NCBI RefSeq assembly: GCF_900187015.1
Contig: NZ_LT906479.1
Coordinates: 4,898,001 to 4,962,000 of the forward strand
Direction of reading: 5' to 3'
DNA: 64,000 nt
DNA from: Serratia ficaria
GTDB taxonomy: Bacteria > Pseudomonadota > Gammaproteobacteria > Enterobacterales > Enterobacteriaceae
Every line of letters begins with the position of its first letter. The stretch's first letter is position 1. Of this stretch, positions 1 to 64,000 are shown one piece after another. The notes beneath the pieces are model-generated. The model saw only the letters and a program-made list of their open reading frames with translations, searched no databases and was not told where the DNA came from. A program made the translations under genes and the position numbers.

Positions 1-1299
1 CAGATCCGAGTGCAGCTGCGCCACGCCGTTGACCGCGAAACCGCTGACCACGCACAGGTTGGCCATGCGCACCTGCTTGTCGTAGTGCACCGCCAGCTTG
101 GCCCATACCGCCTCGTCGCCCGGCCAGTGCCGCTCCACCAACTTTTTGAAGTTGGCGTTAATCTGTTTGATGATCGAGAAATGGCGCGGCAACAGGCTGC
201 GCACCAGCTTCTCGTCCCAGCACTCCAGCGCTTCCGACATCAGGGTATGGTTGGTGTAGGCGAAGGTGTTGCTGGTGACAGCCCAGGCCGCGTCCCAGTC
301 CAGCTGATGCTCATCCAGCAGGATGCGCAGCATTTCCGGAATGGCGATGGTCGGGTGGGTGTCGTTCAGCTGGATCACTTCGTACTTCGGCAGGTCTTCA
401 ATCCTGCGCCCGGCCTGATGATGCTTGCGCAGGATATCCGCCACCGAGCAGGCGCACTGGAAATACTGCTGCATCAGGCGCAGGCGTTTGCCGGCCTGAT
501 GGTTATCGTTCGGATACAGCACCTTGGTCAACCTGGCGGCCTCGACGCCCTGCTTCTCAGCCTGCAGGAACTTGCCGTCGTTGAAATCGCCGAGATCAAA
601 CGGCTGCCGGTGAGTCGCCTGCCACAGGCGCAGCGGCTGGGTCACGCCGTTGCGAAAGCCCAGCACCGGCAGATCCCAGGCTTCGCCGCGCAGGGTGAAC
701 GCCGGGCGCCACAGCTCGCGGCCGTCGGCCTGTTTTTCCAGCTTGCCGCCGATGCCCACGTCCACCGCCAGCGCGGCGTTGTGACGGAACCAGGGGTAGC
801 TTTCGCGCTGCCAGTTGTCCGGCGCCTCCTGCTGCTGGCCGCCGCTGAACGATTGGCGGAACAGCCCATACTGATAGTTCAGCCCGTAGCCGGTGGCCGG
901 CTGCTCCACCGTCGCCATCGAATCGAGGAAACAGGCCGCCAAGCGCCCCAGCCCGCCGTTGCCCAACGCCGGGTCGGTTTCCTGCTCCAGCAGGTCCGCC
1001 AGCTTGACGTCCTGCTCCGCCAGCGCCTGTTCAACGGTGTCGTACCAGCCCAGGTTGATCAGGTTGTTCGCCGTCAGGCGGCCGATCAGAAACTCCATCG
1101 AGATGTAGTTCACATGGCGCAGCGGCCTGGCGTCGTTGCGCGGCGCCGGCTGCGCGGCCAGCTGTTCGGCCAGCGCGCGGCTTACCGCTTCCCACCATTG
1201 GTGCCGGGTCATCTGTTGTGCGGAACTGAGGCCGAACCGTTGCCACTGACGGGTCAGTGCCGCCAGAAAAGCATCCTTCTTGAGCGTAGGCTGTGACAT
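1..1299 (-). CDS. malP: Maltodextrin phosphorylase MalP (3' end beyond window)
   Basis: Encodes the first 433 residues of a glycogen/maltodextrin phosphorylase; the gene runs off the left edge, so the PLP-lysine half is not visible. The enzyme releases glucose-1-phosphate from maltodextrins in the cytoplasm. The N-terminal part reads clearly as family GT35, with the segments [26 protein letters not shown] and [12 protein letters not shown]. It is the divergent neighbour of malT, as in E. coli, and this separates it from the second phosphorylase in the window (glgP). The ATG at 1299 has a GAGAG element about ten bases upstream. A perfect MalT box lies about 100 bases upstream, so MalT activation is expected. 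malQ would follow outside the window. Identification is firm. Confidence 0.95.
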
Positions 1300-1393
1300 A
1301 AGAAAAACTCTCTATCCAGTAAGTGGGTCGTCAAATTGCCGTTATCGTGCCGGGGAGAAACCCGGACGGCATCATCCCGCCTGAGGATTAGCT

Positions 1394-1403
1394 GGGGAGG
1401 AGG
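1394..1403 (+). promoter_or_regulatory. MalT box
   Basis: GGGGAGGAGG matches the MalT-box consensus GGGGA(T/G)GAGG at all ten positions. A weaker inverted copy, CATCATCCCG, lies at 1370-1379. Position upstream of malP fits maltotriose-dependent activation by MalT. Confidence 0.8.
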
Positions 1404-1422
1404 ATTGGGGCGTAGCTGGAAT

Positions 1423-1438
1423 TGTGATCTCAGGCACT
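1423..1438 (+). promoter_or_regulatory. CRP-like site upstream of malT
   Basis: TGTGATCTCAGGCACT has a perfect left half (TGTGA) and a poor right half relative to TGTGA-N6-TCACA. malT is CRP-dependent in E. coli, which supports the reading, but the match is only partial. Confidence 0.45.
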
Positions 1439-1806
1439 TTTTGACTCCCTTGCACCGATGCAAAAAAGCCCACCGCCGGGCGCGGCGAGCACTGAGAACG
1501 CTGTTCCTGACGTTAGCACAGTTATTCGCACTGCTGAAGTTTTGTCCATGGCGGGAAATGCGATCCCGGGCGATAGCGCGGCGAGCCGGCGCTAAACGTA
1601 AAAAAGTGTGATCGATAGCAATTTAACTCCAAGCCAATGCGGAAGCTTGTTGCAATACGTTTAACGTTGTCAGAAGTTAGGAGGGCTATTAATTACGAAC
1701 CATAAAATAATTAGCTCCACTCCGATCCCGGCGGGAGTCGCGATGATATGAACTCCTTCGGGCTGGCCTTAGGCGGCGGGAACCGCGATTTTTACCCTGG
1801 AATACT

Positions 1807-4521
1807 ATGCTGATCCCATCAAAACTGAGCCGCCCGGTACGGCTGCAAAATACCGTGATCCGCGATCGCCTGTTGGCCAAGCTGGCCAGCGCGGGCAACT
1901 ATCGCCTGACACTGGTCAATTGCCCGGCGGGATACGGAAAAACCACGCTGGTCGCCCAGTGGGCGGCCGGGAAAACCGACCTCGGCTGGTATTCGCTGGA
2001 CGAAAGCGACAACCAGCCGGAACGCTTCGCCAGCTATCTGATCGCCGCGCTGCAGCAGGCCAGCGGCGGCCACTGCGTGAAGAGCGAGGCGCTGAGCCAG
2101 AAGCATCAGTACGCCAGCCTGTCGGCGCTGTTCGCCCAGCTGTTTATCGAACTGTCCGACTGGCACCAGCCGCTGTACCTGGTGATTGACGACTACCATC
2201 TGATCACCAACGACGCCATCCACGAAGCGATGCGATTTTTCCTGCGCCATCAGCCGGAAAACCTGACGCTGCTCCTGCTGTCGCGCACCCTGCCGCCGCT
2301 CGGCATCGCCAACCTGCGGGTGCGCGATCAGCTGCTGGAAATGGGCACGCAGCAGTTGGCGTTCAATCACCAGGAAGCCAAGCAGTTCTTCGATTGCCGG
2401 CTGGCCGCGCCGCTGGAGCAGCACGACAGCAGCCGCCTGTGCGATGAGGTCGAAGGCTGGGCCACCGCCCTGCAGCTGATTGCGCTGTCGGCCCGTCAGT
2501 CCGCCTCTTCCGCCCAGCTGTCGGCCAAGCGGTTGGCGGGGCTGAACGCCAGCCATCTGTCGGACTACCTGGTGGACGAGGTGCTGGATCGCGTCGACGC
2601 CGAGGCGCGCGCCTTCCTGCTGCGCTGCTCGGTGCTGCGTTCGATGAACGACGCGCTGATCGTCCGCCTGACCGGCGAAGACAACGGCCAGCAGCGGCTG
2701 GAAGAGCTGGAGCGCCAGGGGCTGTTTATCCACCGCATGGACGACACCGGCGAATGGTTCTGTTTCCACCCGCTGTTCGCCACCTTCCTGCGCCAACGCT
2801 GCCAGTGGGAGCTGGCGCTGGAGCTGCCGGGGCTGCATCGCGCCGCCGCCGAAGGCTGGCTGGCGCTGGGCTATCCGACCGAGGCCATCCACCATGCGCT
2901 GGCGGCCAGCGACGTCAGCATGCTGCGCGACATCCTGCAACAGCACGCCTGGTCGCTGTTCCACCACAGCGAGCTGGCCCTGCTGGAAGAGTGCCTCAAC
3001 GCCCTGCCGTATGAGTGCCTGATCCAAAATCCCAAGCTGGCGCTGCTGCAGGCCTGGCTGGCGCAGAGCCAGCACCGCTACGGCGAAGTGAATACCCTGC
3101 TCGAGCGCGCCGAACGAACGATGCGCGAGCAGAAGGTTGAAGTCGATCAGACGCTGCACGCCGAATTCGACGCCCTGCGCGCCCAGGTGGCGATCAACGC
3201 CGGCAAGCCGGAAGAAGCCGAGCGCCTGGCGACCGAAGCGCTGAAGTTCCTGCCGCTGTCCAGCTATTACAGCCGCATCGTCGCCACCTCGGTGACCGGC
3301 GAAGTGCATCACTGCAAAGGCGAGCTGGCGCGCGCGCTGCCGATGATGCAGCAGACCGAACAGATGGCGCGCCGCCACCAGACTTACCACTACGGGCTGT
3401 GGGCGCTGCTGCAGCAGAGCGAGATCCTGATCGCCCAGGGCTTTCTGCAGGCGGCCTACGAAACCCAGGACAAGGCGTTCGAGCTGGTGCGCGAGCAGCA
3501 CCTGGAGCAGCTGCCGATGCACGAGTTCCTGCTGCGCATCCGCGCGCAGATCCTGTGGTCGTGGTCGCGGCTGGACGAAGCCGAAGACGCCGCGCGCGCC
3601 GGCCTGAAGATCCTCGCCAACTACCAGCCGCAGCAGCAGCTGCAGTGCATCGCCATGCTGGCCAAGTGTTCGCTGGCGCGCGGCGATCTGGACAACGCCA
3701 ACGCCCATCTGCAGCGCTGCGAAGCGCTGTTGCACGGCGCGCAATACCACCGCGACTGGCTGACCAATACCGACAAATCGCGGGTGATCCACTGGCAGAT
3801 GACCGGCGACGCCGCCGCCGCCGCCCAATGGCTGCGGCAGACCGAAAAGCCCGGCATGGCGGACAACCATTTTACCCAGGGCCAATGGCGCAATATCGCC
3901 CGGGTGCAAATCCTGCTCGGCCAGCATGACGAGGCAGGAGTGGTGCTGGACGAACTGAACGACAACGCCCGCCGGCTGCGGTTGATGAGCGATCTCAACC
4001 GCAACCTGCTGCTCAGCAACCAGCTGTTCTGGCAACAGGATCGCAAAGGCGAAGCGCAGCAGGCGCTGATCGAGGCGCTGTCGCTGGCGAATCGCACCGG
4101 TTTTATCAGCCACTTCGTTATCGAGGGCGAGGCGATGGCGCAGCAGCTGCGCCAGCTGATCCAGCTCAATACGCTGCCGGAGCTGGAGCAGCATCGCGCC
4201 CAGCGCATTCTGCGCGACATCAACCAGCATCACCGGCATAAATTCGCCCATTTTGACGAGAACTTCGTCGATAAGCTGCTGACTCACCCGCAGGTGCCGG
4301 AGCTTATTCGCACCAGCCCGCTGACCCAGCGCGAATGGCAGGTGCTGGGGCTGATCTATTCCGGCTACAGCAATGACCAGATCGCCGGCGAGCTGGACGT
4401 GGCGGCCACCACCATCAAAACCCATATCCGCAATCTGTACCAGAAGCTGGGGGTCGCCCATCGGCAGGAAGCGGTGCAGCAGGCGCAGCAATTGCTGAAA
4501 ATGATGGGGTACGGCGCCTAA
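1807..4521 (+). CDS. malT: MalT, ATP- and maltotriose-dependent activator of the maltose regulon
   Basis: A 904-residue STAND-class transcription activator (E. coli MalT is 901). The Walker A motif PAGYGKTT is at residues 40-47 and Walker B VIDDY at 126-130, giving the N-terminal ATPase. A long helical sensor region carrying TPR-like repeats follows. The LuxR-type helix-turn-helix occupies about residues 839-895 (from [20 protein letters not shown]). With maltotriose and ATP the protein multimerises on MalT boxes to activate mal genes. It is divergent from malP, with a MalT box between them. The ATG at 1807 gives an N-terminus, [13 protein letters not shown], that matches the family, though the ribosome site is weak. 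A long opposite-strand ORF across the gene is only a shadow. Confidence 0.98.
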
Positions 4522-4603
4522 AAACCACAACCTTGCTCTGGTCTTAATTGCCGCAGAGTTGGTTACAATACCGGCGTCCCCCAATCACGAGGCAGTCAGC
4601 AGT

Positions 4604-4930
4604 ATGGAACAGTTTGAAGCGATCAACGTTGAGCAGGCGCACAGCCGTTGGCAAGACGGCAGCGCCGCCCTGGTCGACATCCGCGATCCGCAAAGTTTTG
4701 AAGCCGGGCATACGCCGGGCGCCTTCCACCTCACCAACGCCAGCCTGCCGGCGTTCATGCAGCAGAACGATTTCGATCGCCCGGTGATGGTGATGTGCTA
4801 CCACGGCAACAGCAGCCGCAGCGCGGCGCAATACCTGTTGCATCAAGGGTTTGACGCGGTATACAGCATCGACGGCGGCTTCGAGGCCTGGGCGCGCCAG
4901 TACCCGCAGGACGTTGAAACCTCCGCCTAA
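4604..4930 (+). CDS. glpE: Thiosulfate sulfurtransferase GlpE (single-domain rhodanese)
   Basis: A 108-residue rhodanese that transfers sulfane sulfur from thiosulfate to acceptors such as cyanide or thioredoxin in the cytoplasm. The active-site loop CYHGNSS begins at Cys65, the same number as in E. coli GlpE. The start is the ATG at 4604 ([11 protein letters not shown]); an in-frame ATG 45 bases upstream would add 15 residues absent from the family. First gene of the glpE-glpG-glpR group. The enzyme has no obvious role in glycerol metabolism, and the linkage is conserved in enterobacteria. Confidence 0.95.
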
Positions 4931-4935
4931 TTTGG

Positions 4936-4985
4936 CCCGCCGATCGCCGGCGGGTTGCTTTTCTTCGCCGTCGGCCGGCGTTTTT
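4936..4985 (+). terminator. Two consecutive hairpins after glpE
   Basis: First hairpin: CCCGCCG (4936-4942), loop ATCGC, CGGCGGG (4948-4954), then TTGCTTTTCTT. Second: CGCCG (4966-4970), loop TCGGC, CGGCG (4976-4980), then five T. The second has the classical rho-independent form. Together they would reduce readthrough from glpE into glpG, which has its own promoter-like sequence downstream. Confidence 0.65.
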
Positions 4986-5004
4986 ACTGTTTTTCACCGA
5001 TCCC

Positions 5005-5035
5005 TTGTTTGCGCTCAGGATTTCGACGCTATAAT
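5005..5035 (+). promoter_or_regulatory. Candidate glpG promoter
   Basis: A perfect -10 hexamer TATAAT (5030-5035) is preceded by TTGTTT (5005-5010) with a rather long 19-base spacer. It lies between the glpE terminator hairpins and the glpG start. Internal promoters before glpG and glpR are known in the E. coli glpEGR operon. Confidence 0.5.
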
Positions 5036-5097
5036 CGGCCGTCTGGGCCGTCGACGCCAAAGCGGCGGCTAAAATCATCCACTTAGACGGAAGAGCA

Positions 5098-5934
5098 ATG
5101 GTTAGAGTAATCGCCGTATCCAACCCGCGCCTGGCGCTGGCCTTTGTCGACTATATGGCGACCCAGGGCATCCGGCTTGAGCTGCGCAACAGCGGCGAGG
5201 CGGCCGAAATCTGGCTGGCGGACGACAGCCGGCTGGAGCAGGTGCAACATGAGCTGCAGCAGTTTTTGGTCGATCCGCTTAACCGCCGCTACCAGGCCGC
5301 CAGCTGGCAGACCGGCCATACCGACGCCGGCCTGCACTACCAGAGCGAATCCTATCTGCACACCTTGCGCAGCAAGGCCGGGCCGCTGACGCTGAGCGTG
5401 ATGGCGCTGTGCATTGCGGTGTATATCCTGATGCAGCTGCTCGGCGACGACGTGGTGATGTACTGGCTGTCATGGCCGCAGGACAGCAGCCAATACCTGC
5501 AGCTGTGGCGCTGGGTCAGCCATGCGTTTCTGCACTTCTCGCTGCTGCACATCGTCTTCAACCTGCTGTGGTGGTGGTACCTCGGCGGCCCGATGGAAAA
5601 ACGCCTCGGCGCCGGCAAGCTGTTCGTGCTGGCGGTGGTGTCGGCGTTTTTCAGCGGCTGGGCGCAATCGCTGTTCAGCGGCGCGCTGTTCGGCGGCCTG
5701 TCCGGCGTGGTCTACGCGCTGATGGGCTACGCGTGGCTCTCGGGCGAACGCGCGCCGGAGCGCGGCCTGATGCTGCCGCGCGGCCTGATGGTGTTTTCGG
5801 TGCTGTGGCTGGTGGCCGGATATTTCGATATTTTAGGAATGTCGATCGCCAACGCGGCACACGTGGCCGGTTTAGTGTTAGGGTTATTGATGGCATTTTG
5901 GGACACGCGTCATCGCGCGCACAACGAACAATAA
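5098..5934 (+). CDS. glpG: Rhomboid intramembrane serine protease GlpG
   Basis: A 278-residue inner-membrane rhomboid protease (E. coli 276). A soluble N-terminal domain (about 1-65) precedes six membrane helices from about residue 95. The catalytic dyad is visible: Ser202 in [10 protein letters not shown] and His255 in NAAHVAGLV. The oxyanion residues His151 and Asn155 lie in HIVFN. It cleaves transmembrane substrates within the membrane; in enteric bacteria it is linked to quality control of orphan membrane proteins. Second gene of the glpEGR group, 53 bases before glpR. All catalytic residues are intact. Confidence 0.97.
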
Positions 5935-5987
5935 CAGCCAGGACCTATGCCCACCGCAGGGTATACCGGGCGTTTTAGGGGATTATC

Positions 5988-6746
5988 GTGAAGCAAACAC
6001 AGCGTCATGACGCAATTATCGAGCTGGTGCGCCTGCAGGGTTATGTCAGTACCGAAGAGCTGGTGGAACATTTTGACGTCAGCCCGCAAACCATTCGCCG
6101 CGATTTGAATGACCTGGCCGATCAGAACAAGATCCAGCGCCACCACGGCGGCGCCGCGCTGCCCTCCAGCTCGGTCAACGCCGCCTATAACGATCGCAAG
6201 GTAATGTGGTCGGAAGAGAAAGCCCGCATCGCCCAGCGCGTCGCCAGCCAGATCCCGGACGGCGCCACGCTGTTTATCGATATCGGTACCACGCCGGAAG
6301 CGGTGGCCCACGCGTTGATGAACCACAAGAATCTGCGCGTGGTGACCAACAACCTGAACGTCGCCACCCTGCTGACCGCCAAGGAAGACTTCCGTCTGAT
6401 CCTGGCCGGCGGTGAAGTGCGCACCCGCGACGGCGGCATCATGGGTGAAGCCACGCTGGATTTCATCTCCCAGTTCCGGCTCGATTACGGCATTCTCGGC
6501 ATCAGCGGCATCGACATGGACGGCTCGCTGCTCGAATTCGACTATCACGAAGTGCGCACCAAACGCGCAATTATCGAAAATTCCCGCTGCGTCATGCTGG
6601 TGACCGACCACTCCAAATTCGGCCGCAACGCCATGGTCAACCTGGGCAACATGAACCTGATCGACTACCTGTTCACCGACCAACTGCCGCCGCCCAGCGT
6701 GATGAAAATCATCGAACAGTACGACGTGCAGCTGGAGCTGTGCTGA
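5988..6746 (+). CDS. glpR: GlpR, glycerol-3-phosphate regulon repressor (DeoR family)
   Basis: A 252-residue DeoR-family repressor, the same length as E. coli GlpR. The N-terminal winged helix is at about residues 6-55 (GYVSTEELVEHFDVSPQTIRRDL). The C-terminal sugar-phosphate sensor domain contains DIGTTPEAVAHAL and LAGGEVRTRDGGIMGE. Glycerol-3-phosphate releases it from operators. Translation starts at a GTG (5988) behind AGGGGA. Its likely targets in this window are the tandem operators just before glpD. The gene looks intact, unlike the frameshifted allele of some E. coli K-12 lines. Confidence 0.96.
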   Translation: MKQTQRHDAIIELVRLQGYVSTEELVEHFDVSPQTIRRDLNDLADQNKIQRHHGGAALPSSSVNAAYNDRKVMWSEEKARIAQRVASQIPDGATLFIDIGTTPEAVAHALMNHKNLRVVTNNLNVATLLTAKEDFRLILAGGEVRTRDGGIMGEATLDFISQFRLDYGILGISGIDMDGSLLEFDYHEVRTKRAIIENSRCVMLVTDHSKFGRNAMVNLGNMNLIDYLFTDQLPPPSVMKIIEQYDVQLELC

Positions 6747-6887
6747 GCCGGCCCCAACGCGTTCACTCCCCCGGGGCGCCGCCCGCCGCGCCCGTTTAAC
6801 GCCTGCTTTTTCGCTGGGTTCAGCCTGCTGAACCCGCACTCGCCCGCGTCCATATCCCTCCTTTTTGTATAACTACTACCGGCAAAC

Positions 6888-6903
6888 TGTTAGCTCTATC
6901 ACG
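6888..6903 (+). promoter_or_regulatory. CRP-like site upstream of glpD
   Basis: TGTTAGCTCTATCACG fits TGTGA-N6-TCACA at eight of ten core positions. Its centre is about 70 bases before the start point predicted from the -10 at 6954-6959, a distance compatible with class I activation. glpD is CRP-dependent in E. coli. Confidence 0.5.
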
Positions 6904-6929
6904 CCTAAATGTTTTTGTTTGGTTAAGTC

Positions 6930-6959
6930 TTGGCTTGTTTGTTGGTTTTTGATTACAAT
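6930..6959 (+). promoter_or_regulatory. Candidate glpD promoter
   Basis: TTGGCT (6930-6935) and TACAAT (6954-6959) are separated by 18 bases. They sit immediately before the tandem GlpR operators, so bound repressor would cover the transcription start. Confidence 0.55.
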
Positions 6960-6960
6960 C

Positions 6961-7000
6961 ATGAGCGAAAACGAACATGAAAGAGCTATTTCGAACATCT
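6961..7000 (+). promoter_or_regulatory. Tandem GlpR operators
   Basis: Two adjacent 20-base sites are in phase: 6961-6980 with right half ACGAACATGA, and 6981-7000 with right half TCGAACATCT. Each has a near-perfect right half of the GlpR consensus and a degenerate left half (ATGAGCGAAA and AAGAGCTATT). Tandem operators at this place are known for E. coli glpD. Confidence 0.7.
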
Positions 7001-7013
7001 GGAGGAAGATGAC

Positions 7014-8522
7014 GTGGAAACCAAAGACTTGATCGTTATCGGTGGCGGCATCAACGGTGCCGGCATCGCGGCGGATGCTGCCGGGCGCGGGCTATCGGTA
7101 CTGCTACTGGAAGCGCAAGACTTGGCCTGTGCTACGTCTTCCGCCAGTTCCAAACTGATCCACGGCGGCCTGCGCTACCTGGAACACTATGAATTCCGTC
7201 TGGTGAGCGAAGCGCTGGCCGAACGCGAAGTGCTGCTGAAGTTGGCGCCGCACATCGCGTTCCCGATGCGTTTCCGCCTGCCGCATCAGCCGCACCTGCG
7301 TCCGGCCTGGATGATCCGCATCGGCCTGTTCCTGTACGATCACCTGGGCAAACGCACCAGCCTGCCGGGCAGCAAGAGTTTGCGCTTTGGACCAGAATCG
7401 GTGCTGAAGCCTGAACTGAAGCGCGGTTTCGAATATTCTGACTGCTGGGTCGACGACGCTCGCCTGGTGGTGCTGAACGCGCAGGAAGTGGAAAAACGCG
7501 GCGGCGAAGTGCGCACCCGCACCAAAGTCACCCGCGCATGGCGTGAAAACGGCCTGTGGATGGTGGAAGCGGTCGATATCGACAGCGGCAAAACCTTCAC
7601 CTGGCGCGCCAAGGGCCTGGTGAACGCCACCGGCCCATGGGTGAAGAATTTCTTCGACGACGGCCTGAAGCTGAAATCGCCTTACGGCATCCGCCTGATC
7701 AAAGGCAGCCACATCGTGGTGCCGCGCGTGCATGACCAGCCGCAGTCCTACATTCTGCAGAACGAAGACCACCGCATCGTGTTCGTGATCCCGTGGAACG
7801 ACGAGTTCTCCATCATCGGCACCACCGACGTGGAATACCACGGCGATCCGAAAGATGTGAAGATCGACGAGAACGAAATCAACTACCTGCTGAAGGTGTA
7901 CAACGATCACTTCAAGAAGCAGCTGGGCCGCGACGATATCGTCTGGACCTACTCCGGCGTGCGTCCGCTGTGTGACGACGAGTCCGATTCGCCGCAGGCG
8001 GTGACCCGCGATTACACCCTGGACGTGCACGACGAGCAGGGCAAGGCGCCGCTGCTGTCGGTGTTCGGCGGCAAGCTGACCACCTACCGCAAGCTGGCTG
8101 AGCACGCGATGGAGAAGCTGGCGCACTACTACCCTGGCTGCGGCCCGGCGTGGACCAAAAACGGTTCGCTGCCCGGCGGCGACATCGGTGGCGATCGCGA
8201 CGCCTACGCCGCCAGGCTGCGCCGCGAGCACGGCTGGTTGCCGGAATCCCTGGCGCGCCGCTATGCCCGCACCTACGGCAGCCACAGCGAGCTGATCCTG
8301 GCCGGCGCCAACGCCCTCAGCGATTTGGGTGAAGAGTTCGGCCACGGCCTGTACGAAGCCGAGCTGCGCTACCTGATCGAGAAAGAGTGGGTGGTGGAGC
8401 TGGACGACGCCATCTGGCGCCGCACCAAGCTGGGCATGTGGCTGGACGACGCGCAGCAGGCGCGGGTGAAGGCCTGGCTGGCGCAACACGCGAAAGCGAA
8501 AGCGCTGTCGCTGGCTTCCTGA
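7014..8522 (+). CDS. glpD: Aerobic glycerol-3-phosphate dehydrogenase GlpD
   Basis: A 502-residue membrane-associated flavoenzyme that oxidises sn-glycerol-3-phosphate to dihydroxyacetone phosphate and passes electrons to ubiquinone. The N-terminal FAD-binding motif GGGINGAG starts at residue 10. Conserved blocks SSKLIHGGLRYLEHYEFRLV and FGGKLTTYRKLAEHAMEKL follow. The protein is almost collinear with E. coli GlpD (501). The start is a GTG at 7014 behind GGAGGAAGA; the ATG at 7009 is in another frame. Tandem GlpR operators and a CRP-like site precede it, and a terminator hairpin follows. Confidence 0.98.
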   Translation: METKDLIVIGGGINGAGIAADAAGRGLSVLLLEAQDLACATSSASSKLIHGGLRYLEHYEFRLVSEALAEREVLLKLAPHIAFPMRFRLPHQPHLRPAWMIRIGLFLYDHLGKRTSLPGSKSLRFGPESVLKPELKRGFEYSDCWVDDARLVVLNAQEVEKRGGEVRTRTKVTRAWRENGLWMVEAVDIDSGKTFTWRAKGLVNATGPWVKNFFDDGLKLKSPYGIRLIKGSHIVVPRVHDQPQSYILQNEDHRIVFVIPWNDEFSIIGTTDVEYHGDPKDVKIDENEINYLLKVYNDHFKKQLGRDDIVWTYSGVRPLCDDESDSPQAVTRDYTLDVHDEQGKAPLLSVFGGKLTTYRKLAEHAMEKLAHYYPGCGPAWTKNGSLPGGDIGGDRDAYAARLRREHGWLPESLARRYARTYGSHSELILAGANALSDLGEEFGHGLYEAELRYLIEKEWVVELDDAIWRRTKLGMWLDDAQQARVKAWLAQHAKAKALSLAS

Positions 8523-8536
8523 GCCAACGCATAAGG

Positions 8537-8562
8537 AAAAGGCCGCTTGCGCGGCCTTTTTT
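8537..8562 (+). terminator. Bidirectional terminator between glpD and glgP
   Basis: GGCCGC (8541-8546), loop TTGC, GCGGCC (8551-8556), flanked by A4 and T6. The A/T flanks allow termination in both directions, as expected for convergent glpD (plus) and glgP (minus). Confidence 0.85.
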
Positions 8563-8563
8563 A

Positions 8564-11011
8564 TTACAGCTTGATCGGCTTGATGTGCCAGATTTCGTCC
8601 GCGTATTCCTGAATGGTGCGGTCGGAAGAGAAGTAGCCCATGTTGGCGATGTTCAGCACCGCCCGCCGCGTCCAGTCATCCTGATTGCGGTACACCTCAT
8701 CCACCTTGTCCTGCGTGTCCACATAGCTGCGGTAGTCCGCCAGCAGCTGGTAGTGATCGCCCAGGTTCACCAGCGAGTCGAACAGGTTGCTGTAGCGCTT
8801 CGGTTCTTCCGGGCTGAACGCCCCGGTGGCGATTTGGGTCAGCGCCTGATGCAGCTCCGGATCCTGCTCATAGTAAAGATGCGGGTTGTAACCGTTGCGG
8901 CGCAGCGCCTCCACCTGTTCGGCGGTGTTGCCGAAGATAAAGATGTTCTCCTCCCCCACGTGTTCCAGCATCTCGACGTTGGCGCCGTCCAGCGTGCCGA
9001 TGGTCAGCGCGCCGTTCAGGGCGAACTTCATATTGCTGGTGCCGGAAGCCTCGGTGCCCGCCAGCGAGATCTGTTCGGAGAGATCCGCCGCCGGAATGAT
9101 GATCTGCGCCAGGCTGACGCCGTAGTTGGGAATAAACACCACCTTCAGCTGGGTATGCACCCGCGGATCGTTATTGATCACCTTGGCCACGTCGTTGATC
9201 AACCGAATGATCTGCTTGGCGGCGTAGTATGCCGAGGCCGCCTTGCCGGCGAAGATCACCACCCGCGGCACCCGTTCGATTTCCGGCTCCTGCAGCAGGC
9301 GGTTGTACAGCGTGATCACGTGCAGCACGTTGAGCAGCTGTCGCTTGTACTCGTGGATGCGCTTGATCTGCACGTCGAACAGCGCGTCCGGATTGACCAC
9401 CACGTTGAGCGTCTTGGCGATATAGGCCGCCAGCCGCTCCTTGTTCTGCCGCTTGGCGGCCTGCACCGCCTGCAGGAAGCTCGGGTAGTCGACGTTGGCC
9501 TTGATTTCGCTCAGCTGGCTGAGATCGGTGCGCCAGGTCTGGCCGATGCTGTCGTCCAGCACCGCCGCCAGCGGCCGGTTGGCCAGCCCCAGCCAGCGGC
9601 GTGGCGTTACGCCGTTGGTTTTATTGCAGAAACGATTGGGGAACAGCCGGGCGAAGTCGGCGAACAGCGACTGCACCATCAGCTCGGAATGCAGGGCGGA
9701 CACGCCGTTGACCTTGTGGCTGGCCACTACCGCCAGCCACGCCATGCGCACCCGCCGGCCGTTGGTTTCGTCGATGATCGACACCCGCGCCAGCAGATCG
9801 TTGTCGCCCGGCGCCACCTCCTGCACCTGCTTGAGGAAGTGGTCGTTGATCTCGAAAATCAGCTGCAGGTGACGCGGCAAAATGCGGCCGATCATGTCCA
9901 GCGGCCAGGTCTCCAGCGCCTCGCTCATCAGCGTGTGGTTGGTGTAAGAGAACACCTGCTCCACCACCGCCCAGGCGTCGAGCCAGCTGAACTTGTGTTC
10001 GTCGATCAGCCGGTGCATCAGCTCCGGAATCGACAGCACCGGGTGCGTGTCATTGAGGTGAATGGCGATCTTGTCCGCCAGGTTGTCGAAGGTCTTGTGC
10101 ATCGTCCAGTGGCGGTTGAGGATATCCTGCACCGTGGCCGACACCAGGAAATACTCCTGCCGCAGCCGCAGCTCGCGCCCGGAATAGGTCGAGTCGTCCG
10201 GGTACAGCACGCGCGATACGTTTTCCGAGTGGTTTTTATCCTCAACCGCCGCAAAGTAGTCGCCCTGATTGAATTTGCCCAGGTTGATTTCGTTACTGGC
10301 CTGCGCGCTCCACAGCCGCAGGGTATTGGTCGCGTCGGTGTCGAAGCCGGGGATCACCTGATCGTAAGCGATGGCCACCACCTCCTCGGTTTCCAGCCAG
10401 CGCGCCTTGGCGCCCTCCAGCTGCACCCGGCCGCCGAAGCGCACCTTGTAGCGGGTGTTATGGCGCGGAAACTCCCAGGGGTTGCCGTACTCCAGCCAAT
10501 AATCCGGCGATTCCATCTGCTGGCCGTTGACGATGTTCTGCTTGAACATGCCGTATTCGTAGCGAATGCCATAACCGCGCCCCGGCAGCGCCAGCGTGGC
10601 CAGCGAATCGAGGAAGCAGGCGGCCAATCGGCCCAGGCCGCCGTTGCCGAGGCCGGGATCGTTCTCCTCTTCCAGCAGCTCGGCCAGGCTCAGCCCCATC
10701 TCGTTCAGCGCGTCGTCGATATCCTGATAAATGCCCATCGACAACAGCGCGTTCGACAGGGTGCGGCCAATCAGAAATTCCATCGACAGGTAATACACCT
10801 GCCGCACATCCTGTGACAGCTGGGCGCGGTTGGAACGCAGCCAGCGCTCCACCATGCGGTCGCGCACCGCGAACAGCACGGCGTTCAGCCAGTCATGCTG
10901 ATTGGCGATGGCCGGGTCCTTGCCGACGATGAACATCAGCTTGTAGGCGATGGAGTGTTTCAGCGCTTCAACACTGACCGTGGGTGAGGTGTAACTAATC
11001 GGTGAAGTCAT
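8564..11011 (-). CDS. glgP: Glycogen phosphorylase GlgP
   Basis: An 815-residue GT35 phosphorylase, the same length as E. coli GlgP. It releases glucose-1-phosphate from the outer chains of glycogen. Visible family blocks are [28 protein letters not shown] and, near the C-terminus, [19 protein letters not shown], whose lysine carries PLP. Last gene of the glgBXCAP cluster. It is separated from glgA by about 150 bases that hold a palindromic repeat, which may modulate readthrough from the operon. A very long plus-strand ORF covering this gene is a shadow frame. Confidence 0.98.
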
Positions 11012-11051
11012 AGCTTTTCGATCCCAAGTGCGTGGTTACAACAAGCGTTGA

Positions 11052-11178
11052 TATACCCAAAATAATTGGCGCTGCATCAAGGCGGCAAGGGAACTTATCC
11101 CGATGAACTTACTTCAGTAAGTGATTCGGGTAAGTGAGTGCAGCCAACACCGAGGCAGCGTCAAATATGACGGGAATA
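11052..11178. repeat. Palindromic intergenic repeat, copy 1 (glgP-glgA)
   Basis: An imperfect inverted repeat of about 127 bases runs from TATACCCAAAATAATT to ATATGACGGGAATA. It has the central palindromic core CTTACTTCAGTAAG and internal complementary arms (ggcgctgca against gcagcgtca). A second element with the same termini and core lies at 19881-20007. The right end overlaps the last codons and stop of glgA. No ORF is present, and the form is that of a non-autonomous enterobacterial repeat that can fold as RNA. Confidence 0.75.
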
Positions 11179-12594
11179 AAGTGACAGATAAGCCTTTGCC
11201 GCTATCTGCCAGCCAAAGTCCACGCCCATGGCGTGGCGCTGGACGTGACGCCAGTGTTTAGGCCTGCTCCACAGCACCATCGCGCGCCGGATAGCGTTAC
11301 CCAGGGCGGTGGCGTCACAATCGTCAAACACAAATCCGCTGGCGGTGCCGTCGGCCAGGTTCTCCAGCGCGCAGTCCACCACCGTATCCGCCAGCCCGCC
11401 GGTGCGCCGCACCAGCGGCAGCGTGCCGTATTTCAAACCGTAGAGCTGGGTCAGGCCGCAGGGCTCAAAGCGGCTCGGCACCAGGATCACGTCGGCGCCG
11501 CCGATGATGCGGTGCGAGAACGCTTCGTGGTAACCGATCTGCACCCCGACCTGCTCCGGATAGTCGGCGGCGGCGGCCAGAAACGCCTGCTGCAGCACCG
11601 CGTCGCCGGCCCCCAGCAACGCCAGCTGGCCGCCCTGCTCCAGCAGCGCCGGCAGCGCCTCCAGCACCAGATCCAATCCTTTTTGGCTGGTCAGGCGGCT
11701 CACTACCGCAAACACCGGCAGCGATTCGTCCACCTTCAGCCCCATCGCTTTCTGCAGGTGCAGCTTGTTTTTCACCTTGTTTTTCAAATCGTCGGCGTCG
11801 TAGCGCGCGGTCAGCCGCGGATCCTGGGCCGGGTCCCAAATCTTGTCGTCCACGCCGTTGAGAATGCCGCTCAGCCGCCCCTGGCGCTGGCGTTCCTGCA
11901 ACAGCCCCTCCATGCCGTAGCCGAACTCCGGCCGGGTGATCTCGCGGGCATAGGTCGGGCTGACGGCGGTGACGTGATCGGCATAGAACAGCCCCGCCTT
12001 GAGGAACGACATCTGGCCGTAAAACTCCAGCCCGTAGAGGTTGTAGAACGACGGCGGCAGCCACAGCTCGGCGACGTGATGGGCCGAGAACAGCCCCTGA
12101 TAGGCCAGGTTGTGCACGGTGAACACCGAACGCGCCGGGTGGCCGTTGGCCGCCAGGTAGGCGCAGGCCAGCCCGGCGTGCCAGTCGTGGGCGTGCACCA
12201 CCTGCGGCCGCCAGTAACGATCCAGCCCCTTGGCCAGCTCGCAGGCCATCCAGCCCAGCAGCGCAAAGCGGCGGTGGTTGTCGGCGTAGGCGTACATCGA
12301 TTGATCGTGGTACGGGCTGCCCGGCCGGTCATACAGCCAGGGGGCGTCGATCAGATACACCCCCACGCCGTGATAGCTGCCGTAGCGCAGGCCGACCCGG
12401 CCGGCGAACGAATCGATTTCCGCCACCGGCACGGTGTCGGGTATGCCGTTGCGTACGTCAGGAAAAGCGGGCAATAACACCCGAACGTCGGCGCCTTCGG
12501 CAATTTGCGCCGCCGGCAAGGCACCCACCACGTCTGCGAGCCCACCCGTTTTCAGCAGGGGGAACATTTCAGAACATACGTGTAAAACCTGCAT
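11161..12594 (-). CDS. glgA: Glycogen synthase GlgA
   Basis: A 477-residue GT5 synthase, the same length as E. coli GlgA, that transfers glucose from ADP-glucose to the growing alpha-1,4 chain. The ADP-glucose contact KTGGLADV is at residues 15-22 and the C-terminal domain has [20 protein letters not shown]. The start is the ATG at 12594 ([11 protein letters not shown]) behind AGGAGTG; the longer ORF would add 27 non-homologous residues. The final residues SRHI and the TGA stop lie inside the terminal arm of the adjacent palindromic repeat, so the element has rewritten the C-terminus. It follows glgC by 134 bases. Confidence 0.97.
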
Positions 12595-12694
12595 TATCAC
12601 TCCTGAAAGTCGGCCAAAGGCCTCTGGATAAGAAATAAGGCAGGCTTGCCGCCGTGTTAATCCCGCGTTGCGCAAGCCAGCGAAACGTTCATCC

Positions 12695-12719
12695 GGCGGC
12701 AGGTTATCGTTCTGCCGCC
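12695..12719 (-). other. Hairpin between glgC and glgA
   Basis: GGCGGCAG (12695-12702) and CTGCCGCC (12712-12719) form an 8-base perfect stem with a nine-base loop. There is no following U-run in the direction of transcription. It is better read as a stabilising or attenuating intercistronic hairpin than as a full terminator. Confidence 0.45.
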
Positions 12720-12728
12720 CAGGTTAAC

Positions 12729-14006
12729 TCACAACTTTGACAACATTTCGCGCGTCACCAGCACAATGCCGCCTTCCGAACGATAAAAACGCTTGCTGTC
12801 TTCGTCGGCGTTTTCACCGATCACCATGCCTTCGGGGATATGGCAGGCGCGGTCGATGATGCAGCGCCGCAGGCGGCAAGAGCGGCCGACGTTCACGTCC
12901 GGCAGCAATACGGTAGAGTCGATGGTGCAGAACGAGTTCACCCGCACCCGCGGGAACAGCACCGAATGCACCACCACCGAACCGGAGACGATGCAGCCGC
13001 CGGACACCAGCGAGTTCATGGTCATGCCGTGGCTGCCGGAACGGTCCTGCACGAACTTGGCCGGCGGCAGCGGCTCCATATGGGTGCGGATCGGCCAGGC
13101 GCGGTCATACATGTCCAGCTCCGGCGTCACCGAGGCCAGATCGAGGTTGGCGCGCCAATAGGCTTCCAGCGTGCCCACGTCGCGCCAGTACGGCGGCAGG
13201 TCGGGGTTGGACGTGACGCAGGACAGGGTGAACGGGTGCGCCCACGCCGCCTTCTGGGCGGTGATTTTCGGCAGCAGATCCTTGCCGAAGTCGTGGGTGG
13301 AACCGGGGGTCGACATATCCTCTTCCAACAGCCTGAACAGGTAATCGGCGTTGAAAATGTAGATGCCCATGCTGGCCAGCGACATGTCCGGGTTGCCCGG
13401 CATCGCCGGCGGATTGGCGGGCTTTTCCAGGAACTCGAGGATCAGGTCGTTTTCGTCCACGTTCATCACGCCGAATTCGCTGGCCTCGTTGCGCGGCACC
13501 GGCAGGCAGGCGACGGTGCACTGCGCGCCCTTTTCGACGTGGTCGATCAGCATGCGCGAGTAATCCATCTTGTAGATGTGGTCGCCCGCCAGGATCACCA
13601 CGTACTCGGCCTCGTAGCGGCGGATGATGTCCAGGTTCTGGTACACCGCATCCGCCGTGCCCTTGTACCAATGCTCGGTGCTGAGGCGCTGCTGGGCCGG
13701 CAGCAGGTCGACGAACTCATTCATTTCTTCGTTGAGGAACGACCAGCCGCGTTGGATGTGCTGCACCAGGGTGTGCGATTGGTATTGCGTGATCACGCCG
13801 ATGCGGCGGATACCCGAGTTCAGGCAGTTGGACAGGGCGAAATCGATGATGCGGAACTTGCCGCCAAAGTGTACGGCAGGCTTGGCGCGGGTTGAGGTTA
13901 AATCTTTCAGGCGCGAACCGCGGCCGCCGGCCAGGATCAGGGCAACGGACTTGATCGGCAGTTGGCGCGCCAACATCAGGGGGTCGTTATTTTCAAACCT
14001 AACCAT
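12729..14006 (-). CDS. glgC: Glucose-1-phosphate adenylyltransferase GlgC
   Basis: A 425-residue ADP-glucose pyrophosphorylase (E. coli 431), the committed step of bacterial glycogen synthesis. The N-terminal nucleotidyltransferase motif [11 protein letters not shown] and the block [19 protein letters not shown] are intact. The catalytic-site region [15 protein letters not shown] and the allosteric segment near the N-terminus ([12 protein letters not shown]) are also present. A left-handed beta-helix region fills the C-terminal third. The family is activated by fructose-1,6-bisphosphate and inhibited by AMP. It lies 15 bases after glgX in the glgBXCAP operon. The C-terminus is about six residues shorter than in E. 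coli, which is minor. Confidence 0.97.
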
Positions 14007-14021
14007 AGCTGACTCCTTTTA

Positions 14022-16004
14022 TTATTTCCGTACCAGCACGCAAAGCGAGTGCGCGGCCTGGTGCCAGGCGGGTAAAACCGCCCGCGAGTCTTCCTGAATA
14101 AAGGGGGCGACAACCTGCCAGTCGCCGTCGGGCAACCTCATCTCCGCCGCCTGCGGCGTGGCGTTAATCACCAGCAGCCAGCGTTGCGAAAGAAGGATCT
14201 GCAGCTGCAGATCGCCCTGCTCCCACTGCTGCGCATCGGGCGGCTGCCCCTGCGCATTCAGCCACCGCACGCTGCCGTCGCCGTCCTGCCACCAGCGGTC
14301 CTGCCGCAGCGCGGGGATCTGCCGGCGCAGGCGAATCAGCGCGGCGGCGTAAGCGGTAAGGGAGTCGTCCGCCGTGGCCCAGTCGAGCCAGGTGGTGGCG
14401 TTGTCCTGACAATAGGCATTGTTGTTCCCCTGCTGGCTATGTCCATGTTCGTCGCCGGCCAGCAGCATCGGCGTTCCCTGGGACAGTAACAGCGTGGCGA
14501 GCAGCGCCCGCTGGCTGGCCCTGCGGCGTTGCACAATGGCGTCGTCGGCCGTCGGGCCTTCAACGCCGTGGTTGTTGCTGAAATTGCGTTCGCTACCGTC
14601 GCGGTTGCCTTCGCCGTTCGGCTGGTTGTGTTTTTGATTGAAACTGACCAGGTCCTGCAGGGTGAAGCCGTCGTGCGCGGTCAGCATGTTGATGGCGGCG
14701 TAAGGCGCCCGCCCGCGTTGGTTGAACAGGTCGCTGGAGGCGGCGAAACGCCGGGCGAACTGGCCGAGCGAGACTTCCCCCTGCAGCCAGAAGCCGCGCA
14801 TATCGTCCCGATAACGGTCGTTCCATTCGGCGAAGCGGCCGGGAAACGCCCCCACCTGATAGCCGCCGGGGCCGATGTCCCAAGGCTCGGCGATCAGCTT
14901 GCAGCGCGACAGCAGGTCGTCCGCCAGCATCGCCTGGAACAGCGGCGCCTCGCGATCGAACGCCGGCGTGCGGCCGAGCACGCTGCCCAAATCGAAGCGG
15001 AAGCCGTCGACGTGGCACTCTTTTACCCAGAAGCGCAGGCAGTCCATCACCCAGGCAACGCCCTGCGGGCTATCCAGCCGCAGCGTATTGCCGCAGCCGG
15101 TATCGTTGACGTAGTCCCCGTCGGGCGTCAGCCAGTAATAGCCCGGGTTGTCGATACCGCGCAGCGACAGCGTCGGCCCATCGAGATCCAGCTCGGCGCT
15201 GTGGTTGAACACCACGTCGAGGATCACCTCGATGCCGGCCTTATGCAGCGCCTTGACCGCGTCGCGAAACTCACCCAGCGGCGTGCTCCCGGTGCGCAGG
15301 CTGGCGTAGCGGTTATCCGGCGCATAGGGCGCCAGCACGTTATAGCCCCAGTAGTTGATCAGCCCGAGCCGCTGCAGGCGCGGTTCAGAGGTGTGCTGCT
15401 GCACCGGCAACAGCTCCAGCGCGGTGATGCCGAGGCGTTTGAAATAGGCGATCATCACCGGATGGCCGAGGGCGGCGAAGCTGCCGCGCAGCGCCGGCGG
15501 GATGTCCGGATGCAGCAGCGTCAGGCCGCGCACGTGCGCCTCGTAGATCACCGTTTGCCCCCAGGGGGTCGCGGGCGGGCGATCGTCCTGCCAGTCATAG
15601 CGCTCGTCGACCACCACGCACTTCGGCATCAGCTCCGCGCTGTCGTGCGCGTCCGGCCGGTCGTAACCGCCGTGCAGCTGCGGATGGTCCGCCACCGGCC
15701 CTTCGACCGCGCGCGCGGCGGGATCCAGCAGCAGTTTTTCGGGGTTGCAGCGCAGGCCCCGCGCCGGATCAAACGGGCCATGAACCCGATAACCGTAGCG
15801 CTGGCCCGGTTTGCCTCCCGGCAGGTAGCCGTGCCAAACGTCGCCGCTGCGCGCCGGCAGCGGCAGCCGCACTTCGCGCCGTTGGCCGTCGAACAGGCAC
15901 AGCTCCACCCGCTCCGCGCAGGCGGAATACAGGCTAAAGTTGACGCCGTTGCCGTCGTAATGCGCCCCCAGCGGCGCGGCGAGGCCGGGCTTCAGCTCCG
16001 TCAT
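14022..16004 (-). CDS. glgX: Glycogen debranching enzyme GlgX
   Basis: A 660-residue GH13 enzyme (E. coli 657) that hydrolyses alpha-1,6 branches of limit dextrins left by GlgP. An N-terminal CBM48-like domain (about 1-130) precedes the alpha-amylase barrel. The nucleophile Asp338 is in GFRFDLGS and the acid Glu373 in LIAEPWDIG. Its start overlaps the glgB stop by four bases (ATGA type), so translation is probably coupled. Intact. Confidence 0.97.
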
Positions 16005-18187
16005 TGCGCCTCCCGCAGCAGGTAGATGGTCGCCAGCGGCGGCACCGTCACGCTGATGGAGTATTCGCGGCCGTGGCTGCCGACCTGCTCGGACTCGACC
16101 CTCCCCTGATTGCCGGCGTTGCTGCCGTGATAGTGATGCGAATCGGTGTTGAGGATCTCCCGATAGCCGCCGGAACGGGAGATGCCGATGCGATAGTGAT
16201 GACGCGGCACCGGCGTAAAGTTGCTGACGGCGATCAGCTCATTGCCCTGCGAGTCGTAGCGGGCGAAGGCGAACACCGAATTGTCGTGATCGTCGACCAC
16301 CAGCCACTCGAAGCCGTCGGGGCAGTAATCCCGCTCATACAGCGGCGCCTGCTGCTGATAGCAGCGGTTCAGATCGCGCACCAGCCTTTGCACGCCGTTA
16401 TGCCAGTTGTCCAGCCCTTCCAGCAGGTGCCAGTCGAGGCTGGTATCGAAATTCCACTCGCGCCCCTGGGCGAACTCGCAGCCCATAAACAGCAGCTTCT
16501 TGCCGGGGTGCGCCCACATAAAGCCGTAGTAGGCGCGCAGGTTGGCGAACTTTTGCCAGGCGTCGCCGGGCATGCGATCGAGAATCGACTTCTTGCCGTG
16601 CACCACTTCATCGTGCGAGATCGGCAGCACAAAGTTCTCGGTGTAGGCGTACAGCATGCCGAAGGTCATCTGGTTATGGTGATATTTGCGGTGCACCGGA
16701 TCGCATTTCATGTAGTTGAGGGTGTCGTGCATCCAGCCCAGGTTCCATTTGTAGTGGAAACCCAGTCCGTTGGCGTCCGGCGGCAGCGTCACGCCGGGAT
16801 AATCGGTGGATTCCTCCGCCAGCGTCACCGCGCCGGGCCGCTCTTTGCCGAGGGTCTGATTGGTGTAGCGCAGGAAGGAGATGGCCTCCAGATTCTCGTT
16901 GCCGCCGTAGTAGTTCGGCACCCATTCGCCGTCGGCGCGGCTGTAGTCGCGGTAGATCATCGAGGCCACCGCATCGACCCGCAGCGCATCGATGCCAAAG
17001 CGCTCCAGCCAATACAGCGCATTGCCCGCCAGGTAGTTGCGCACCTCATGGCGGCCATAGTTGTAGATCAGCGTGTTCCAGTCCTGGTGGAAACCCTCGC
17101 GCGGATCGGCGTACTCGTACAGCGCGGTGCCGTCGAAGTTCGCCAGCCCGTAGGCGTCGCTGGGAAAATGCCCCGGCACCCAGTCGAGGATCACGTTGAT
17201 GCCGGCCTGGTGCGCCGCCGCCACGAAGGCTTTGAAGTCGGCCGGGGTGCCGAAGCGCCGGGTCGGCGCATACAGCCCCAGCGGCTGGTAGCCCCAGCTG
17301 CCGTCGAACGGGTGTTCGTTGATCGGCAGCAGCTCGATATGGGTGAAGCCCATGTCCTTGACGTAGGCGATCAGCTGCGCCGCCAGCTCGCCGTAGCTGA
17401 GCCAGAAGTGATCGTCGGTATGGCGCCGCCACGAGCCGAGATGCACCTCGTAGATGGAAATCGGCCGATCGAAATCATTGGCGCGCCGACGTTCCGGCGT
17501 CTGTTCGACCACCTCCGGCAACGGCGCCACCAACGAGGCGGTATCCGGGCGCATCTGCGCCTCGAAGGCGTAAGGGTCGGCCTTCAGCTGGGTGTTGCCG
17601 TAGCAGTCGATGATTTCATACTTGTACAGCTGGCCGGCCTGCACGCCGGGCAAGAACAGCTCCCAGATGCCGTTTTCACGGCGGCGGCGCATCGGATGGC
17701 GGCGGCCGTCCCAGAAATTGAACTCCCCCACCACCGAAACGCGTTGGGCGTTGGGCGCCCAGACCGCAAAGCTGACGCCGTCGACGCCGTCCAGCGTCGC
17801 CAGATGGGCGCCCAGCCGCTCATAGGGGCGCAAATGGGTGCCCTCCGCCAGCAGCCAGCTGTCGATATCCTGCAATAAGGGGCCAAAACGGTAGGGATCT
17901 TCGACGATCTGTTGGTGATCGCGCCAGCTGACCTGCAGCTGGTAGCGGAAAGGCGTTTTGCGGCGCGGCACCGCGGCGCTGAAGAAGCCGCGCGGGTCAT
18001 CGCAGCGTAGCTGCACCAGCCGGCGGCCGGTCTGCTGATCCACCAGCCACACCTCGGTGGCGTCCGGCAGCAGCGCGCGCACCTGCAGGCCGTTATCGGC
18101 CGCATGCATGCCAAGCAGAGCGAAGGGGTCGGCGTAATGGCCGGAGATAAGCTGATCAATCACGTCACGATCGGGAAGTACAGGCAT
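16001..18187 (-). CDS. glgB: 1,4-alpha-glucan branching enzyme GlgB
   Basis: A 728-residue GH13 branching enzyme, the same length as E. coli GlgB. It has an N-terminal domain, a CBM48 domain (about 115-215) and a catalytic barrel. The nucleophile Asp405 is in [12 protein letters not shown] and the acid Glu458 in LAEESTD, both at the E. coli positions. The start is the ATG at 18187 ([10 protein letters not shown]) behind AAGGAAG; 27 further upstream codons do not fit the family. First gene of the glgBXCAP operon, so the promoter must lie in the gap towards asd. Confidence 0.97.
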
Positions 18188-18596
18188 AGTCTTCTTCCTT
18201 AGATTAACAGCATGATCTATAAGAATCGGCCGGTTGATTGATCCATGGCCGTTTTGGTTATCATGCAATTCATTCGGTATCTAAAGCGTGATTGCGGTCG
18301 GTTATTGACCAATCTTTGACTTCCCGACCTGAATTTCGCTCTTTATGCTTATTTTTAAGGGGCTATCAGCGCTGGTGAAAATTTATCCGCCAGTGCTTTA
18401 AGCATAGCCAATGTCCGTTAAAAGCAGCGCAGCATTGCCAAGGAAAATTCTTCATTAAGAAAACTGCCAGCCTGACGGCGTCTTTGCGCTGTCGCCGACG
18501 GGGAAAAATGCGGGTTACCGGTAGGCGAAGCCCTGCTTTCAGCCACTTTGTCCATAGCGCGGCATGAGCGACAAAAAGGTGAAAAATAGGGCTTTA
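18188..18596. other. Gap between asd and glgB; probable glg promoter region
   Basis: About 410 bases without a credible ORF. The half nearest glgB is relatively AT-rich and is where the glgBXCAP promoter should be. I could not assign hexamers or operator sites with confidence. Confidence 0.4.
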
Positions 18597-18620
18597 GGGG
18601 GCTGAAAGAGGCCAGCCCCC
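18590..18620 (-). terminator. Probable asd terminator
   Basis: GGGGGCTG (18597-18604) pairs with CAGCCCCC (18613-18620) across an eight-base loop, just after the asd stop. On the asd transcript the stem is followed by a short mixed stretch and then five U, so the form is imperfect. Confidence 0.55.
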
Positions 18621-18637
18621 GGGAAGTTCAGTTCAGT

Positions 18638-19744
18638 TTACAGCAGGATACGCAGCATGCGGCGCAACGGCTCGGCCGCGCCCCACAACAGCTGGTCGCC
18701 CACGGTGAACGCCGACAGATATTCCGGCCCCATATTCAGCTTGCGCAAACGGCCGACCGGCGTATTCAGCGTGCCGGTTACCGCCGCCGGCGTCAGTTCG
18801 CGCATCGTCAGCTCGCGGTCGTTCGGGATCACCCGCACCCAGTCGTTGTGCGTCGCCAGCATTTGTTCGATTTCCGGCAGCGAAACGTCTTTTTTCAGCT
18901 TCAGCGTAAAGGCCTGGCTGTGGCAGCGCAGCGCGCCGACGCGCACGCACAGGCCGTCGACAGGGATCACGCTGGACGTATTCAGGATCTTGTTGGTTTC
19001 CGCCTGGCCCTTCCACTCTTCGCGGCTCTGGCCGTTATCGAGCGCCTTGTCGATCCAGGGGATCAGGCTGCCGGCCAGCGGCACGCCGAAGTTGTCGGTC
19101 GGCAGCTTGCCGCTGCGGGTGGCCGCGGTCACCTTGCGCTCGATGTCCAAAATGGCCGAGGCCGGGTCCTGCAGCTCTTTCGCCACGTCGGCGTGCAGCA
19201 TGCCCATTTGGGTCAGCAGTTCGCGCATGTGGCGCGCGCCGCCGCCGGAGGCCGCCTGATAGGTGGCGACCGACGCCCACTCCACCAAATCGTTGGCGAA
19301 CAGGCCGCCGAGCGACATCAGCATCAGGCTGACGGTGCAGTTGCCGCCGACGAAGGTCTTGATGCCGTTATCCAGCCCCTGCTGAATCACCGCATGGTTG
19401 ACCGGATCCAGGATGATGATCGCGTCATTCTGCATGCGCAGCGAAGACGCCGCGTCAATCCAGTACCCCTGCCAGCCGCTTTCACGCAGCTTGGGGTAAA
19501 TTTCGTTGGTATAATCTCCGCCCTGGCAGGTAATAATGATGTCGAGCGCGCTCAGCGCGTCGACGTCATAGGCATCCTGCAGGGTGCCCTGCGGCTGGCC
19601 GCCGAAGGCCGGCGCTGCGGCGCCGTGCTGCGAGGTGGAGAAAAAGACCGGGCGAATGGCGTCAAAATCGCGCTCTTCCGTCATGCGTTGCATGAGGACC
19701 GAGCCGACCATTCCGCGCCAACCGATGAAACCAACGTTTTTCAT
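18638..19744 (-). CDS. asd: Aspartate-semialdehyde dehydrogenase Asd
   Basis: A 368-residue enzyme (E. coli 367) that reduces beta-aspartyl phosphate with NADPH to aspartate semialdehyde, the branch point for lysine, diaminopimelate, methionine and threonine. The nucleotide motif GWRGMVG is at residues 8-14 and the active-site Cys136 in [11 protein letters not shown]. It is a single-gene unit between glgB and yhgN, as in E. coli. It is essential for peptidoglycan synthesis through diaminopimelate. The upstream gap contains the second palindromic repeat. No riboswitch-like leader was recognised. Confidence 0.97.
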
Positions 19745-19880
19745 AATGACTGTGTCCTGCCTTGGGGATGGCTATTAGATGATGAAAATGGTGTGCAATA
19801 TCTCTTCACCTTACAAAATGTCGGCGCGGGCGCAAAGTGAATTTATTCGATGGCTGGGCATTTCTCAGCAATCCTTCTTA

Positions 19881-20007
19881 TATACCCGTCGTCTTTCAAA
19901 CTGCAACGTTGTTACCTGCACGATCTTACCCCAGTCACTTACTTGAGTAAGCTCCTGGGGATGCGATCGCTGGGCGCCTAGCTGCAATTTGAAATCCATA
20001 GGGTATA
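19881..20007. repeat. Palindromic intergenic repeat, copy 2 (asd-yhgN)
   Basis: A 127-base imperfect inverted repeat begins with TATACCCGTCGTCTTTC and ends with CATAGGGTATA. Its arms tttcaaactgca and tgcaatttgaaa pair. The core is CTTACTTGAGTAAG, flanked by CCCCAG and CTGGGG. It shares termini and core with the element at 11052-11178. It fills most of the 315-base gap between the divergent asd and yhgN genes; nothing else was recognised there. Confidence 0.75.
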
Positions 20008-20059
20008 GGCAAGGACGCGGCCTGAACGGCCGACGTGTATTTTAAATCCCGAGGTCACC

Positions 20060-20653
20060 ATGACAGAGATGATTTCAGCCACGGTACTGCTGTTTTTAAT
20101 TATGGATCCGCTGGGCAACCTGCCGATATTCATGTCGGTGCTCAAGCACCTGGAGCCGCGCCGCCGGCGGGTGGTGCTGATCCGCGAGCTGGTGATCGCC
20201 CTGCTGCTGATGCTGATTTTCCTGTTTGCCGGCGAGAAGATCCTGGCGTTCCTCAACCTGCGCACCGAGACCGTCTCCATCTCCGGCGGCATCATCCTGT
20301 TCCTGATCGCCATCAAGATGATTTTCCCCTCTCAGGAAGGCAACAGCTCCGGGCTGTCCGCCGGCGAAGAGCCGTTTCTGGTGCCCTTGGCGATCCCGCT
20401 GGTGGCCGGCCCGTCGATTCTGGCGGCGCTGATGCTGCTGTCGCACCAGTACCCGAACCAGCTGTCTCATCTGGTGGTGGCGCTGTTGATCGCCTGGGGA
20501 ATTTCCGCGGCTATCCTGCTGATGTCGAATCTGTTCCTGCGCCTGCTGGGCAGCAAGGGCGTCAGCGCGCTGGAAAGGTTGATGGGGTTGATTCTGGTGA
20601 TGCTGTCGACCCAGATGTTCCTGGACGGCGTGCGGGCTTACATGAAGCTGTAG
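20060..20653 (+). CDS. yhgN: MarC/NAAT-family inner-membrane protein YhgN
   Basis: A 197-residue integral membrane protein of the MarC family, with six predicted helices and no signal peptide. It is nearly identical in layout to E. coli YhgN, including LIMDPLGNLPIFMSVLKHLE and ETVSISGGIILFLIAIKMIF. The function is not established; the family was once linked to antibiotic resistance and some members to amino-acid transport. The ATG at 20060 follows GAGGTCACC. Conserved neighbour of asd, and convergent with gntK. Confidence 0.9.
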   Translation: MTEMISATVLLFLIMDPLGNLPIFMSVLKHLEPRRRRVVLIRELVIALLLMLIFLFAGEKILAFLNLRTETVSISGGIILFLIAIKMIFPSQEGNSSGLSAGEEPFLVPLAIPLVAGPSILAALMLLSHQYPNQLSHLVVALLIAWGISAAILLMSNLFLRLLGSKGVSALERLMGLILVMLSTQMFLDGVRAYMKL

Positions 20654-20685
20654 GCGCCAGAGCGGCGCCGGCAGATGGCCCGCGA

Positions 20686-21213
20686 TTAACGGGCCGCAAC
20701 GCGCTGAATATAGGCGACGGTGTCGGCAACCACGCCGTCCAGCGGCTGGTTGATGTCGATCGCCTGCACGTCCGGTTCCTGCGAACCCGGCTCTTCCAGG
20801 GTGGCGAACTGGGAAACCAGCATCTGCGGCTTGAAGAAATGGCCCTTGCGCTGCTTCAGACGCTCTTCAATCACCGCCTTATCCCCTTTCAGGTAGATGA
20901 AATGCAGGTTGCTGTTGCCCTCGCGCAGGCGGTCGCGGTAGCTCTTTTTCAGCGCCGAACACACCAGCAGCGAAACCCCGTTGGTACGCTGCATGGCGAA
21001 GATGGCGTCGTTCAACGCCGCCAGCCAGGGCGCGCGGTCGTTGTCGTCCAGCGCGTGCCCGGCGGCCATTTTGTTGATGTTGGCCCGCGGGTGCAGGTAG
21101 TCGCCGTCCAGCATGGCGGCATTGACGTCATGGGCGACGGCGCTGGCCACGGCGGATTTGCCGCTGCCTGAAACCCCCATCAAGATAAATACGTGATTCT
21201 GCGGATTACTCAT
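20686..21213 (-). CDS. gntK: Gluconokinase GntK
   Basis: A 175-residue P-loop kinase that phosphorylates gluconate to 6-phosphogluconate, feeding the Entner-Doudoroff and pentose phosphate pathways. The Walker A motif GVSGSGKS is at residues 13-20. The segments DGDYLHPRANINKM and CSALKKSYRDRLR, typical of the GntK family, follow. It lies 145 bases downstream of the permease gene gntT on the same strand, with a strong hairpin between. In E. coli gntK follows gntR and gntU; here the order is gntR-gntT-gntK. Confidence 0.95.
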   Translation of the reverse strand: MSNPQNHVFILMGVSGSGKSAVASAVAHDVNAAMLDGDYLHPRANINKMAAGHALDDNDRAPWLAALNDAIFAMQRTNGVSLLVCSALKKSYRDRLREGNSNLHFIYLKGDKAVIEERLKQRKGHFFKPQMLVSQFATLEEPGSQEPDVQAIDINQPLDGVVADTVAYIQRVAAR

Positions 21214-21322
21214 AATGTCATGCCCTTATGGAGTCTAATGCGCGTCCTGGCGGCGGGTCAGGCTGCCGACGTCATCAAATGCGCCCCAACTGATGAAAAT
21301 GCTCAATAAATGCCGTAACGGG

Positions 21323-21348
21323 GTCCGGCGCCAGACGCGGCGCCGGAC
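21323..21348 (-). other. Strong hairpin between gntT and gntK
   Basis: GTCCGGCGCC (21323-21332) and GGCGCCGGAC (21339-21348) form a perfect 10-base stem with a six-base loop, just after the gntT stop. No U-run follows. It could protect the gntT message or set the gntT:gntK ratio. Confidence 0.5.
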
Positions 21349-21358
21349 GGGGTAGCGA

Positions 21359-22675
21359 TTATACGACCGTCGCCAACAGCAGGCAGCCCACCAGGCCGCA
21401 CACCGAGATGATGGTTTCCAGCACCGACCAGGATTTGATGGTCTCCATGATGCTCAGGTTGAAATACTCCTTGAACAGCCAGAAGCCCGGATCGTTGACG
21501 TGAGAGAAAATCACGCTGCCGGAACCGACCGCAATCACCATCAGCTCAGGGCTGACGCCGGTGGTGGCGATCAGAGGCGCCACGATGCCGCCGGCGGTGA
21601 TCGCCGCCACGGTGGCGGAACCCAGCGCCAGACGCAGCGCGGCGGCGATCGACCAGGCCATCAGGATCGGCGAAACGTTGCTGCCCGCCATCAGGCCGGC
21701 GATGTATTGCTCTACGCCGCTGTCGACCAGCACCTGTTTGAACGCGCCGCCGCCGCCGATGATCAACAGCATCATGGCGATGATTTTAATCGAGTCGGTG
21801 ATGGTGCCCATCACTTCATCCATGCTGCGACCGCGGTTCAGGCCGAAGGTGAAGATAGCGATCAGCACCGCAATCAGCGTCGCCATCACCGGATCGCCGA
21901 AGAATTCGGCGAAGCGCAGCAGGCTATGGCCCTTTGGCAGCACCATTTCGGCTACCGCGCGCAGCGCCATCAGGATCACCGGCACCAGAGAGGTGGCGAC
22001 GCTGATGCCGAAGCTGGGCATTTCCGCTTCGGTGAAGATTTTTGGGTTATACAGGCCTTCCGGCACCGGCTTGTCGATGCCTTTCAGGAAGCGGGCATAG
22101 ACCGGGCCGGCCAGGATCACCGTGGGGATAGCCAACAGCGTGCCGTACAGCAGGGTTTTCCCCATGTCGGCATGGAAGATGGTGGCGATCGCCGTTGGGC
22201 CAGGGTGCGGCGGCAGGAAACCGTGGGTGACCGACAGCGCGGCCGCCATCGGCACGCCGACGTACAGCAGCGGTACCCGCGCAGAAGCCGCAATGCTGAA
22301 TACCAGCGGCAGCAGCAGCACGAACCCGACCTCATAGAACAGGGCGAAACCGACGGTAAAGCCGGTCAGCACCACCGCCCATTGAATGTATTTTTGACCG
22401 AACTTGTCGATCAGCGTGGTGGCGATGCGCTGAGCGCCGCCGCAGTCCGCCAGCAGCTTGCCGAGCATGGCGCCGAAGCCCATGATCAGCGCCAGGCTGC
22501 CCAGCGTGCCGCCAACCCCGGCCTTGATGGAGCCGATCACTTTATCGACCGGCATACCCTGCGCGATGCCGACCGCCAGCGCGACCAGCACCAGAGAGAT
22601 AAAGCCGTTCAGCTTAAAGCGGATCATCAGCAGCAGCAGCAGCGCTACGCCGCCTGCAACAATCACTAATGGCAT
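21359..22675 (-). CDS. gntT: High-affinity gluconate permease GntT
   Basis: A 438-residue, 12-14 helix gluconate:H+ symporter of the GntP family. The N-terminus (MPLVIVAGGVALLLLLMIRFKLNGF) and blocks such as GFLPPHPGPTAIATIFHADMGKTLL match E. coli GntT, not the low-affinity GntU. The length is the same as E. coli GntT. The start ATG at 22675 follows GGAG. A perfect double GntR operator lies about 160-185 bases upstream, so gluconate induction is expected. It is probably cotranscribed with gntK. Confidence 0.94.
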   Translation of the reverse strand: MPLVIVAGGVALLLLLMIRFKLNGFISLVLVALAVGIAQGMPVDKVIGSIKAGVGGTLGSLALIMGFGAMLGKLLADCGGAQRIATTLIDKFGQKYIQWAVVLTGFTVGFALFYEVGFVLLLPLVFSIAASARVPLLYVGVPMAAALSVTHGFLPPHPGPTAIATIFHADMGKTLLYGTLLAIPTVILAGPVYARFLKGIDKPVPEGLYNPKIFTEAEMPSFGISVATSLVPVILMALRAVAEMVLPKGHSLLRFAEFFGDPVMATLIAVLIAIFTFGLNRGRSMDEVMGTITDSIKIIAMMLLIIGGGGAFKQVLVDSGVEQYIAGLMAGSNVSPILMAWSIAAALRLALGSATVAAITAGGIVAPLIATTGVSPELMVIAVGSGSVIFSHVNDPGFWLFKEYFNLSIMETIKSWSVLETIISVCGLVGCLLLATVV

Positions 22676-22832
22676 AATTTTTCTCCAACCTTTTTATCGC
22701 AGTCTCACTTTACAATAGGCCGTAAAGCGTGCGGTTGTTGTATTTTTAGGCTCTTTCCCGGTGTGATAAGGCGAGCTGTAGGTGTTGTTGAGTCAGAGGT
22801 CTCATCTTGCTGCAAGATAACCGCATGCTCGT

Positions 22833-22860
22833 TGTTACCGGTATCATGATACCGGTAACA
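22833..22860. promoter_or_regulatory. Double GntR operator (perfect 28-base palindrome)
   Basis: TGTTACCGGTATCA (22833-22846) is followed directly by its exact inverted complement TGATACCGGTAACA (22847-22860). Each half contains the GntR core TACCGGTA. The site lies between gntR and gntT in a 344-base gap. The rest of the gap contains a partial CRP-like site at 22762-22777 (TGTGA half) and nothing else clear. Confidence 0.8.
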
Positions 22861-23019
22861 GAACGAACAGCGGAACCGGGTCAAGGGCTAAAATTCCCGT
22901 TCTGGGATAGAGATCAAACTTATGCAGGTAACGGAAGCGTGGCGTACAGGGGGGAAAGGCGGCGCGCCGAACGGCGCGAGTCTGGAATAAATAGTTCTAA
23001 AACAAACCGTTGAAACCGA

Positions 23020-24015
23020 TCAGATGCTGCCGCCGGGGATCACGGTGAAGCCGACGTCCACCATGCGCGGGCAGACGGTTTCGCCGCGCAGCCGGGCCAG
23101 CAGGCGTTCGGCGCCGATTTGCCCCATGCGCTCACGCGGCGTCAGCACGCTGGCCAGCTTCGGCACCATCACCTGGCCGATATCATGGCCGTGGAAACCG
23201 GCGATCGCCATCTCATGAGGAATAGACAGCCCCTGGCGCTGGCACTCGAAGGCCGCGCCGATCGCCAGGTCATCGTTGGTGCAGAAGATGCTGTCGATCT
23301 GCGGGTAGTCGCGCTGCGCCTGGCGCAGCAGTTCGCCGCCGGCGGAATAGGAGGAAGAGCGCGCGGTCATGATGCTGTACGGCTCCAGGCCGGACTCGCG
23401 CATCGCCTGTTCGTAACCCTGCTGTTTGATAATGGTACGTTCATCCTGACGGGCGCCGAAGTACACCAGGTGACGATGGCCGTGGGCGATGATCTGTTGC
23501 GTCATCTGCCGCGCCGCCTCGAAGTTGTTGAACCCCACCGCCAGATCGATGCACGGCGAGACGCAGTCCATCAGCTCCACCACGGGAATGCCCGCCACCT
23601 CAATCATCTTCAGGGTGCGCGGCGTGTGGTGGCGCTCCGACAGGATCAGGCCGTCGATATTGTAGGACAGCAGCGAGGTCAGGCGTTCTTCTTCACGCTC
23701 CGGCAAATAGCCGTAGTGCGCCAGCATGGTCTGGTAGTTGTGCGCGTCGGTCACGCTTTCGATGCCGCGCAGCACCTCGGCGAACACCTGGTTGGTCAGC
23801 GACGGCAACAGCACGCCGATCGCCCGGCTGGTGGCGTTGGAAAGAATGTCCGGCGCACGGTTGGGGATATAACCCAGCTCATCCAGCGCGACGGCGATTT
23901 TTTGCTGCAAGGCGACAGAAACCTGGTCGGGGTTACGCAAATAACGGCTCACCGTCATCTTGGTAACGCCTACCTGGTCTGCAACATCCTGGAGTACCGG
24001 CCGTTTTTTCTTCAT
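23020..24015 (-). CDS. gntR: GntR, gluconate utilisation repressor (LacI family)
   Basis: A 331-residue LacI/GalR-type repressor, identical in length to E. coli GntR. The N-terminal helix-turn-helix reads LQDVADQVGVTKMTVSRYLRN at residues 7-27, followed by a hinge and a periplasmic-binding-protein-like sensor domain that binds gluconate. The start is the ATG at 24015 (MKKKRPVLQDV); the ORF extends 34 codons upstream without family similarity. Targets are the double operator upstream of gntT, and perhaps its own expression. Confidence 0.96.
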   Translation of the reverse strand: MKKKRPVLQDVADQVGVTKMTVSRYLRNPDQVSVALQQKIAVALDELGYIPNRAPDILSNATSRAIGVLLPSLTNQVFAEVLRGIESVTDAHNYQTMLAHYGYLPEREEERLTSLLSYNIDGLILSERHHTPRTLKMIEVAGIPVVELMDCVSPCIDLAVGFNNFEAARQMTQQIIAHGHRHLVYFGARQDERTIIKQQGYEQAMRESGLEPYSIMTARSSSYSAGGELLRQAQRDYPQIDSIFCTNDDLAIGAAFECQRQGLSIPHEMAIAGFHGHDIGQVMVPKLASVLTPRERMGQIGAERLLARLRGETVCPRMVDVGFTVIPGGSI

Positions 24016-24107
24016 TATCAATGAACTGGCTAACCGTGAATGGGCGGTCATTTTAGCAAAAAAAACGGCGGGCTGATATTGCTGGTTATCCGGCGACGAA
24101 AAGCAAC

Positions 24108-24130
24108 AAGGGCTCACGCCGTGAGCCCTT
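24108..24130. terminator. Hairpin between yhhW and gntR
   Basis: AAGGGCTCAC (24108-24117), loop GCC, GTGAGCCCTT (24121-24130), a perfect 10-base stem directly after the yhhW stop. The T-run on the yhhW transcript is short (four bases after a gap), so termination efficiency is uncertain. Confidence 0.6.
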
Positions 24131-24146
24131 GATATTTACCGCTTAA

Positions 24147-24842
24147 TTATACCGGCGGCAGATCGAACAGCAGGATTTCGCTCTCTTCGTCGGCCCGGAT
24201 CGACAACGCCGCTTCATCCCACACCGCGAAGGCGTCGCTGGTGCCGGCCGGCTGGCCGTTCACCGTCACCTTGCCGCGCACCACCTGGATCCACACCCGG
24301 CGGCCGGCAGCGATCGGGCATTCCGCCTGCTCGCCCTGGTTCAACGCCCAGCGCGACAGCGTCATGTCCTGGAACACCTTCAGCGAGCCGTCGCGCGCAT
24401 CCGGCGACAGCACCAGCTGGCGGCCCTGCGGCGCGTCGAACATGCGCTGCTCGTAGCGCGGTTCCAGCCCGACCTGATCCGGGATGATCCAAATCTGGTA
24501 CAGGTGCAGCGGACGATCGCTGTTGCCGTTGTACTCGGAGTGACGCACCCCGGTACCGGCGCTCATGATCTGGAACTCACCGGCGTGGATCTGCTCCTTG
24601 TTGCCCATGCTGTCCTGGTGCTCCACCGTGCCGCTCAGCACATAGGTCAGGATCTCCATGTCTTTATGCGGATGCGTGCCGAAGCCCTGCCCCGCGTCGA
24701 TCACGTCTTCGTTGATCACCCGCAGCGCCGAGAACCCCATAAAGTCAGGATCATAGTAGTTGGCGAATGAGAAGGTGTGCCAGCTGTCCAGCCAACCATG
24801 ATTGGCATGACCGCGGTCTTCTGCTTTGCGTACGTAAATCAT
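24147..24842 (-). CDS. yhhW: Pirin-family protein YhhW (quercetin 2,3-dioxygenase type)
   Basis: A 231-residue bicupin, collinear with E. coli YhhW. The metal ligands of the first cupin are visible as GTHPHKDMEILTYVLSG and EHQDSMGNKEQ. E. coli YhhW has quercetinase activity in vitro; the physiological substrate is unknown. The start ATG at 24842 (MIYVRKAED) follows GAGGAGAG; a TTG two codons upstream is less likely. It neighbours ryhB and aaaT (yhhY) as in E. coli, where yhhX lies between; yhhX is absent here. Confidence 0.93.
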   Translation of the reverse strand: MIYVRKAEDRGHANHGWLDSWHTFSFANYYDPDFMGFSALRVINEDVIDAGQGFGTHPHKDMEILTYVLSGTVEHQDSMGNKEQIHAGEFQIMSAGTGVRHSEYNGNSDRPLHLYQIWIIPDQVGLEPRYEQRMFDAPQGRQLVLSPDARDGSLKVFQDMTLSRWALNQGEQAECPIAAGRRVWIQVVRGKVTVNGQPAGTSDAFAVWDEAALSIRADEESEILLFDLPPV

Positions 24843-24991
24843 ATTCAACTCTCCTCAATGTTTTCTACAGTCTAGTCCTGGCGGCAGAATAAGAAAGCGT
24901 AAAAAACTCATCCCTCTGTTCAAAAAATTAGATGGAGTGGGAAAGCGATCGACAGCGGATTTGTTGAGCGGGCGGCGGCGGAAAACGGGCA

Positions 24992-25098
24992 AAAAAAAAG
25001 CCAGCACCCGAGCTGGCTAAGTAAACACTGGAAGCAATGTGAGCAATGTCGTGCCTTCGCAGCGAGAGCATCAAAGGCTGATGCCCTCCCCGGAACGC
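24992..25098 (-). ncRNA. ryhB: RyhB iron-stress small RNA
   Basis: The minus strand carries the diagnostic RyhB core GCACGACATTGCTCACATTG followed by CTTCCAGTGTTTACTTAGCC, nearly identical to E. coli. The terminator GCCAGC-TCGGGT-GCTGGC ends in nine U (24991-24999). RyhB pairs, with Hfq, to mRNAs of non-essential iron proteins when iron is scarce. The start near 25098 (GCGTTCC) is inferred seven bases after a TATTAT -10 and resembles the E. coli start GCGATC. The RNA would be about 107 nucleotides against 90 in E. coli, because the 5' part before the core is longer. It sits between yhhW and aaaT, the E. coli location. Confidence 0.93.
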
Positions 25099-25100
25099 AT

Positions 25101-25134
25101 CGCAATAATAATCATTATCATTCGCACCTGTAAA
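25101..25134 (-). promoter_or_regulatory. ryhB promoter with Fur box
   Basis: On the minus strand TTTACA (25134-25129) and TATTAT (25110-25105) are spaced by 18 bases. The 19 bases at 25101-25119 contain AATAATCATTATC and match the Fur consensus at about 15 of 19 positions, covering the -10. Iron-loaded Fur would therefore silence ryhB. Confidence 0.8.
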
Positions 25135-25228
25135 GCGTTTTTTTGACCAACCGGGAATAATGTTGACTCGATACGATAAACGGATAAATTCAGAGGTTAT
25201 TCAACCGGTAAGCGACAGGAGCAGCGAC

Positions 25229-25744
25229 ATGAGCGAAATAGTGGTTCGTCACGTGGAAACAACCGATGCGCAGGCTTTGCAACAGCTCTACTCTCAGCCC
25301 GCCCTCTACCGTGACACCCTACATCTGCCGCTGCAGTCAATAGAACTGTGGCAACGCCGTCTTGCCGAACAACCGCCTGGCATGCACAACCTGGTGGCCT
25401 GCCTCGATGGGCAACTTGTCGGGCAGTTGGCCGTAGAACTGAACCAGCGCGTGCGCCGCCGCCACGTGGCCACCTTCGGCCTCGGCGTCGATTCCCGTTA
25501 TCAGGGCCAAGGGATCGGCAGCAGCCTGATGCAGGCGATGATCGACATCTGCGACAGCTGGGCGGCCATCGAGCGCATCGAGCTGACGGTATTTACCGAC
25601 AATCAGGCGGCCATCGCGCTGTACCGCAAGTTCGGCTTCGAGATAGAAGGCACCAGCCGCCGCTACGCCATGCGCGACGGAGTGCTGGTCGACGCCTACC
25701 ACATGGCGCGCTTTCGTTCCGCGCAGGCAAACGGCGATGCATAA
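25229..25744 (+). CDS. aaaT: GNAT-family L-amino-acid N-acetyltransferase AaaT (YhhY)
   Basis: A 171-residue GNAT acetyltransferase matching E. coli YhhY/AaaT (162), which acetylates L-phenylalanine and L-methionine. The acetyl-CoA motif A is FGLGVDSRYQGQGIGSSLMQ and motif B includes RIELTVFTDNQAAIALYRK. The ATG at 25229 (MSEIVVRHVE) follows AGGAG; the ORF extends 23 codons upstream without similarity. The C-terminus is a few residues longer than in E. coli and overlaps the next gene by eight bases. Confidence 0.92.
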   Translation: MSEIVVRHVETTDAQALQQLYSQPALYRDTLHLPLQSIELWQRRLAEQPPGMHNLVACLDGQLVGQLAVELNQRVRRRHVATFGLGVDSRYQGQGIGSSLMQAMIDICDSWAAIERIELTVFTDNQAAIALYRKFGFEIEGTSRRYAMRDGVLVDAYHMARFRSAQANGDA

Positions 25745-26915
25745 CGCCGCAGGTAAGACGGGGCCGCTGAGCCGGCCCCTCGCCCTTAGCCGCCGCACCT
25801 TTCTGCAGGCGCTGGCGTGCCTCACCGGCGCCGTCGGCGTCCTTTCTCCCACCACATTATTGGGGACCGCTATGCCAACTTCAGCCACCCTGCGGACCGG
25901 CGCCCGCAACCTGATTACCGACGTCCCCGGCCTGAAGGTCGGGGTAGCGCAGGACAGCAAGGTGCGCACCGGCGCCACGGTGATCCTGCCGGATCGGCCG
26001 GCGATCGCCGCCGTGGACGTGCGCGGCGGCGGCCCGGCCACCCGCGAAACCGACGCGCTGGGGGAAGACAACCTGGTGCAGACCCTCGATGCGCTGGTGC
26101 TGAGCGGCGGCTCGGTTTACGGCCTGGCGGCGGCGGACGGCGTGGCGGCCTGGCTGGGGCAACAGGGCAAGGGTTACGCCCTGCGCCCGGCGCCCGGGGT
26201 GCCGGTTTCGCCGATCGTGCCCACCGCCTGCCTGTACGACTTAAGCAATGCCGGAGATAAAGACTGGCAGCTCGCTCCCCCCTACCGCCAGTTGGGCATC
26301 GAGGCGGCCGGCAAGGCGAGCCTGGATTTCCCTCTGGGCACCGTGGGCGCCGGTTACGGCGCCATGACCGGCATGGGCAAGCTGAAGGGCGGTCTCGGAT
26401 CCGCCTCGGCGATCGCCGCCAACGGCGCCGCCGTCGGCGCGCTGGTGGCGGTCAACAGCCTGGGTTCGGTGGTCGCGCCCGGCACCCGGGCTTTTTGGGC
26501 CACCCCTTATGAAATCAACGGCGAATTCGGCAATGGCGGCGCCGCGGCGCTGGCGCAGCTGCAGGCGCAGGGCGAAGACTGGATGGTGAAGGAGCCGGAA
26601 GGCGGCCGGAAGAATACCACCCTGGCCTGCATCGCCACCGATCTGGCGCTGACGCGGGTAGAGCTGAAACGGGTGGCCATCATGGCGCAGGACGGCATGG
26701 CGCGCGCCATTCGCCCGCTGCACAGCCCGTTCGACGGCGACGTGGTGTTCGCCCTGTCGACCGGCCAACGCGAGGTGCAGGGCAGCCGCGAACTGGCGGT
26801 GCTGCAGATTGGCGCTCTGGCGGCGGATACCCTGGCGCGGGCGATCGCCCGCGGCGTGTATGCCGCCACCCCATGGCCGGGCAGCCAGGTGGTGACCTGG
26901 CGCAGTCTGGCCTGA
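25737..26915 (+). CDS. P1-family (DmpA/ThnT-like) self-processing peptidase with Tat-type signal
   Basis: A 392-residue member of peptidase family S58/P1 (L-aminopeptidase/D-esterase type). The N-terminus has SRRTFLQ at residues 18-24 followed by a hydrophobic stretch to about residue 45, a probable twin-arginine signal, so the protein is expected in the periplasm. The fold blocks DVRGGGPATRETD and LSGGSVYGLAAADGVAAWL are typical. These enzymes cleave themselves before a Ser/Thr nucleophile; here the site is probably Asn293/Thr294 in GRKNTTLACIATD, giving alpha and beta chains. The start overlaps aaaT by eight bases, suggesting coupled translation. An internal ATG at 25872 would give a cytoplasmic form. 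Substrate unknown. Confidence 0.85.
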   Translation: MHNAAGKTGPLSRPLALSRRTFLQALACLTGAVGVLSPTTLLGTAMPTSATLRTGARNLITDVPGLKVGVAQDSKVRTGATVILPDRPAIAAVDVRGGGPATRETDALGEDNLVQTLDALVLSGGSVYGLAAADGVAAWLGQQGKGYALRPAPGVPVSPIVPTACLYDLSNAGDKDWQLAPPYRQLGIEAAGKASLDFPLGTVGAGYGAMTGMGKLKGGLGSASAIAANGAAVGALVAVNSLGSVVAPGTRAFWATPYEINGEFGNGGAAALAQLQAQGEDWMVKEPEGGRKNTTLACIATDLALTRVELKRVAIMAQDGMARAIRPLHSPFDGDVVFALSTGQREVQGSRELAVLQIGALAADTLARAIARGVYAATPWPGSQVVTWRSLA

Positions 26916-26930
26916 GCCGACGCCATAAAA

Positions 26931-26952
26931 AAAGGGGCGTCATCGCCCCTTT
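26931..26952. terminator. Bidirectional terminator between the P1 peptidase gene and iolE
   Basis: AAAGGGGCG (26931-26939), loop TCAT, CGCCCCTTT (26944-26952). On the minus strand the stem is followed by a run of T, a strong end for the iolDGHE transcript; on the plus strand it ends in TTT. Confidence 0.85.
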
Positions 26953-26966
26953 GCCGCGCCCGCCGG

Positions 26967-27863
26967 TTAAATCCCGGCGGTTTCCCGAATGTAGCGGCGC
27001 GCCTTGACCGCGTATTCGAACGGGTTGGCCAGCGCCGGATCCTGCTCGGCCTCCACCACCATCCATCCCTGGTAGCCGCGCTCGTCCAGCAGCCGGAACA
27101 CCGGCCGGAAGTCGATCACCCCGTCACCCGGCACGGTGAAAGTGCCCTTCTTCACGCCGTCGAGGAAGCTCAGCTTGTTGGCCTTCACTTCCGCCACCAC
27201 CTCATCGCGCACGTCTTTCAGGTGAACGTGGTTGATGCGCGGCAGATACTTTTCGAGGATCGCCATCATCGCCTGCTGGCTGCCTTCCGAGTAGTAGGCG
27301 TGGCCGGTATCGAACAGCAGGTAGACGTCGTCGTTGACCATGCTCATGTAACGGTCGATCTCTTCCGTGGTCTGGATGCCGGTGCCCATATGGTGGTGCA
27401 GACAGACCTGCATCCCCTTGGCGGCAGCGATCTTCGCCAGCGCGTTGTAACCGTCGGCCACCCGCTGCCACTCTTCATCGCTGAAATGCGGCTTCTCTTC
27501 GAACACCCCCTTGGCGGTGCCCTGAATGCTCTGGCTCTGCTCGGAGCAACCGATCACCCGGGCGCCCATCGCATGCAGGAAGTTCATGTGGTTGATAAAT
27601 TCATCGATGGTTTTTTCCTTCAGGCCGTCGGCGAAGAAGGTACTGAACCAGGCGTTGCAGATCTGGATGCCGCGGATATCCAGCATCGGCTTCAGCACCG
27701 CCGGATCGCGCGGGTACTTGCTGCCCACTTCGCTGCCGGTGAACCCGGCCAGCGCCATTTCGCTGACGCACTGCTGGAAGGTGTTTTCCTTGCCCAGATC
27801 GGGCATGTCGTCATTGGTCCAGCCGATCGGCGCGATGGCCAGCTTTACGTGGTCTTTGTTCAT
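26967..27863 (-). CDS. iolE: myo-Inosose-2 dehydratase IolE
   Basis: A 298-residue TIM-barrel enzyme of the xylose-isomerase-like superfamily. It dehydrates 2-keto-myo-inositol to 3D-(3,5/4)-trihydroxycyclohexane-1,2-dione, the second step of inositol catabolism. The N-terminus [15 protein letters not shown] and the metal-site segments [16 protein letters not shown] and [10 protein letters not shown] are characteristic. ATG at 27863 follows GAGG; a TTG four codons upstream is less likely. Last gene of the iolD-iolG-iolH-iolE operon, ending at a strong terminator. Confidence 0.95.
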
Positions 27864-27921
27864 TTTCAGCCTCAATCATCGGATGGCGCGCCGGGGCGCA
27901 GGCCGCCGGCGCACCGAAAGG

Positions 27922-28806
27922 TTATTTGCCCAGCAGCTCTCGTTCGATGCGCTCGCGGGTCGCCACCGCCTGACTCTTCATCTTTTCCGGATAGCCGAAC
28001 AGCGAGGTGCAGATGATCGACTCTCCGCCAACCTTAAAGTTGCGGTTGGCGAACTCCATGTCGCGCAGGGTCTGGAACAGCGCGTCGAAGTCCACTTCGC
28101 CTTCGCCGATGCCCACGTGCTGGTGCACCGCAGCGTCAACGCCCGGCGGGTTGACGATATAGCGGCAATGCTTGGTGTGGTTCATGGTGTCGGCGATCAG
28201 CACGTGCGAGAGATCGTCGCCGGCGTACTTCAGCATGCCGGCCACGTCGCCCTGCCCCTTGTCGTAATAGAAGCTGTGCGGCACGCTGTAGAGGTATTTG
28301 ACGTGATCGCTGCGCAGCGACTTCACCATGTCGGCGGTTTCGTTGCTCAGTTCGCAGAAGTCCCACGGATGCGACTGGATCTCCATGCGAATGCCCTCGC
28401 GCTCGATAATCGGCAGCAGCTCCTCCATCGAGCGGTACCACAACTCTTCGCAGATCTCCGGTTCGTTGGGGTTGCCCGCCAGCTCGGTGTTGATCACCTG
28501 AACGCCCATTTCCACCGCGATCTCGATCATCCGCCGCCAATTTTTGACCGCCGCCTGGCGGCGATCTTCGCCCGGGCCGGACCAGCGGTATACCACGATG
28601 AACGAGGAGATCTCCACGCCGGTAGCCTTCAGGGCATTTTTGTATTCCGCCATAATTTCGCGGCTGGCTTTCGGATGCTTATAAAACGGATTTATCTGCG
28701 GGTGCGGCGACTGTTCGATGTATTTATAACCCCAGTCGGCCACCTGCTGAACCATCCGGGTCACGCCCAAATCCCGGATGACATCGACATCAAAAGCGAT
28801 CTTCAT
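27922..28806 (-). CDS. iolH: IolH-like sugar phosphate isomerase/epimerase
   Basis: A 294-residue TIM-barrel protein of the AP-endonuclease-2/xylose-isomerase-like superfamily. Segments such as GYKYIEQSPHPQINPFYKH, RMEIQSHPWDFCE and HVLIADTMNHTKH resemble the IolH proteins of enterobacterial inositol clusters. The exact reaction is not settled in the family. Histidine- and aspartate-rich barrel ends suggest a metal-dependent isomerase or epimerase. ATG at 28806 follows GAGGAG; a GTG two codons upstream is possible. It lies between iolG and iolE. Confidence 0.82.
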   Translation of the reverse strand: MKIAFDVDVIRDLGVTRMVQQVADWGYKYIEQSPHPQINPFYKHPKASREIMAEYKNALKATGVEISSFIVVYRWSGPGEDRRQAAVKNWRRMIEIAVEMGVQVINTELAGNPNEPEICEELWYRSMEELLPIIEREGIRMEIQSHPWDFCELSNETADMVKSLRSDHVKYLYSVPHSFYYDKGQGDVAGMLKYAGDDLSHVLIADTMNHTKHCRYIVNPPGVDAAVHQHVGIGEGEVDFDALFQTLRDMEFANRNFKVGGESIICTSLFGYPEKMKSQAVATRERIERELLGK

Positions 28807-28844
28807 GGTCACTCCTCTTCAACGTAGATCGGCGGTTCAGGCGG

Positions 28845-31833
<2,989 letters not shown>

Positions 31834-32392
31834 TTACTCACCCTTTCGATTGAGGGCCGCCCCGGTGCAACCTCGCTAGCGGGTCGCACGCCCGGTGTTT
31901 TGTTACGCGGCGGCAGCTGTTATCTTGAGCGGGCGGTGCCCGCCGCTCACTAAGTCGACAACCTGAAACGTGAAGCGATTATAAACAAATATATTTTTCA
32001 TAAAATCACATTACAGAAGAAACATTTCATTTTGCGATAAAGATCGCATATTGATGAAAACCCCATTTCATCCCGGCCTTTACTATTCACGGACTTAGCG
32101 GCGCCATCCCGCGCCCGCCGCCGTTCTCCGGCCGGCGGAAGCTCGGCGCGGCCGTCCGGTTGCGGGCCATGTCGTTTCCCGCCGATCGCCGGTTTATCCT
32201 CAGCCCCGACGCGGTTTTTCCCCTTTCCTCGCCGGTTGCGGCGATGTTTTAAATGCATCACATTTTTGGGGTGTAAATTTCATTCCATATTGAAATTGAA
32301 ATTTTTATTCCCCATACTTCAAAACATGCTTCCTGCTGGCGCCGTTATCGGGCCGCAAGCCGGGGTTTTGCTTAATACAGAAGGAAACGGGT
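31834..32392. promoter_or_regulatory. Divergent iolD / iolC control region
   Basis: A 559-base region with AT-rich flanks and a G+C-rich middle, without a credible gene. It contains a perfect inverted repeat GATGAAA-N6-TTTCATC (32053-32072), a single TTTCAT word at 32025-32030, and AATTTCA-N8-TGAAATT (32276-32297). One repeat lies nearer iolD and the other about 100 bases before iolC. They are candidate IolR operators for the two divergent promoters. Confidence 0.6.
32053..32072. promoter_or_regulatory. Candidate IolR operator upstream of iolD
   Basis: GATGAAA-ACCCCA-TTTCATC, a perfect seven-base inverted repeat with a six-base spacer. The same GAAA-N6-TTTC frame recurs at 37947-37964 before mmsA. 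The RpiR-type IolR of Sinorhizobium is reported to bind GGAA-N6-TTCC, which has the same geometry. Confidence 0.55.
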
Positions 32393-34324
32393 ATGGCTAC
32401 ACAAGAAAAACAGCTTGATGTCATTTGTCTCGGGCGCATCGCCGTCGATTTCTATGCTCAGCAGATCGGCGCGCGTCTGGAAGACGCCAGCACATTCTCC
32501 AAATATCTTGGCGGCTCTTCCGGCAACGTGGCCTACGGCACCGCCATTCAGGGGTTGCGCTCCGGCATGCTGGCGCGCGTCGGCGATGAACACATGGGCC
32601 GTTTTCTGCGCGAAGAGCTGCAGCGCGTCGGCGCAGATACCCAATGCCTGATCACCGATCCGCGGCGGCTGACCGGCCTGGTGATCCTCGGCATCAAGGA
32701 TCAGGAAACCTTCCCGCTGATCTTCTACCGCGAAAACTGCGCCGATATGGCGCTGACGCCGGACGATATCGACGAGTCCTATATCGCTTCGTCGCGGGCG
32801 CTGGCCATCACCGGCACCCACCTTTCGCACCCGAACACCCGCGCGGCGGTGCTGAAGGCGCTGGAATACGCCCGCCGCCACGGCCTGCGCACCGCGCTGG
32901 ATATCGACTACCGCCCGGTATTGTGGGGCCTGACCTCGCCGGGCGACGGCGAAACCCGCTTTGTCGAATCCGAGCAGGTGACGCGCGAACTGCAGGAAGT
33001 GCTGCACCACTTTGATTTGATCGTCGGCACCGAAGAAGAGTTTCATATCGCCGGCGGCAGCACCGACACCCTGACCGCGCTGAAAAACGTGCGCCGGGCC
33101 ACCCGGGCCACGCTGGTATGCAAACGCGGCGCGCAAGGCTGCTCGGTATTTGAAGGCGAGATCGCCGATGACTGGCGGCAGGTGAAGCTGCACTCCGGCG
33201 TGCGGGTGGAGGTGCTCAACGTGCTCGGCGCCGGCGACGCCTTTATGTCCGGCCTGCTGCGCGGCTATTTGAACGATGAGGGTTGGGATCAGGCCTGCCG
33301 CTACGCCAACGCCTGCGGCGCGCTGGTGGTGTCGCGCCACGGCTGTGCGCCGGCGATGCCGACCAAGAGCGAACTGGACGACTACCTGCTGCGCGAACGG
33401 CAGGTGCCGCGCCCGGACCGCGACGCGCGCCTGAACCACCTGCATCGGGTGACCACCCGCAAACGACAGTGGCCGGAGCTGTGCGTGTTCGCCTTCGATC
33501 ACCGCAAGCAGTTGGCGGACATGGCGCGCGAAGCCAACGTCGGCGAAGAGCGCATCCCCCGCCTGAAGACCCTGCTGCTGGCGGCGGCGCAGCAGGCTGC
33601 CGAACAGGCCGGGCTGCACGGCAACAGCGGCATTCTGGCCGACACCACCTACGGCCAGGCGGCGCTGAACGAAATCACCGGCCAGGGCTGGTGGATCGGC
33701 CGGCCGGTGGAGCTGCCTAGCTCGCGCCCGCTGCGCCTGGAGCACGGCAATATCGGCTCGCAGCTGATCGACTGGCCGCAGGAGCACGTGGTGAAATGCC
33801 TGGTGTTCTATCACCCGCACGATGCCGCCGAACTGCGCCGCGAACAGGACGAGCTGATCGCCGACATCTACCGCGGCTGCTGCAAATCCGGCCATGAACT
33901 GCTGCTCGAGGTGATCCTGCCGGACAGCAACGCCGACAAGGACGAACGTTACTATCTGGAGATGATTGAGCACTTTTATCAGCTGGGCGTGCAGCCGGAC
34001 TGGTGGAAGCTGCCGCCGCTGAGCGCCGCCCACTGGCAGCGGGTCGGCGCGCTGATCGAGGCCAACGATCCCCACTGCCGCGGGGTGCTGATCCTGGGGC
34101 TGGACTCACCGGAGGAAACGCTGAAGGCCGGCTTCGCCGCCGCCGCGGACGCCCGTTGGGTGAAAGGTTTCGCCGTCGGTCGCACCATCTTCGGCCAACC
34201 TTCGCGCCGCTGGCTGCAGGGCGAGCTGGACGACGCCGCGCTGATCGAACAGGTGAAACAAAAATACCTGACGCTGATCGGTTTCTGGCGCCAGTATCGC
34301 CCGCAGAGCGACGGCGCGCGCTGA
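32393..34324 (+). CDS. iolC: IolC kinase fused to a DUF2090 aldolase domain
   Basis: A 643-residue two-domain protein. The N-terminal PfkB kinase (about 8-320) phosphorylates 2-deoxy-5-keto-gluconate. It shows GGSSGNVAYGTA at 40-51 and the signature NVLGAGDAFMSGLL with the base Asp282. The C-terminal DUF2090 domain (about 325-635) is a class-I-aldolase-like barrel. It probably cleaves the phosphorylated product to dihydroxyacetone phosphate and malonate semialdehyde, the job of IolJ in Bacillus; no separate iolJ is present in this cluster. ATG at 32393 follows AAGGAAACGG. Monocistronic, with a strong terminator. Confidence 0.93.
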   Translation: MATQEKQLDVICLGRIAVDFYAQQIGARLEDASTFSKYLGGSSGNVAYGTAIQGLRSGMLARVGDEHMGRFLREELQRVGADTQCLITDPRRLTGLVILGIKDQETFPLIFYRENCADMALTPDDIDESYIASSRALAITGTHLSHPNTRAAVLKALEYARRHGLRTALDIDYRPVLWGLTSPGDGETRFVESEQVTRELQEVLHHFDLIVGTEEEFHIAGGSTDTLTALKNVRRATRATLVCKRGAQGCSVFEGEIADDWRQVKLHSGVRVEVLNVLGAGDAFMSGLLRGYLNDEGWDQACRYANACGALVVSRHGCAPAMPTKSELDDYLLRERQVPRPDRDARLNHLHRVTTRKRQWPELCVFAFDHRKQLADMAREANVGEERIPRLKTLLLAAAQQAAEQAGLHGNSGILADTTYGQAALNEITGQGWWIGRPVELPSSRPLRLEHGNIGSQLIDWPQEHVVKCLVFYHPHDAAELRREQDELIADIYRGCCKSGHELLLEVILPDSNADKDERYYLEMIEHFYQLGVQPDWWKLPPLSAAHWQRVGALIEANDPHCRGVLILGLDSPEETLKAGFAAAADARWVKGFAVGRTIFGQPSRRWLQGELDDAALIEQVKQKYLTLIGFWRQYRPQSDGAR

Positions 34325-34346
34325 TCGCCGCGTTGCGCGTTATCGT

Positions 34347-34385
34347 CCCCTTAAGGTGATTTCACCACTTTAAGGGGATTTTTTT
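34347..34385 (+). terminator. iolC terminator
   Basis: CCCCTTAA (34347-34354) pairs with TTAAGGGG (34370-34377), with an inner GGTGA/TCACC stem, followed by A and seven T. Confidence 0.88.
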
Positions 34386-34437
34386 GCCGGTTTTCTGTGA
34401 AGTAACGCAACTTGCGATCGAATAAATCGCTTTTTGA

Positions 34438-34452
34438 GGAAATGAAATTTCC
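34438..34452. promoter_or_regulatory. Candidate IolR operator upstream of iolR
   Basis: GGAAA-TGAAA-TTTCC, a five-base inverted repeat with a five-base spacer. It lies just upstream of a TAGAAT -10-like sequence (34464-34469) and about 80 bases before iolR. This would give autoregulation. It is similar in composition to the other iol repeats but with a shorter spacer. Confidence 0.4.
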
Positions 34453-34530
34453 ACTCCGTCTGTTAGAATGGCCTGTCAACAATTCAGGCGTCAGGCCGAT
34501 ACGCCTTAGCCCACACTGCGAGCCGAATGG

Positions 34531-35367
34531 ATGAACAACCCAACTCAACTTTCGCTGTTACAGGATGAGATTCGCCACCGTTATGAAACGCTGAGCAAAC
34601 GCTTAAAGCAGGTGGCGCGCTACATTTTGGATAACAGTAACAGCATTGCTTTCGATACCGTCGCCTCCATCGCCGCACAGGCCAGCGTCCCGCCCTCCAC
34701 CCTGATCCGTTTCGCCAACGCCTTCGGCTTCAGCGGCTTCAACGAAATGAAGCAGGTGTTTCGTCAGCACCTGATGGAAGAAACGGTGAACTACACCGAG
34801 CGCGCGCGTCTGTTCCGCCAAACCTCGACCGACGACAACGTGGCGCCGGAAAAACCGGCGGAAATCCTCAACGTGTTCACCATGGTCAACGCCCAGGCGC
34901 TGCAGCAGCTGGCGATGCAAATCGCCCCCGAGCAGTTGGATCGCGCGGTCGAGCTGCTGAACAACGCCGAGAATATCTACGTGATCGGCCTGCGCCGTTC
35001 GTTCAGCGTCGCCTCTTACCTCACCTATGCGCTGCGCCATCTGGAGCGCAGGGCGTTTCTGATCGACGGGCTGGGCGGCATGTTTACCGAACAGCTGAGC
35101 ATGGTGAAACCGAAGGACGTGGTGATCGCCATCAGCTACTCGCCGTATGCGCAAGAAGCGCTGGAGCTGGTGGAGCTGGGCGCCAAGCGCGGCGCGCAAC
35201 AGATCGCCATCACCGACAGCCAGGTCAGCCCGCTGGCCGCCTTCAGCGACGTGTGCTTTGTGGTGCGCGAAGCGCAGGTGGACGGGTTCCGCTCGCAGGT
35301 CGCCTCGATGTGCCTGGCGCAAACCCTGGCGGTCTCGCTGGCGCTGAACAACGCCAAGGACGAATAA
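34531..35367 (+). CDS. iolR: RpiR/MurR-family transcriptional regulator, probable IolR
   Basis: A 278-residue regulator with an N-terminal RpiR helix-turn-helix (about 20-80; FDTVASIAAQASVPPSTLIR) and a C-terminal SIS sugar-phosphate isomerase domain (about 125-260; NIYVIGLRRSFSVASYLTYAL). SIS domains of this family bind phosphorylated sugars. Its position inside the inositol cluster makes it the probable IolR repressor, relieved by a catabolic intermediate such as the IolC product. ATG at 34531 has a weak ribosome site. The gene is convergent with iolB. Confidence 0.88.
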   Translation: MNNPTQLSLLQDEIRHRYETLSKRLKQVARYILDNSNSIAFDTVASIAAQASVPPSTLIRFANAFGFSGFNEMKQVFRQHLMEETVNYTERARLFRQTSTDDNVAPEKPAEILNVFTMVNAQALQQLAMQIAPEQLDRAVELLNNAENIYVIGLRRSFSVASYLTYALRHLERRAFLIDGLGGMFTEQLSMVKPKDVVIAISYSPYAQEALELVELGAKRGAQQIAITDSQVSPLAAFSDVCFVVREAQVDGFRSQVASMCLAQTLAVSLALNNAKDE

Positions 35368-35380
35368 CGCTGAATAACGA

Positions 35381-35402
35381 CGGGCCCGGCAAGCCGGGCC
35401 CG
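35381..35402. other. G+C-rich hairpin between convergent iolR and iolB
   Basis: CGGGCCCGG (35381-35389), loop CAAG, CCGGGCCCG (35394-35402): a perfect nine-base stem without a T-run on either strand. It lies between two converging genes and may act as a weak or factor-assisted terminator. Confidence 0.5.
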
Positions 35403-35409
35403 CTAACGC

Positions 35410-36231
35410 TTACTTCGCCGCCGGATAACCGTCGCTGTTAATCCAGGCGTGATCTTTCTCCCAGGTGAATTTCCACAGCCGCACCGGCCCGGCCATCACG
35501 TTGAGATAGTAATTGTCGTAACCGGCCAGGGTCGCGACCGGGTGGTAGCCGCGCGGCACTTTCACCACGTCGCGGTTATAGACCGGCATGCATTCGTCCA
35601 GAGCGCGGTCGTCGGTATACACGCGCTGCATGCAGAAGCCCTGTTCCGGTTGGATGCGATGGTAGTAAGTCTCTTCCAGATAGGTTTCATCCGGCGAGTC
35701 TTCCCGATCGTGCTTGTGGCTGGGATAAGAACTGGTGTTGCCCTCGTCGGTGTACACTTCCACCACCAGCAGGCTGTCGGCCGGTTCGCTGTCCGGCAAA
35801 ATATTGTGCACCAGCCGTTGGTTGCGCCCCTTGCCGCGCCGCTCCACGCCGACATCCGCCGGGGTGATCAGCCGCGACGGCAGGTGACCGCCGCCCGGCG
35901 CGCTGCATACCGCCAGCTCCAAATCGGTTTCCGCCCGCACCTCGATGCGATCCTGATGCGGCACGTACACCGCGTAAGGCGGCGTGCGCTCGAACGGGCT
36001 CATGCGCTTGCCGATATGCGGGTATTCCGCCCGCAGGGTGGCGACCGAGGCGATGCCGGCCACCAGCACCAGGCACAGCTCCCGGTCGCCGCTTTCCAGC
36101 TGCAGCGACTCGCCGGCCGCCAGGCGATAAACCTCGAACCCGACAAAGCGCCAGCCGGCATTTTCCGGGGTGACGTGCTGGATGCGCCCCTGGGCGTTCG
36201 GCTGCTGACATTTGGCAAGCAGTGAAGACAT
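35410..36231 (-). CDS. iolB: 5-Deoxy-glucuronate isomerase IolB
   Basis: A 273-residue bicupin that isomerises 5-deoxy-glucuronate to 2-deoxy-5-keto-gluconate, the step between IolD and IolC. The C-terminal cupin metal site is visible as SYPSHKHDREDSPDETYLEE and the later block VPRGYHPVATLAGYDNYYLN. ATG at 36231 follows AGGAGA. It is 84 bases downstream of mmsA and probably cotranscribed with it. Confidence 0.95.
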   Translation of the reverse strand: MSSLLAKCQQPNAQGRIQHVTPENAGWRFVGFEVYRLAAGESLQLESGDRELCLVLVAGIASVATLRAEYPHIGKRMSPFERTPPYAVYVPHQDRIEVRAETDLELAVCSAPGGGHLPSRLITPADVGVERRGKGRNQRLVHNILPDSEPADSLLVVEVYTDEGNTSSYPSHKHDREDSPDETYLEETYYHRIQPEQGFCMQRVYTDDRALDECMPVYNRDVVKVPRGYHPVATLAGYDNYYLNVMAGPVRLWKFTWEKDHAWINSDGYPAAK

Positions 36232-36315
36232 GACGATTCTCCTGTTAACCTATAGCGTTACAAATGCAGCGGCCGTCGCTCCAATGAAGCAACGGCCTTG
36301 TTCTGCCTGCGGGGA

Positions 36316-37821
<1,506 letters not shown>

Positions 37822-37946
37822 GTCACACCCTCTTTTCAAGTCCGCTGTCGCCCGGCCGCAAACGGCATGGCGTTAATCATCCTGTCTGCCAGGCGGCGCC
37901 CGCACACAGGCTAAATCCTGACCGGATGCAGCAAACTCTATTTCAT

Positions 37947-37964
37947 TGAAAAAAAAGTTTCAAA
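37947..37964. promoter_or_regulatory. Candidate IolR operator upstream of mmsA
   Basis: TTGAAA-AAAAAG-TTTCAA, a perfect six-base inverted repeat with a six-base spacer, the same frame as the repeat at 32053-32072. Confidence 0.55.
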
Positions 37965-38212
37965 TAAATTATTTTAGAAATTTTGTTTTTAGTGCGGAAG
38001 GTCGCAATTTTGCCACGGCGCCGTACAAAGCCATTGCATCGCCGCCGGGCGCGCGTCCCGACGGCGGCAAGCCAGCCCGCAGCAATTACCCATGACTTTT
38101 ATACAGAAAAGCTTCGGTGCCGGCGGCCAGACGCCGCGTAACCCGGCCCGCGAAAGTTCGATGTCGCTTGCCGTCGATTTGCGGTTTTTTTTGAACTGGA
38201 TCGAAAAATCTA

Positions 38213-38240
38213 TATTTCATTATTCACTAATTATGAAATA
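38213..38240. promoter_or_regulatory. Candidate IolR operator upstream of the inositol permease
   Basis: TATTTCAT-N12-ATGAAATA, a perfect eight-base inverted repeat with a 12-base spacer and inverted orientation of the words. The polarity differs from the N6 sites, so binding by the same protein is less certain. Confidence 0.4.
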
Positions 38241-38369
38241 AATGTTCTTGTTTAGGCCAGAATCAATTCACTATCACCGTCTTGATGACAGGCACGGTTC
38301 ACACCCTTTCGCCGCCTTCTCCCTACCCTGCTGCGCGCGCGGAAGCCAGGATAAAAATCGGAGCGATAC

Positions 38370-39812
38370 ATGTCATATCAGCGTAAGCACAATACCGGGT
38401 ACATACTGCGAATTTGCGGCATCGCGGCGCTCGGCGGCATTCTGTTCGGTTACGATACCGCCGTGATCTCCGGCGCGATAGAAGCCCTGAAAACCTATTT
38501 TGATCTCAGCCCGGCGGAAACCGGCTGGGCGGTCTCCAACGTGGTGATCGGCTGCGTGATCGGCGCCTTCGCCGCCGGGCCGCTGGCGGCGCGCTACGGC
38601 CGCAAAAAGGCGCTGATGCTGGCGGCCCTGCTGTTCACCGTCTCGGCGATCGGCGCCGCGCTGGCCCCGACCTTCAGCTGGTTCGTCATCTATCGCATTA
38701 TCGGCGGGCTGGCGGTCGGCATCGCCGCCACCGTCTCGCCGATGTACATGTCGGAAGTGTCGCCGAAAGACATGCGCGGCCGCGCGCTCAGCATGCAGCA
38801 GTTCGCCATCGTCTTCGGCCAGATCGTGATTTTCTACGTTAACTTCAAAATCGCCAGCATCGCCAGCGAAGCCTGGCTGGTGGACATGGGCTGGCGCTGG
38901 ATGTTCGCCTCCGGCGTGCTCCCCTGCATCCTGTTCTGCATTCTGGTGTTTATCATTCCCGAGTCGCCGCGCTGGAACGTCATGATGGGCCGGGACGATC
39001 AGGCGCTGGCGATGCTGACCAAGGTCTCCAACGCCGCGCATGCGCAGAATCTGCTGCAGGAGATCAAGGACTCGCTGCGCCAGGACCGGCAGAAGCATCA
39101 GCAGAAGCTGAACTACCGCGACGTGCGGGTGCGCTTCATTCTGTTCGTCGGCTGCATGGTAGCCATGCTGCAACAGGTTACCGGCGTCAACGTGATGATG
39201 TACTACGCGCCGGTGGTGTTGAAAACCGTCACCGAGAATGCGCAGGAAGCGCTGTTCCAGACCATCTGGATCGGCGTGCTGCAGCTGATCGGTTCGGTGA
39301 TCGGCGCCGTGCTGATGGATCGCATGGGGCGCATTCCGCTGATGCGCTACGGCACGCTGGGCGCCATCGCCGGCCTGCTGCTCACCTCTTATGCGCTTTA
39401 CACGCAGGCCACCGGCTACTTCGCGCTGTTCGGCATGCTGTTCTTCATGCTGTTCTTCGCGCTGTCGTGGGGCGTGGGCACCTGGGTGCTGGTATCGGAA
39501 ATTTTCCCCAACCGCATGCGCGCGCAGGGCATGAGCATCGCCGTCGGCTGCATGTGGCTGGCCAACTTCGTGGTGTCGCAGAGTTTCCCGATGATTAACG
39601 ACAACCCTTATCTGTTCTCTCATTTCCACGGCGCCTTCCCGATGTGGATCTTCGCCGGCTGCTGCCTGTTCGGCTACTGGTTTATCGGCCGCTACATTCC
39701 GGAAACCAAAGGCGTCTCGCTGGAGAAAATGGAAGAGGTGGTGATGGCCAAACGAGACCGCCAACCGTTGGCCGCCACGCCGCAGGCGCCGTTGGAAAAC
39801 GGCAAATCCTGA
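38370..39812 (+). CDS. iolT: MFS sugar-porter, probable myo-inositol permease (IolT type)
   Basis: A 480-residue, 12-helix major facilitator of the sugar porter family. Family signatures are visible: GILFGYDTAVISGA in helix 1, RYGRKKALML in the 2-3 loop, PESPRWNVMMGR after helix 6, and PETKGVSLEKMEE at the C-terminal end. It closely resembles the IolT1 permeases of enterobacterial inositol clusters and should import myo-inositol with protons. ATG at 38370 follows GGAG. It is followed 42 bases later by the iolI-like gene, and the two probably form an operon. Confidence 0.88.
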   Translation: MSYQRKHNTGYILRICGIAALGGILFGYDTAVISGAIEALKTYFDLSPAETGWAVSNVVIGCVIGAFAAGPLAARYGRKKALMLAALLFTVSAIGAALAPTFSWFVIYRIIGGLAVGIAATVSPMYMSEVSPKDMRGRALSMQQFAIVFGQIVIFYVNFKIASIASEAWLVDMGWRWMFASGVLPCILFCILVFIIPESPRWNVMMGRDDQALAMLTKVSNAAHAQNLLQEIKDSLRQDRQKHQQKLNYRDVRVRFILFVGCMVAMLQQVTGVNVMMYYAPVVLKTVTENAQEALFQTIWIGVLQLIGSVIGAVLMDRMGRIPLMRYGTLGAIAGLLLTSYALYTQATGYFALFGMLFFMLFFALSWGVGTWVLVSEIFPNRMRAQGMSIAVGCMWLANFVVSQSFPMINDNPYLFSHFHGAFPMWIFAGCCLFGYWFIGRYIPETKGVSLEKMEEVVMAKRDRQPLAATPQAPLENGKS

Positions 39813-39854
39813 TCAACCCCTGTTACTTACCCCCTACAGCTGGAGTAGTGCATC

Positions 39855-40691
39855 ATGACCATTGCGCTGGACCGTTTTTGCATCAACCGCAAGATTGCCC
39901 CAAACCTCGATCTGGAACGCTTTTTCCGCCTGGTGAAAAAGTGCGGGCTCAGCAAAGTCGAGCTGCGCAACGATATGCCCAGCGGCAAGGTGACCGATAA
40001 CCTGAGCGACGCGCAGCTCAATGCGCTGGCCGCCGAATATGGCATCGACATCGTCACCATCAACGCCCTCGGCATGTTTAACCTGCCGGACGACGCCGCC
40101 GCGCTGCAGCAGCGCGCGGAAGCCTTGCTGCGCCAGGCGCAGGCCATCCGCAGCCGGGCGCTGGTGCTGTGCCCGCACTGCAGCGCCGACGACTCACGCA
40201 GCGAACGGCAAAAACGGGACGATACGCTGGCCGCGCTGAAGCTGCTGGCGCCGTTGTTCCAGCGCTACGGCGTGCAGGGCTACGTCGAGCCGCTGGGCTT
40301 CGGCATCAGCTCGCTGCGCTCGTCGCTGCTGACGCAGGCGCTGATCCGCGACTCGGGCGCACCCTACAAAATCGTGCTCGATACCTTCCACCATTATCTC
40401 AGCGACGTGGCGCAGGCCGATTTCGACGCGCAGATCCAGGTGGCGCAAATCGGCCTGGTGCATCTGTCCGGGGTGGAAGACCCGCGGGCCAGGGAAACGC
40501 TGAGCGACGAAGAGCGCGTCATGCTGAGCGACGGGGATCGGCTGGAAAGCCGGCGGCAGGTGCAGAACCTGGAACGGCTCGGTTATACCGGCATCTATGC
40601 CTTCGAGCCGTTCTCCTCGCAGCTGGATGGCTGGTCGGAAGCGGATATCGAACGCGAAATTCGCCGGAGCATCGCCCTGCTGCAGGGGTAA
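39855..40691 (+). CDS. iolI: IolI-like inosose isomerase (TIM barrel)
   Basis: A 278-residue xylose-isomerase-like TIM barrel. Metal-site segments are visible: GYVEPLGFG, YKIVLDTFHHYLS and GIYAFEPFSSQ. IolI proteins interconvert 2-keto-myo-inositol and 1-keto-D-chiro-inositol, extending the pathway to other inositols. The family is broad, so the exact substrate is inferred from location behind the permease. ATG at 39855 follows GGAG. A strong terminator follows. Confidence 0.82.
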   Translation: MTIALDRFCINRKIAPNLDLERFFRLVKKCGLSKVELRNDMPSGKVTDNLSDAQLNALAAEYGIDIVTINALGMFNLPDDAAALQQRAEALLRQAQAIRSRALVLCPHCSADDSRSERQKRDDTLAALKLLAPLFQRYGVQGYVEPLGFGISSLRSSLLTQALIRDSGAPYKIVLDTFHHYLSDVAQADFDAQIQVAQIGLVHLSGVEDPRARETLSDEERVMLSDGDRLESRRQVQNLERLGYTGIYAFEPFSSQLDGWSEADIEREIRRSIALLQG

Positions 40692-40702
40692 CACTCCGGC
40701 GA

Positions 40703-40727
40703 ACGGCCTCTGCGGAGGCCGTTTTTT
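40703..40727 (+). terminator. Terminator between iolI and fetB
   Basis: ACGGCCTC (40703-40710), loop TGCG, GAGGCCGT (40715-40722), then five more T. Classical rho-independent form for the iolT-iolI transcript. Confidence 0.88.
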
Positions 40728-40733
40728 ATGGCG

Positions 40734-41507
40734 TTATTTCAGGTTGCCGACCACCAGCTGATGGCGAGCGTTGTAGAATTTGCGATAGGCCAGGTAGCCG
40801 GCAATGATGGTCGACAGGCTGGCGGTGGACAGCAGCATAAAGGTCACCATGATCTGATATTTGATCGCTTTGACCGGATCGATACCGGCGAAGATCAGGC
40901 CGGACATCATGCCCGGCAGGCTCACCAGCCCGACGGTTTTCGCCGAATCGACGGTGGGAATGAGCGAAGCGCGAATGCTGTCGCGGATCAGCGTCGCCGA
41001 GGCGAATTTCGGCGTAGCGCCCAGGCTGAGCATCTCCTGGATCTTCTGCTGATCGCCTTTGAAGCGCTGCCCGAGATTGGTGTAGCACAGCCCTACCGCC
41101 ACCATGGCATTGCCGGCCACCATGCCGGCGATCGGGATCACCTGCATCGGGGTGAACTCGATCGAGCCGGTCAACACCAGCACCGCCAGCGTCAGCACCG
41201 CGCCGGTGGTGATGGCGATAAACGAGGTGACGAACGCGCGTTCGATATATTTGCTGCGCTTCTTGGCGTTGTAGGCGGCGTTGAAACAGATGAACAGCAC
41301 CATCAGCACGGTAAGCGCGGCGTTGTTCAGGTCGAAAATATATTTCAGCACATAGCCGACGGCAATCAGCTGCACCACCGCCCGGCAGATGCTCCAGATA
41401 ATGTCCTTTTCCAGCGCCAGCTTTTCCCGGTGGCTGATCAGGATGGCGATGACCACCAAGACCATCGACAGCCCTAATGATTCATTGGTGATGTTATGCT
41501 GGTTCAT
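40734..41507 (-). CDS. fetB: FetB, iron export ABC transporter permease
   Basis: A 257-residue integral membrane protein with about seven helices, nearly collinear with E. coli FetB (YbbM). Conserved segments are VQLIAVGYVLKYIFDLNNA, VIPIAGMVAGNAMVAVGLCY and DSAKTVGLVSLPGMMSGLIFAGIDP. With FetA it exports iron and improves resistance to oxidative stress. Its start overlaps the end of fetA by 14 bases, so translation is probably coupled. The location beside the inositol cluster differs from E. coli. Confidence 0.93.
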   Translation of the reverse strand: MNQHNITNESLGLSMVLVVIAILISHREKLALEKDIIWSICRAVVQLIAVGYVLKYIFDLNNAALTVLMVLFICFNAAYNAKKRSKYIERAFVTSFIAITTGAVLTLAVLVLTGSIEFTPMQVIPIAGMVAGNAMVAVGLCYTNLGQRFKGDQQKIQEMLSLGATPKFASATLIRDSIRASLIPTVDSAKTVGLVSLPGMMSGLIFAGIDPVKAIKYQIMVTFMLLSTASLSTIIAGYLAYRKFYNARHQLVVGNLK

Positions 41508-42171
41508 CGGCGTGCTCCTGTCGTTGGGCGCTGTGCGCAGGCAGCGTGATCACCTCATCCGCGTGCCTGATTTCTTCCGTATCGTGCGTCACCCACAGCA
41601 CCGCCAGCCGCTGTTCCGCCACCAGCCGATGGATCAATTCGTTGACGTTGCGCTTGTTGTCTTCGTCCAGCGCGCTGGTGATTTCATCCAGCAACAGCAC
41701 CCGGGGCATAAACTGCAGGTTGCGGATCAGCGAAATGCGCTGCTTTTCGCCGCCCGAAAGTTCGTTGATGCTCTTTTTCAACATGCTGTCCGGCAGGCCA
41801 AAACGCGCCAGGTCGGCCTGCATTTTCTGTTCGTCCGGCTGTTGCTTGCGGATCTGATAAGGCAGCGCAATGTTGTCGTACACCGTATTGCCGAACAGCG
41901 AGGGCGTCTGGAAACAGTAAGAGACCTGTTTGCGGTAATCCTCCGGCCGCATGGCGGTGATGGCCTGGCCGGCGAAGGTCAGGGTGCCGCGGGTGGGATC
42001 CATCAGCGAGGAGATGATTTTAAGCAAGGTGCTTTTTCCACAGCCCGAGGGGCCGGTAATCAATTTAAATTCCCCTTCCGCAAGCCCGAAAGAGACGGAA
42101 TCAAGGATCACCTGGCCATCTATTTGATAATGAATATCATCCAATCTGAGTATTTCTTTGTTTTCCTTCAT
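41494..42171 (-). CDS. fetA: FetA, iron export ABC transporter ATP-binding protein
   Basis: A 225-residue ABC ATPase, the same length as E. coli FetA (YbbL). Walker A GPSGCGKST is at 40-48, the signature LSGGE at 138-142 and Walker B VLLLDE at 158-163, followed by the H-loop in VLWVTHDTEE. The start is the ATG at 42171 (MKENKEILRL); a 77-codon upstream extension is not family-like. First gene of the fetAB pair. No Fur box was recognised upstream. Confidence 0.93.
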   Translation of the reverse strand: MKENKEILRLDDIHYQIDGQVILDSVSFGLAEGEFKLITGPSGCGKSTLLKIISSLMDPTRGTLTFAGQAITAMRPEDYRKQVSYCFQTPSLFGNTVYDNIALPYQIRKQQPDEQKMQADLARFGLPDSMLKKSINELSGGEKQRISLIRNLQFMPRVLLLDEITSALDEDNKRNVNELIHRLVAEQRLAVLWVTHDTEEIRHADEVITLPAHSAQRQEHADEPA

Positions 42172-42365
42172 GATGACGACGGCTCCGCGCTTCCACTGGC
42201 AATTGAGCGTTAAGTATATGGCCGTAAAAAACATATTGGCAACGCCTGCTAGGCGCGAAAAAATCGCCGGCAAGCAGGCGGAGCCTGTCGGCCCCGCCAA
42301 ATGATAAAATTTATTAATGATTATCGGTGAAAGGCAGTCAAAGACTGGAACGGCTGAATAACGCT

Positions 42366-42647
42366 TTATCGCGCCGAGCCTCGTTCGAGGCAAATATACC
42401 AACGCAGGGAATTATTGATGCTGCGATGGGTGCAATGGACTTTCCCCTCTTTCTCCAGCGCCAGCAGCAGGGTGCGGGTGGTGTAGATGTTCTCGCCGCA
42501 TTTATCCGCCAGTTCGCGGGTTTTCGGCCACTGTTCCGGCGGCGGGTGGTGGCCGCCCGCCCCCGCCGCCCGCTCCCTGCACAATCCCTGCAACACGTTC
42601 AGCATCTGCAACTTCCTGCTTTCGTATGTTCTCGGTGCCTTAGCCAT
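42366..42647 (-). CDS. FaeA/PapI-like small winged-helix regulator
   Basis: A 93-residue basic protein. Its C-terminal half (TRELADKCGENIYTTRTLLLALEKEGKV) resembles the winged-helix of FaeA/PapI-type fimbrial regulators, which act with Lrp and Dam methylation to switch fimbrial promoters. The ATG at 42647 follows a perfect AGGAGG. It is 18 bases downstream of the FKBP gene, the last gene of a three-gene operon divergent from the fimbrial operon. The divergent region has GATC pairs, which supports the role. The match is by pattern and context rather than strong identity. Confidence 0.65.
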   Translation of the reverse strand: MAKAPRTYESRKLQMLNVLQGLCRERAAGAGGHHPPPEQWPKTRELADKCGENIYTTRTLLLALEKEGKVHCTHRSINNSLRWYICLERGSAR

Positions 42648-42665
42648 GGCATTCCTCCTGAGTGG

Positions 42666-43838
42666 TTACTTCTGAGCTTCCCCGCTCGGCGGCAGCACGT
42701 CGGCCACGCGCAGGGTGTAAATCATGGTGGCCCCCGGCGGGATCGCCGGCGGGCTGCCGCGATCGCCATAGGCCAGCGCCGGCGGCACCACCAGGGTCAT
42801 GGAGCCGTGCTTTTGCAGCTTGCCGATGGCGGCGCGAAACAGCGGCGGGTATTGCGCCAGCGGCTGCGAGATCACCGTGCCGGCCAGCTCCATATCCTTG
42901 ATGACCTGCCCGCCGGGCAGGCTTTCGCGCACCACGATATCGACGCGATCCGCCGCGCCGATCCGGCCGCTGCCGGCATAATCCACCCGGTAGTAAAAGC
43001 CGAGCGCGTCTTTTTGCACCCCCGGCCGTTGGGCAAAGTCGGCAAGGTAGGCCTTGCCGTCCTGCGATCGGCGCCGCTGGGCCTGCTCCATGGCCCGATC
43101 GGCGGCCTGCAGCGCGCTGTCGATCGCGGCGTCGTCCAGCCGTTGGCTGCCCGCCAGGGTGTCGGCGATGCCCGCCAGCAACCGCGGCCGATCCACCGTC
43201 AACCCCAGCTGACGGTTATCGCGCTGCAGCTGCAGGATGTCGCGGCCCAGCGATACGCCGGCGGCATAGGCCTGTTTATCCGCCGCGCTGGTCAGCGCCG
43301 GCGGTTCAGCCGCCTTTTGCCGCGCCGCCAGCTGCTGCTCCAGCCGCCGTACCCGTGCTGCTTCCCGCTGCTGCTGCTGCGCCAGTTGGCCGGCCAGAGC
43401 GGCGCGCTGTTGCTCCGCCTGCGCCAGCGACGCGGCGAGCGCGCCCAGCTCTGGCGCGGGGGCCATCGCCTGCCGCAACCCCTGCAGCGCCCGCGCCAGC
43501 GGCCGAATGTCGATTTCGGTTATTTTCGGCGGCGGCGCGGGCAGCGCCTTGCGCTCCGCCAGCTGTCGCTCCAGCCGGCGGATGGTTTCGGCCTGCTGCC
43601 GCAGAGTTTGATTCAGCGTGGTTAAACGAAGGCTATCGCCGGCGGGAGGGGACGCGTTTCCGGGCCTGGCGGCACCCGGCTCGGCCCGCGGTGCGGGCGC
43701 CGCCGGCTTAACCGCCGGGGCCTGCTGCCGTTCGGCGAATTTCAGCAGCGCGGGAATGCCGTCATCGCTGGCGCCGGCCAGGCCGCACCCCGCCAATAAT
43801 ATCAAGATGGCTGCGGCTCCTTCCGCACACTTGTTCAT
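42666..43838 (-). CDS. FKBP-type peptidyl-prolyl isomerase, probable lipoprotein
   Basis: A 390-residue exported protein. The N-terminus has a hydrophobic stretch with a lipobox LAGC (Cys18), followed by a Pro/Ala-rich linker and two glutamine-rich probable coiled coils (about 70-105 and 135-172). A FkpA-type dimerisation domain follows (SAADKQAYAAGVSLGRDI from about 190). The C-terminal FKBP domain (about 290-385) has LVVPPALAYGDRGSPPAIPPGATMIYTLRV. It should catalyse proline isomerisation or act as a chaperone in the periplasm. It begins two bases after the upstream lipoprotein gene. Pilins contain many prolines, so a role in fimbrial folding is a reasonable inference. Confidence 0.82.
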   Translation of the reverse strand: MNKCAEGAAAILILLAGCGLAGASDDGIPALLKFAERQQAPAVKPAAPAPRAEPGAARPGNASPPAGDSLRLTTLNQTLRQQAETIRRLERQLAERKALPAPPPKITEIDIRPLARALQGLRQAMAPAPELGALAASLAQAEQQRAALAGQLAQQQQREAARVRRLEQQLAARQKAAEPPALTSAADKQAYAAGVSLGRDILQLQRDNRQLGLTVDRPRLLAGIADTLAGSQRLDDAAIDSALQAADRAMEQAQRRRSQDGKAYLADFAQRPGVQKDALGFYYRVDYAGSGRIGAADRVDIVVRESLPGGQVIKDMELAGTVISQPLAQYPPLFRAAIGKLQKHGSMTLVVPPALAYGDRGSPPAIPPGATMIYTLRVADVLPPSGEAQK

Positions 43839-43840
43839 GC

Positions 43841-44263
43841 TTACAGGCTCTCGACCCGATTGGATAAGTCGGACATCAGCTCATGCTCCACATCGGCGCA
43901 GAACTTTTCCGTTTTATATTTATAAAGCGCATCTATAGCTTTACGGGTGCTTTCATCCACGTTGCTGCGAATGCCGGCATATCCGGAGGCATTGGACAGC
44001 AGCCCGTTAAAATAGGCGATGCGCTTTTGATAACTTTGCGGATTAATATTTTTTAACGAATTAACCCTTTGTTGGCACAGCGCGATCCGCTGTTCATCGG
44101 ACTTTTCATTAGGATTACTCTGTGAAACTTTTTTCACAGAAATCGCGCCTGCGCTATTTTTCCCTGCGCAACCTGAAAGCGTAGCGACTGACATTATCAA
44201 TATCGCCAGCGCGCCAGCACAACGAGCGGTGAAAACATTAACTGTAGTAATCATTCCGGTCAT
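43841..44263 (-). CDS. Putative lipoprotein of unknown function
   Basis: About 140 residues. A hydrophobic signal with lipobox LSGC near residue 30 is followed by a polar domain with two further cysteines (IALCQQRV and EKFCADVEH), which may form a disulfide. I do not recognise a family. The start is ambiguous among three in-frame ATGs (44266, 44263, 44254); 44263 has AAGGA at a usable distance. First gene of the operon that continues into the FKBP isomerase and the FaeA-like regulator, divergent from the fimbrial operon. Confidence 0.65.
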   Translation of the reverse strand: MTGMITTVNVFTARCAGALAILIMSVATLSGCAGKNSAGAISVKKVSQSNPNEKSDEQRIALCQQRVNSLKNINPQSYQKRIAYFNGLLSNASGYAGIRSNVDESTRKAIDALYKYKTEKFCADVEHELMSDLSNRVESL

Positions 44264-44323
44264 CATTCCTTAATTTTAACTTAGGTCATCATTATGTAGC
44301 GAACTTTCACATCGCCTGACCGT

Positions 44324-44339
44324 TTTTGATTAATCAAAA
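44324..44339. promoter_or_regulatory. Perfect 16-base palindrome, candidate operator
   Basis: TTTTGATTAATCAAAA reads the same on both strands. It lies about 60 bases upstream of the lipoprotein start, in promoter position for that divergent operon. The binding protein is unknown. Confidence 0.45.
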
Positions 44340-44614
44340 TGGGTTAAATAACAAAATAACGCCCGACAACGGCAAAGGATCGGAATAATCATCCGCCGCC
44401 GGCATTGTTGTTTTTTTGTTAATTTAAAGAGAAAAGACGTTTGCACCATCGAACGCCGGCCCCACGATAACCGCGCAACAGTCCGCCAGACAACGCAAAT
44501 AAAAACAATAATTTATGTTTTATACATTGCCAGCGCCCAGGCATTCGTCGCCTGCCGTCCGAGAGCGATATTAGCAAAACAATATTATGAATTGTAGTGC
44601 GAACTCTATTTCTC

Positions 44615-44681
44615 TCGATCTAATATCTCGCATATCGTTATTTATATAGTGATTTATACTGGATAATATTTGTATACGATC
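44615..44681. promoter_or_regulatory. Paired GATC sites, candidate Dam/Lrp phase switch
   Basis: TCGATC (44615-44620) and ACGATC (44676-44681) are 61 bases apart, about six helical turns, in AT-rich DNA. ACGATC is the context recognised by PapI-Lrp at pap. The pap pair is 102 bases apart, so the geometry differs. A FaeA/PapI-like gene is encoded nearby. Confidence 0.45.
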
Positions 44682-45016
44682 TATTGATTTTCAGGGATAT
44701 ATATTTCTTTTTCCTTTTGGTTTTATATTCTGAATTTGACCTGATTTAATAAAAGCTATTCCCAAACAACTCTATTATTTGCAAGAATAATCCCAGCAAG
44801 ACGCCATGCCGATATTCATATTTTACTTTCGCGGAAATTGAATACCGATTTCCAATAACTTTCGTTATTCACCATAAATAACGGAGGATGGCGTATTGCC
44901 CTGAGCAAAAGGATCTGGCTCCAACTGCGGCGCCGGTGACATGACGTCGCCGCCCCCGCAGGGGATTTAGATGTGCTGTTCTTTTTATTTAAATACTCTC
45001 TACAGGAACCTGAGAA

Positions 45017-45547
45017 ATGAAACTGAATAAATTAATGCTGGCAACCATGATTGCTTTCGCTTCCGCATCTGTTGCCCATGCAGCATCTAATCAAGGCAGC
45101 GGCAAAGTCACCTTTACCGGTTCAATCATCGATGCGCCATGCAGCATCGAACCGAACTCCGTCGACCAGACCGTGCCGATGGGCCAGATCAGCAGCCGCA
45201 TTCTGGACAAGCAAGGCAAATCCAGCATGGAACCCTTCAGCATCAAACTGAAAGACTGCTCACTGTCGACCATGAAAAACGTCAAGGTGACCTTCACCGG
45301 CACGCCGGATCCGGACAACAGCAAACTGCTGGCCCTGAGCGGCACGGCGACCGGCGCCGGCATCATGATCTACGACAAGCTGCATTCCAAGGACGTTGAA
45401 CTGGGCACCGCCACCGATGGCCAGGGCCTGACCGAAAACGACAACTCCCTGGACTTCGCCGCTTACCTGCAGGGCAGCAGCGCATCCGGCGCCGTAGTGC
45501 CGGGCGACTTCACCAGCGTGGCGAACTTCACCCTGGCTTACCTGTAA
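45017..45547 (+). CDS. Major fimbrial subunit (type 1/MR-P-like pilin)
   Basis: A 176-residue pilin with a signal peptide ending AHA (cleavage after about residue 22). The donor strand follows (GSGKVTFTGSIIDAPC), then the disulfide pair Cys42 and Cys81, and the C-terminal strand VANFTLAYL with the penultimate tyrosine typical of chaperone-bound subunits. As the first structural gene, with a strong hairpin after it, it is probably the shaft subunit. The ATG at 45017 follows CAGGAACC. Assembly depends on the downstream usher and chaperone. Confidence 0.93.
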   Translation: MKLNKLMLATMIAFASASVAHAASNQGSGKVTFTGSIIDAPCSIEPNSVDQTVPMGQISSRILDKQGKSSMEPFSIKLKDCSLSTMKNVKVTFTGTPDPDNSKLLALSGTATGAGIMIYDKLHSKDVELGTATDGQGLTENDNSLDFAAYLQGSSASGAVVPGDFTSVANFTLAYL

Positions 45548-45557
45548 TACCCCCGCA

Positions 45558-45580
45558 GGGGATGCCGCACCGGCATCCCC
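45558..45580 (+). other. Intercistronic hairpin after the major pilin gene
   Basis: GGGGATGCCG (45558-45567), loop CAC, CGGCATCCCC (45571-45580): a perfect 10-base stem followed by GCTTTATGCC, without a long U-run. Such structures partially terminate transcription or protect pilin mRNA so that the shaft subunit is made in excess. Confidence 0.6.
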
Positions 45581-45635
45581 GCTTTATGCCTGCCGACATC
45601 GGCAATGGAACAGGTCGCGTCAGGGAGATGCCAGC

Positions 45636-46187
45636 ATGAAAAGCCGATTTTGGGGCGCGCTGCTTGTGGCGCTCAGCGTTTGCAGCACCGCGGCAACGGC
45701 GAAGGATCAGGGCCACGGCAAGGTCAGCCTGGGCGGCGAAATCGTCGAGACGCCCTGCGGCATTGCCAGCGAGAGCGTGGATCAAACCGTTGATTTTGGG
45801 CTTATTTCAATGAGCGATGCGGCGCAGGGCGCAGCGCCGGTGCTGATCGGCAGCCGCCGCAGCTTTGCGATCCGGCTGGTGAACTGCGAGTTGGCCAGCC
45901 AGGTGAAGCCCGATTTCGTTTATCGCGCGGCCAACGTCACCTTCGACGGCACCGCGGACCGCCGCGACCCCGAACTGCTTGGCGTCCACGGCGAAGCCCA
46001 GGGCGTGGCCATCGAGCTGCTGACCGACGCCGGCACCCCGATCCCGCTCGGCAGCACCACGCCGGATTATCTGATCGTCGCCGGCGACAACCAGCTGCGT
46101 TTCGGCGCGCAATTGCGCATTTATCCGGATAAGGCGCGGGCGGGCGGTTTCAGTTCGCTGGCCAGATTCACCCTGTCTTATCTGTAG
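45636..46187 (+). CDS. Minor fimbrial subunit
   Basis: A 183-residue pilin: signal peptide ending ATA, donor strand region GHGKVSLGGEIVETPC, a second cysteine in LVNCELAS, and the C-terminal strand ARFTLSYL. It lies between the major pilin and the usher, the place of MrpB or PapH-type subunits that terminate or anchor the shaft. The ATG at 45636 follows GGGAG. The exact role is inferred from position. Confidence 0.85.
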   Translation: MKSRFWGALLVALSVCSTAATAKDQGHGKVSLGGEIVETPCGIASESVDQTVDFGLISMSDAAQGAAPVLIGSRRSFAIRLVNCELASQVKPDFVYRAANVTFDGTADRRDPELLGVHGEAQGVAIELLTDAGTPIPLGSTTPDYLIVAGDNQLRFGAQLRIYPDKARAGGFSSLARFTLSYL

Positions 46188-46273
46188 CGCCGGTTCCCGA
46201 CAGGCGTTGCACAGCATGACGAAATACGTATTCAGGTCGTACAGGATGACCTGCTATTGGGCGCGGATTTGCC

Positions 46274-48775
46274 ATGAGTGATTATTCTATGACGTCATTA
46301 CTGACACGGAAAAACATACCCATCATCGTCATTCTATCTTTCCTCTGGGTGCGTCCGGCGCAGTCCGCCACGGAATTTAATACCGATGTATTGGATATTG
46401 GCGATCGCAGCAAAGTGGACCTGTCGCGTTTCTCCGACGCCGACTATGTCATGCCCGGCGCCTATCTGCTGGATATCAAAATAAACCAGAAAACGCTGCC
46501 GCAGCGCAGCATCCAGTATTACCCCTCGGCGGACGAAAAAACCCGCAGCCGGGTGTGTTTGCCGCCCGACCTGGTGGAGAAGATGGCGCTGAAAGAAGAG
46601 GCCGCCCAAAAAATCACCTTTTGGCACGACAACGGCTGCGCCGATCTCAGCGGCATCAAGGGCGCGACGATTTCCGACCGCATCGGCGGCGGCGTGCTGG
46701 CGATCACCATTCCGCAGGCCTGGATGAAGTATTCCGATCCGAACTGGACCCCACCCGAGCAGTGGGACGACGGCATTCCCGGCCTGCTGCTGGACTACAG
46801 CCTCAGCGGCCAGGCCGGCAAACAGAGCCACAACAACACGACCGCGGAAAACCTCAGCAGCTACGGCACGCTGGGCGCCAACCTGGGCGCCTGGCGCCTG
46901 CGCGCGGATTATCAGGCCAACTACAATCAGCAGGCCGGCGAACGCGACAGCGGCTTCGACTGGAACCAAATTTACGCCTATCGCGCGCTGCCGATGCAGG
47001 CCGCCAAGCTGACGCTGGGCGAGGTTTATCTCGACTCGGGCGTGTTCGACTCCTACCGCTTCACCGGCCTCAACCTGGCCAGCGACGAACGCATGCTGCC
47101 GCCCAACCTGCAGGGCTACGCGCCGGAAGTGCGCGGCATCGCCAAGAGCAACGCCAAGATCACCGTGTCGCAGGAAGGCCGCACGCTGTATGAAACCACG
47201 GTGCCCGCCGGGCCCTTCGCCATTCAGGATCTCAACAGTTCGGTGCGCGGCCGGCTGGACGTCAAGGTGGAAGAACAGGACGGCAGCGTTTCTACCTTCC
47301 AGGTGGATACCGCCACCATTCCTTACCTGACCCGTCCCGGCTACGTGCGCTATAACATCGCCCTCGGCAAGCCTTCGGCCTACGATCATCGCATCCAGGG
47401 GCCGCTGTTTTCCGCCAGCGATTTCTCCTGGGGGCTGAGCAACGCCTGGTCGCTGTACGGCGGCGCGCTGCTCGGCGGCGATTACAACGCCTGGGCGCTC
47501 GGCCTGGGCCGCGATCTGAACCTGTTCGGCGCCATGTCGGTGGACGTGACCCAGTCGATCGCCCGCCTGCCCGGCGAACCGACCGCCAGCGGCATGTCGT
47601 TCAAGGTCAACTACGCCAAGCGTTTCGATGAGCTGAACAGCCAGATCACCTTCGCCGGCTACCGCTTCTCGCAGCGCAAGTTCATGAACATGTCGCAGTA
47701 CCTGCAGGAGCGCTACGACAACTACGACGACAGCTACAACGGCCGTCAAAAAGAGCTGTATACCGTCACCGCCAGCAAGACCTTTATGGCGGAAGACAGC
47801 GCCAGGGCGATCACCGCCTACCTGACCTATTCGCACCAGACCTACTGGGACGCCAGGACACAGGATCGCTATGGGCTGTCGGCCAGCAAGCTGTTCAGCA
47901 TCGGCGACGTCAGCAACATCACCGCCTCGCTGGCCGCCTACCGCACCAGCTACCAGGGGCGCACCGACGACAGCATCATGCTGAACTTCACCGTGCCGAT
48001 CGGCGACCGCCGACGCATCGGCTATTCGCTGCAGACCACCAACAGCGACGTCACCCAGCTGGCGTCCTACAACGACTATACCGACCCGAACAACAGCTGG
48101 CAGGTCAGCGGCGGCTTCAATCAGTCCGGCAAGTCACTGGCGCGCGGCTACTACACCCACAACGCCGCGTTCGGCTCGCTCAACGCCAGCGCCTCTTACC
48201 AGCAGGACAGCTACTCCTCGGTCGGCGGCACCTTCCGCGGCGGCCTGACCGCCACCCGGCACGGCGTGGCGGCGCACCAAAACTCCAGCAACGGCGGCAG
48301 CCGCATGATGCTGGATACCGACGGCGTCGCCGGCGTGCCGATCAACAACGGCCGCGCCTACAGCAACCGTTTCGGGCTGGCGGTGATCGCCGATATCACC
48401 AGCTACTACAACACCGACACCCGCATCGACGTCAACACCCTGGCGGACGACGTGGAAGCGACCCGCGCCGTGGTGCAGGGCACGCTGACCGAAGGCGCCA
48501 TCGGCTATCGCCACTTCGAGGTGGTGAAAGGCAGCAAGCTGTTGGCCACCATCAAACTGGCCGACGGCAGCGAGCCGCCGTTCGGCGCCACGGTGCTGAG
48601 TGAAAAAGGCCGCGAAGTGGCGGTGGTGAACGACGGCGGCTCGGTCTATCTGACCGGCGTGCAGCCGGAAGAACGGCTGGACGTCGCCTGGGAAGGCCAG
48701 CGCCAGTGCCGCATAGTGATCCCGGGCGCCGCCAAGCCGCTGGATCAGCTGCTGCTGCCGTGCGCCAAACTGTAA
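46274..48775 (+). CDS. Fimbrial outer-membrane usher
   Basis: An 833-residue usher of the PapC/FimD family. Order: signal peptide (to about residue 32), N-terminal periplasmic domain (TEFNTDVLDIGDRSKVDLSRF, with a Cys pair at RVCLPPDLV and DNGCADLSG), a 24-strand barrel with plug, and C-terminal domains ending RQCRIVIPGAAKPLDQLLLPC. It forms the secretion pore that receives chaperone-subunit complexes and polymerises the pilus. ATG at 46274; a second in-frame ATG five codons on is possible. The chaperone gene follows 24 bases later. Confidence 0.95.
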   Translation: MSDYSMTSLLTRKNIPIIVILSFLWVRPAQSATEFNTDVLDIGDRSKVDLSRFSDADYVMPGAYLLDIKINQKTLPQRSIQYYPSADEKTRSRVCLPPDLVEKMALKEEAAQKITFWHDNGCADLSGIKGATISDRIGGGVLAITIPQAWMKYSDPNWTPPEQWDDGIPGLLLDYSLSGQAGKQSHNNTTAENLSSYGTLGANLGAWRLRADYQANYNQQAGERDSGFDWNQIYAYRALPMQAAKLTLGEVYLDSGVFDSYRFTGLNLASDERMLPPNLQGYAPEVRGIAKSNAKITVSQEGRTLYETTVPAGPFAIQDLNSSVRGRLDVKVEEQDGSVSTFQVDTATIPYLTRPGYVRYNIALGKPSAYDHRIQGPLFSASDFSWGLSNAWSLYGGALLGGDYNAWALGLGRDLNLFGAMSVDVTQSIARLPGEPTASGMSFKVNYAKRFDELNSQITFAGYRFSQRKFMNMSQYLQERYDNYDDSYNGRQKELYTVTASKTFMAEDSARAITAYLTYSHQTYWDARTQDRYGLSASKLFSIGDVSNITASLAAYRTSYQGRTDDSIMLNFTVPIGDRRRIGYSLQTTNSDVTQLASYNDYTDPNNSWQVSGGFNQSGKSLARGYYTHNAAFGSLNASASYQQDSYSSVGGTFRGGLTATRHGVAAHQNSSNGGSRMMLDTDGVAGVPINNGRAYSNRFGLAVIADITSYYNTDTRIDVNTLADDVEATRAVVQGTLTEGAIGYRHFEVVKGSKLLATIKLADGSEPPFGATVLSEKGREVAVVNDGGSVYLTGVQPEERLDVAWEGQRQCRIVIPGAAKPLDQLLLPCAKL

Positions 48776-48799
48776 TCCGTAACGCTGAGAACCGATGAC

Positions 48800-49546
48800 A
48801 TGAATAAACACCCGATAGCAATACTGACCGCGGCCGGCCTGGCATTGACGGCCGCCATGCCGGCGGCCAATGCGGCGATCTCGCTGGATCGCACGCGCGC
48901 CGTCTACCTGAGCGACGCCAAATCCATCAGCCTGAATATCGTTAACGAAAACAAAGAGCTGCCATTCCTGGCCCAGTCCTGGCTGGAGGATGAGCAGCAC
49001 CGGAAAATCACCTCGCCGCTGGTGGTGCTGCCGCCGCTGCAGCGGGTGGAGGCCGGCGAGCGCAGCGTGGTGCGCATCACCAAAACGCCGGAGGCCGAGC
49101 GTCTGCCGCAGGATCGCGAATCGGTGTTCTATTTCAACCTGCGCGAAATCCCGCCGAAAAGCGGCAAAACCAACGTCATGCAGCTGGCGCTGCAGACGCA
49201 AATCAAGCTGTTTTACCGGCCGAAGGCCATCGTCGCCCCCAAGGGCGAAGTCTGGCAGGAGAAGCTGGTGTTTCGTAAAAGCGGCGGCGGTTTCACCATC
49301 GACAACCCGACGCCGTTCTACATCACCCTGACCGGCATCACCCGCCAAACGCAGAAGCAGGGCGGCGGCGCGATCGGCGACTTTCAGCCGCTGATGCTGA
49401 AGCCGAAATCCAGCGAAAGCATCAAGCTGCGCGATAACGGCCTGAGCGGCTTTGTCGTCACCTATATCAATGACTACGGCGGCCACCCTGAGTTGCGCTT
49501 CGCCTGCAACGGCAGCGTTTGCACCGCCGTGCCCGATAAAAAATAA
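48800..49546 (+). CDS. Periplasmic fimbrial chaperone (PapD family)
   Basis: A 248-residue two-domain immunoglobulin-like chaperone. The signal peptide ends AANA; the mature protein begins AISLDRTRAVY, containing the conserved anchor arginine. The G1-strand region TNVMQLALQTQIKLFYRP carries the anchor lysine and alternating hydrophobic residues. The C-terminal pair ACNGSVC matches the PapD-type disulfide. It donates a strand to pilins and delivers them to the usher. ATG at 48800, 24 bases after the usher. Confidence 0.95.
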   Translation: MNKHPIAILTAAGLALTAAMPAANAAISLDRTRAVYLSDAKSISLNIVNENKELPFLAQSWLEDEQHRKITSPLVVLPPLQRVEAGERSVVRITKTPEAERLPQDRESVFYFNLREIPPKSGKTNVMQLALQTQIKLFYRPKAIVAPKGEVWQEKLVFRKSGGGFTIDNPTPFYITLTGITRQTQKQGGGAIGDFQPLMLKPKSSESIKLRDNGLSGFVVTYINDYGGHPELRFACNGSVCTAVPDKK

Positions 49547-49557
49547 GGAGATACGGC

Positions 49558-50169
49558 ATGGCTGAATTCACCGGCCGCCTACGGCCCCTGCTGCTTTGCG
49601 CCCTGCTGTGCGGCGGATCCGCCACGGCGGCGACGCCGCTGGGCGTGGTTCAGGGCACCACCGGCACCGTCAGTTTTTACGGCGGGCTGCTCAGCGCCCC
49701 CTGCAGCCTGGCGCCGGATAGCCAGGATCAGTCGATCGATCTCGGCGAGGTCAACGCGCGCGACTTCCAGAACGCCGGCGATCGGAGCGCGCCGGTGCGC
49801 TTCCGTCTGTCCTTCCGCAATTGCCTGCTGGGCGCGCGCGCGCTGGCGGATAACCCGGCCGGGCCGCGCAACGGCGACGCCAATCGGCTCTATTTGCAGG
49901 GCGAACAGGCCGCCACGCTGGTGTTCCTCGGCGAAAGCGACATCGCCAATCCGCAGCTGCTGAAGCTGAACGGCGGCGCGCAAGGCATCGGCCTGCGGCT
50001 GAGGGATCAGCAGGGCCGCGCGTTGGCGCTCAATCAGCAAAGCCGTCCCTATATTCTGCAACCCGGCAGCAACACCCTGTGGTTCAGCGCCAGCGTGGAG
50101 TCCACCCAGCGGGCGGTGATGGCGGCGGGGTTTGCCGCCGTGGCGCACATTCAGGTGATCTACCTGTGA
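49558..50169 (+). CDS. Minor fimbrial subunit
   Basis: A 203-residue pilin with signal peptide ending ATA and donor strand TTGTVSFYGGLLSAPC. The second cysteine is in SFRNCLLG, and the C-terminal strand is AHIQVIYL. It is larger than the shaft subunit because of an insertion of about 25 residues after the second cysteine. It lies 11 bases after the chaperone and 13 before the tip protein, a position typical of adaptor subunits such as PapK/PapF. Confidence 0.82.
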   Translation: MAEFTGRLRPLLLCALLCGGSATAATPLGVVQGTTGTVSFYGGLLSAPCSLAPDSQDQSIDLGEVNARDFQNAGDRSAPVRFRLSFRNCLLGARALADNPAGPRNGDANRLYLQGEQAATLVFLGESDIANPQLLKLNGGAQGIGLRLRDQQGRALALNQQSRPYILQPGSNTLWFSASVESTQRAVMAAGFAAVAHIQVIYL

Positions 50170-50182
50170 GGCTCGTGATCCG

Positions 50183-51187
50183 ATGAAAAACCAATACGTT
50201 AAATTCTGTCTGCCGCTGGCGTTAACGCTGGCGGCCCCTGCCGCCTGGGCCAACGGCTACGTGACGCCGGACGGCGGCCCGAAACAGTTTTATATCGATC
50301 TGAATGAAACCAACATCACCAACCAGGTGGGGTTTACCAAACTGTTTACCTATTCATTAGGCGGCACCTATACCGGCAAGGCCTATTGCGATACCCCTAT
50401 CCCCAAAAGCCCGCACTATTACAAATCGGACTCGGCGCTGCCCGCTTCCGACTACGGCAATGGCTATCTGCAGCTGAACGACTTTCTCGACCTGAAGGCC
50501 GAGGTGTGGATCGCCGGCAATAAAAAGGCCTATGTCACCGTGCCGTTTTATAACGAGTCCAACCTGCTGAGCCAGCATGCCTGCACCCCGCCCTATGCGC
50601 AGATCAACAACTACGAAAGCGGTTCAAAAGGCCGCATCACCTTCCGGGTGCGCAAGAAGATCATCAATGGCGTGCAGATCAACGACCGGCAGATCATCGA
50701 GATGTACGGCCGGTTAGGCTCTCTCGACGGCGGCTTCGGCCCCAATCCGATGGCGCAGGTGTTCATCCAGTCCGCCATCCTCTACGTGCCGGACAAATGC
50801 GTGGTCAACGAAGGCCAGCTGATCAACGTGGAATTCGGCGAAATCAGCGGCAGCAACCTGAACGGCGCAAGCTACCCGCAAAACATTCCGGTGCGCTTCC
50901 AATGCGAGGGCGGCAGCTTCGAAGACGGCACCCTGAACATCAAGCTGGCGGTTTCCGGCACCGCGGCCTCTTTTAGCACTAACGCGTTCAAAACCGACAA
51001 GAACGATCTGGGCATCCAGATAAAGCATAACGGCCAGTTGGTGGTCCCGAACGAATTTTATCCGGTGCCGAATATCGGCAACGGCGGCTCCTGGAATCTG
51101 GTGGCGGCGCCGCTGGCCAACGGCGGCAAGGAGATCGATGAAGGGGAATTCAACGCGTCGGCCACCATAGTGGCGGCATTCCAGTAA
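50183..51187 (+). CDS. Two-domain fimbrial tip protein, candidate adhesin
   Basis: A 334-residue exported protein (signal ends AWA near residue 23). The N-terminal part (about 24-195) is aromatic-rich with two cysteines (KAYCDTPIP and SQHACTPP) and resembles no domain I can name; it is the candidate receptor-binding domain. The C-terminal part (about 205-334) is pilin-like with PDKCVVNEGQLINVEFGEI and VRFQCEGG. This two-domain form is that of tip adhesins. It is the only such gene in the operon. The ligand cannot be told from sequence. Confidence 0.75.
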   Translation: MKNQYVKFCLPLALTLAAPAAWANGYVTPDGGPKQFYIDLNETNITNQVGFTKLFTYSLGGTYTGKAYCDTPIPKSPHYYKSDSALPASDYGNGYLQLNDFLDLKAEVWIAGNKKAYVTVPFYNESNLLSQHACTPPYAQINNYESGSKGRITFRVRKKIINGVQINDRQIIEMYGRLGSLDGGFGPNPMAQVFIQSAILYVPDKCVVNEGQLINVEFGEISGSNLNGASYPQNIPVRFQCEGGSFEDGTLNIKLAVSGTAASFSTNAFKTDKNDLGIQIKHNGQLVVPNEFYPVPNIGNGGSWNLVAAPLANGGKEIDEGEFNASATIVAAFQ

Positions 51188-51205
51188 CTGAGGGAGAAAC
51201 TCAAG

Positions 51206-51745
51206 ATGCGTCTACGCGCTTTCGCGCTGCTGAGCTGCGCGCCCTGGTGGTTTGCGGCCCTGCCGGCCACGGCGGATACCGAGCTGATCGGCTCGCCGTT
51301 GCAATTTCACGGCACCGTGGTGAGCCGGCCGTGCAACATCGAGCCGCAGTCCGCCGACCAGCTGGTGGAGATCGGCACGGTGATCGTCAAAACCCTGTAC
51401 CGCTACGGCCACACCACGCCGGTGCCGTTCAACATCAAGCTGACCGACTGCAAAACGGCGGTGTTCAAGTCGGTCAACGTCACCTTCAGCGGCATTGAGG
51501 ACCCGGAGCTGCCGGGCAAGCTGGCGATCAACAACGGCACCAACGGCGCCGCCATCGCGCTGTTCGACCACCAGGGAGCGGATATCGATCTGAACCGGGC
51601 CACCAGCGCGGTGGCGCTGCAGAACGGGCCCAACGTGCTGAATTTCACCGCCTATGTGCAGGGCCACCCGAGCGCCATCCAGAATAAAACCATAACCGAA
51701 GGCGAATTCCGCTCGGTGGCCAACTTCGTGCTGGCTTACCAATAA
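51206..51745 (+). CDS. Minor fimbrial subunit
   Basis: A 179-residue pilin. The signal peptide ends ATA, and the donor strand region LQFHGTVVSRPC, Cys in KLTDCKTAV and C-terminal VANFVLAYQ follow. It is closer to the major pilin in layout than the other minor subunits. The final residue is Gln rather than Leu. It lies 18 bases after the tip protein and 25 before the transferase gene, so it may be an adaptor, or a shaft variant. Confidence 0.82.
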   Translation: MRLRAFALLSCAPWWFAALPATADTELIGSPLQFHGTVVSRPCNIEPQSADQLVEIGTVIVKTLYRYGHTTPVPFNIKLTDCKTAVFKSVNVTFSGIEDPELPGKLAINNGTNGAAIALFDHQGADIDLNRATSAVALQNGPNVLNFTAYVQGHPSAIQNKTITEGEFRSVANFVLAYQ

Positions 51746-51770
51746 GCCCGGCGTCTTCAGGAAAAGCGAT

Positions 51771-53399
51771 ATGTCCCAACAAAAAACGGCCTGGCTATTC
51801 GGGCTGGCGGCCGGTTATTGCCTGATCGCCATGCACCTGTCTTGGCCCAATCGCGGCGGCAGCGGTTTTTATCTGCCGTGGAATATGGTCGGCGCCCTAT
51901 TTATGGCGCTGTTTATTCTCGGGGCGATGTTGTTCAGCCGGCCGCCGCTGGCCGTCTCCGGCTTTTTTAACCGACTGGCGCTGGGCGGCCTGATTTTATT
52001 ATTGCCCTCCTGCTGGGCCGCCGAGCCCTGGCTGAGCGAGGCCTTGCCGCGCCTGCTGGGGTTGGGGCTCGGCGTCATGGCCTACCTCGCGCTGCTGCAA
52101 ATTCCGCTCGACCGACGCCGACGCCGCCGCCTGCTGACGTTGCTGCTGGCGGCGGCGGTCATCGAAGCGCTGCTGGGCATGGCGCAGTACAGCCTGCTGC
52201 AGCCGGGCAACGGCTTCGGTTATGACACCCTGAAGAATCGCCCCTACGGCGTTTTCCAGCAGTGGAATCTGATGGCCAGTTTTATCGCCACCGGCCTGGC
52301 GCTGGCGCTGTACCTGCTGAGCCGCCGCGGGCGGTTGTCGCCGCTGGTCAGCCTGCTGGGCGGGGCCATGCTGACGCTGGCACCGCTGTTACTGATCCTG
52401 ATCGCCTCGCGCGCCGGCCTGCTGGCCGCCGTGCTGCTGGCCCCGTGGCAATGGCTGATGCTGCATCGCCTCAACCGCCGCCGCGCCGGCCACGCCCTGT
52501 GGCTGCTGGCCGCCGGGACGCTGGCCGGGTTCGCCCTGGTGGCGTTGAATGGCGCCACCCGCGCCATCGACGTGGCCGAGCCGATCTTCTACCGGTTGGC
52601 CTATTGGCAGGAAGCCGTGCGCATGATCGCCGAGCGTCCGTGGTTCGGCTGGGGCTATGGCCACTTCCGGCATGATTTCCTGCATCATTTTTACCAGAAC
52701 CACCGCAGCGGCATGGAAAGCGTCAGCGTCACCCATCCGCATAATGAAGTGTTGCTGTGGGGCGTGGAGGGCGGATTGCTGAGCCTGTGCGGCGTCGGCG
52801 TCATCGGCTGGGGCTTGTGGCGCCTGCTGCGTCGGCGCGCCCGGCCGCTGCGCCCTGCGCCTTGGCAGGCGGCCCTGCCTATCCTGCTGCATATGATGGT
52901 GGAATACCCGCTGTATCTTTCCGCCGCGCACGCCGTGCTGCTGCTGGCGATACTGCGCGCCGGCGACCTTCGCCGCCGCTGCCGCCTGCCGCCGATGGCG
53001 CAACGGGCGTCGCGCGGGGCGGCGGCCGTATCGGCGGCGCTGATGCTGATTTATATGCTCAATGGGCTGCACAGCGCGCTGATCATCACCCGCGTGGAAA
53101 AAACGGGCCTGCGGCAGTTCGCTCCCATGAATCAGGTTATTTCGCCCACGCCCTGGCAAACCCGTTACGACTTCGACAGCCAGCTGCGGCTGCTGCTGCA
53201 GTACCCGCGCACCCGGGACGCGGCCGCGCTGCGGAGCTACCGGCGCTGGGCCGAGAACGAAATCCGCGTGCGCCCGGAAGCCAACATCTACTTCAACCTG
53301 ATCCGGGTCAGCCGGCTGCTGCAACAGCCCCAACGGGCTGCGCAGCTGCAATCGCAGGCGCGTCGGCTGTTCCCGCACGACGGACGCTTTGAGGAGTAA
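51771..53399 (+). CDS. PglL/Wzy_C-family O-oligosaccharyltransferase-like membrane protein
   Basis: A 542-residue polytopic inner-membrane protein with about ten helices to residue 430 and a soluble C-terminal tail (about 450-542) ending in a TPR-like region. Ligase-family marks are visible: SRAG at 213-216, ERPWFGWGYGHF at 288-299 and HPHNEVLLWGVEGGL at 322-336. The last is typical of PglL-type O-OTases, which move lipid-linked glycans to Ser/Thr of periplasmic proteins. The related functions are O-antigen ligase (WaaL) and polymerase (Wzy). It lies 25 bases after a pilin gene and three before the regulator, inside the fimbrial operon, so pilus glycosylation is inferred. The substrate is untested. 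Confidence 0.75.
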   Translation: MSQQKTAWLFGLAAGYCLIAMHLSWPNRGGSGFYLPWNMVGALFMALFILGAMLFSRPPLAVSGFFNRLALGGLILLLPSCWAAEPWLSEALPRLLGLGLGVMAYLALLQIPLDRRRRRRLLTLLLAAAVIEALLGMAQYSLLQPGNGFGYDTLKNRPYGVFQQWNLMASFIATGLALALYLLSRRGRLSPLVSLLGGAMLTLAPLLLILIASRAGLLAAVLLAPWQWLMLHRLNRRRAGHALWLLAAGTLAGFALVALNGATRAIDVAEPIFYRLAYWQEAVRMIAERPWFGWGYGHFRHDFLHHFYQNHRSGMESVSVTHPHNEVLLWGVEGGLLSLCGVGVIGWGLWRLLRRRARPLRPAPWQAALPILLHMMVEYPLYLSAAHAVLLLAILRAGDLRRRCRLPPMAQRASRGAAAVSAALMLIYMLNGLHSALIITRVEKTGLRQFAPMNQVISPTPWQTRYDFDSQLRLLLQYPRTRDAAALRSYRRWAENEIRVRPEANIYFNLIRVSRLLQQPQRAAQLQSQARRLFPHDGRFEE

Positions 53400-53402
53400 C
53401 CC

Positions 53403-54026
53403 ATGCCCGATATCCGATTCACCCTGTTCGACGGCGATAACTTTTATCAGCAGGGGCTGCGTTCGCTGCTGCAGGATTATCTGCACGCCCTGAATGAATG
53501 CCACCGCTTGTACCCTCAGCTGGCCCCCCTCGAGTCGCAGCGTCTGGAGGGCGTTGAGGTGGTGTTCCGCACCCTGGAGGATCGCTGGGGCTGCGCCTGT
53601 TGCTACCAGAGCCCGTATCAGACGCCACGGCACCGGCAGATGACCGTGCTGATCCTGGACGATCATGCGCCGCGGCATTGGCAGGCCCATCCGGCGCTGT
53701 TCAGCATTCACCGGCGCGATTCCGTTTACGCCGTTCGCAACAAGCTGCAGATGGCGCTGGAACGTTTTTGCCAGCAGCCCTGGGTGGCGCTGCACGCCGC
53801 CGGCCTGTGGAAATGCCAGCAGTGCCGCATCGCCGCGCTGAGCAGCTGCGAGAAAAAGGTGCTGCGGCTGATGAGCACCGGCATGTCCGCCTGCAGCATC
53901 GCCGGCATGCTGCAGCGCAGCCAGAAAACCATCAGCGCCCACAAACGCTCGGCGATGCGCAAGCTCAACGTCCGCAAGAGCAGCGAATTGAACAAAATGC
54001 TGTTGAATCAGATGGGGCTGAATTAA
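53403..54026 (+). CDS. LuxR-type, cysteine-rich regulator of the fimbrial operon
   Basis: A 207-residue protein. The N-terminal region (RFTLFDGDNFYQQGLRSLLQ) recalls a receiver domain but lacks a clear phosphoacceptor aspartate. The LuxR/NarL helix-turn-helix is at about 146-202 (LSSCEKKVLRLMSTGMSACS, TISAHKRSAMRKLNV). Nine cysteines are present, including GCACC (63-67) and KCQQC (137-141), unusual for this family. Metal or redox sensing is possible but unproven. It starts three bases after the transferase gene, so it is part of the fimbrial operon and probably feeds back on it or on motility. Confidence 0.75.
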   Translation: MPDIRFTLFDGDNFYQQGLRSLLQDYLHALNECHRLYPQLAPLESQRLEGVEVVFRTLEDRWGCACCYQSPYQTPRHRQMTVLILDDHAPRHWQAHPALFSIHRRDSVYAVRNKLQMALERFCQQPWVALHAAGLWKCQQCRIAALSSCEKKVLRLMSTGMSACSIAGMLQRSQKTISAHKRSAMRKLNVRKSSELNKMLLNQMGLN

Positions 54027-54104
54027 GGCTGCGCGGAGCTGTCGCCAACAACCTCATAGTGGTTTACTCTGGTTCACGACTTTATTCATAAGCAATGGAC
54101 CGGA

Positions 54105-55601
54105 ATGATGCCGAGAAAAGCCAGGGTCGTTGAAGTTCCCGCCATCGGTCAGCTCGATCGCCAGGCGGGGCGGCTGAGCCAGCAGCTGGCGCAGGCGCTG
54201 CGCGCCGCCATCAATAAGGGCGAACTGAAGGCGGGCGATCTGCTGCCCTCCACCCGGCGGTTGTCCGCGGCGCTCAGGCTGGCCAGAGGCACCGTGCTGG
54301 AGGCTTTCGCCCAGCTGACCGCCGAAGGTTTTCTCGCACCGCAGCCGGGATCCGGCACCCGGGTGGCCGGTTCGCTGGCGCCGCGCAGGGTGCGCCTCTC
54401 CCCCGCAAAGTCCCCCTCGGCGGCAGCGCCGCCGCTGGCGGAGCAAGCGCAGCGCCTGGCCCGTTTCGCCGCCCAGGTGCGCCCTCTGCCGCCGGTGCCC
54501 TTCGCCGTGTCGGTGCCCATCGGCGAGACCGCGCCGGACGATATCTGGCGCCGGCTCGGCAACCGCATTCGCGCCCGCGGGCCGGGCGCGCCGTCGGGTT
54601 ACGGCGATCCCATGGGGGCACTGCCGCTGCGCGAGGCCCTCTGCGAATACGTTCGCCGCTCCCGCTCCGTAAGCTGCACGCCGCAGCAAATCATTATTAC
54701 CTCAGGCACCCAGCAGGGGCTCTATCTGGCCGCGCAAATACTGCTGGACGCCGGCGACGCCGCCTGGGTTGAAGATCCCGCCTACTCGGGCATTACCGCC
54801 ATTTTCGACAACGTCTTCAGGGACCGCCGCATGATCAGGGTGCCCGTCGCCGACGACGGCATCGACGTCGCCGCCGGCGCCGGGCTCGCCGCTCAGGCCC
54901 GCGCCGCCTTTGTCACCCCTTCTCATCAATATCCGCTCGGCATGCCGATGAGCATGGCCAAAAGAACCGCCCTGCTGGCCTGGGCCAGGGAACGGCAGGC
55001 CTGGATCGTTGAAGATGATTACGACAGCGAGATGCGCTATGCCGGCCACCCGTTTCCCTCATTGCAAGGGCTGGATCCCGACAGGGTCGTCTATCTGGGC
55101 ACCTTCAGCAAAGTGCTGTTCCCCTCGCTGCGGCTGGGCTACGCCATCGTTCCCCCGCCGCTGGTCGACGCTTTTTGCGGTGCCAGAATGCTGATGGACC
55201 GCCATCCGCCCAGCGCCGATCAGCACGTGCTGGCCGCTTTTATCGCCGAAGGGTATCTGGACCGGCATATCCGCAAAATGCGCGGCGTTTATGCGGAGAA
55301 GCGTCGGGTGCTGATCGCGGCGATAGACGCCCACCTCGACCCTGAGCTGGCCTGGCTGCAGCCCTGCGATCAGGGTATGCATACGGTGCTGTGGTTAAAG
55401 GCGGGTTTCGACGATCTGCAGGTGGCCGAGCGCGCGAACCGGGCCGGCCTGGCGCTGCGCGCCGTTTCGCCGATGTATGCCGTCGGCCACGGCAAGCCCG
55501 GACTGGTGCTCGGGCTGGGCGGCCACAGCGATCGCGCGGTCGACCAGGCGGTGCAAAAGCTTGGGCAGGTCATCCGCGCCTGCGCCGCCCCTGCGCCCTA
55601 A
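54105..55601 (+). CDS. MocR-type (GntR/aminotransferase) transcriptional regulator
   Basis: A 498-residue MocR/PdxR-class protein. The N-terminal GntR winged helix (about 20-90; GDLLPSTRRLSAALRLARGT) is joined by a linker to a fold-type-I aminotransferase domain (about 130-495). The PLP-binding Lys336 is in YLGTFSKVLFPSLRLGY, and Asp304 or 305 of IVEDDYDSEMRY contacts the cofactor ring. These proteins usually sense PLP, GABA or an amino compound and control a neighbouring gene. The convergent DMT exporter, whose stop overlaps by four bases, is the nearest candidate. Start at 54105 or 54108. Confidence 0.88.
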   Translation: MMPRKARVVEVPAIGQLDRQAGRLSQQLAQALRAAINKGELKAGDLLPSTRRLSAALRLARGTVLEAFAQLTAEGFLAPQPGSGTRVAGSLAPRRVRLSPAKSPSAAAPPLAEQAQRLARFAAQVRPLPPVPFAVSVPIGETAPDDIWRRLGNRIRARGPGAPSGYGDPMGALPLREALCEYVRRSRSVSCTPQQIIITSGTQQGLYLAAQILLDAGDAAWVEDPAYSGITAIFDNVFRDRRMIRVPVADDGIDVAAGAGLAAQARAAFVTPSHQYPLGMPMSMAKRTALLAWARERQAWIVEDDYDSEMRYAGHPFPSLQGLDPDRVVYLGTFSKVLFPSLRLGYAIVPPPLVDAFCGARMLMDRHPPSADQHVLAAFIAEGYLDRHIRKMRGVYAEKRRVLIAAIDAHLDPELAWLQPCDQGMHTVLWLKAGFDDLQVAERANRAGLALRAVSPMYAVGHGKPGLVLGLGGHSDRAVDQAVQKLGQVIRACAAPAP

Positions 55602-56515
55602 CGAGAAAAACGCCTGGCGCCGAACACGCACGCCAACACGCCGGCCATCACGGCGATCATCGCGGGCTGGACGGTTTCATGCAGCACCAGCCCCGCCAGC
55701 GCCAGCCCGAAGAAAGGCTGCAGCAGCTGCAGCTGGCCGACGGCGGCGATGCCGCCCTGCGCCAGGCCGCGATACCAAAAGATAAAGCCGATCCACATGC
55801 TGAATACCGAAACGTAGATCAGCGACAGCCAGGCCGCGCCGCCGATCGTCGGCCAACCGTTCGGCGCCGTGAGCAGCGCCGCGACCGAGGTCAGCGGCAG
55901 AGCGATCGCCAGCGCCCACGAGATCACCTGCCAGCCGCCGAGGCGGCGCGACAACACCGCCCCTTCCGCGTAGCCCAGGCCGCACAGCAGTATCGCCCCC
56001 ACCATCAGGGCATCGCCCACCCCGGCGCCGCCGCCCCCCTGGCTCAGCGCAAAACCGCCCACCAACAGGGCGCCCAGCACGGAAAACGCCCAAAATGCGG
56101 CTTTGGGCCGCTCCCCGCCGCGCAGCACGCCGAAACAGGCGGTCGCCAGCGGCAACAGGCCGATGTAAACCAGCGAATGCGCCGAGGTGGCGTGTTGCAA
56201 CGCCAGCGCCGTCAGCAGCGGAAAACCGATGACCACGCCGACCGCCACAGACAGCAACGCCGGCAGGTCGCCCCGCCCCGGCCGCGGCTGCCGCGTGAAC
56301 AGCAGCGCGCACAGCGCCGGCAGGGCGGCGATCACCGCCCTGACCGCCGTCAGGAACAGCGGATCCAGCTCCAGCACCGCCACCCGGGTGGCGGGCAGCG
56401 ATCCGCTGAAAATAAGCATGCCCAAAAATCCGTTGACCCAGCCCTGAGTCGGGCGCCCTCCCTCTGAACGTGCAAGGCCGGCGACCACGGGCGTTTTTTC
56501 TGACTGACCGTTCAT
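55598..56515 (-). CDS. DMT-superfamily (EamA) exporter
   Basis: A 305-residue membrane protein with ten predicted helices in two EamA repeats, beginning with GFLGMLIFSGSLPATRVAVLELDP. Such proteins export amino acids, nucleosides or drugs; the substrate cannot be told. The start is taken as the ATG at 56515 (MNGQSEKTP) behind GGAG; another ATG at 56551 adds 12 residues. Convergent with the MocR-type regulator. The 297 bases between this start and srfA contain no recognised feature. Confidence 0.85.
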   Translation of the reverse strand: MNGQSEKTPVVAGLARSEGGRPTQGWVNGFLGMLIFSGSLPATRVAVLELDPLFLTAVRAVIAALPALCALLFTRQPRPGRGDLPALLSVAVGVVIGFPLLTALALQHATSAHSLVYIGLLPLATACFGVLRGGERPKAAFWAFSVLGALLVGGFALSQGGGGAGVGDALMVGAILLCGLGYAEGAVLSRRLGGWQVISWALAIALPLTSVAALLTAPNGWPTIGGAAWLSLIYVSVFSMWIGFIFWYRGLAQGGIAAVGQLQLLQPFFGLALAGLVLHETVQPAMIAVMAGVLACVFGARRFSR

Positions 56516-56812
56516 TCCGCTACCACTCCGTACGCCTGAGGCATGCCGCATGTCGGCAACCCGCGAGACGCTGTCATATTGAATGAGAAAATCGCGCGCC
56601 GGCTAACCGCCCGGCTCCCCTTATTCTTCAGATAAAGCGGTACAGCGACAGATCCGGATAGCGAGATTATCGCCAGACCAGTATCGGCAAGATCCGGCCG
56701 ATAGCGGCGAAAGAAGCGGGTTTTTACGCCTGTCCTTGGCCGTTTGACCGCGGGCGGCGCGGGTTACCATGGTCGTTTATGCGTCTAGCGGAACAGGACA
56801 AGGTTTTTTGCC

Positions 56813-57997
56813 GTGGTGAAACCCTTTTTACGCAGTGGCAGTTTGGATGATGTGCTTGCCTTGGGCGAAAATGGGCAACCGGTTTATGCCTGCGCGCCGC
56901 AGCTGCGGGAAACCTTGCGCATCCGCCAACGGCAGCAGGCCGCCGATTGCCTGGCCATCCCCCAGCCGAACGAGTCCGGCACCCGCATTGACTGGTATGC
57001 CCCCTTCCCGGGGAAGGTCACCTCCTGGCTGGCGGCGAGCGACGATCAACGCGCGCAGGCGTTGCGCCGGCTGGAACGCAGCCTGGAGACATTGCGCACC
57101 CTGGCGGCGCAGGCGCAGGCGACGGATCACCCCAGCCAGCGTCTGTTCGGCGCCTTGCTGGCCAAGGCGATGCAGATCCCGGACCAAAACCATGTCTACC
57201 TGGTCGACGATAAACCGGTGCTGACCTTTTGGGGCTTTATCCGGCCGCAGGCCCAGCGCCAGGACGATCCGCTGGCCTGCCTGCGCCCTGCCGAACCGCC
57301 AACGGAAAAAACGGCGCCGATCGCCGCCGCGCCGCGGCCATTAGCGGCACCCGCCGCCCAGCCCGCACCCGCGACTGAAATCATCAGGCCGGCGCAACCT
57401 CGCCGGCGCCGTTTTGTCTGGCCTGCGCTGATGCTGGCCGCCTTGCTGGCCGTGGCCGGCTGGCTGAGCCGGCCGCAGGTTCACCCTGCCGTGGCGCAAC
57501 CCGCGGCTCCGCAGCCCCGCCCGACCGCGCCGGCGTTCAGGCCACGGCTGCCGCTAGCCCACGCGACGCTGATGCCGCCGCCCCCCGCGCCGGCCGCCCA
57601 GACGCCGGCGGATAAACATTCGCTGGTGCTGCCCGCCGACGCGGTCAAGGCCGGTTCGACCCGTTTTCTTAACGGCAAATGGCGCGCCACCGTGGCGCTG
57701 AAGGATCCCCTGACCGGCAAACGCCCCAGCCTGCAATACCGGCTGAACGGCGGCAAAGGCACCGCCAGCATTACCCACGGCGACGCCGTCACCTGCCGGG
57801 CGCCGATCGAGGCCGGGCTGATGCCGTCGGGCAACCTGGTGATCAACAGCCGCGCCAAAGCGCGCTGCAGCGACGGCAGCCGCTACCCGCTGCCGGAAAT
57901 CGTCTGCAGGCAAAACGATACCGGGCCGGCGGCGTGCAGCGGCCGCTACGGTGCGGATACGGTTTACCCCATGACGTTCAAGCGCGAGAGTAAATGA
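56813..57997 (+). CDS. srfA: SrfA-family protein
   Basis: A 394-residue protein matching the SrfA family (first gene of srfABC in Salmonella), with the N-terminal block FLRSGSLDDVLALGENGQPVY. A Pro/Ala linker leads to one membrane helix (about 201-218, after a RRRR stop signal). A second Pro/Ala-rich linker and a C-terminal domain (about 280-394) with four cysteines follow, probably outside the cytoplasm. The start is a GTG (56813 or 56816). Its stop overlaps the srfB start (ATGA). SrfABC is called a virulence system, but the mechanism is not clear from sequence. Confidence 0.85.
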   Translation: MVKPFLRSGSLDDVLALGENGQPVYACAPQLRETLRIRQRQQAADCLAIPQPNESGTRIDWYAPFPGKVTSWLAASDDQRAQALRRLERSLETLRTLAAQAQATDHPSQRLFGALLAKAMQIPDQNHVYLVDDKPVLTFWGFIRPQAQRQDDPLACLRPAEPPTEKTAPIAAAPRPLAAPAAQPAPATEIIRPAQPRRRRFVWPALMLAALLAVAGWLSRPQVHPAVAQPAAPQPRPTAPAFRPRLPLAHATLMPPPPAPAAQTPADKHSLVLPADAVKAGSTRFLNGKWRATVALKDPLTGKRPSLQYRLNGGKGTASITHGDAVTCRAPIEAGLMPSGNLVINSRAKARCSDGSRYPLPEIVCRQNDTGPAACSGRYGADTVYPMTFKRESK

Positions 57998-60936
57998 TGC
58001 CGGCACCCCTTACGGATTACCCGCAAGCCGTTACGCTGATCCAGGACAGCGGTATTCAGTTTCTGGACTTTGCCCTGATACCGGCCGATGGCGACGTGGC
58101 GGGCAAGTTTGTCCGCCAGACGGCGAGCGGCCCGCTGTTGCGCCTGCAGTGGGATGCCGACGGCGAGAAATACCTGTTGCCCGCCCAGCCGGGGCAGGCC
58201 GCCGAGGTGGTGCGCCCGGAGTTCGGCTATTCGCTGCAGCAATCGCTGAGCCTGCTGGATAAAATCTGGCTGCCGCTGCCGTTCTTCCGTTACACCCCGT
58301 CCGGGGCGTTTTTAGCCGGGCCGGATAACTGGGCGCGGATGCAAATCGCGCAGCTGGACGCGCCCGATCGGGACGGCAATCTGCTGCGGGTGGTGCTGGC
58401 CTTCGATACCCGCCTCGCCGCGCCGGGCCAGGAGAGACTGGCCCCGAGCGAGCGCGATCTCGCGACCGGCCTGCACTTCGCTCTGGCCCACCGCAACCAT
58501 GAGCTGGGCGAGTTTCTCGATCACACCTGGGTGGACGGCTGGCTGCGCGAAGCCTTTACCCAGCGCGCCGCCATGCGGGAACAGCGCGACGAAGCCGCGC
58601 TTAACGCCGGGCTGAAAACCTTCGAATATCAAGCGCACTACCTCAATCTGTTGCACATGCTCGGCCACCAGCTGGCGGTGCCGCAGATAAAAATCGTCGG
58701 CGCGACGCTGCAGCAGCCGGCGGTCGACGTGGATCTGGTCCTGGACGTCGGCAACTCCCACACCTGCGGCGTGCTGGTCGAGGATCATCCGGAAGAAAAC
58801 AACGGCCTGAAGCAGACCTATGAACTGCAACTGCGCTCGCTGTCCGCACCGCACTGCGTTTACAACGAGCTGTTCGAAAGCCGGGTCGAATTCGCCCAGG
58901 CTTCGTTCGGCAAGGCCCACCTCTCGTTCCAAAGCGGGCGCGACGACGCCTTCGTCTGGCCTGCTATCGTCCGGGTGGGCCGCGAGGCGGTGCAGCTGGC
59001 GCAGCGGCGGCGGGGCACTGAAGGCAGCACCGGCATTTCCAGCCCGCGCCGCTACCTGTGGGACGAAGAGCGCTACGCCCCCGGCTGGCGGTTCAACGGC
59101 CCGCAAGAGCCGATGGCCGCCGCGGCGCCGCTGACCGGCTTGATCAACGACGAAGGCGTGCCGCTGTCCGCGCTGCCTGCGGCGGAACGTCTGCCGGTAT
59201 TCGCCGCCCACTACAGCCGCAGCGCGGTCATGAGCCTGATGCTGACCGAACTGCTGGCGCAGGCGCTGATGCAGATCAACAGCGTCGCCCAGCGGAGCAA
59301 AATGCCCAACGCCGCCGCTCCGCGCCGCCTGCGCGCCATTATCCTGACCCTGCCTTCGGCGATGCCGAAGCCCGAGCGGGAGATTTTCCGCCGCCGCATG
59401 CGGGAAGCCATCGGCCTGGTGTGGAAAGCCATGGGTTGGCACCCGCTGGACGCGCCGTTCGACGGCGAGCAAACCCGCGTTGCGGTGCCGCAGGTGCATA
59501 TGGAATGGGACGAGGCCACCTGCGGGCAGATGGTTTATCTGTATAACGAAACGCAGATGAACTACGCCGGCCGCACCGACGCCTTTTTCGCCGCCATGGC
59601 CAGGCCGGACCGCCCGCCGGCGCCGGGAGAACAGGCGGGCAAAACGTTGCGCATCGCCTCCATCGACATCGGCGGCGGCACCACCGATCTGGCCATCACC
59701 CAGTACGCGCTGGACGACGGCGTGGGCAACAACATCAAGATCAATCCGCGGTTGCTGTTCCGCGAAGGATTTAAAGTCGCCGGTGACGATATTCTGCTGG
59801 ATACCATCCGGCTGTTTATCCTGCCCGCGGTACAGCAGGCGCTCGAAGACGCCGGGGTCGCCGCGCCGGCGGCCGTCATGGACAAGCTGTTCGGCAACGA
59901 AGGCCGCATGGACGGGTTTTCCACCCTGCGCCAGCAGGCCGCGCTGCAGATATTCATGCCCGCCGGGCGCGCCCTGCTCTGCGCGTATGAAGATTACGAT
60001 CCGCTGGACGCCCGCGCCGAGATCGCCGCCAGCCTCGGCGAGCTGTTGCCGCAAGCGCCGACGCCGCAGGTACTGGCGTTTATCGACGGCGAGGTGCAAC
60101 GCGAAATCGGCGCCGCCTTCGCCATCTTGCAGACCCCGCTGGTGATCCGCCTGGGCGCGCTGCACGCCGCTTTTCTGTCCGACCGGGTCGGCATCGGCCG
60201 CTGCCTGCGGCTGCTCTGCGAGGTGGTGGCGCTGTACGCCTGCGATGTGCTGCTGCTGACCGGCCGCCCGGCGCGCTTCCCCGGCGTGCAGGCCCTGCTG
60301 CGCCGCCTGCAGCCGCTGCCCGCCAGCCGCATTTTGCCGCTGGAGGGCTACCATACCCGCAGCTGGTATCCGTTTAACCAACGCGGGCGCATCGCCAACC
60401 CCAAATCCACCGCCGCCGTGGGCGCCATGCTGTGCCTGCTGGCGAGCGGCCTGCGCCTGGGGAGCTTTTACTTCAACGTCGGCGATTTCCAGCCCTATTC
60501 CACCCTGCGCCATTTGGGCATGCTGGACGGCAATAACATGCTGGCGGACGATAACGTCTACTACCGCGACATCGATCTGGACCGCGCCGACTTTACGTTG
60601 GATCCCCATGGCCGCTTCCAGCTGCGCGGCCCGCTGCGCCTGGGTTTCCGCCAGCTGGACAACCCGCGCTGGCCGGCATCGCCGCTGTATACGCTCACCA
60701 TCGCCGATGCCCAACTGGCGCGCAGGCTGGCCGGCGATGCGGTGATCAGCCTGAGGCTGGCCGTCACCGGCAGCGCCGAGCAGGGCGCCGAAGGCGTCGA
60801 GATCGCCGAAGCCCTGCTGGACGACGGCACGCCGGTGCCCGCGCACCAGCTGCAATTGAAACTCAATACCCTGGCTGCCAGCGCCTCCGGCGCCGCCCAT
60901 TACTGGATAGACAGCGGGAGCATTTATACCAGATGA
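57994..60936 (+). CDS. srfB: SrfB-family protein with actin/Hsp70-like ATPase motifs
   Basis: A 980-residue cytoplasmic protein of the SrfB family. Two phosphate-binding motifs of the actin/Hsp70/ParM fold are visible: DVGNSHTCGVLVED at 251-264 and DIGGGTTDLAI at 558-568. An ATPase or scaffold role is therefore likely. Most of the remaining sequence has no recognised domain. It overlaps srfA and srfC by four bases at each end, so the three proteins are probably made in fixed proportion and act together. A long minus-strand ORF here is a shadow. Confidence 0.88.
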   Translation: MMPAPLTDYPQAVTLIQDSGIQFLDFALIPADGDVAGKFVRQTASGPLLRLQWDADGEKYLLPAQPGQAAEVVRPEFGYSLQQSLSLLDKIWLPLPFFRYTPSGAFLAGPDNWARMQIAQLDAPDRDGNLLRVVLAFDTRLAAPGQERLAPSERDLATGLHFALAHRNHELGEFLDHTWVDGWLREAFTQRAAMREQRDEAALNAGLKTFEYQAHYLNLLHMLGHQLAVPQIKIVGATLQQPAVDVDLVLDVGNSHTCGVLVEDHPEENNGLKQTYELQLRSLSAPHCVYNELFESRVEFAQASFGKAHLSFQSGRDDAFVWPAIVRVGREAVQLAQRRRGTEGSTGISSPRRYLWDEERYAPGWRFNGPQEPMAAAAPLTGLINDEGVPLSALPAAERLPVFAAHYSRSAVMSLMLTELLAQALMQINSVAQRSKMPNAAAPRRLRAIILTLPSAMPKPEREIFRRRMREAIGLVWKAMGWHPLDAPFDGEQTRVAVPQVHMEWDEATCGQMVYLYNETQMNYAGRTDAFFAAMARPDRPPAPGEQAGKTLRIASIDIGGGTTDLAITQYALDDGVGNNIKINPRLLFREGFKVAGDDILLDTIRLFILPAVQQALEDAGVAAPAAVMDKLFGNEGRMDGFSTLRQQAALQIFMPAGRALLCAYEDYDPLDARAEIAASLGELLPQAPTPQVLAFIDGEVQREIGAAFAILQTPLVIRLGALHAAFLSDRVGIGRCLRLLCEVVALYACDVLLLTGRPARFPGVQALLRRLQPLPASRILPLEGYHTRSWYPFNQRGRIANPKSTAAVGAMLCLLASGLRLGSFYFNVGDFQPYSTLRHLGMLDGNNMLADDNVYYRDIDLDRADFTLDPHGRFQLRGPLRLGFRQLDNPRWPASPLYTLTIADAQLARRLAGDAVISLRLAVTGSAEQGAEGVEIAEALLDDGTPVPAHQLQLKLNTLAASASGAAHYWIDSGSIYTR

Positions 60937-63065
60937 AACCTATCCCCTCCCCCTCGCGGCTCAGCGGCGGCATCCTTCAGGCGATTGACTGGCTGGCGGC
61001 GGCGCGGCAAGGCTCCGTCCGCCTGAACCGGGAAGCCGACAGCCTGACGCTGCGCCTGCGGCGCTGCTACAACCGGGCGACGCTGTTGGACCACGCCGCG
61101 CAGCGGCCCGTCGCCATCGGCCTCTATGGCCATAACCTCGCCGCCAAAAGGCACCTGCTGGCGGCGCTGGCGCCCGGCGCCGAGCCGCTGGGCGGGGACG
61201 CCGCGCTGACGGTGCGCTACGCCGGCTCCGCGGCTCGGGCCTCATCCGCTTACCCGATCGCCATCACCCTGCTTGATGAAACGCAGCTGCTTGGCATGGC
61301 GATTGGCGCCGCGTTAATGGACGGGTTTCGCCCCGAGGGCGAAGCGCGCGCCATCGCCGCTCGCCTGCAGGCGCTGGCGCGCCACCGCCAGGCGATGGCC
61401 GTTGACGGCATGGACAGCAACGCCGTTGTAGCACTGTGGGACCGCATCCGCCGCCACGGCGGCAAATGGCAACCGGCGCTGGACCGCCATTTCTGGCCGC
61501 AGGCCGTCGCGCTGGCGCCCCACCTGAGCATCGACGATCGGGCCCGGCTGTTCGCGCCGCTGTGGGGCGAGGATCCGCGGCTGACGGCGCACTATCGTCA
61601 GCTGGCCTATGCGCTGCACGCGCTGGGCTGCAGCGCGCGCCTGCAGGCCCCGGAAGCGGCCTGCGCCCTCGGCGCGTCAGCCAGGGCAACGCTGTCGGTG
61701 CTGACGGAGAGCGGTGCCGCGCTAAACGTCTCGCAGGCCGATCTGGCGTGGCTGGCCGCCGAGGTGACGGTGCCCCTGCCCGCCGGCTTGCCGGCCGGGG
61801 TTGAGCTGCTCGATATCCCGGCCAGCGCCCACTGCCCGGGGGCCGAGCCGACGCAGCGCCTGCAGCAGGCGAAACGCGCCGATCTGCTGGCGCGCTGCGC
61901 CGAAGGGCTGCATGCCAGCCTGCTGCTGATTGCCGACGCGGTCGACCGGCCGCAGGACGCCGGCCGAACGGGCGAGGCGCTCGCCTATTGGGTCGAGCAA
62001 ACGCAGGGGGAAAGCGCCGGGGTGCGCAGCCGCCGCAAGCCCGGCTTGATCTGGGCCATCACGCCGTTCGACGCGCGCCGGGAAGGGAAGCAACGGCCTG
62101 ACGACGCCGTTCAGCGTCACGTCGGCGAGCCCGGAGACAGCTGGGCGACGCTGCTGGCGACGGACGAGCGAGACTGCCGCCGCATGGCGGCTTATCTGGC
62201 CGAGCAGGCGCGCCCGGCGTTAAAACAGGCGCGCATCCTTGAACGGCGGCAAGAGCTGCGGCGCGAACTGAAAGACAGCCTGCTCGGCAACTGGCTGACC
62301 AGCCCGGACCCGCAGCGCGCCCGGCGCCTGCTGCGCGCACTGCAGGCGCAGGCCGGCGCGCATGGCGAACTGCTGGAATGGCTGCTGCCGCAGCGCGATG
62401 CGCTGCGCCGGTTGTACCCACAGCCGCAGCCCCTCATGCCCGCACCGGTGGCCGCCGCCCCGCCGTTCGGCGTCGATGTCGACCTGTTCGGCGAGGAGCC
62501 CGCCGCCGCACCGGCGGCGCATGGCGGCTCGCCGTTTGCCCAGCGGGTGTTCGCGGAGTGGGTCAATCACCTGCGCAATCTGCCGGATAACGCCCAACTG
62601 TCGGCGCTGCTGGGCGTCGACAAACCCCAGTTGGAACTGTTGGCCGATGCCTTGATTACCGCCGCCGGCCGGCTGGAGATTGACGCCGCATTGGAACGCG
62701 CATTGGCCGCCGCCGCGGGCGAGGATCGGCAGATTGGCCAGGCGCTGGCGATACTGGGCGATTTCGTCGCCTGGCTGGGCTTCCAGCAACGCGATGCGGC
62801 GTCGCGCCCCGCCAGCCGCATCAATCACGGCCGGCCGATATTTAGCCCGCCGCCGCAGCCGGCGATCGACTGGGGCAATCAGCAGCGGTTGACCAAGCTG
62901 GCGCCGACGGCGGCCACGCATGCCGCCTTTTATATCTACGACTGGCTGGTCGGCCTGCAAACCCTGCTGGCGGAGAATGCGGCCGCCGCCCCGGCGCTCG
63001 AGGCGGCGGCGCGTGCGGCGCTGGAGGAGAGGGTGGCAAGGATGTGCGACGAGGACGGCGCCTGA
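60933..63065 (+). CDS. srfC: SrfC-family protein with degenerate P-loop
   Basis: A 710-residue SrfC-family protein. A P-loop-like segment follows a beta strand at residues 59-74 (PVAIGLYGHNLAAKRHLL). At the place of GxxxxGK(S/T), residues 66-73 read GHNLAAKR, so the third-last glycine and the Ser/Thr are lost and nucleotide binding is doubtful. The middle contains a possible Walker B-like TPFDARREG. The C-terminal part is helical with a Pro/Ala linker near 490-525. The family is described as a virulence effector. Last gene of srfABC. Confidence 0.85.
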   Translation: MKPIPSPSRLSGGILQAIDWLAAARQGSVRLNREADSLTLRLRRCYNRATLLDHAAQRPVAIGLYGHNLAAKRHLLAALAPGAEPLGGDAALTVRYAGSAARASSAYPIAITLLDETQLLGMAIGAALMDGFRPEGEARAIAARLQALARHRQAMAVDGMDSNAVVALWDRIRRHGGKWQPALDRHFWPQAVALAPHLSIDDRARLFAPLWGEDPRLTAHYRQLAYALHALGCSARLQAPEAACALGASARATLSVLTESGAALNVSQADLAWLAAEVTVPLPAGLPAGVELLDIPASAHCPGAEPTQRLQQAKRADLLARCAEGLHASLLLIADAVDRPQDAGRTGEALAYWVEQTQGESAGVRSRRKPGLIWAITPFDARREGKQRPDDAVQRHVGEPGDSWATLLATDERDCRRMAAYLAEQARPALKQARILERRQELRRELKDSLLGNWLTSPDPQRARRLLRALQAQAGAHGELLEWLLPQRDALRRLYPQPQPLMPAPVAAAPPFGVDVDLFGEEPAAAPAAHGGSPFAQRVFAEWVNHLRNLPDNAQLSALLGVDKPQLELLADALITAAGRLEIDAALERALAAAAGEDRQIGQALAILGDFVAWLGFQQRDAASRPASRINHGRPIFSPPPQPAIDWGNQQRLTKLAPTAATHAAFYIYDWLVGLQTLLAENAAAAPALEAAARAALEERVARMCDEDGA

Positions 63066-63106
63066 CATGCCGAGTCATTACGCATCCGCCCGAGGATAAA
63101 ACCCTG

Positions 63107-63187
63107 CGCCCATTCAGCCTGCAGCAAATCGATCACATCGTACTGCGCGTCGCCCCCTTCAACGAGAGCGCACTGCCGGCGTATTTG
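63107..63187 (+). pseudogene. Remnant of a VOC-family (glyoxalase/bleomycin-resistance-like) gene
   Basis: In one frame the sequence reads SLQQIDHIVLRV followed by APFNESALPAYLRRG. The first part is the typical N-terminal strand of a vicinal-oxygen-chelate protein, and similarity stops after about 15 codons. No start codon or downstream domain is present. It lies in the 165-base gap between srfC and yhiN and looks like the decayed 5' end of a lost gene. Confidence 0.4.
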
Positions 63188-63230
63188 CGACGCGGAGCCC
63201 GCCGCGGCGCGGGAGCGAGGGCGCTGGCCA

Positions 63231-64000
63231 TCAGCCGTCGACCGCCGCCAGCGCCTGCGCGCAGGCCCAGGCCGAGCTCCAGGCCCACTGGAAGTTGTAA
63301 CCGCCCAGCCACCCGGTCACATCCACCACTTCGCCGATAAAGTACAGGCCCGGCACCTTGCCGGCCTCCATGGTCTTGGAGGACAGCTCTTTGGTGTCGA
63401 CGCCGCCGATCGTCACTTCCGCGGTGCGGTAGCCTTCGGTGCCGTTCGGCTGCACCCGCCAGCTCTGCAGGCTGTCCACCAGCGCCGCCTGCTGCGCCGG
63501 GTTCAGCTGCTTCAGCGTGGCCTCCGGCAGTTGCCCCAGCGTCTGCAGGCACTCCACCAGCCGCTTCGGCAGGTGCAGCGCCAGGGTGTTTTTCAGGCTT
63601 TGGTTGGGGTGCGCCCGCCGTTGCTCGTCGAGGAAGGCCGCCAGATCGAGCGTCGGAAGTAAGTTAATGCTTACATGCTCGCCAGGATGCCAGTAGCTGG
63701 AAAGCTGCAATACCGCCGGGCCAGACAGCCCGCGGTGAGTGAACAGGATGCTTTCGCGGAAGCTGACTCCGTTTTCGGCGGTGATCACCGCCGGAACTGA
63801 GACGCCGGACAGCGTCTGCAGATGTTCCAGCAGCGGTTTATGCAGGGTAAAGGGCACCAGCGCGGCGCGCGTCGGCAACAGGTTCAGGCCAAACTGCTCC
63901 GCCAGCTTGTAGCCGAACGGCGACGCGCCCAGCCCCGGCATCGAAAGACCGCCGCTGGCCACCACAAGTGAGCGAGCGCTTACTTTTTCGCCATTCAGCG
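63231..64000 (-). CDS. yhiN: YhiN, HI0933-family FAD-dependent oxidoreductase (5' end beyond window)
   Basis: The C-terminal 255 or so residues of a flavoprotein of the HI0933/YhiN family (about 400 residues in E. coli); the start lies outside the window. Visible family parts are VVASGGLSMPGLGASPFGYKLAEQFGL, the central insertion domain, TEGYRTAEVTIGGVDTKELSSKTME and the closing FAD segment GLYFIGEVVDVTGWLGGYNFQWAWSSA. The physiological reaction is not known. The gene is read towards srfC and ends with TGA at 63231. Confidence 0.92.
   Translation of the reverse strand, partial: LNGEKVSARSLVVASGGLSMPGLGASPFGYKLAEQFGLNLLPTRAALVPFTLHKPLLEHLQTLSGVSVPAVITAENGVSFRESILFTHRGLSGPAVLQLSSYWHPGEHVSINLLPTLDLAAFLDEQRRAHPNQSLKNTLALHLPKRLVECLQTLGQLPEATLKQLNPAQQAALVDSLQSWRVQPNGTEGYRTAEVTIGGVDTKELSSKTMEAGKVPGLYFIGEVVDVTGWLGGYNFQWAWSSAWACAQALAAVDG

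Follow-up and report, generated by a model that had tools for sequence, protein, structure and literature searches.

A PglL-like O-oligosaccharyltransferase gene in a chaperone–usher fimbrial operon of Serratia ficaria, and its recurrence beside fimbrial operons of the Enterobacteriaceae

Introduction

Chaperone–usher (CU) pili are much-studied enterobacterial adhesins, and to our knowledge no dedicated glycosylation system is known for them. The closest described enzymes are the general O-oligosaccharyltransferases of the PglL type, comprising Neisseria PglL and the homologs of Schulz et al. (2013; PMC3643930), whose genes lie, in the sections of that paper drawn on here, beside type IV pilin, uvrA-type or other genes and not in CU operons; three Yersinia homologs are given there with a 'pilin' context, defined as type IV. 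A second group, TfpO/PilO, TfpM and PglS, is encoded beside pilin genes and presumably serves one main acceptor each, these being type IV pilins or ComP (PMC12645811); in the available portion of this 2025 review the terms 'fimbria', 'usher', 'Serratia' and 'Enterobacter' are absent. A sugar on a CU pilin has been reported for CfaB of ETEC, O-glycosylated at T74 and T78 according to the BEMAP method, but no transferase in a CU operon is named in the available sections of that paper (PMC5000012).

Here we analysed a stretch of 64,000 nt from Serratia ficaria, referred to as the window (G000:C1:4898001–4962000; the source genome is a single contig of 5.21 Mb), in which an earlier note had seen a PglL-like gene inside a CU fimbrial operon. 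That note knew of no described CU-encoded PglL, and our search of titles and the opening parts of abstracts, outside subscription journals and preprints, likewise showed no paper on such a link among those listed.

Results and discussion

The transferase gene is packed into a nine-gene CU operon

The gene of interest (51771–53399, + strand) encodes a protein of 542 aa and is the eighth of nine same-strand genes separated by gaps of at most 88 bases. The operon begins with two pilin genes, the first probably specifying the major subunit (45017–45547; Fimbrial, PF00419, 70.8 bits) and the second scoring 50 bits with the same family (45636–46187), followed by a PapC-type, Stf-like outer-membrane usher (46274–48775; Usher, PF00577, 518.9 bits; NCBIfam NF011812 at 862.5 bits, under its cut-off of 972) and a PapD-type, StfD/SteC-like periplasmic chaperone (48800–49546; PapD_N and PapD_C, with its best NCBIfam matches under cut-off). 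Next are a pilin-like subunit (49558–50169; PF00419, 63.1 bits), an LpfD-like, adhesin-like subunit of 334 aa (50183–51187; Fimbrial domain at residues 196–334; NCBIfam LpfD at 99.8 bits, under its cut-off of 412) and a minor pilin (51206–51745; PF00419, 60.6 bits) that adjoins the transferase gene, whilst the last gene specifies a LuxR-type, weakly FimW-like regulator (53403–54026; GerE 44.1 bits; NCBIfam FimW 49.1 bits, under its cut-off of 219). As the best NCBIfam models, of Salmonella StfC/StfD type for usher and chaperone and LpfD for the 334 aa protein, all stay below their cut-offs, the operon is not Stf or Lpf itself.

With usher, PapD-type chaperone, pilin subunits and a GerE regulator in one unit, the Pfam results bear out the fimbrial location described in the earlier note, and the packing it gave was also correct: 25 bases separate the transferase gene from the end of the minor pilin gene (51745) and 3 bases from the start of the LuxR-type gene (53403). 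The PglL-like gene is probably co-transcribed with the pilus genes. All five subunits in the operon carry the CU-type Fimbrial domain, which sets the locus apart from TfpO/PilO, TfpM and PglS with their linked type IV pilin genes. A promoter scan returned no more sites than in shuffled sequence; terminator-like sites numbered 19, compared with 10.6 after shuffling, and were left out of the interpretation. Further downstream, past the operon region, SrfB-type and SrfC-like ('Virul_Fac') genes lie at 57994–63065 of the window.

The protein has the domains and residues of PglL enzymes

The motifs SRAG (residues 213–216), PWFGWGYGHF (290–299) and HPHNEVLLWGVEGGL (322–336), on which the first reading of this protein had relied, are all present in the ORF, and the profile search proposed at that time placed Wzy_C_2 (74.5 bits), Wzy_C (54.4 bits) and PglL_A (32.0 bits) all over their Pfam cut-offs. 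In eight further clade members scanned, Wzy_C and Wzy_C_2 passed in every case, with PglL_A below cut-off or absent in four. In order to compare the protein with PglL and WaaL enzymes we considered the residues that Schulz et al. (2013; PMC3643930), in the sections drawn on, describe as conserved among PglL enzymes but not in WaaL, namely Q178, N180, H400, E404 and P406 of N. meningitidis, together with G316 and G318. Placed by motif, in an alignment without any Neisseria sequence, the first five correspond to Q164, N166, H374, E378 and P380 of the window protein, and these were invariant in all 62 family rows of the tree described below. Arg275 and His324 were equally invariant; the SRAG arginine was kept in 55 of the 62 rows and replaced in seven.

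The source genome offers an internal comparison, since it holds three Wzy_C genes. One of the other two adjoins rfaF-, rfaC- and kdtA-type genes (an LPS-core-type locus) and the other lies with wbaP-, rmlB-, rmlA- and flippase-type genes (an O-antigen-type locus); neither product passes a naming profile, and we labelled them WaaL and Wzy-like by gene context. Both are missing Wzy_C_2 and PglL_A. Across the five discriminating positions the WaaL protein shares only the asparagine and the Wzy-like protein only the last proline, whilst the two published glycines occur in both and do not discriminate here.

An alternative is that the window protein is a polysaccharide polymerase or LPS ligase (Wzy/WaaL) misread as PglL. 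The Wzy_C domain is common to both classes, relatives in databases are often named O-antigen ligase, RfaL or polymerase, and an AF2 model built from 31 sequences (mean pLDDT 90.1) had WaaL (7tpg) as its sole PDB match at E ≤ 0.001, with fold and arginine and histidine positions in common; searching the PDB by sequence gave no match for the protein. Against this stand the PglL-specific residues, the two domains absent from the genome's own WaaL and Wzy-like proteins, and the placement of the genes for those proteins in LPS-core-type and O-antigen-type loci, in contrast to the window gene, for which no glycan-synthesis domain was detected in the operon or ten neighbours scanned. A Wzy/WaaL identity is therefore very improbable. 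Profile, discriminating residues and genome context together give good support to a PglL-like O-oligosaccharyltransferase, as the earlier note had proposed, with the corresponding activity predicted.

Orthologs and distant relatives within Serratia

We next surveyed gene neighbourhoods across the genus, searching 30 genomes for matches at E ≤ 1e-10. A PglL match was found in 26 of these, at 41 loci (counting once an ortholog in G019 that is broken near its 3′ end into two pieces). Close orthologs were present in 12 genomes including the source genome, the other 11 showing 74–77 % identity, and a CU operon surrounded all 12 (window, L034–L040, L042 and L070–L072) in the same gene order, except that no match to the window's adhesin was found in L036 and L042. 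Among the 29 more distant loci (31–38 % identity), an usher was in view in 13, and a further locus, L075, showed chaperone and pilins with the usher just beyond the stretch. In total, 26 of the 41 loci were linked to CU genes and 15 had no CU gene in view.

Of the latter, L076 is a weak match, and L053, near a contig end, has a tip-like gene and the flanks of the CU-linked loci L043, L044 and L051. The remaining 13 occupy one common site, sharing flanking gene families on one side in 12 cases and on the other in 11; the latter flank is also found at L052, where PglL and a CU operon are neighbours. The simplest reading of these stand-alone loci is that the CU operon was lost and the enzyme kept.

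The source genome contains seven ushers, one of which has PglL beside it. Compared with four orthologs, dN/dS was 0.17–0.24 for PglL and 0.06–0.10 for the usher; the PglL gene is under purifying selection.

The link recurs across the Enterobacteriaceae and is absent from control loci outside the family

A search of 392 sampled family genomes (E ≤ 1e-20) returned PglL matches in 53, from 23 of 154 genera; as at most three candidates were scored per genome, paralogs may be missed. Six of the matching genomes are Serratia, leaving 47 genomes with 53 loci, every one of which we fetched. An usher lay within the view of ∼9 kb at 46 of the 53, on the same strand in 39. At one more, L078 of Pantoea, pilins were in view, and its named copy L041 adds a CU chaperone. 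Six had no CU gene in view: L086 and L129 are on short or cut contigs, L120 is a split frame, L088 and L125 have CU-linked neighbours in the tree, and L114 has lipoprotein, FKBP and LuxR partners of the kind described below. At L117, L119 and L124 the usher is clearly different and two chaperones are present. Genomes of the genus carry 8.57 ushers on average; at that density the chance of a random gene lying that near an usher is ∼0.034, giving a binomial chance for 46 of 53 of 2.5e-60, a significance that is inflated by the relatedness of the loci. A CU-linked member was found in 21 of 25 PglL clusters formed at 50 % identity, and the link was retained across PglLs down to about 20 % identity. 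Named family relatives belong to Serratia, Chania, Pantoea, Erwinia, Scandinavium, Citrobacter, Klebsiella aerogenes, Providencia and Pragia, with gene context viewed for the fetched loci. The family-wide link is strongly supported by its recurrence, and the window gene is one instance of a pattern wider than the earlier note saw.

For comparison we searched the whole order, family included (E ≤ 1e-15), and obtained matches in 146 of 394 genomes. Among the matches listed, 20 out-of-family loci from 18 genomes were picked across families, and none had a CU gene in view. Twelve of these lie beside a gene specifying 906–956 aa, which we take to be a putative uvrA because Schulz et al. (2013; PMC3643930, sections drawn on) describe that context; four have neighbours with type IV pilin-like N-terminal motifs and four have neither. 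In a tree of 81 rows, 56 CU-linked and six unlinked family rows were separated from all 19 out-of-family rows with SH-aLRT 100, the tree being a quick, midpoint-rooted one with long branches and no bootstrap; before it was built, 32 of the 94 family rows had been removed as near-copies, fragments or weak rows (15 of the 32 were unlinked), as had the control L136. Relative to published PglLs, which they resemble in domains and PglL-specific residues, the members described here thus form a separate clade in the tree sampled. The unlinked rows L045, L059, L066, L088 (whose nearest row is the CU-linked L092) and L125 were nested beside CU-linked rows. A class-wide search gave matches in three of 369 genomes, the source genome included, and a search of phages gave none. 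Across 49 operons the correlation of PglL and usher distances was 0.71, versus 0.96 for usher and chaperone; on these distances PglL travels with the operon but appears to diverge, or to be exchanged, more freely than the chaperone–usher pair.

The link also bears on the idea that the protein is a general PglL acting on many periplasmic proteins, merely co-located and co-regulated with the fimbrial operon. Described PglL enzymes are indeed mostly broad in target and seldom tied to one substrate (PMC12645811, in the portion available), the 13 stand-alone Serratia copies show no CU gene in view, and CU operons with the same usher type but no PglL in view exist, as do Pro/Ala-rich stretches in an FKBP partner (see below). 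A general enzyme, however, could be encoded anywhere, whereas outside the genus 46 of 53 loci adjoin an usher and none of the 20 out-of-family PglLs does so. We therefore regard a general enzyme as unlikely, though the strongest of the alternatives considered.

PglL-free operons and further genes of the module

As controls, 20 CU regions were fetched, none of which had PglL in view. Ten of these contain an usher of the window's type (864–921 bits to the window's usher), and L159 reproduces the gene order of L061 minus PglL; given these ten same-type operons, the enzyme is an option and not a requirement of the pilus type.

Divergent from the window's operon are a gene for a small protein with a lipobox-like signal, recognized by eye and matching no Pfam family over cut-off (43841–44266, − strand), and one for an FKBP-type peptidyl-prolyl isomerase whose N-terminal part is rich in Pro and Ala (42666–43838, − strand; FKBP_N and FKBP_C over cut-off), both probable partners in the module. 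Homologs of this pair follow PglL in L061, L064, L069, L100, L101, L106 and L114. In L046 and L065 they are found past the LuxR gene, and they also occur in the PglL-free operons L159, L163, L165 and L169. The isomerase with its Pro/Ala-rich stretch and the small lipoprotein-like gene thus recur beside CU operons both with and without PglL, and the pair appears to go with the fimbrial module, not with the transferase.

A UG4-class reverse transcriptase gene follows the last pilin gene in L043 (11749–12771, − strand; 476.8 bits), and similar genes, judged by similarity to that of L043, lie in the CU+PglL operons L044, L046, L051, L075, L097 and L041/L078. An association of UG4 with fimbrial genes has already been published (PMC8934634, consulted sections); its meeting with PglL in the same operon may be new to the literature. 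In L044 the 3′ end of the reverse transcriptase gene is duplicated (12364–12548 and 13501–13685; 185 nt, 88 %), and tip-adhesin-like genes there are flanked by reverse transcriptase tails, as if adhesin cassettes had been inserted or copied at this point. A diversity-generating retroelement was considered and rejected because this longest repeat is the duplicated 3′ end with mixed mismatches, the enzyme is of class UG4, and the UG4–fimbrial neighbourhood is the published one.

Mobile and decayed copies

In S. marcescens and S. entomophila, a CU operon with a PglL-like gene is also plasmid-borne, the plasmids being typed as conjugative (L173 and L174; AP028578.1 and NZ_MT039147.1). A DNA query of E. 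coli matched 625 of 5426 genomes, among the matches listed mostly via a flanking gene; the transferase was found in two of ten matches listed and was shortened in both. Both strains come from chicken or chicken meat, and each has, next to an IS3 remnant, a fimbrial gene together with a truncated transferase (L175, 9035–10758; L176, 6035–7758), the decayed traces of a CU+PglL operon.

Such plasmid-borne cassettes could suggest that PglL is a passenger on mobile fimbrial cassettes with no role in the pilus, as could broken copies, which include stops in G154 and G401, the split frames L082 and L120 and the two E. coli remnants. A passenger would nevertheless be hard to reconcile with purifying selection, invariant active-site residues and a link that persists at such low PglL identity, and we give this explanation little credence.

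Candidate donor and acceptor

Since no glycan-synthesis domain was found in the operon or the ten neighbours scanned, a glycan would have to come from elsewhere in the genome, which contains a wbaP-type gene and three Glycos_transf_4 genes, presumably including wecA and mraY.

In order to look for an acceptor we compared first pilins from 38 PglL-linked operons (window included) with those from ten unlinked operons, and found no difference in Ser, Thr, Ala or Pro. The sole difference in composition was in Lys (P 0.046, uncorrected, nine tests). This control is weak, as some genomes with unlinked operons, for example the source genome with its operon L153, hold PglL elsewhere. Ser/Thr/Ala/Pro-rich stretches were equally rare in subunit ORFs of linked (23 of 295) and unlinked (4 of 60) operons. 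In the FKBP partner they occurred at six of ten linked loci plus the window, versus none of four unlinked, numbers too few for a claim, and at L038, one of the six, the stretch is confined to the FKBP domain. With the usher controlled for, partial Mantel tests (five, uncorrected) yielded 0.23 for pilD (P 0.0005, n = 47), a value confounded by its adjacency to PglL, 0.15 for pilB (P 0.0075, n = 40) and 0.12 for pilC (P 0.02, n = 42), with no signal for pilA or the chaperone. The minor pilin adjoining PglL, with its weak co-variation, may be put forward as the best of several weak acceptor candidates.

A proposed role in pilus glycosylation

Taken together, these observations make it reasonably probable, in our judgement, that the genes belong to a clade of PglL O-oligosaccharyltransferases coupled to CU pili, which put lipid-linked glycan on pilus subunits in the periplasm. 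The enzyme would be an inner-membrane protein whose active site faces the periplasm. It would take an undecaprenyl-pyrophosphate-linked glycan of O-antigen or enterobacterial common antigen type, with synthesis encoded elsewhere in the genome, and move it to Ser or Thr of at least one pilus subunit before or during assembly. Whilst the PglL-like class and, through its recurrence across the family, the CU-pilus link of the earlier note both stand, pilus glycosylation and an O-antigen donor are, as in that note, what we infer from them. Counted against this model are the missing acceptor signature, the same-type CU operons without PglL, the unlinked loci (15 of the 41 Serratia loci and 6 of the 53 from other genera), the weak or absent PglL_A in four of eight members, the PglL–usher correlation of 0.71 and the SRAG arginine replaced in seven of 62 rows.

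A more far-reaching proposal, which we offer tentatively as conceivable but short of probable, is that this fimbria-coupled clade in Enterobacteriaceae decorates CU pili with the O-antigen or common-antigen glycan that the cell itself makes, such that pilus antigenicity and binding would track O-serotype, and that in some Serratia one stand-alone copy would act in trans for several fimbriae.

The findings suggest that some enterobacterial CU pili carry sugars in a way that has not been described. The gene is a single one that can be deleted and the effect examined, and glycoconjugate work could also take an interest in transferases that have evolved alongside immunoglobulin-like pilin subunits. 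If the model is true, a transferase encoded in the CU operon would add a layer to the antigenicity, stability and binding of these pili.
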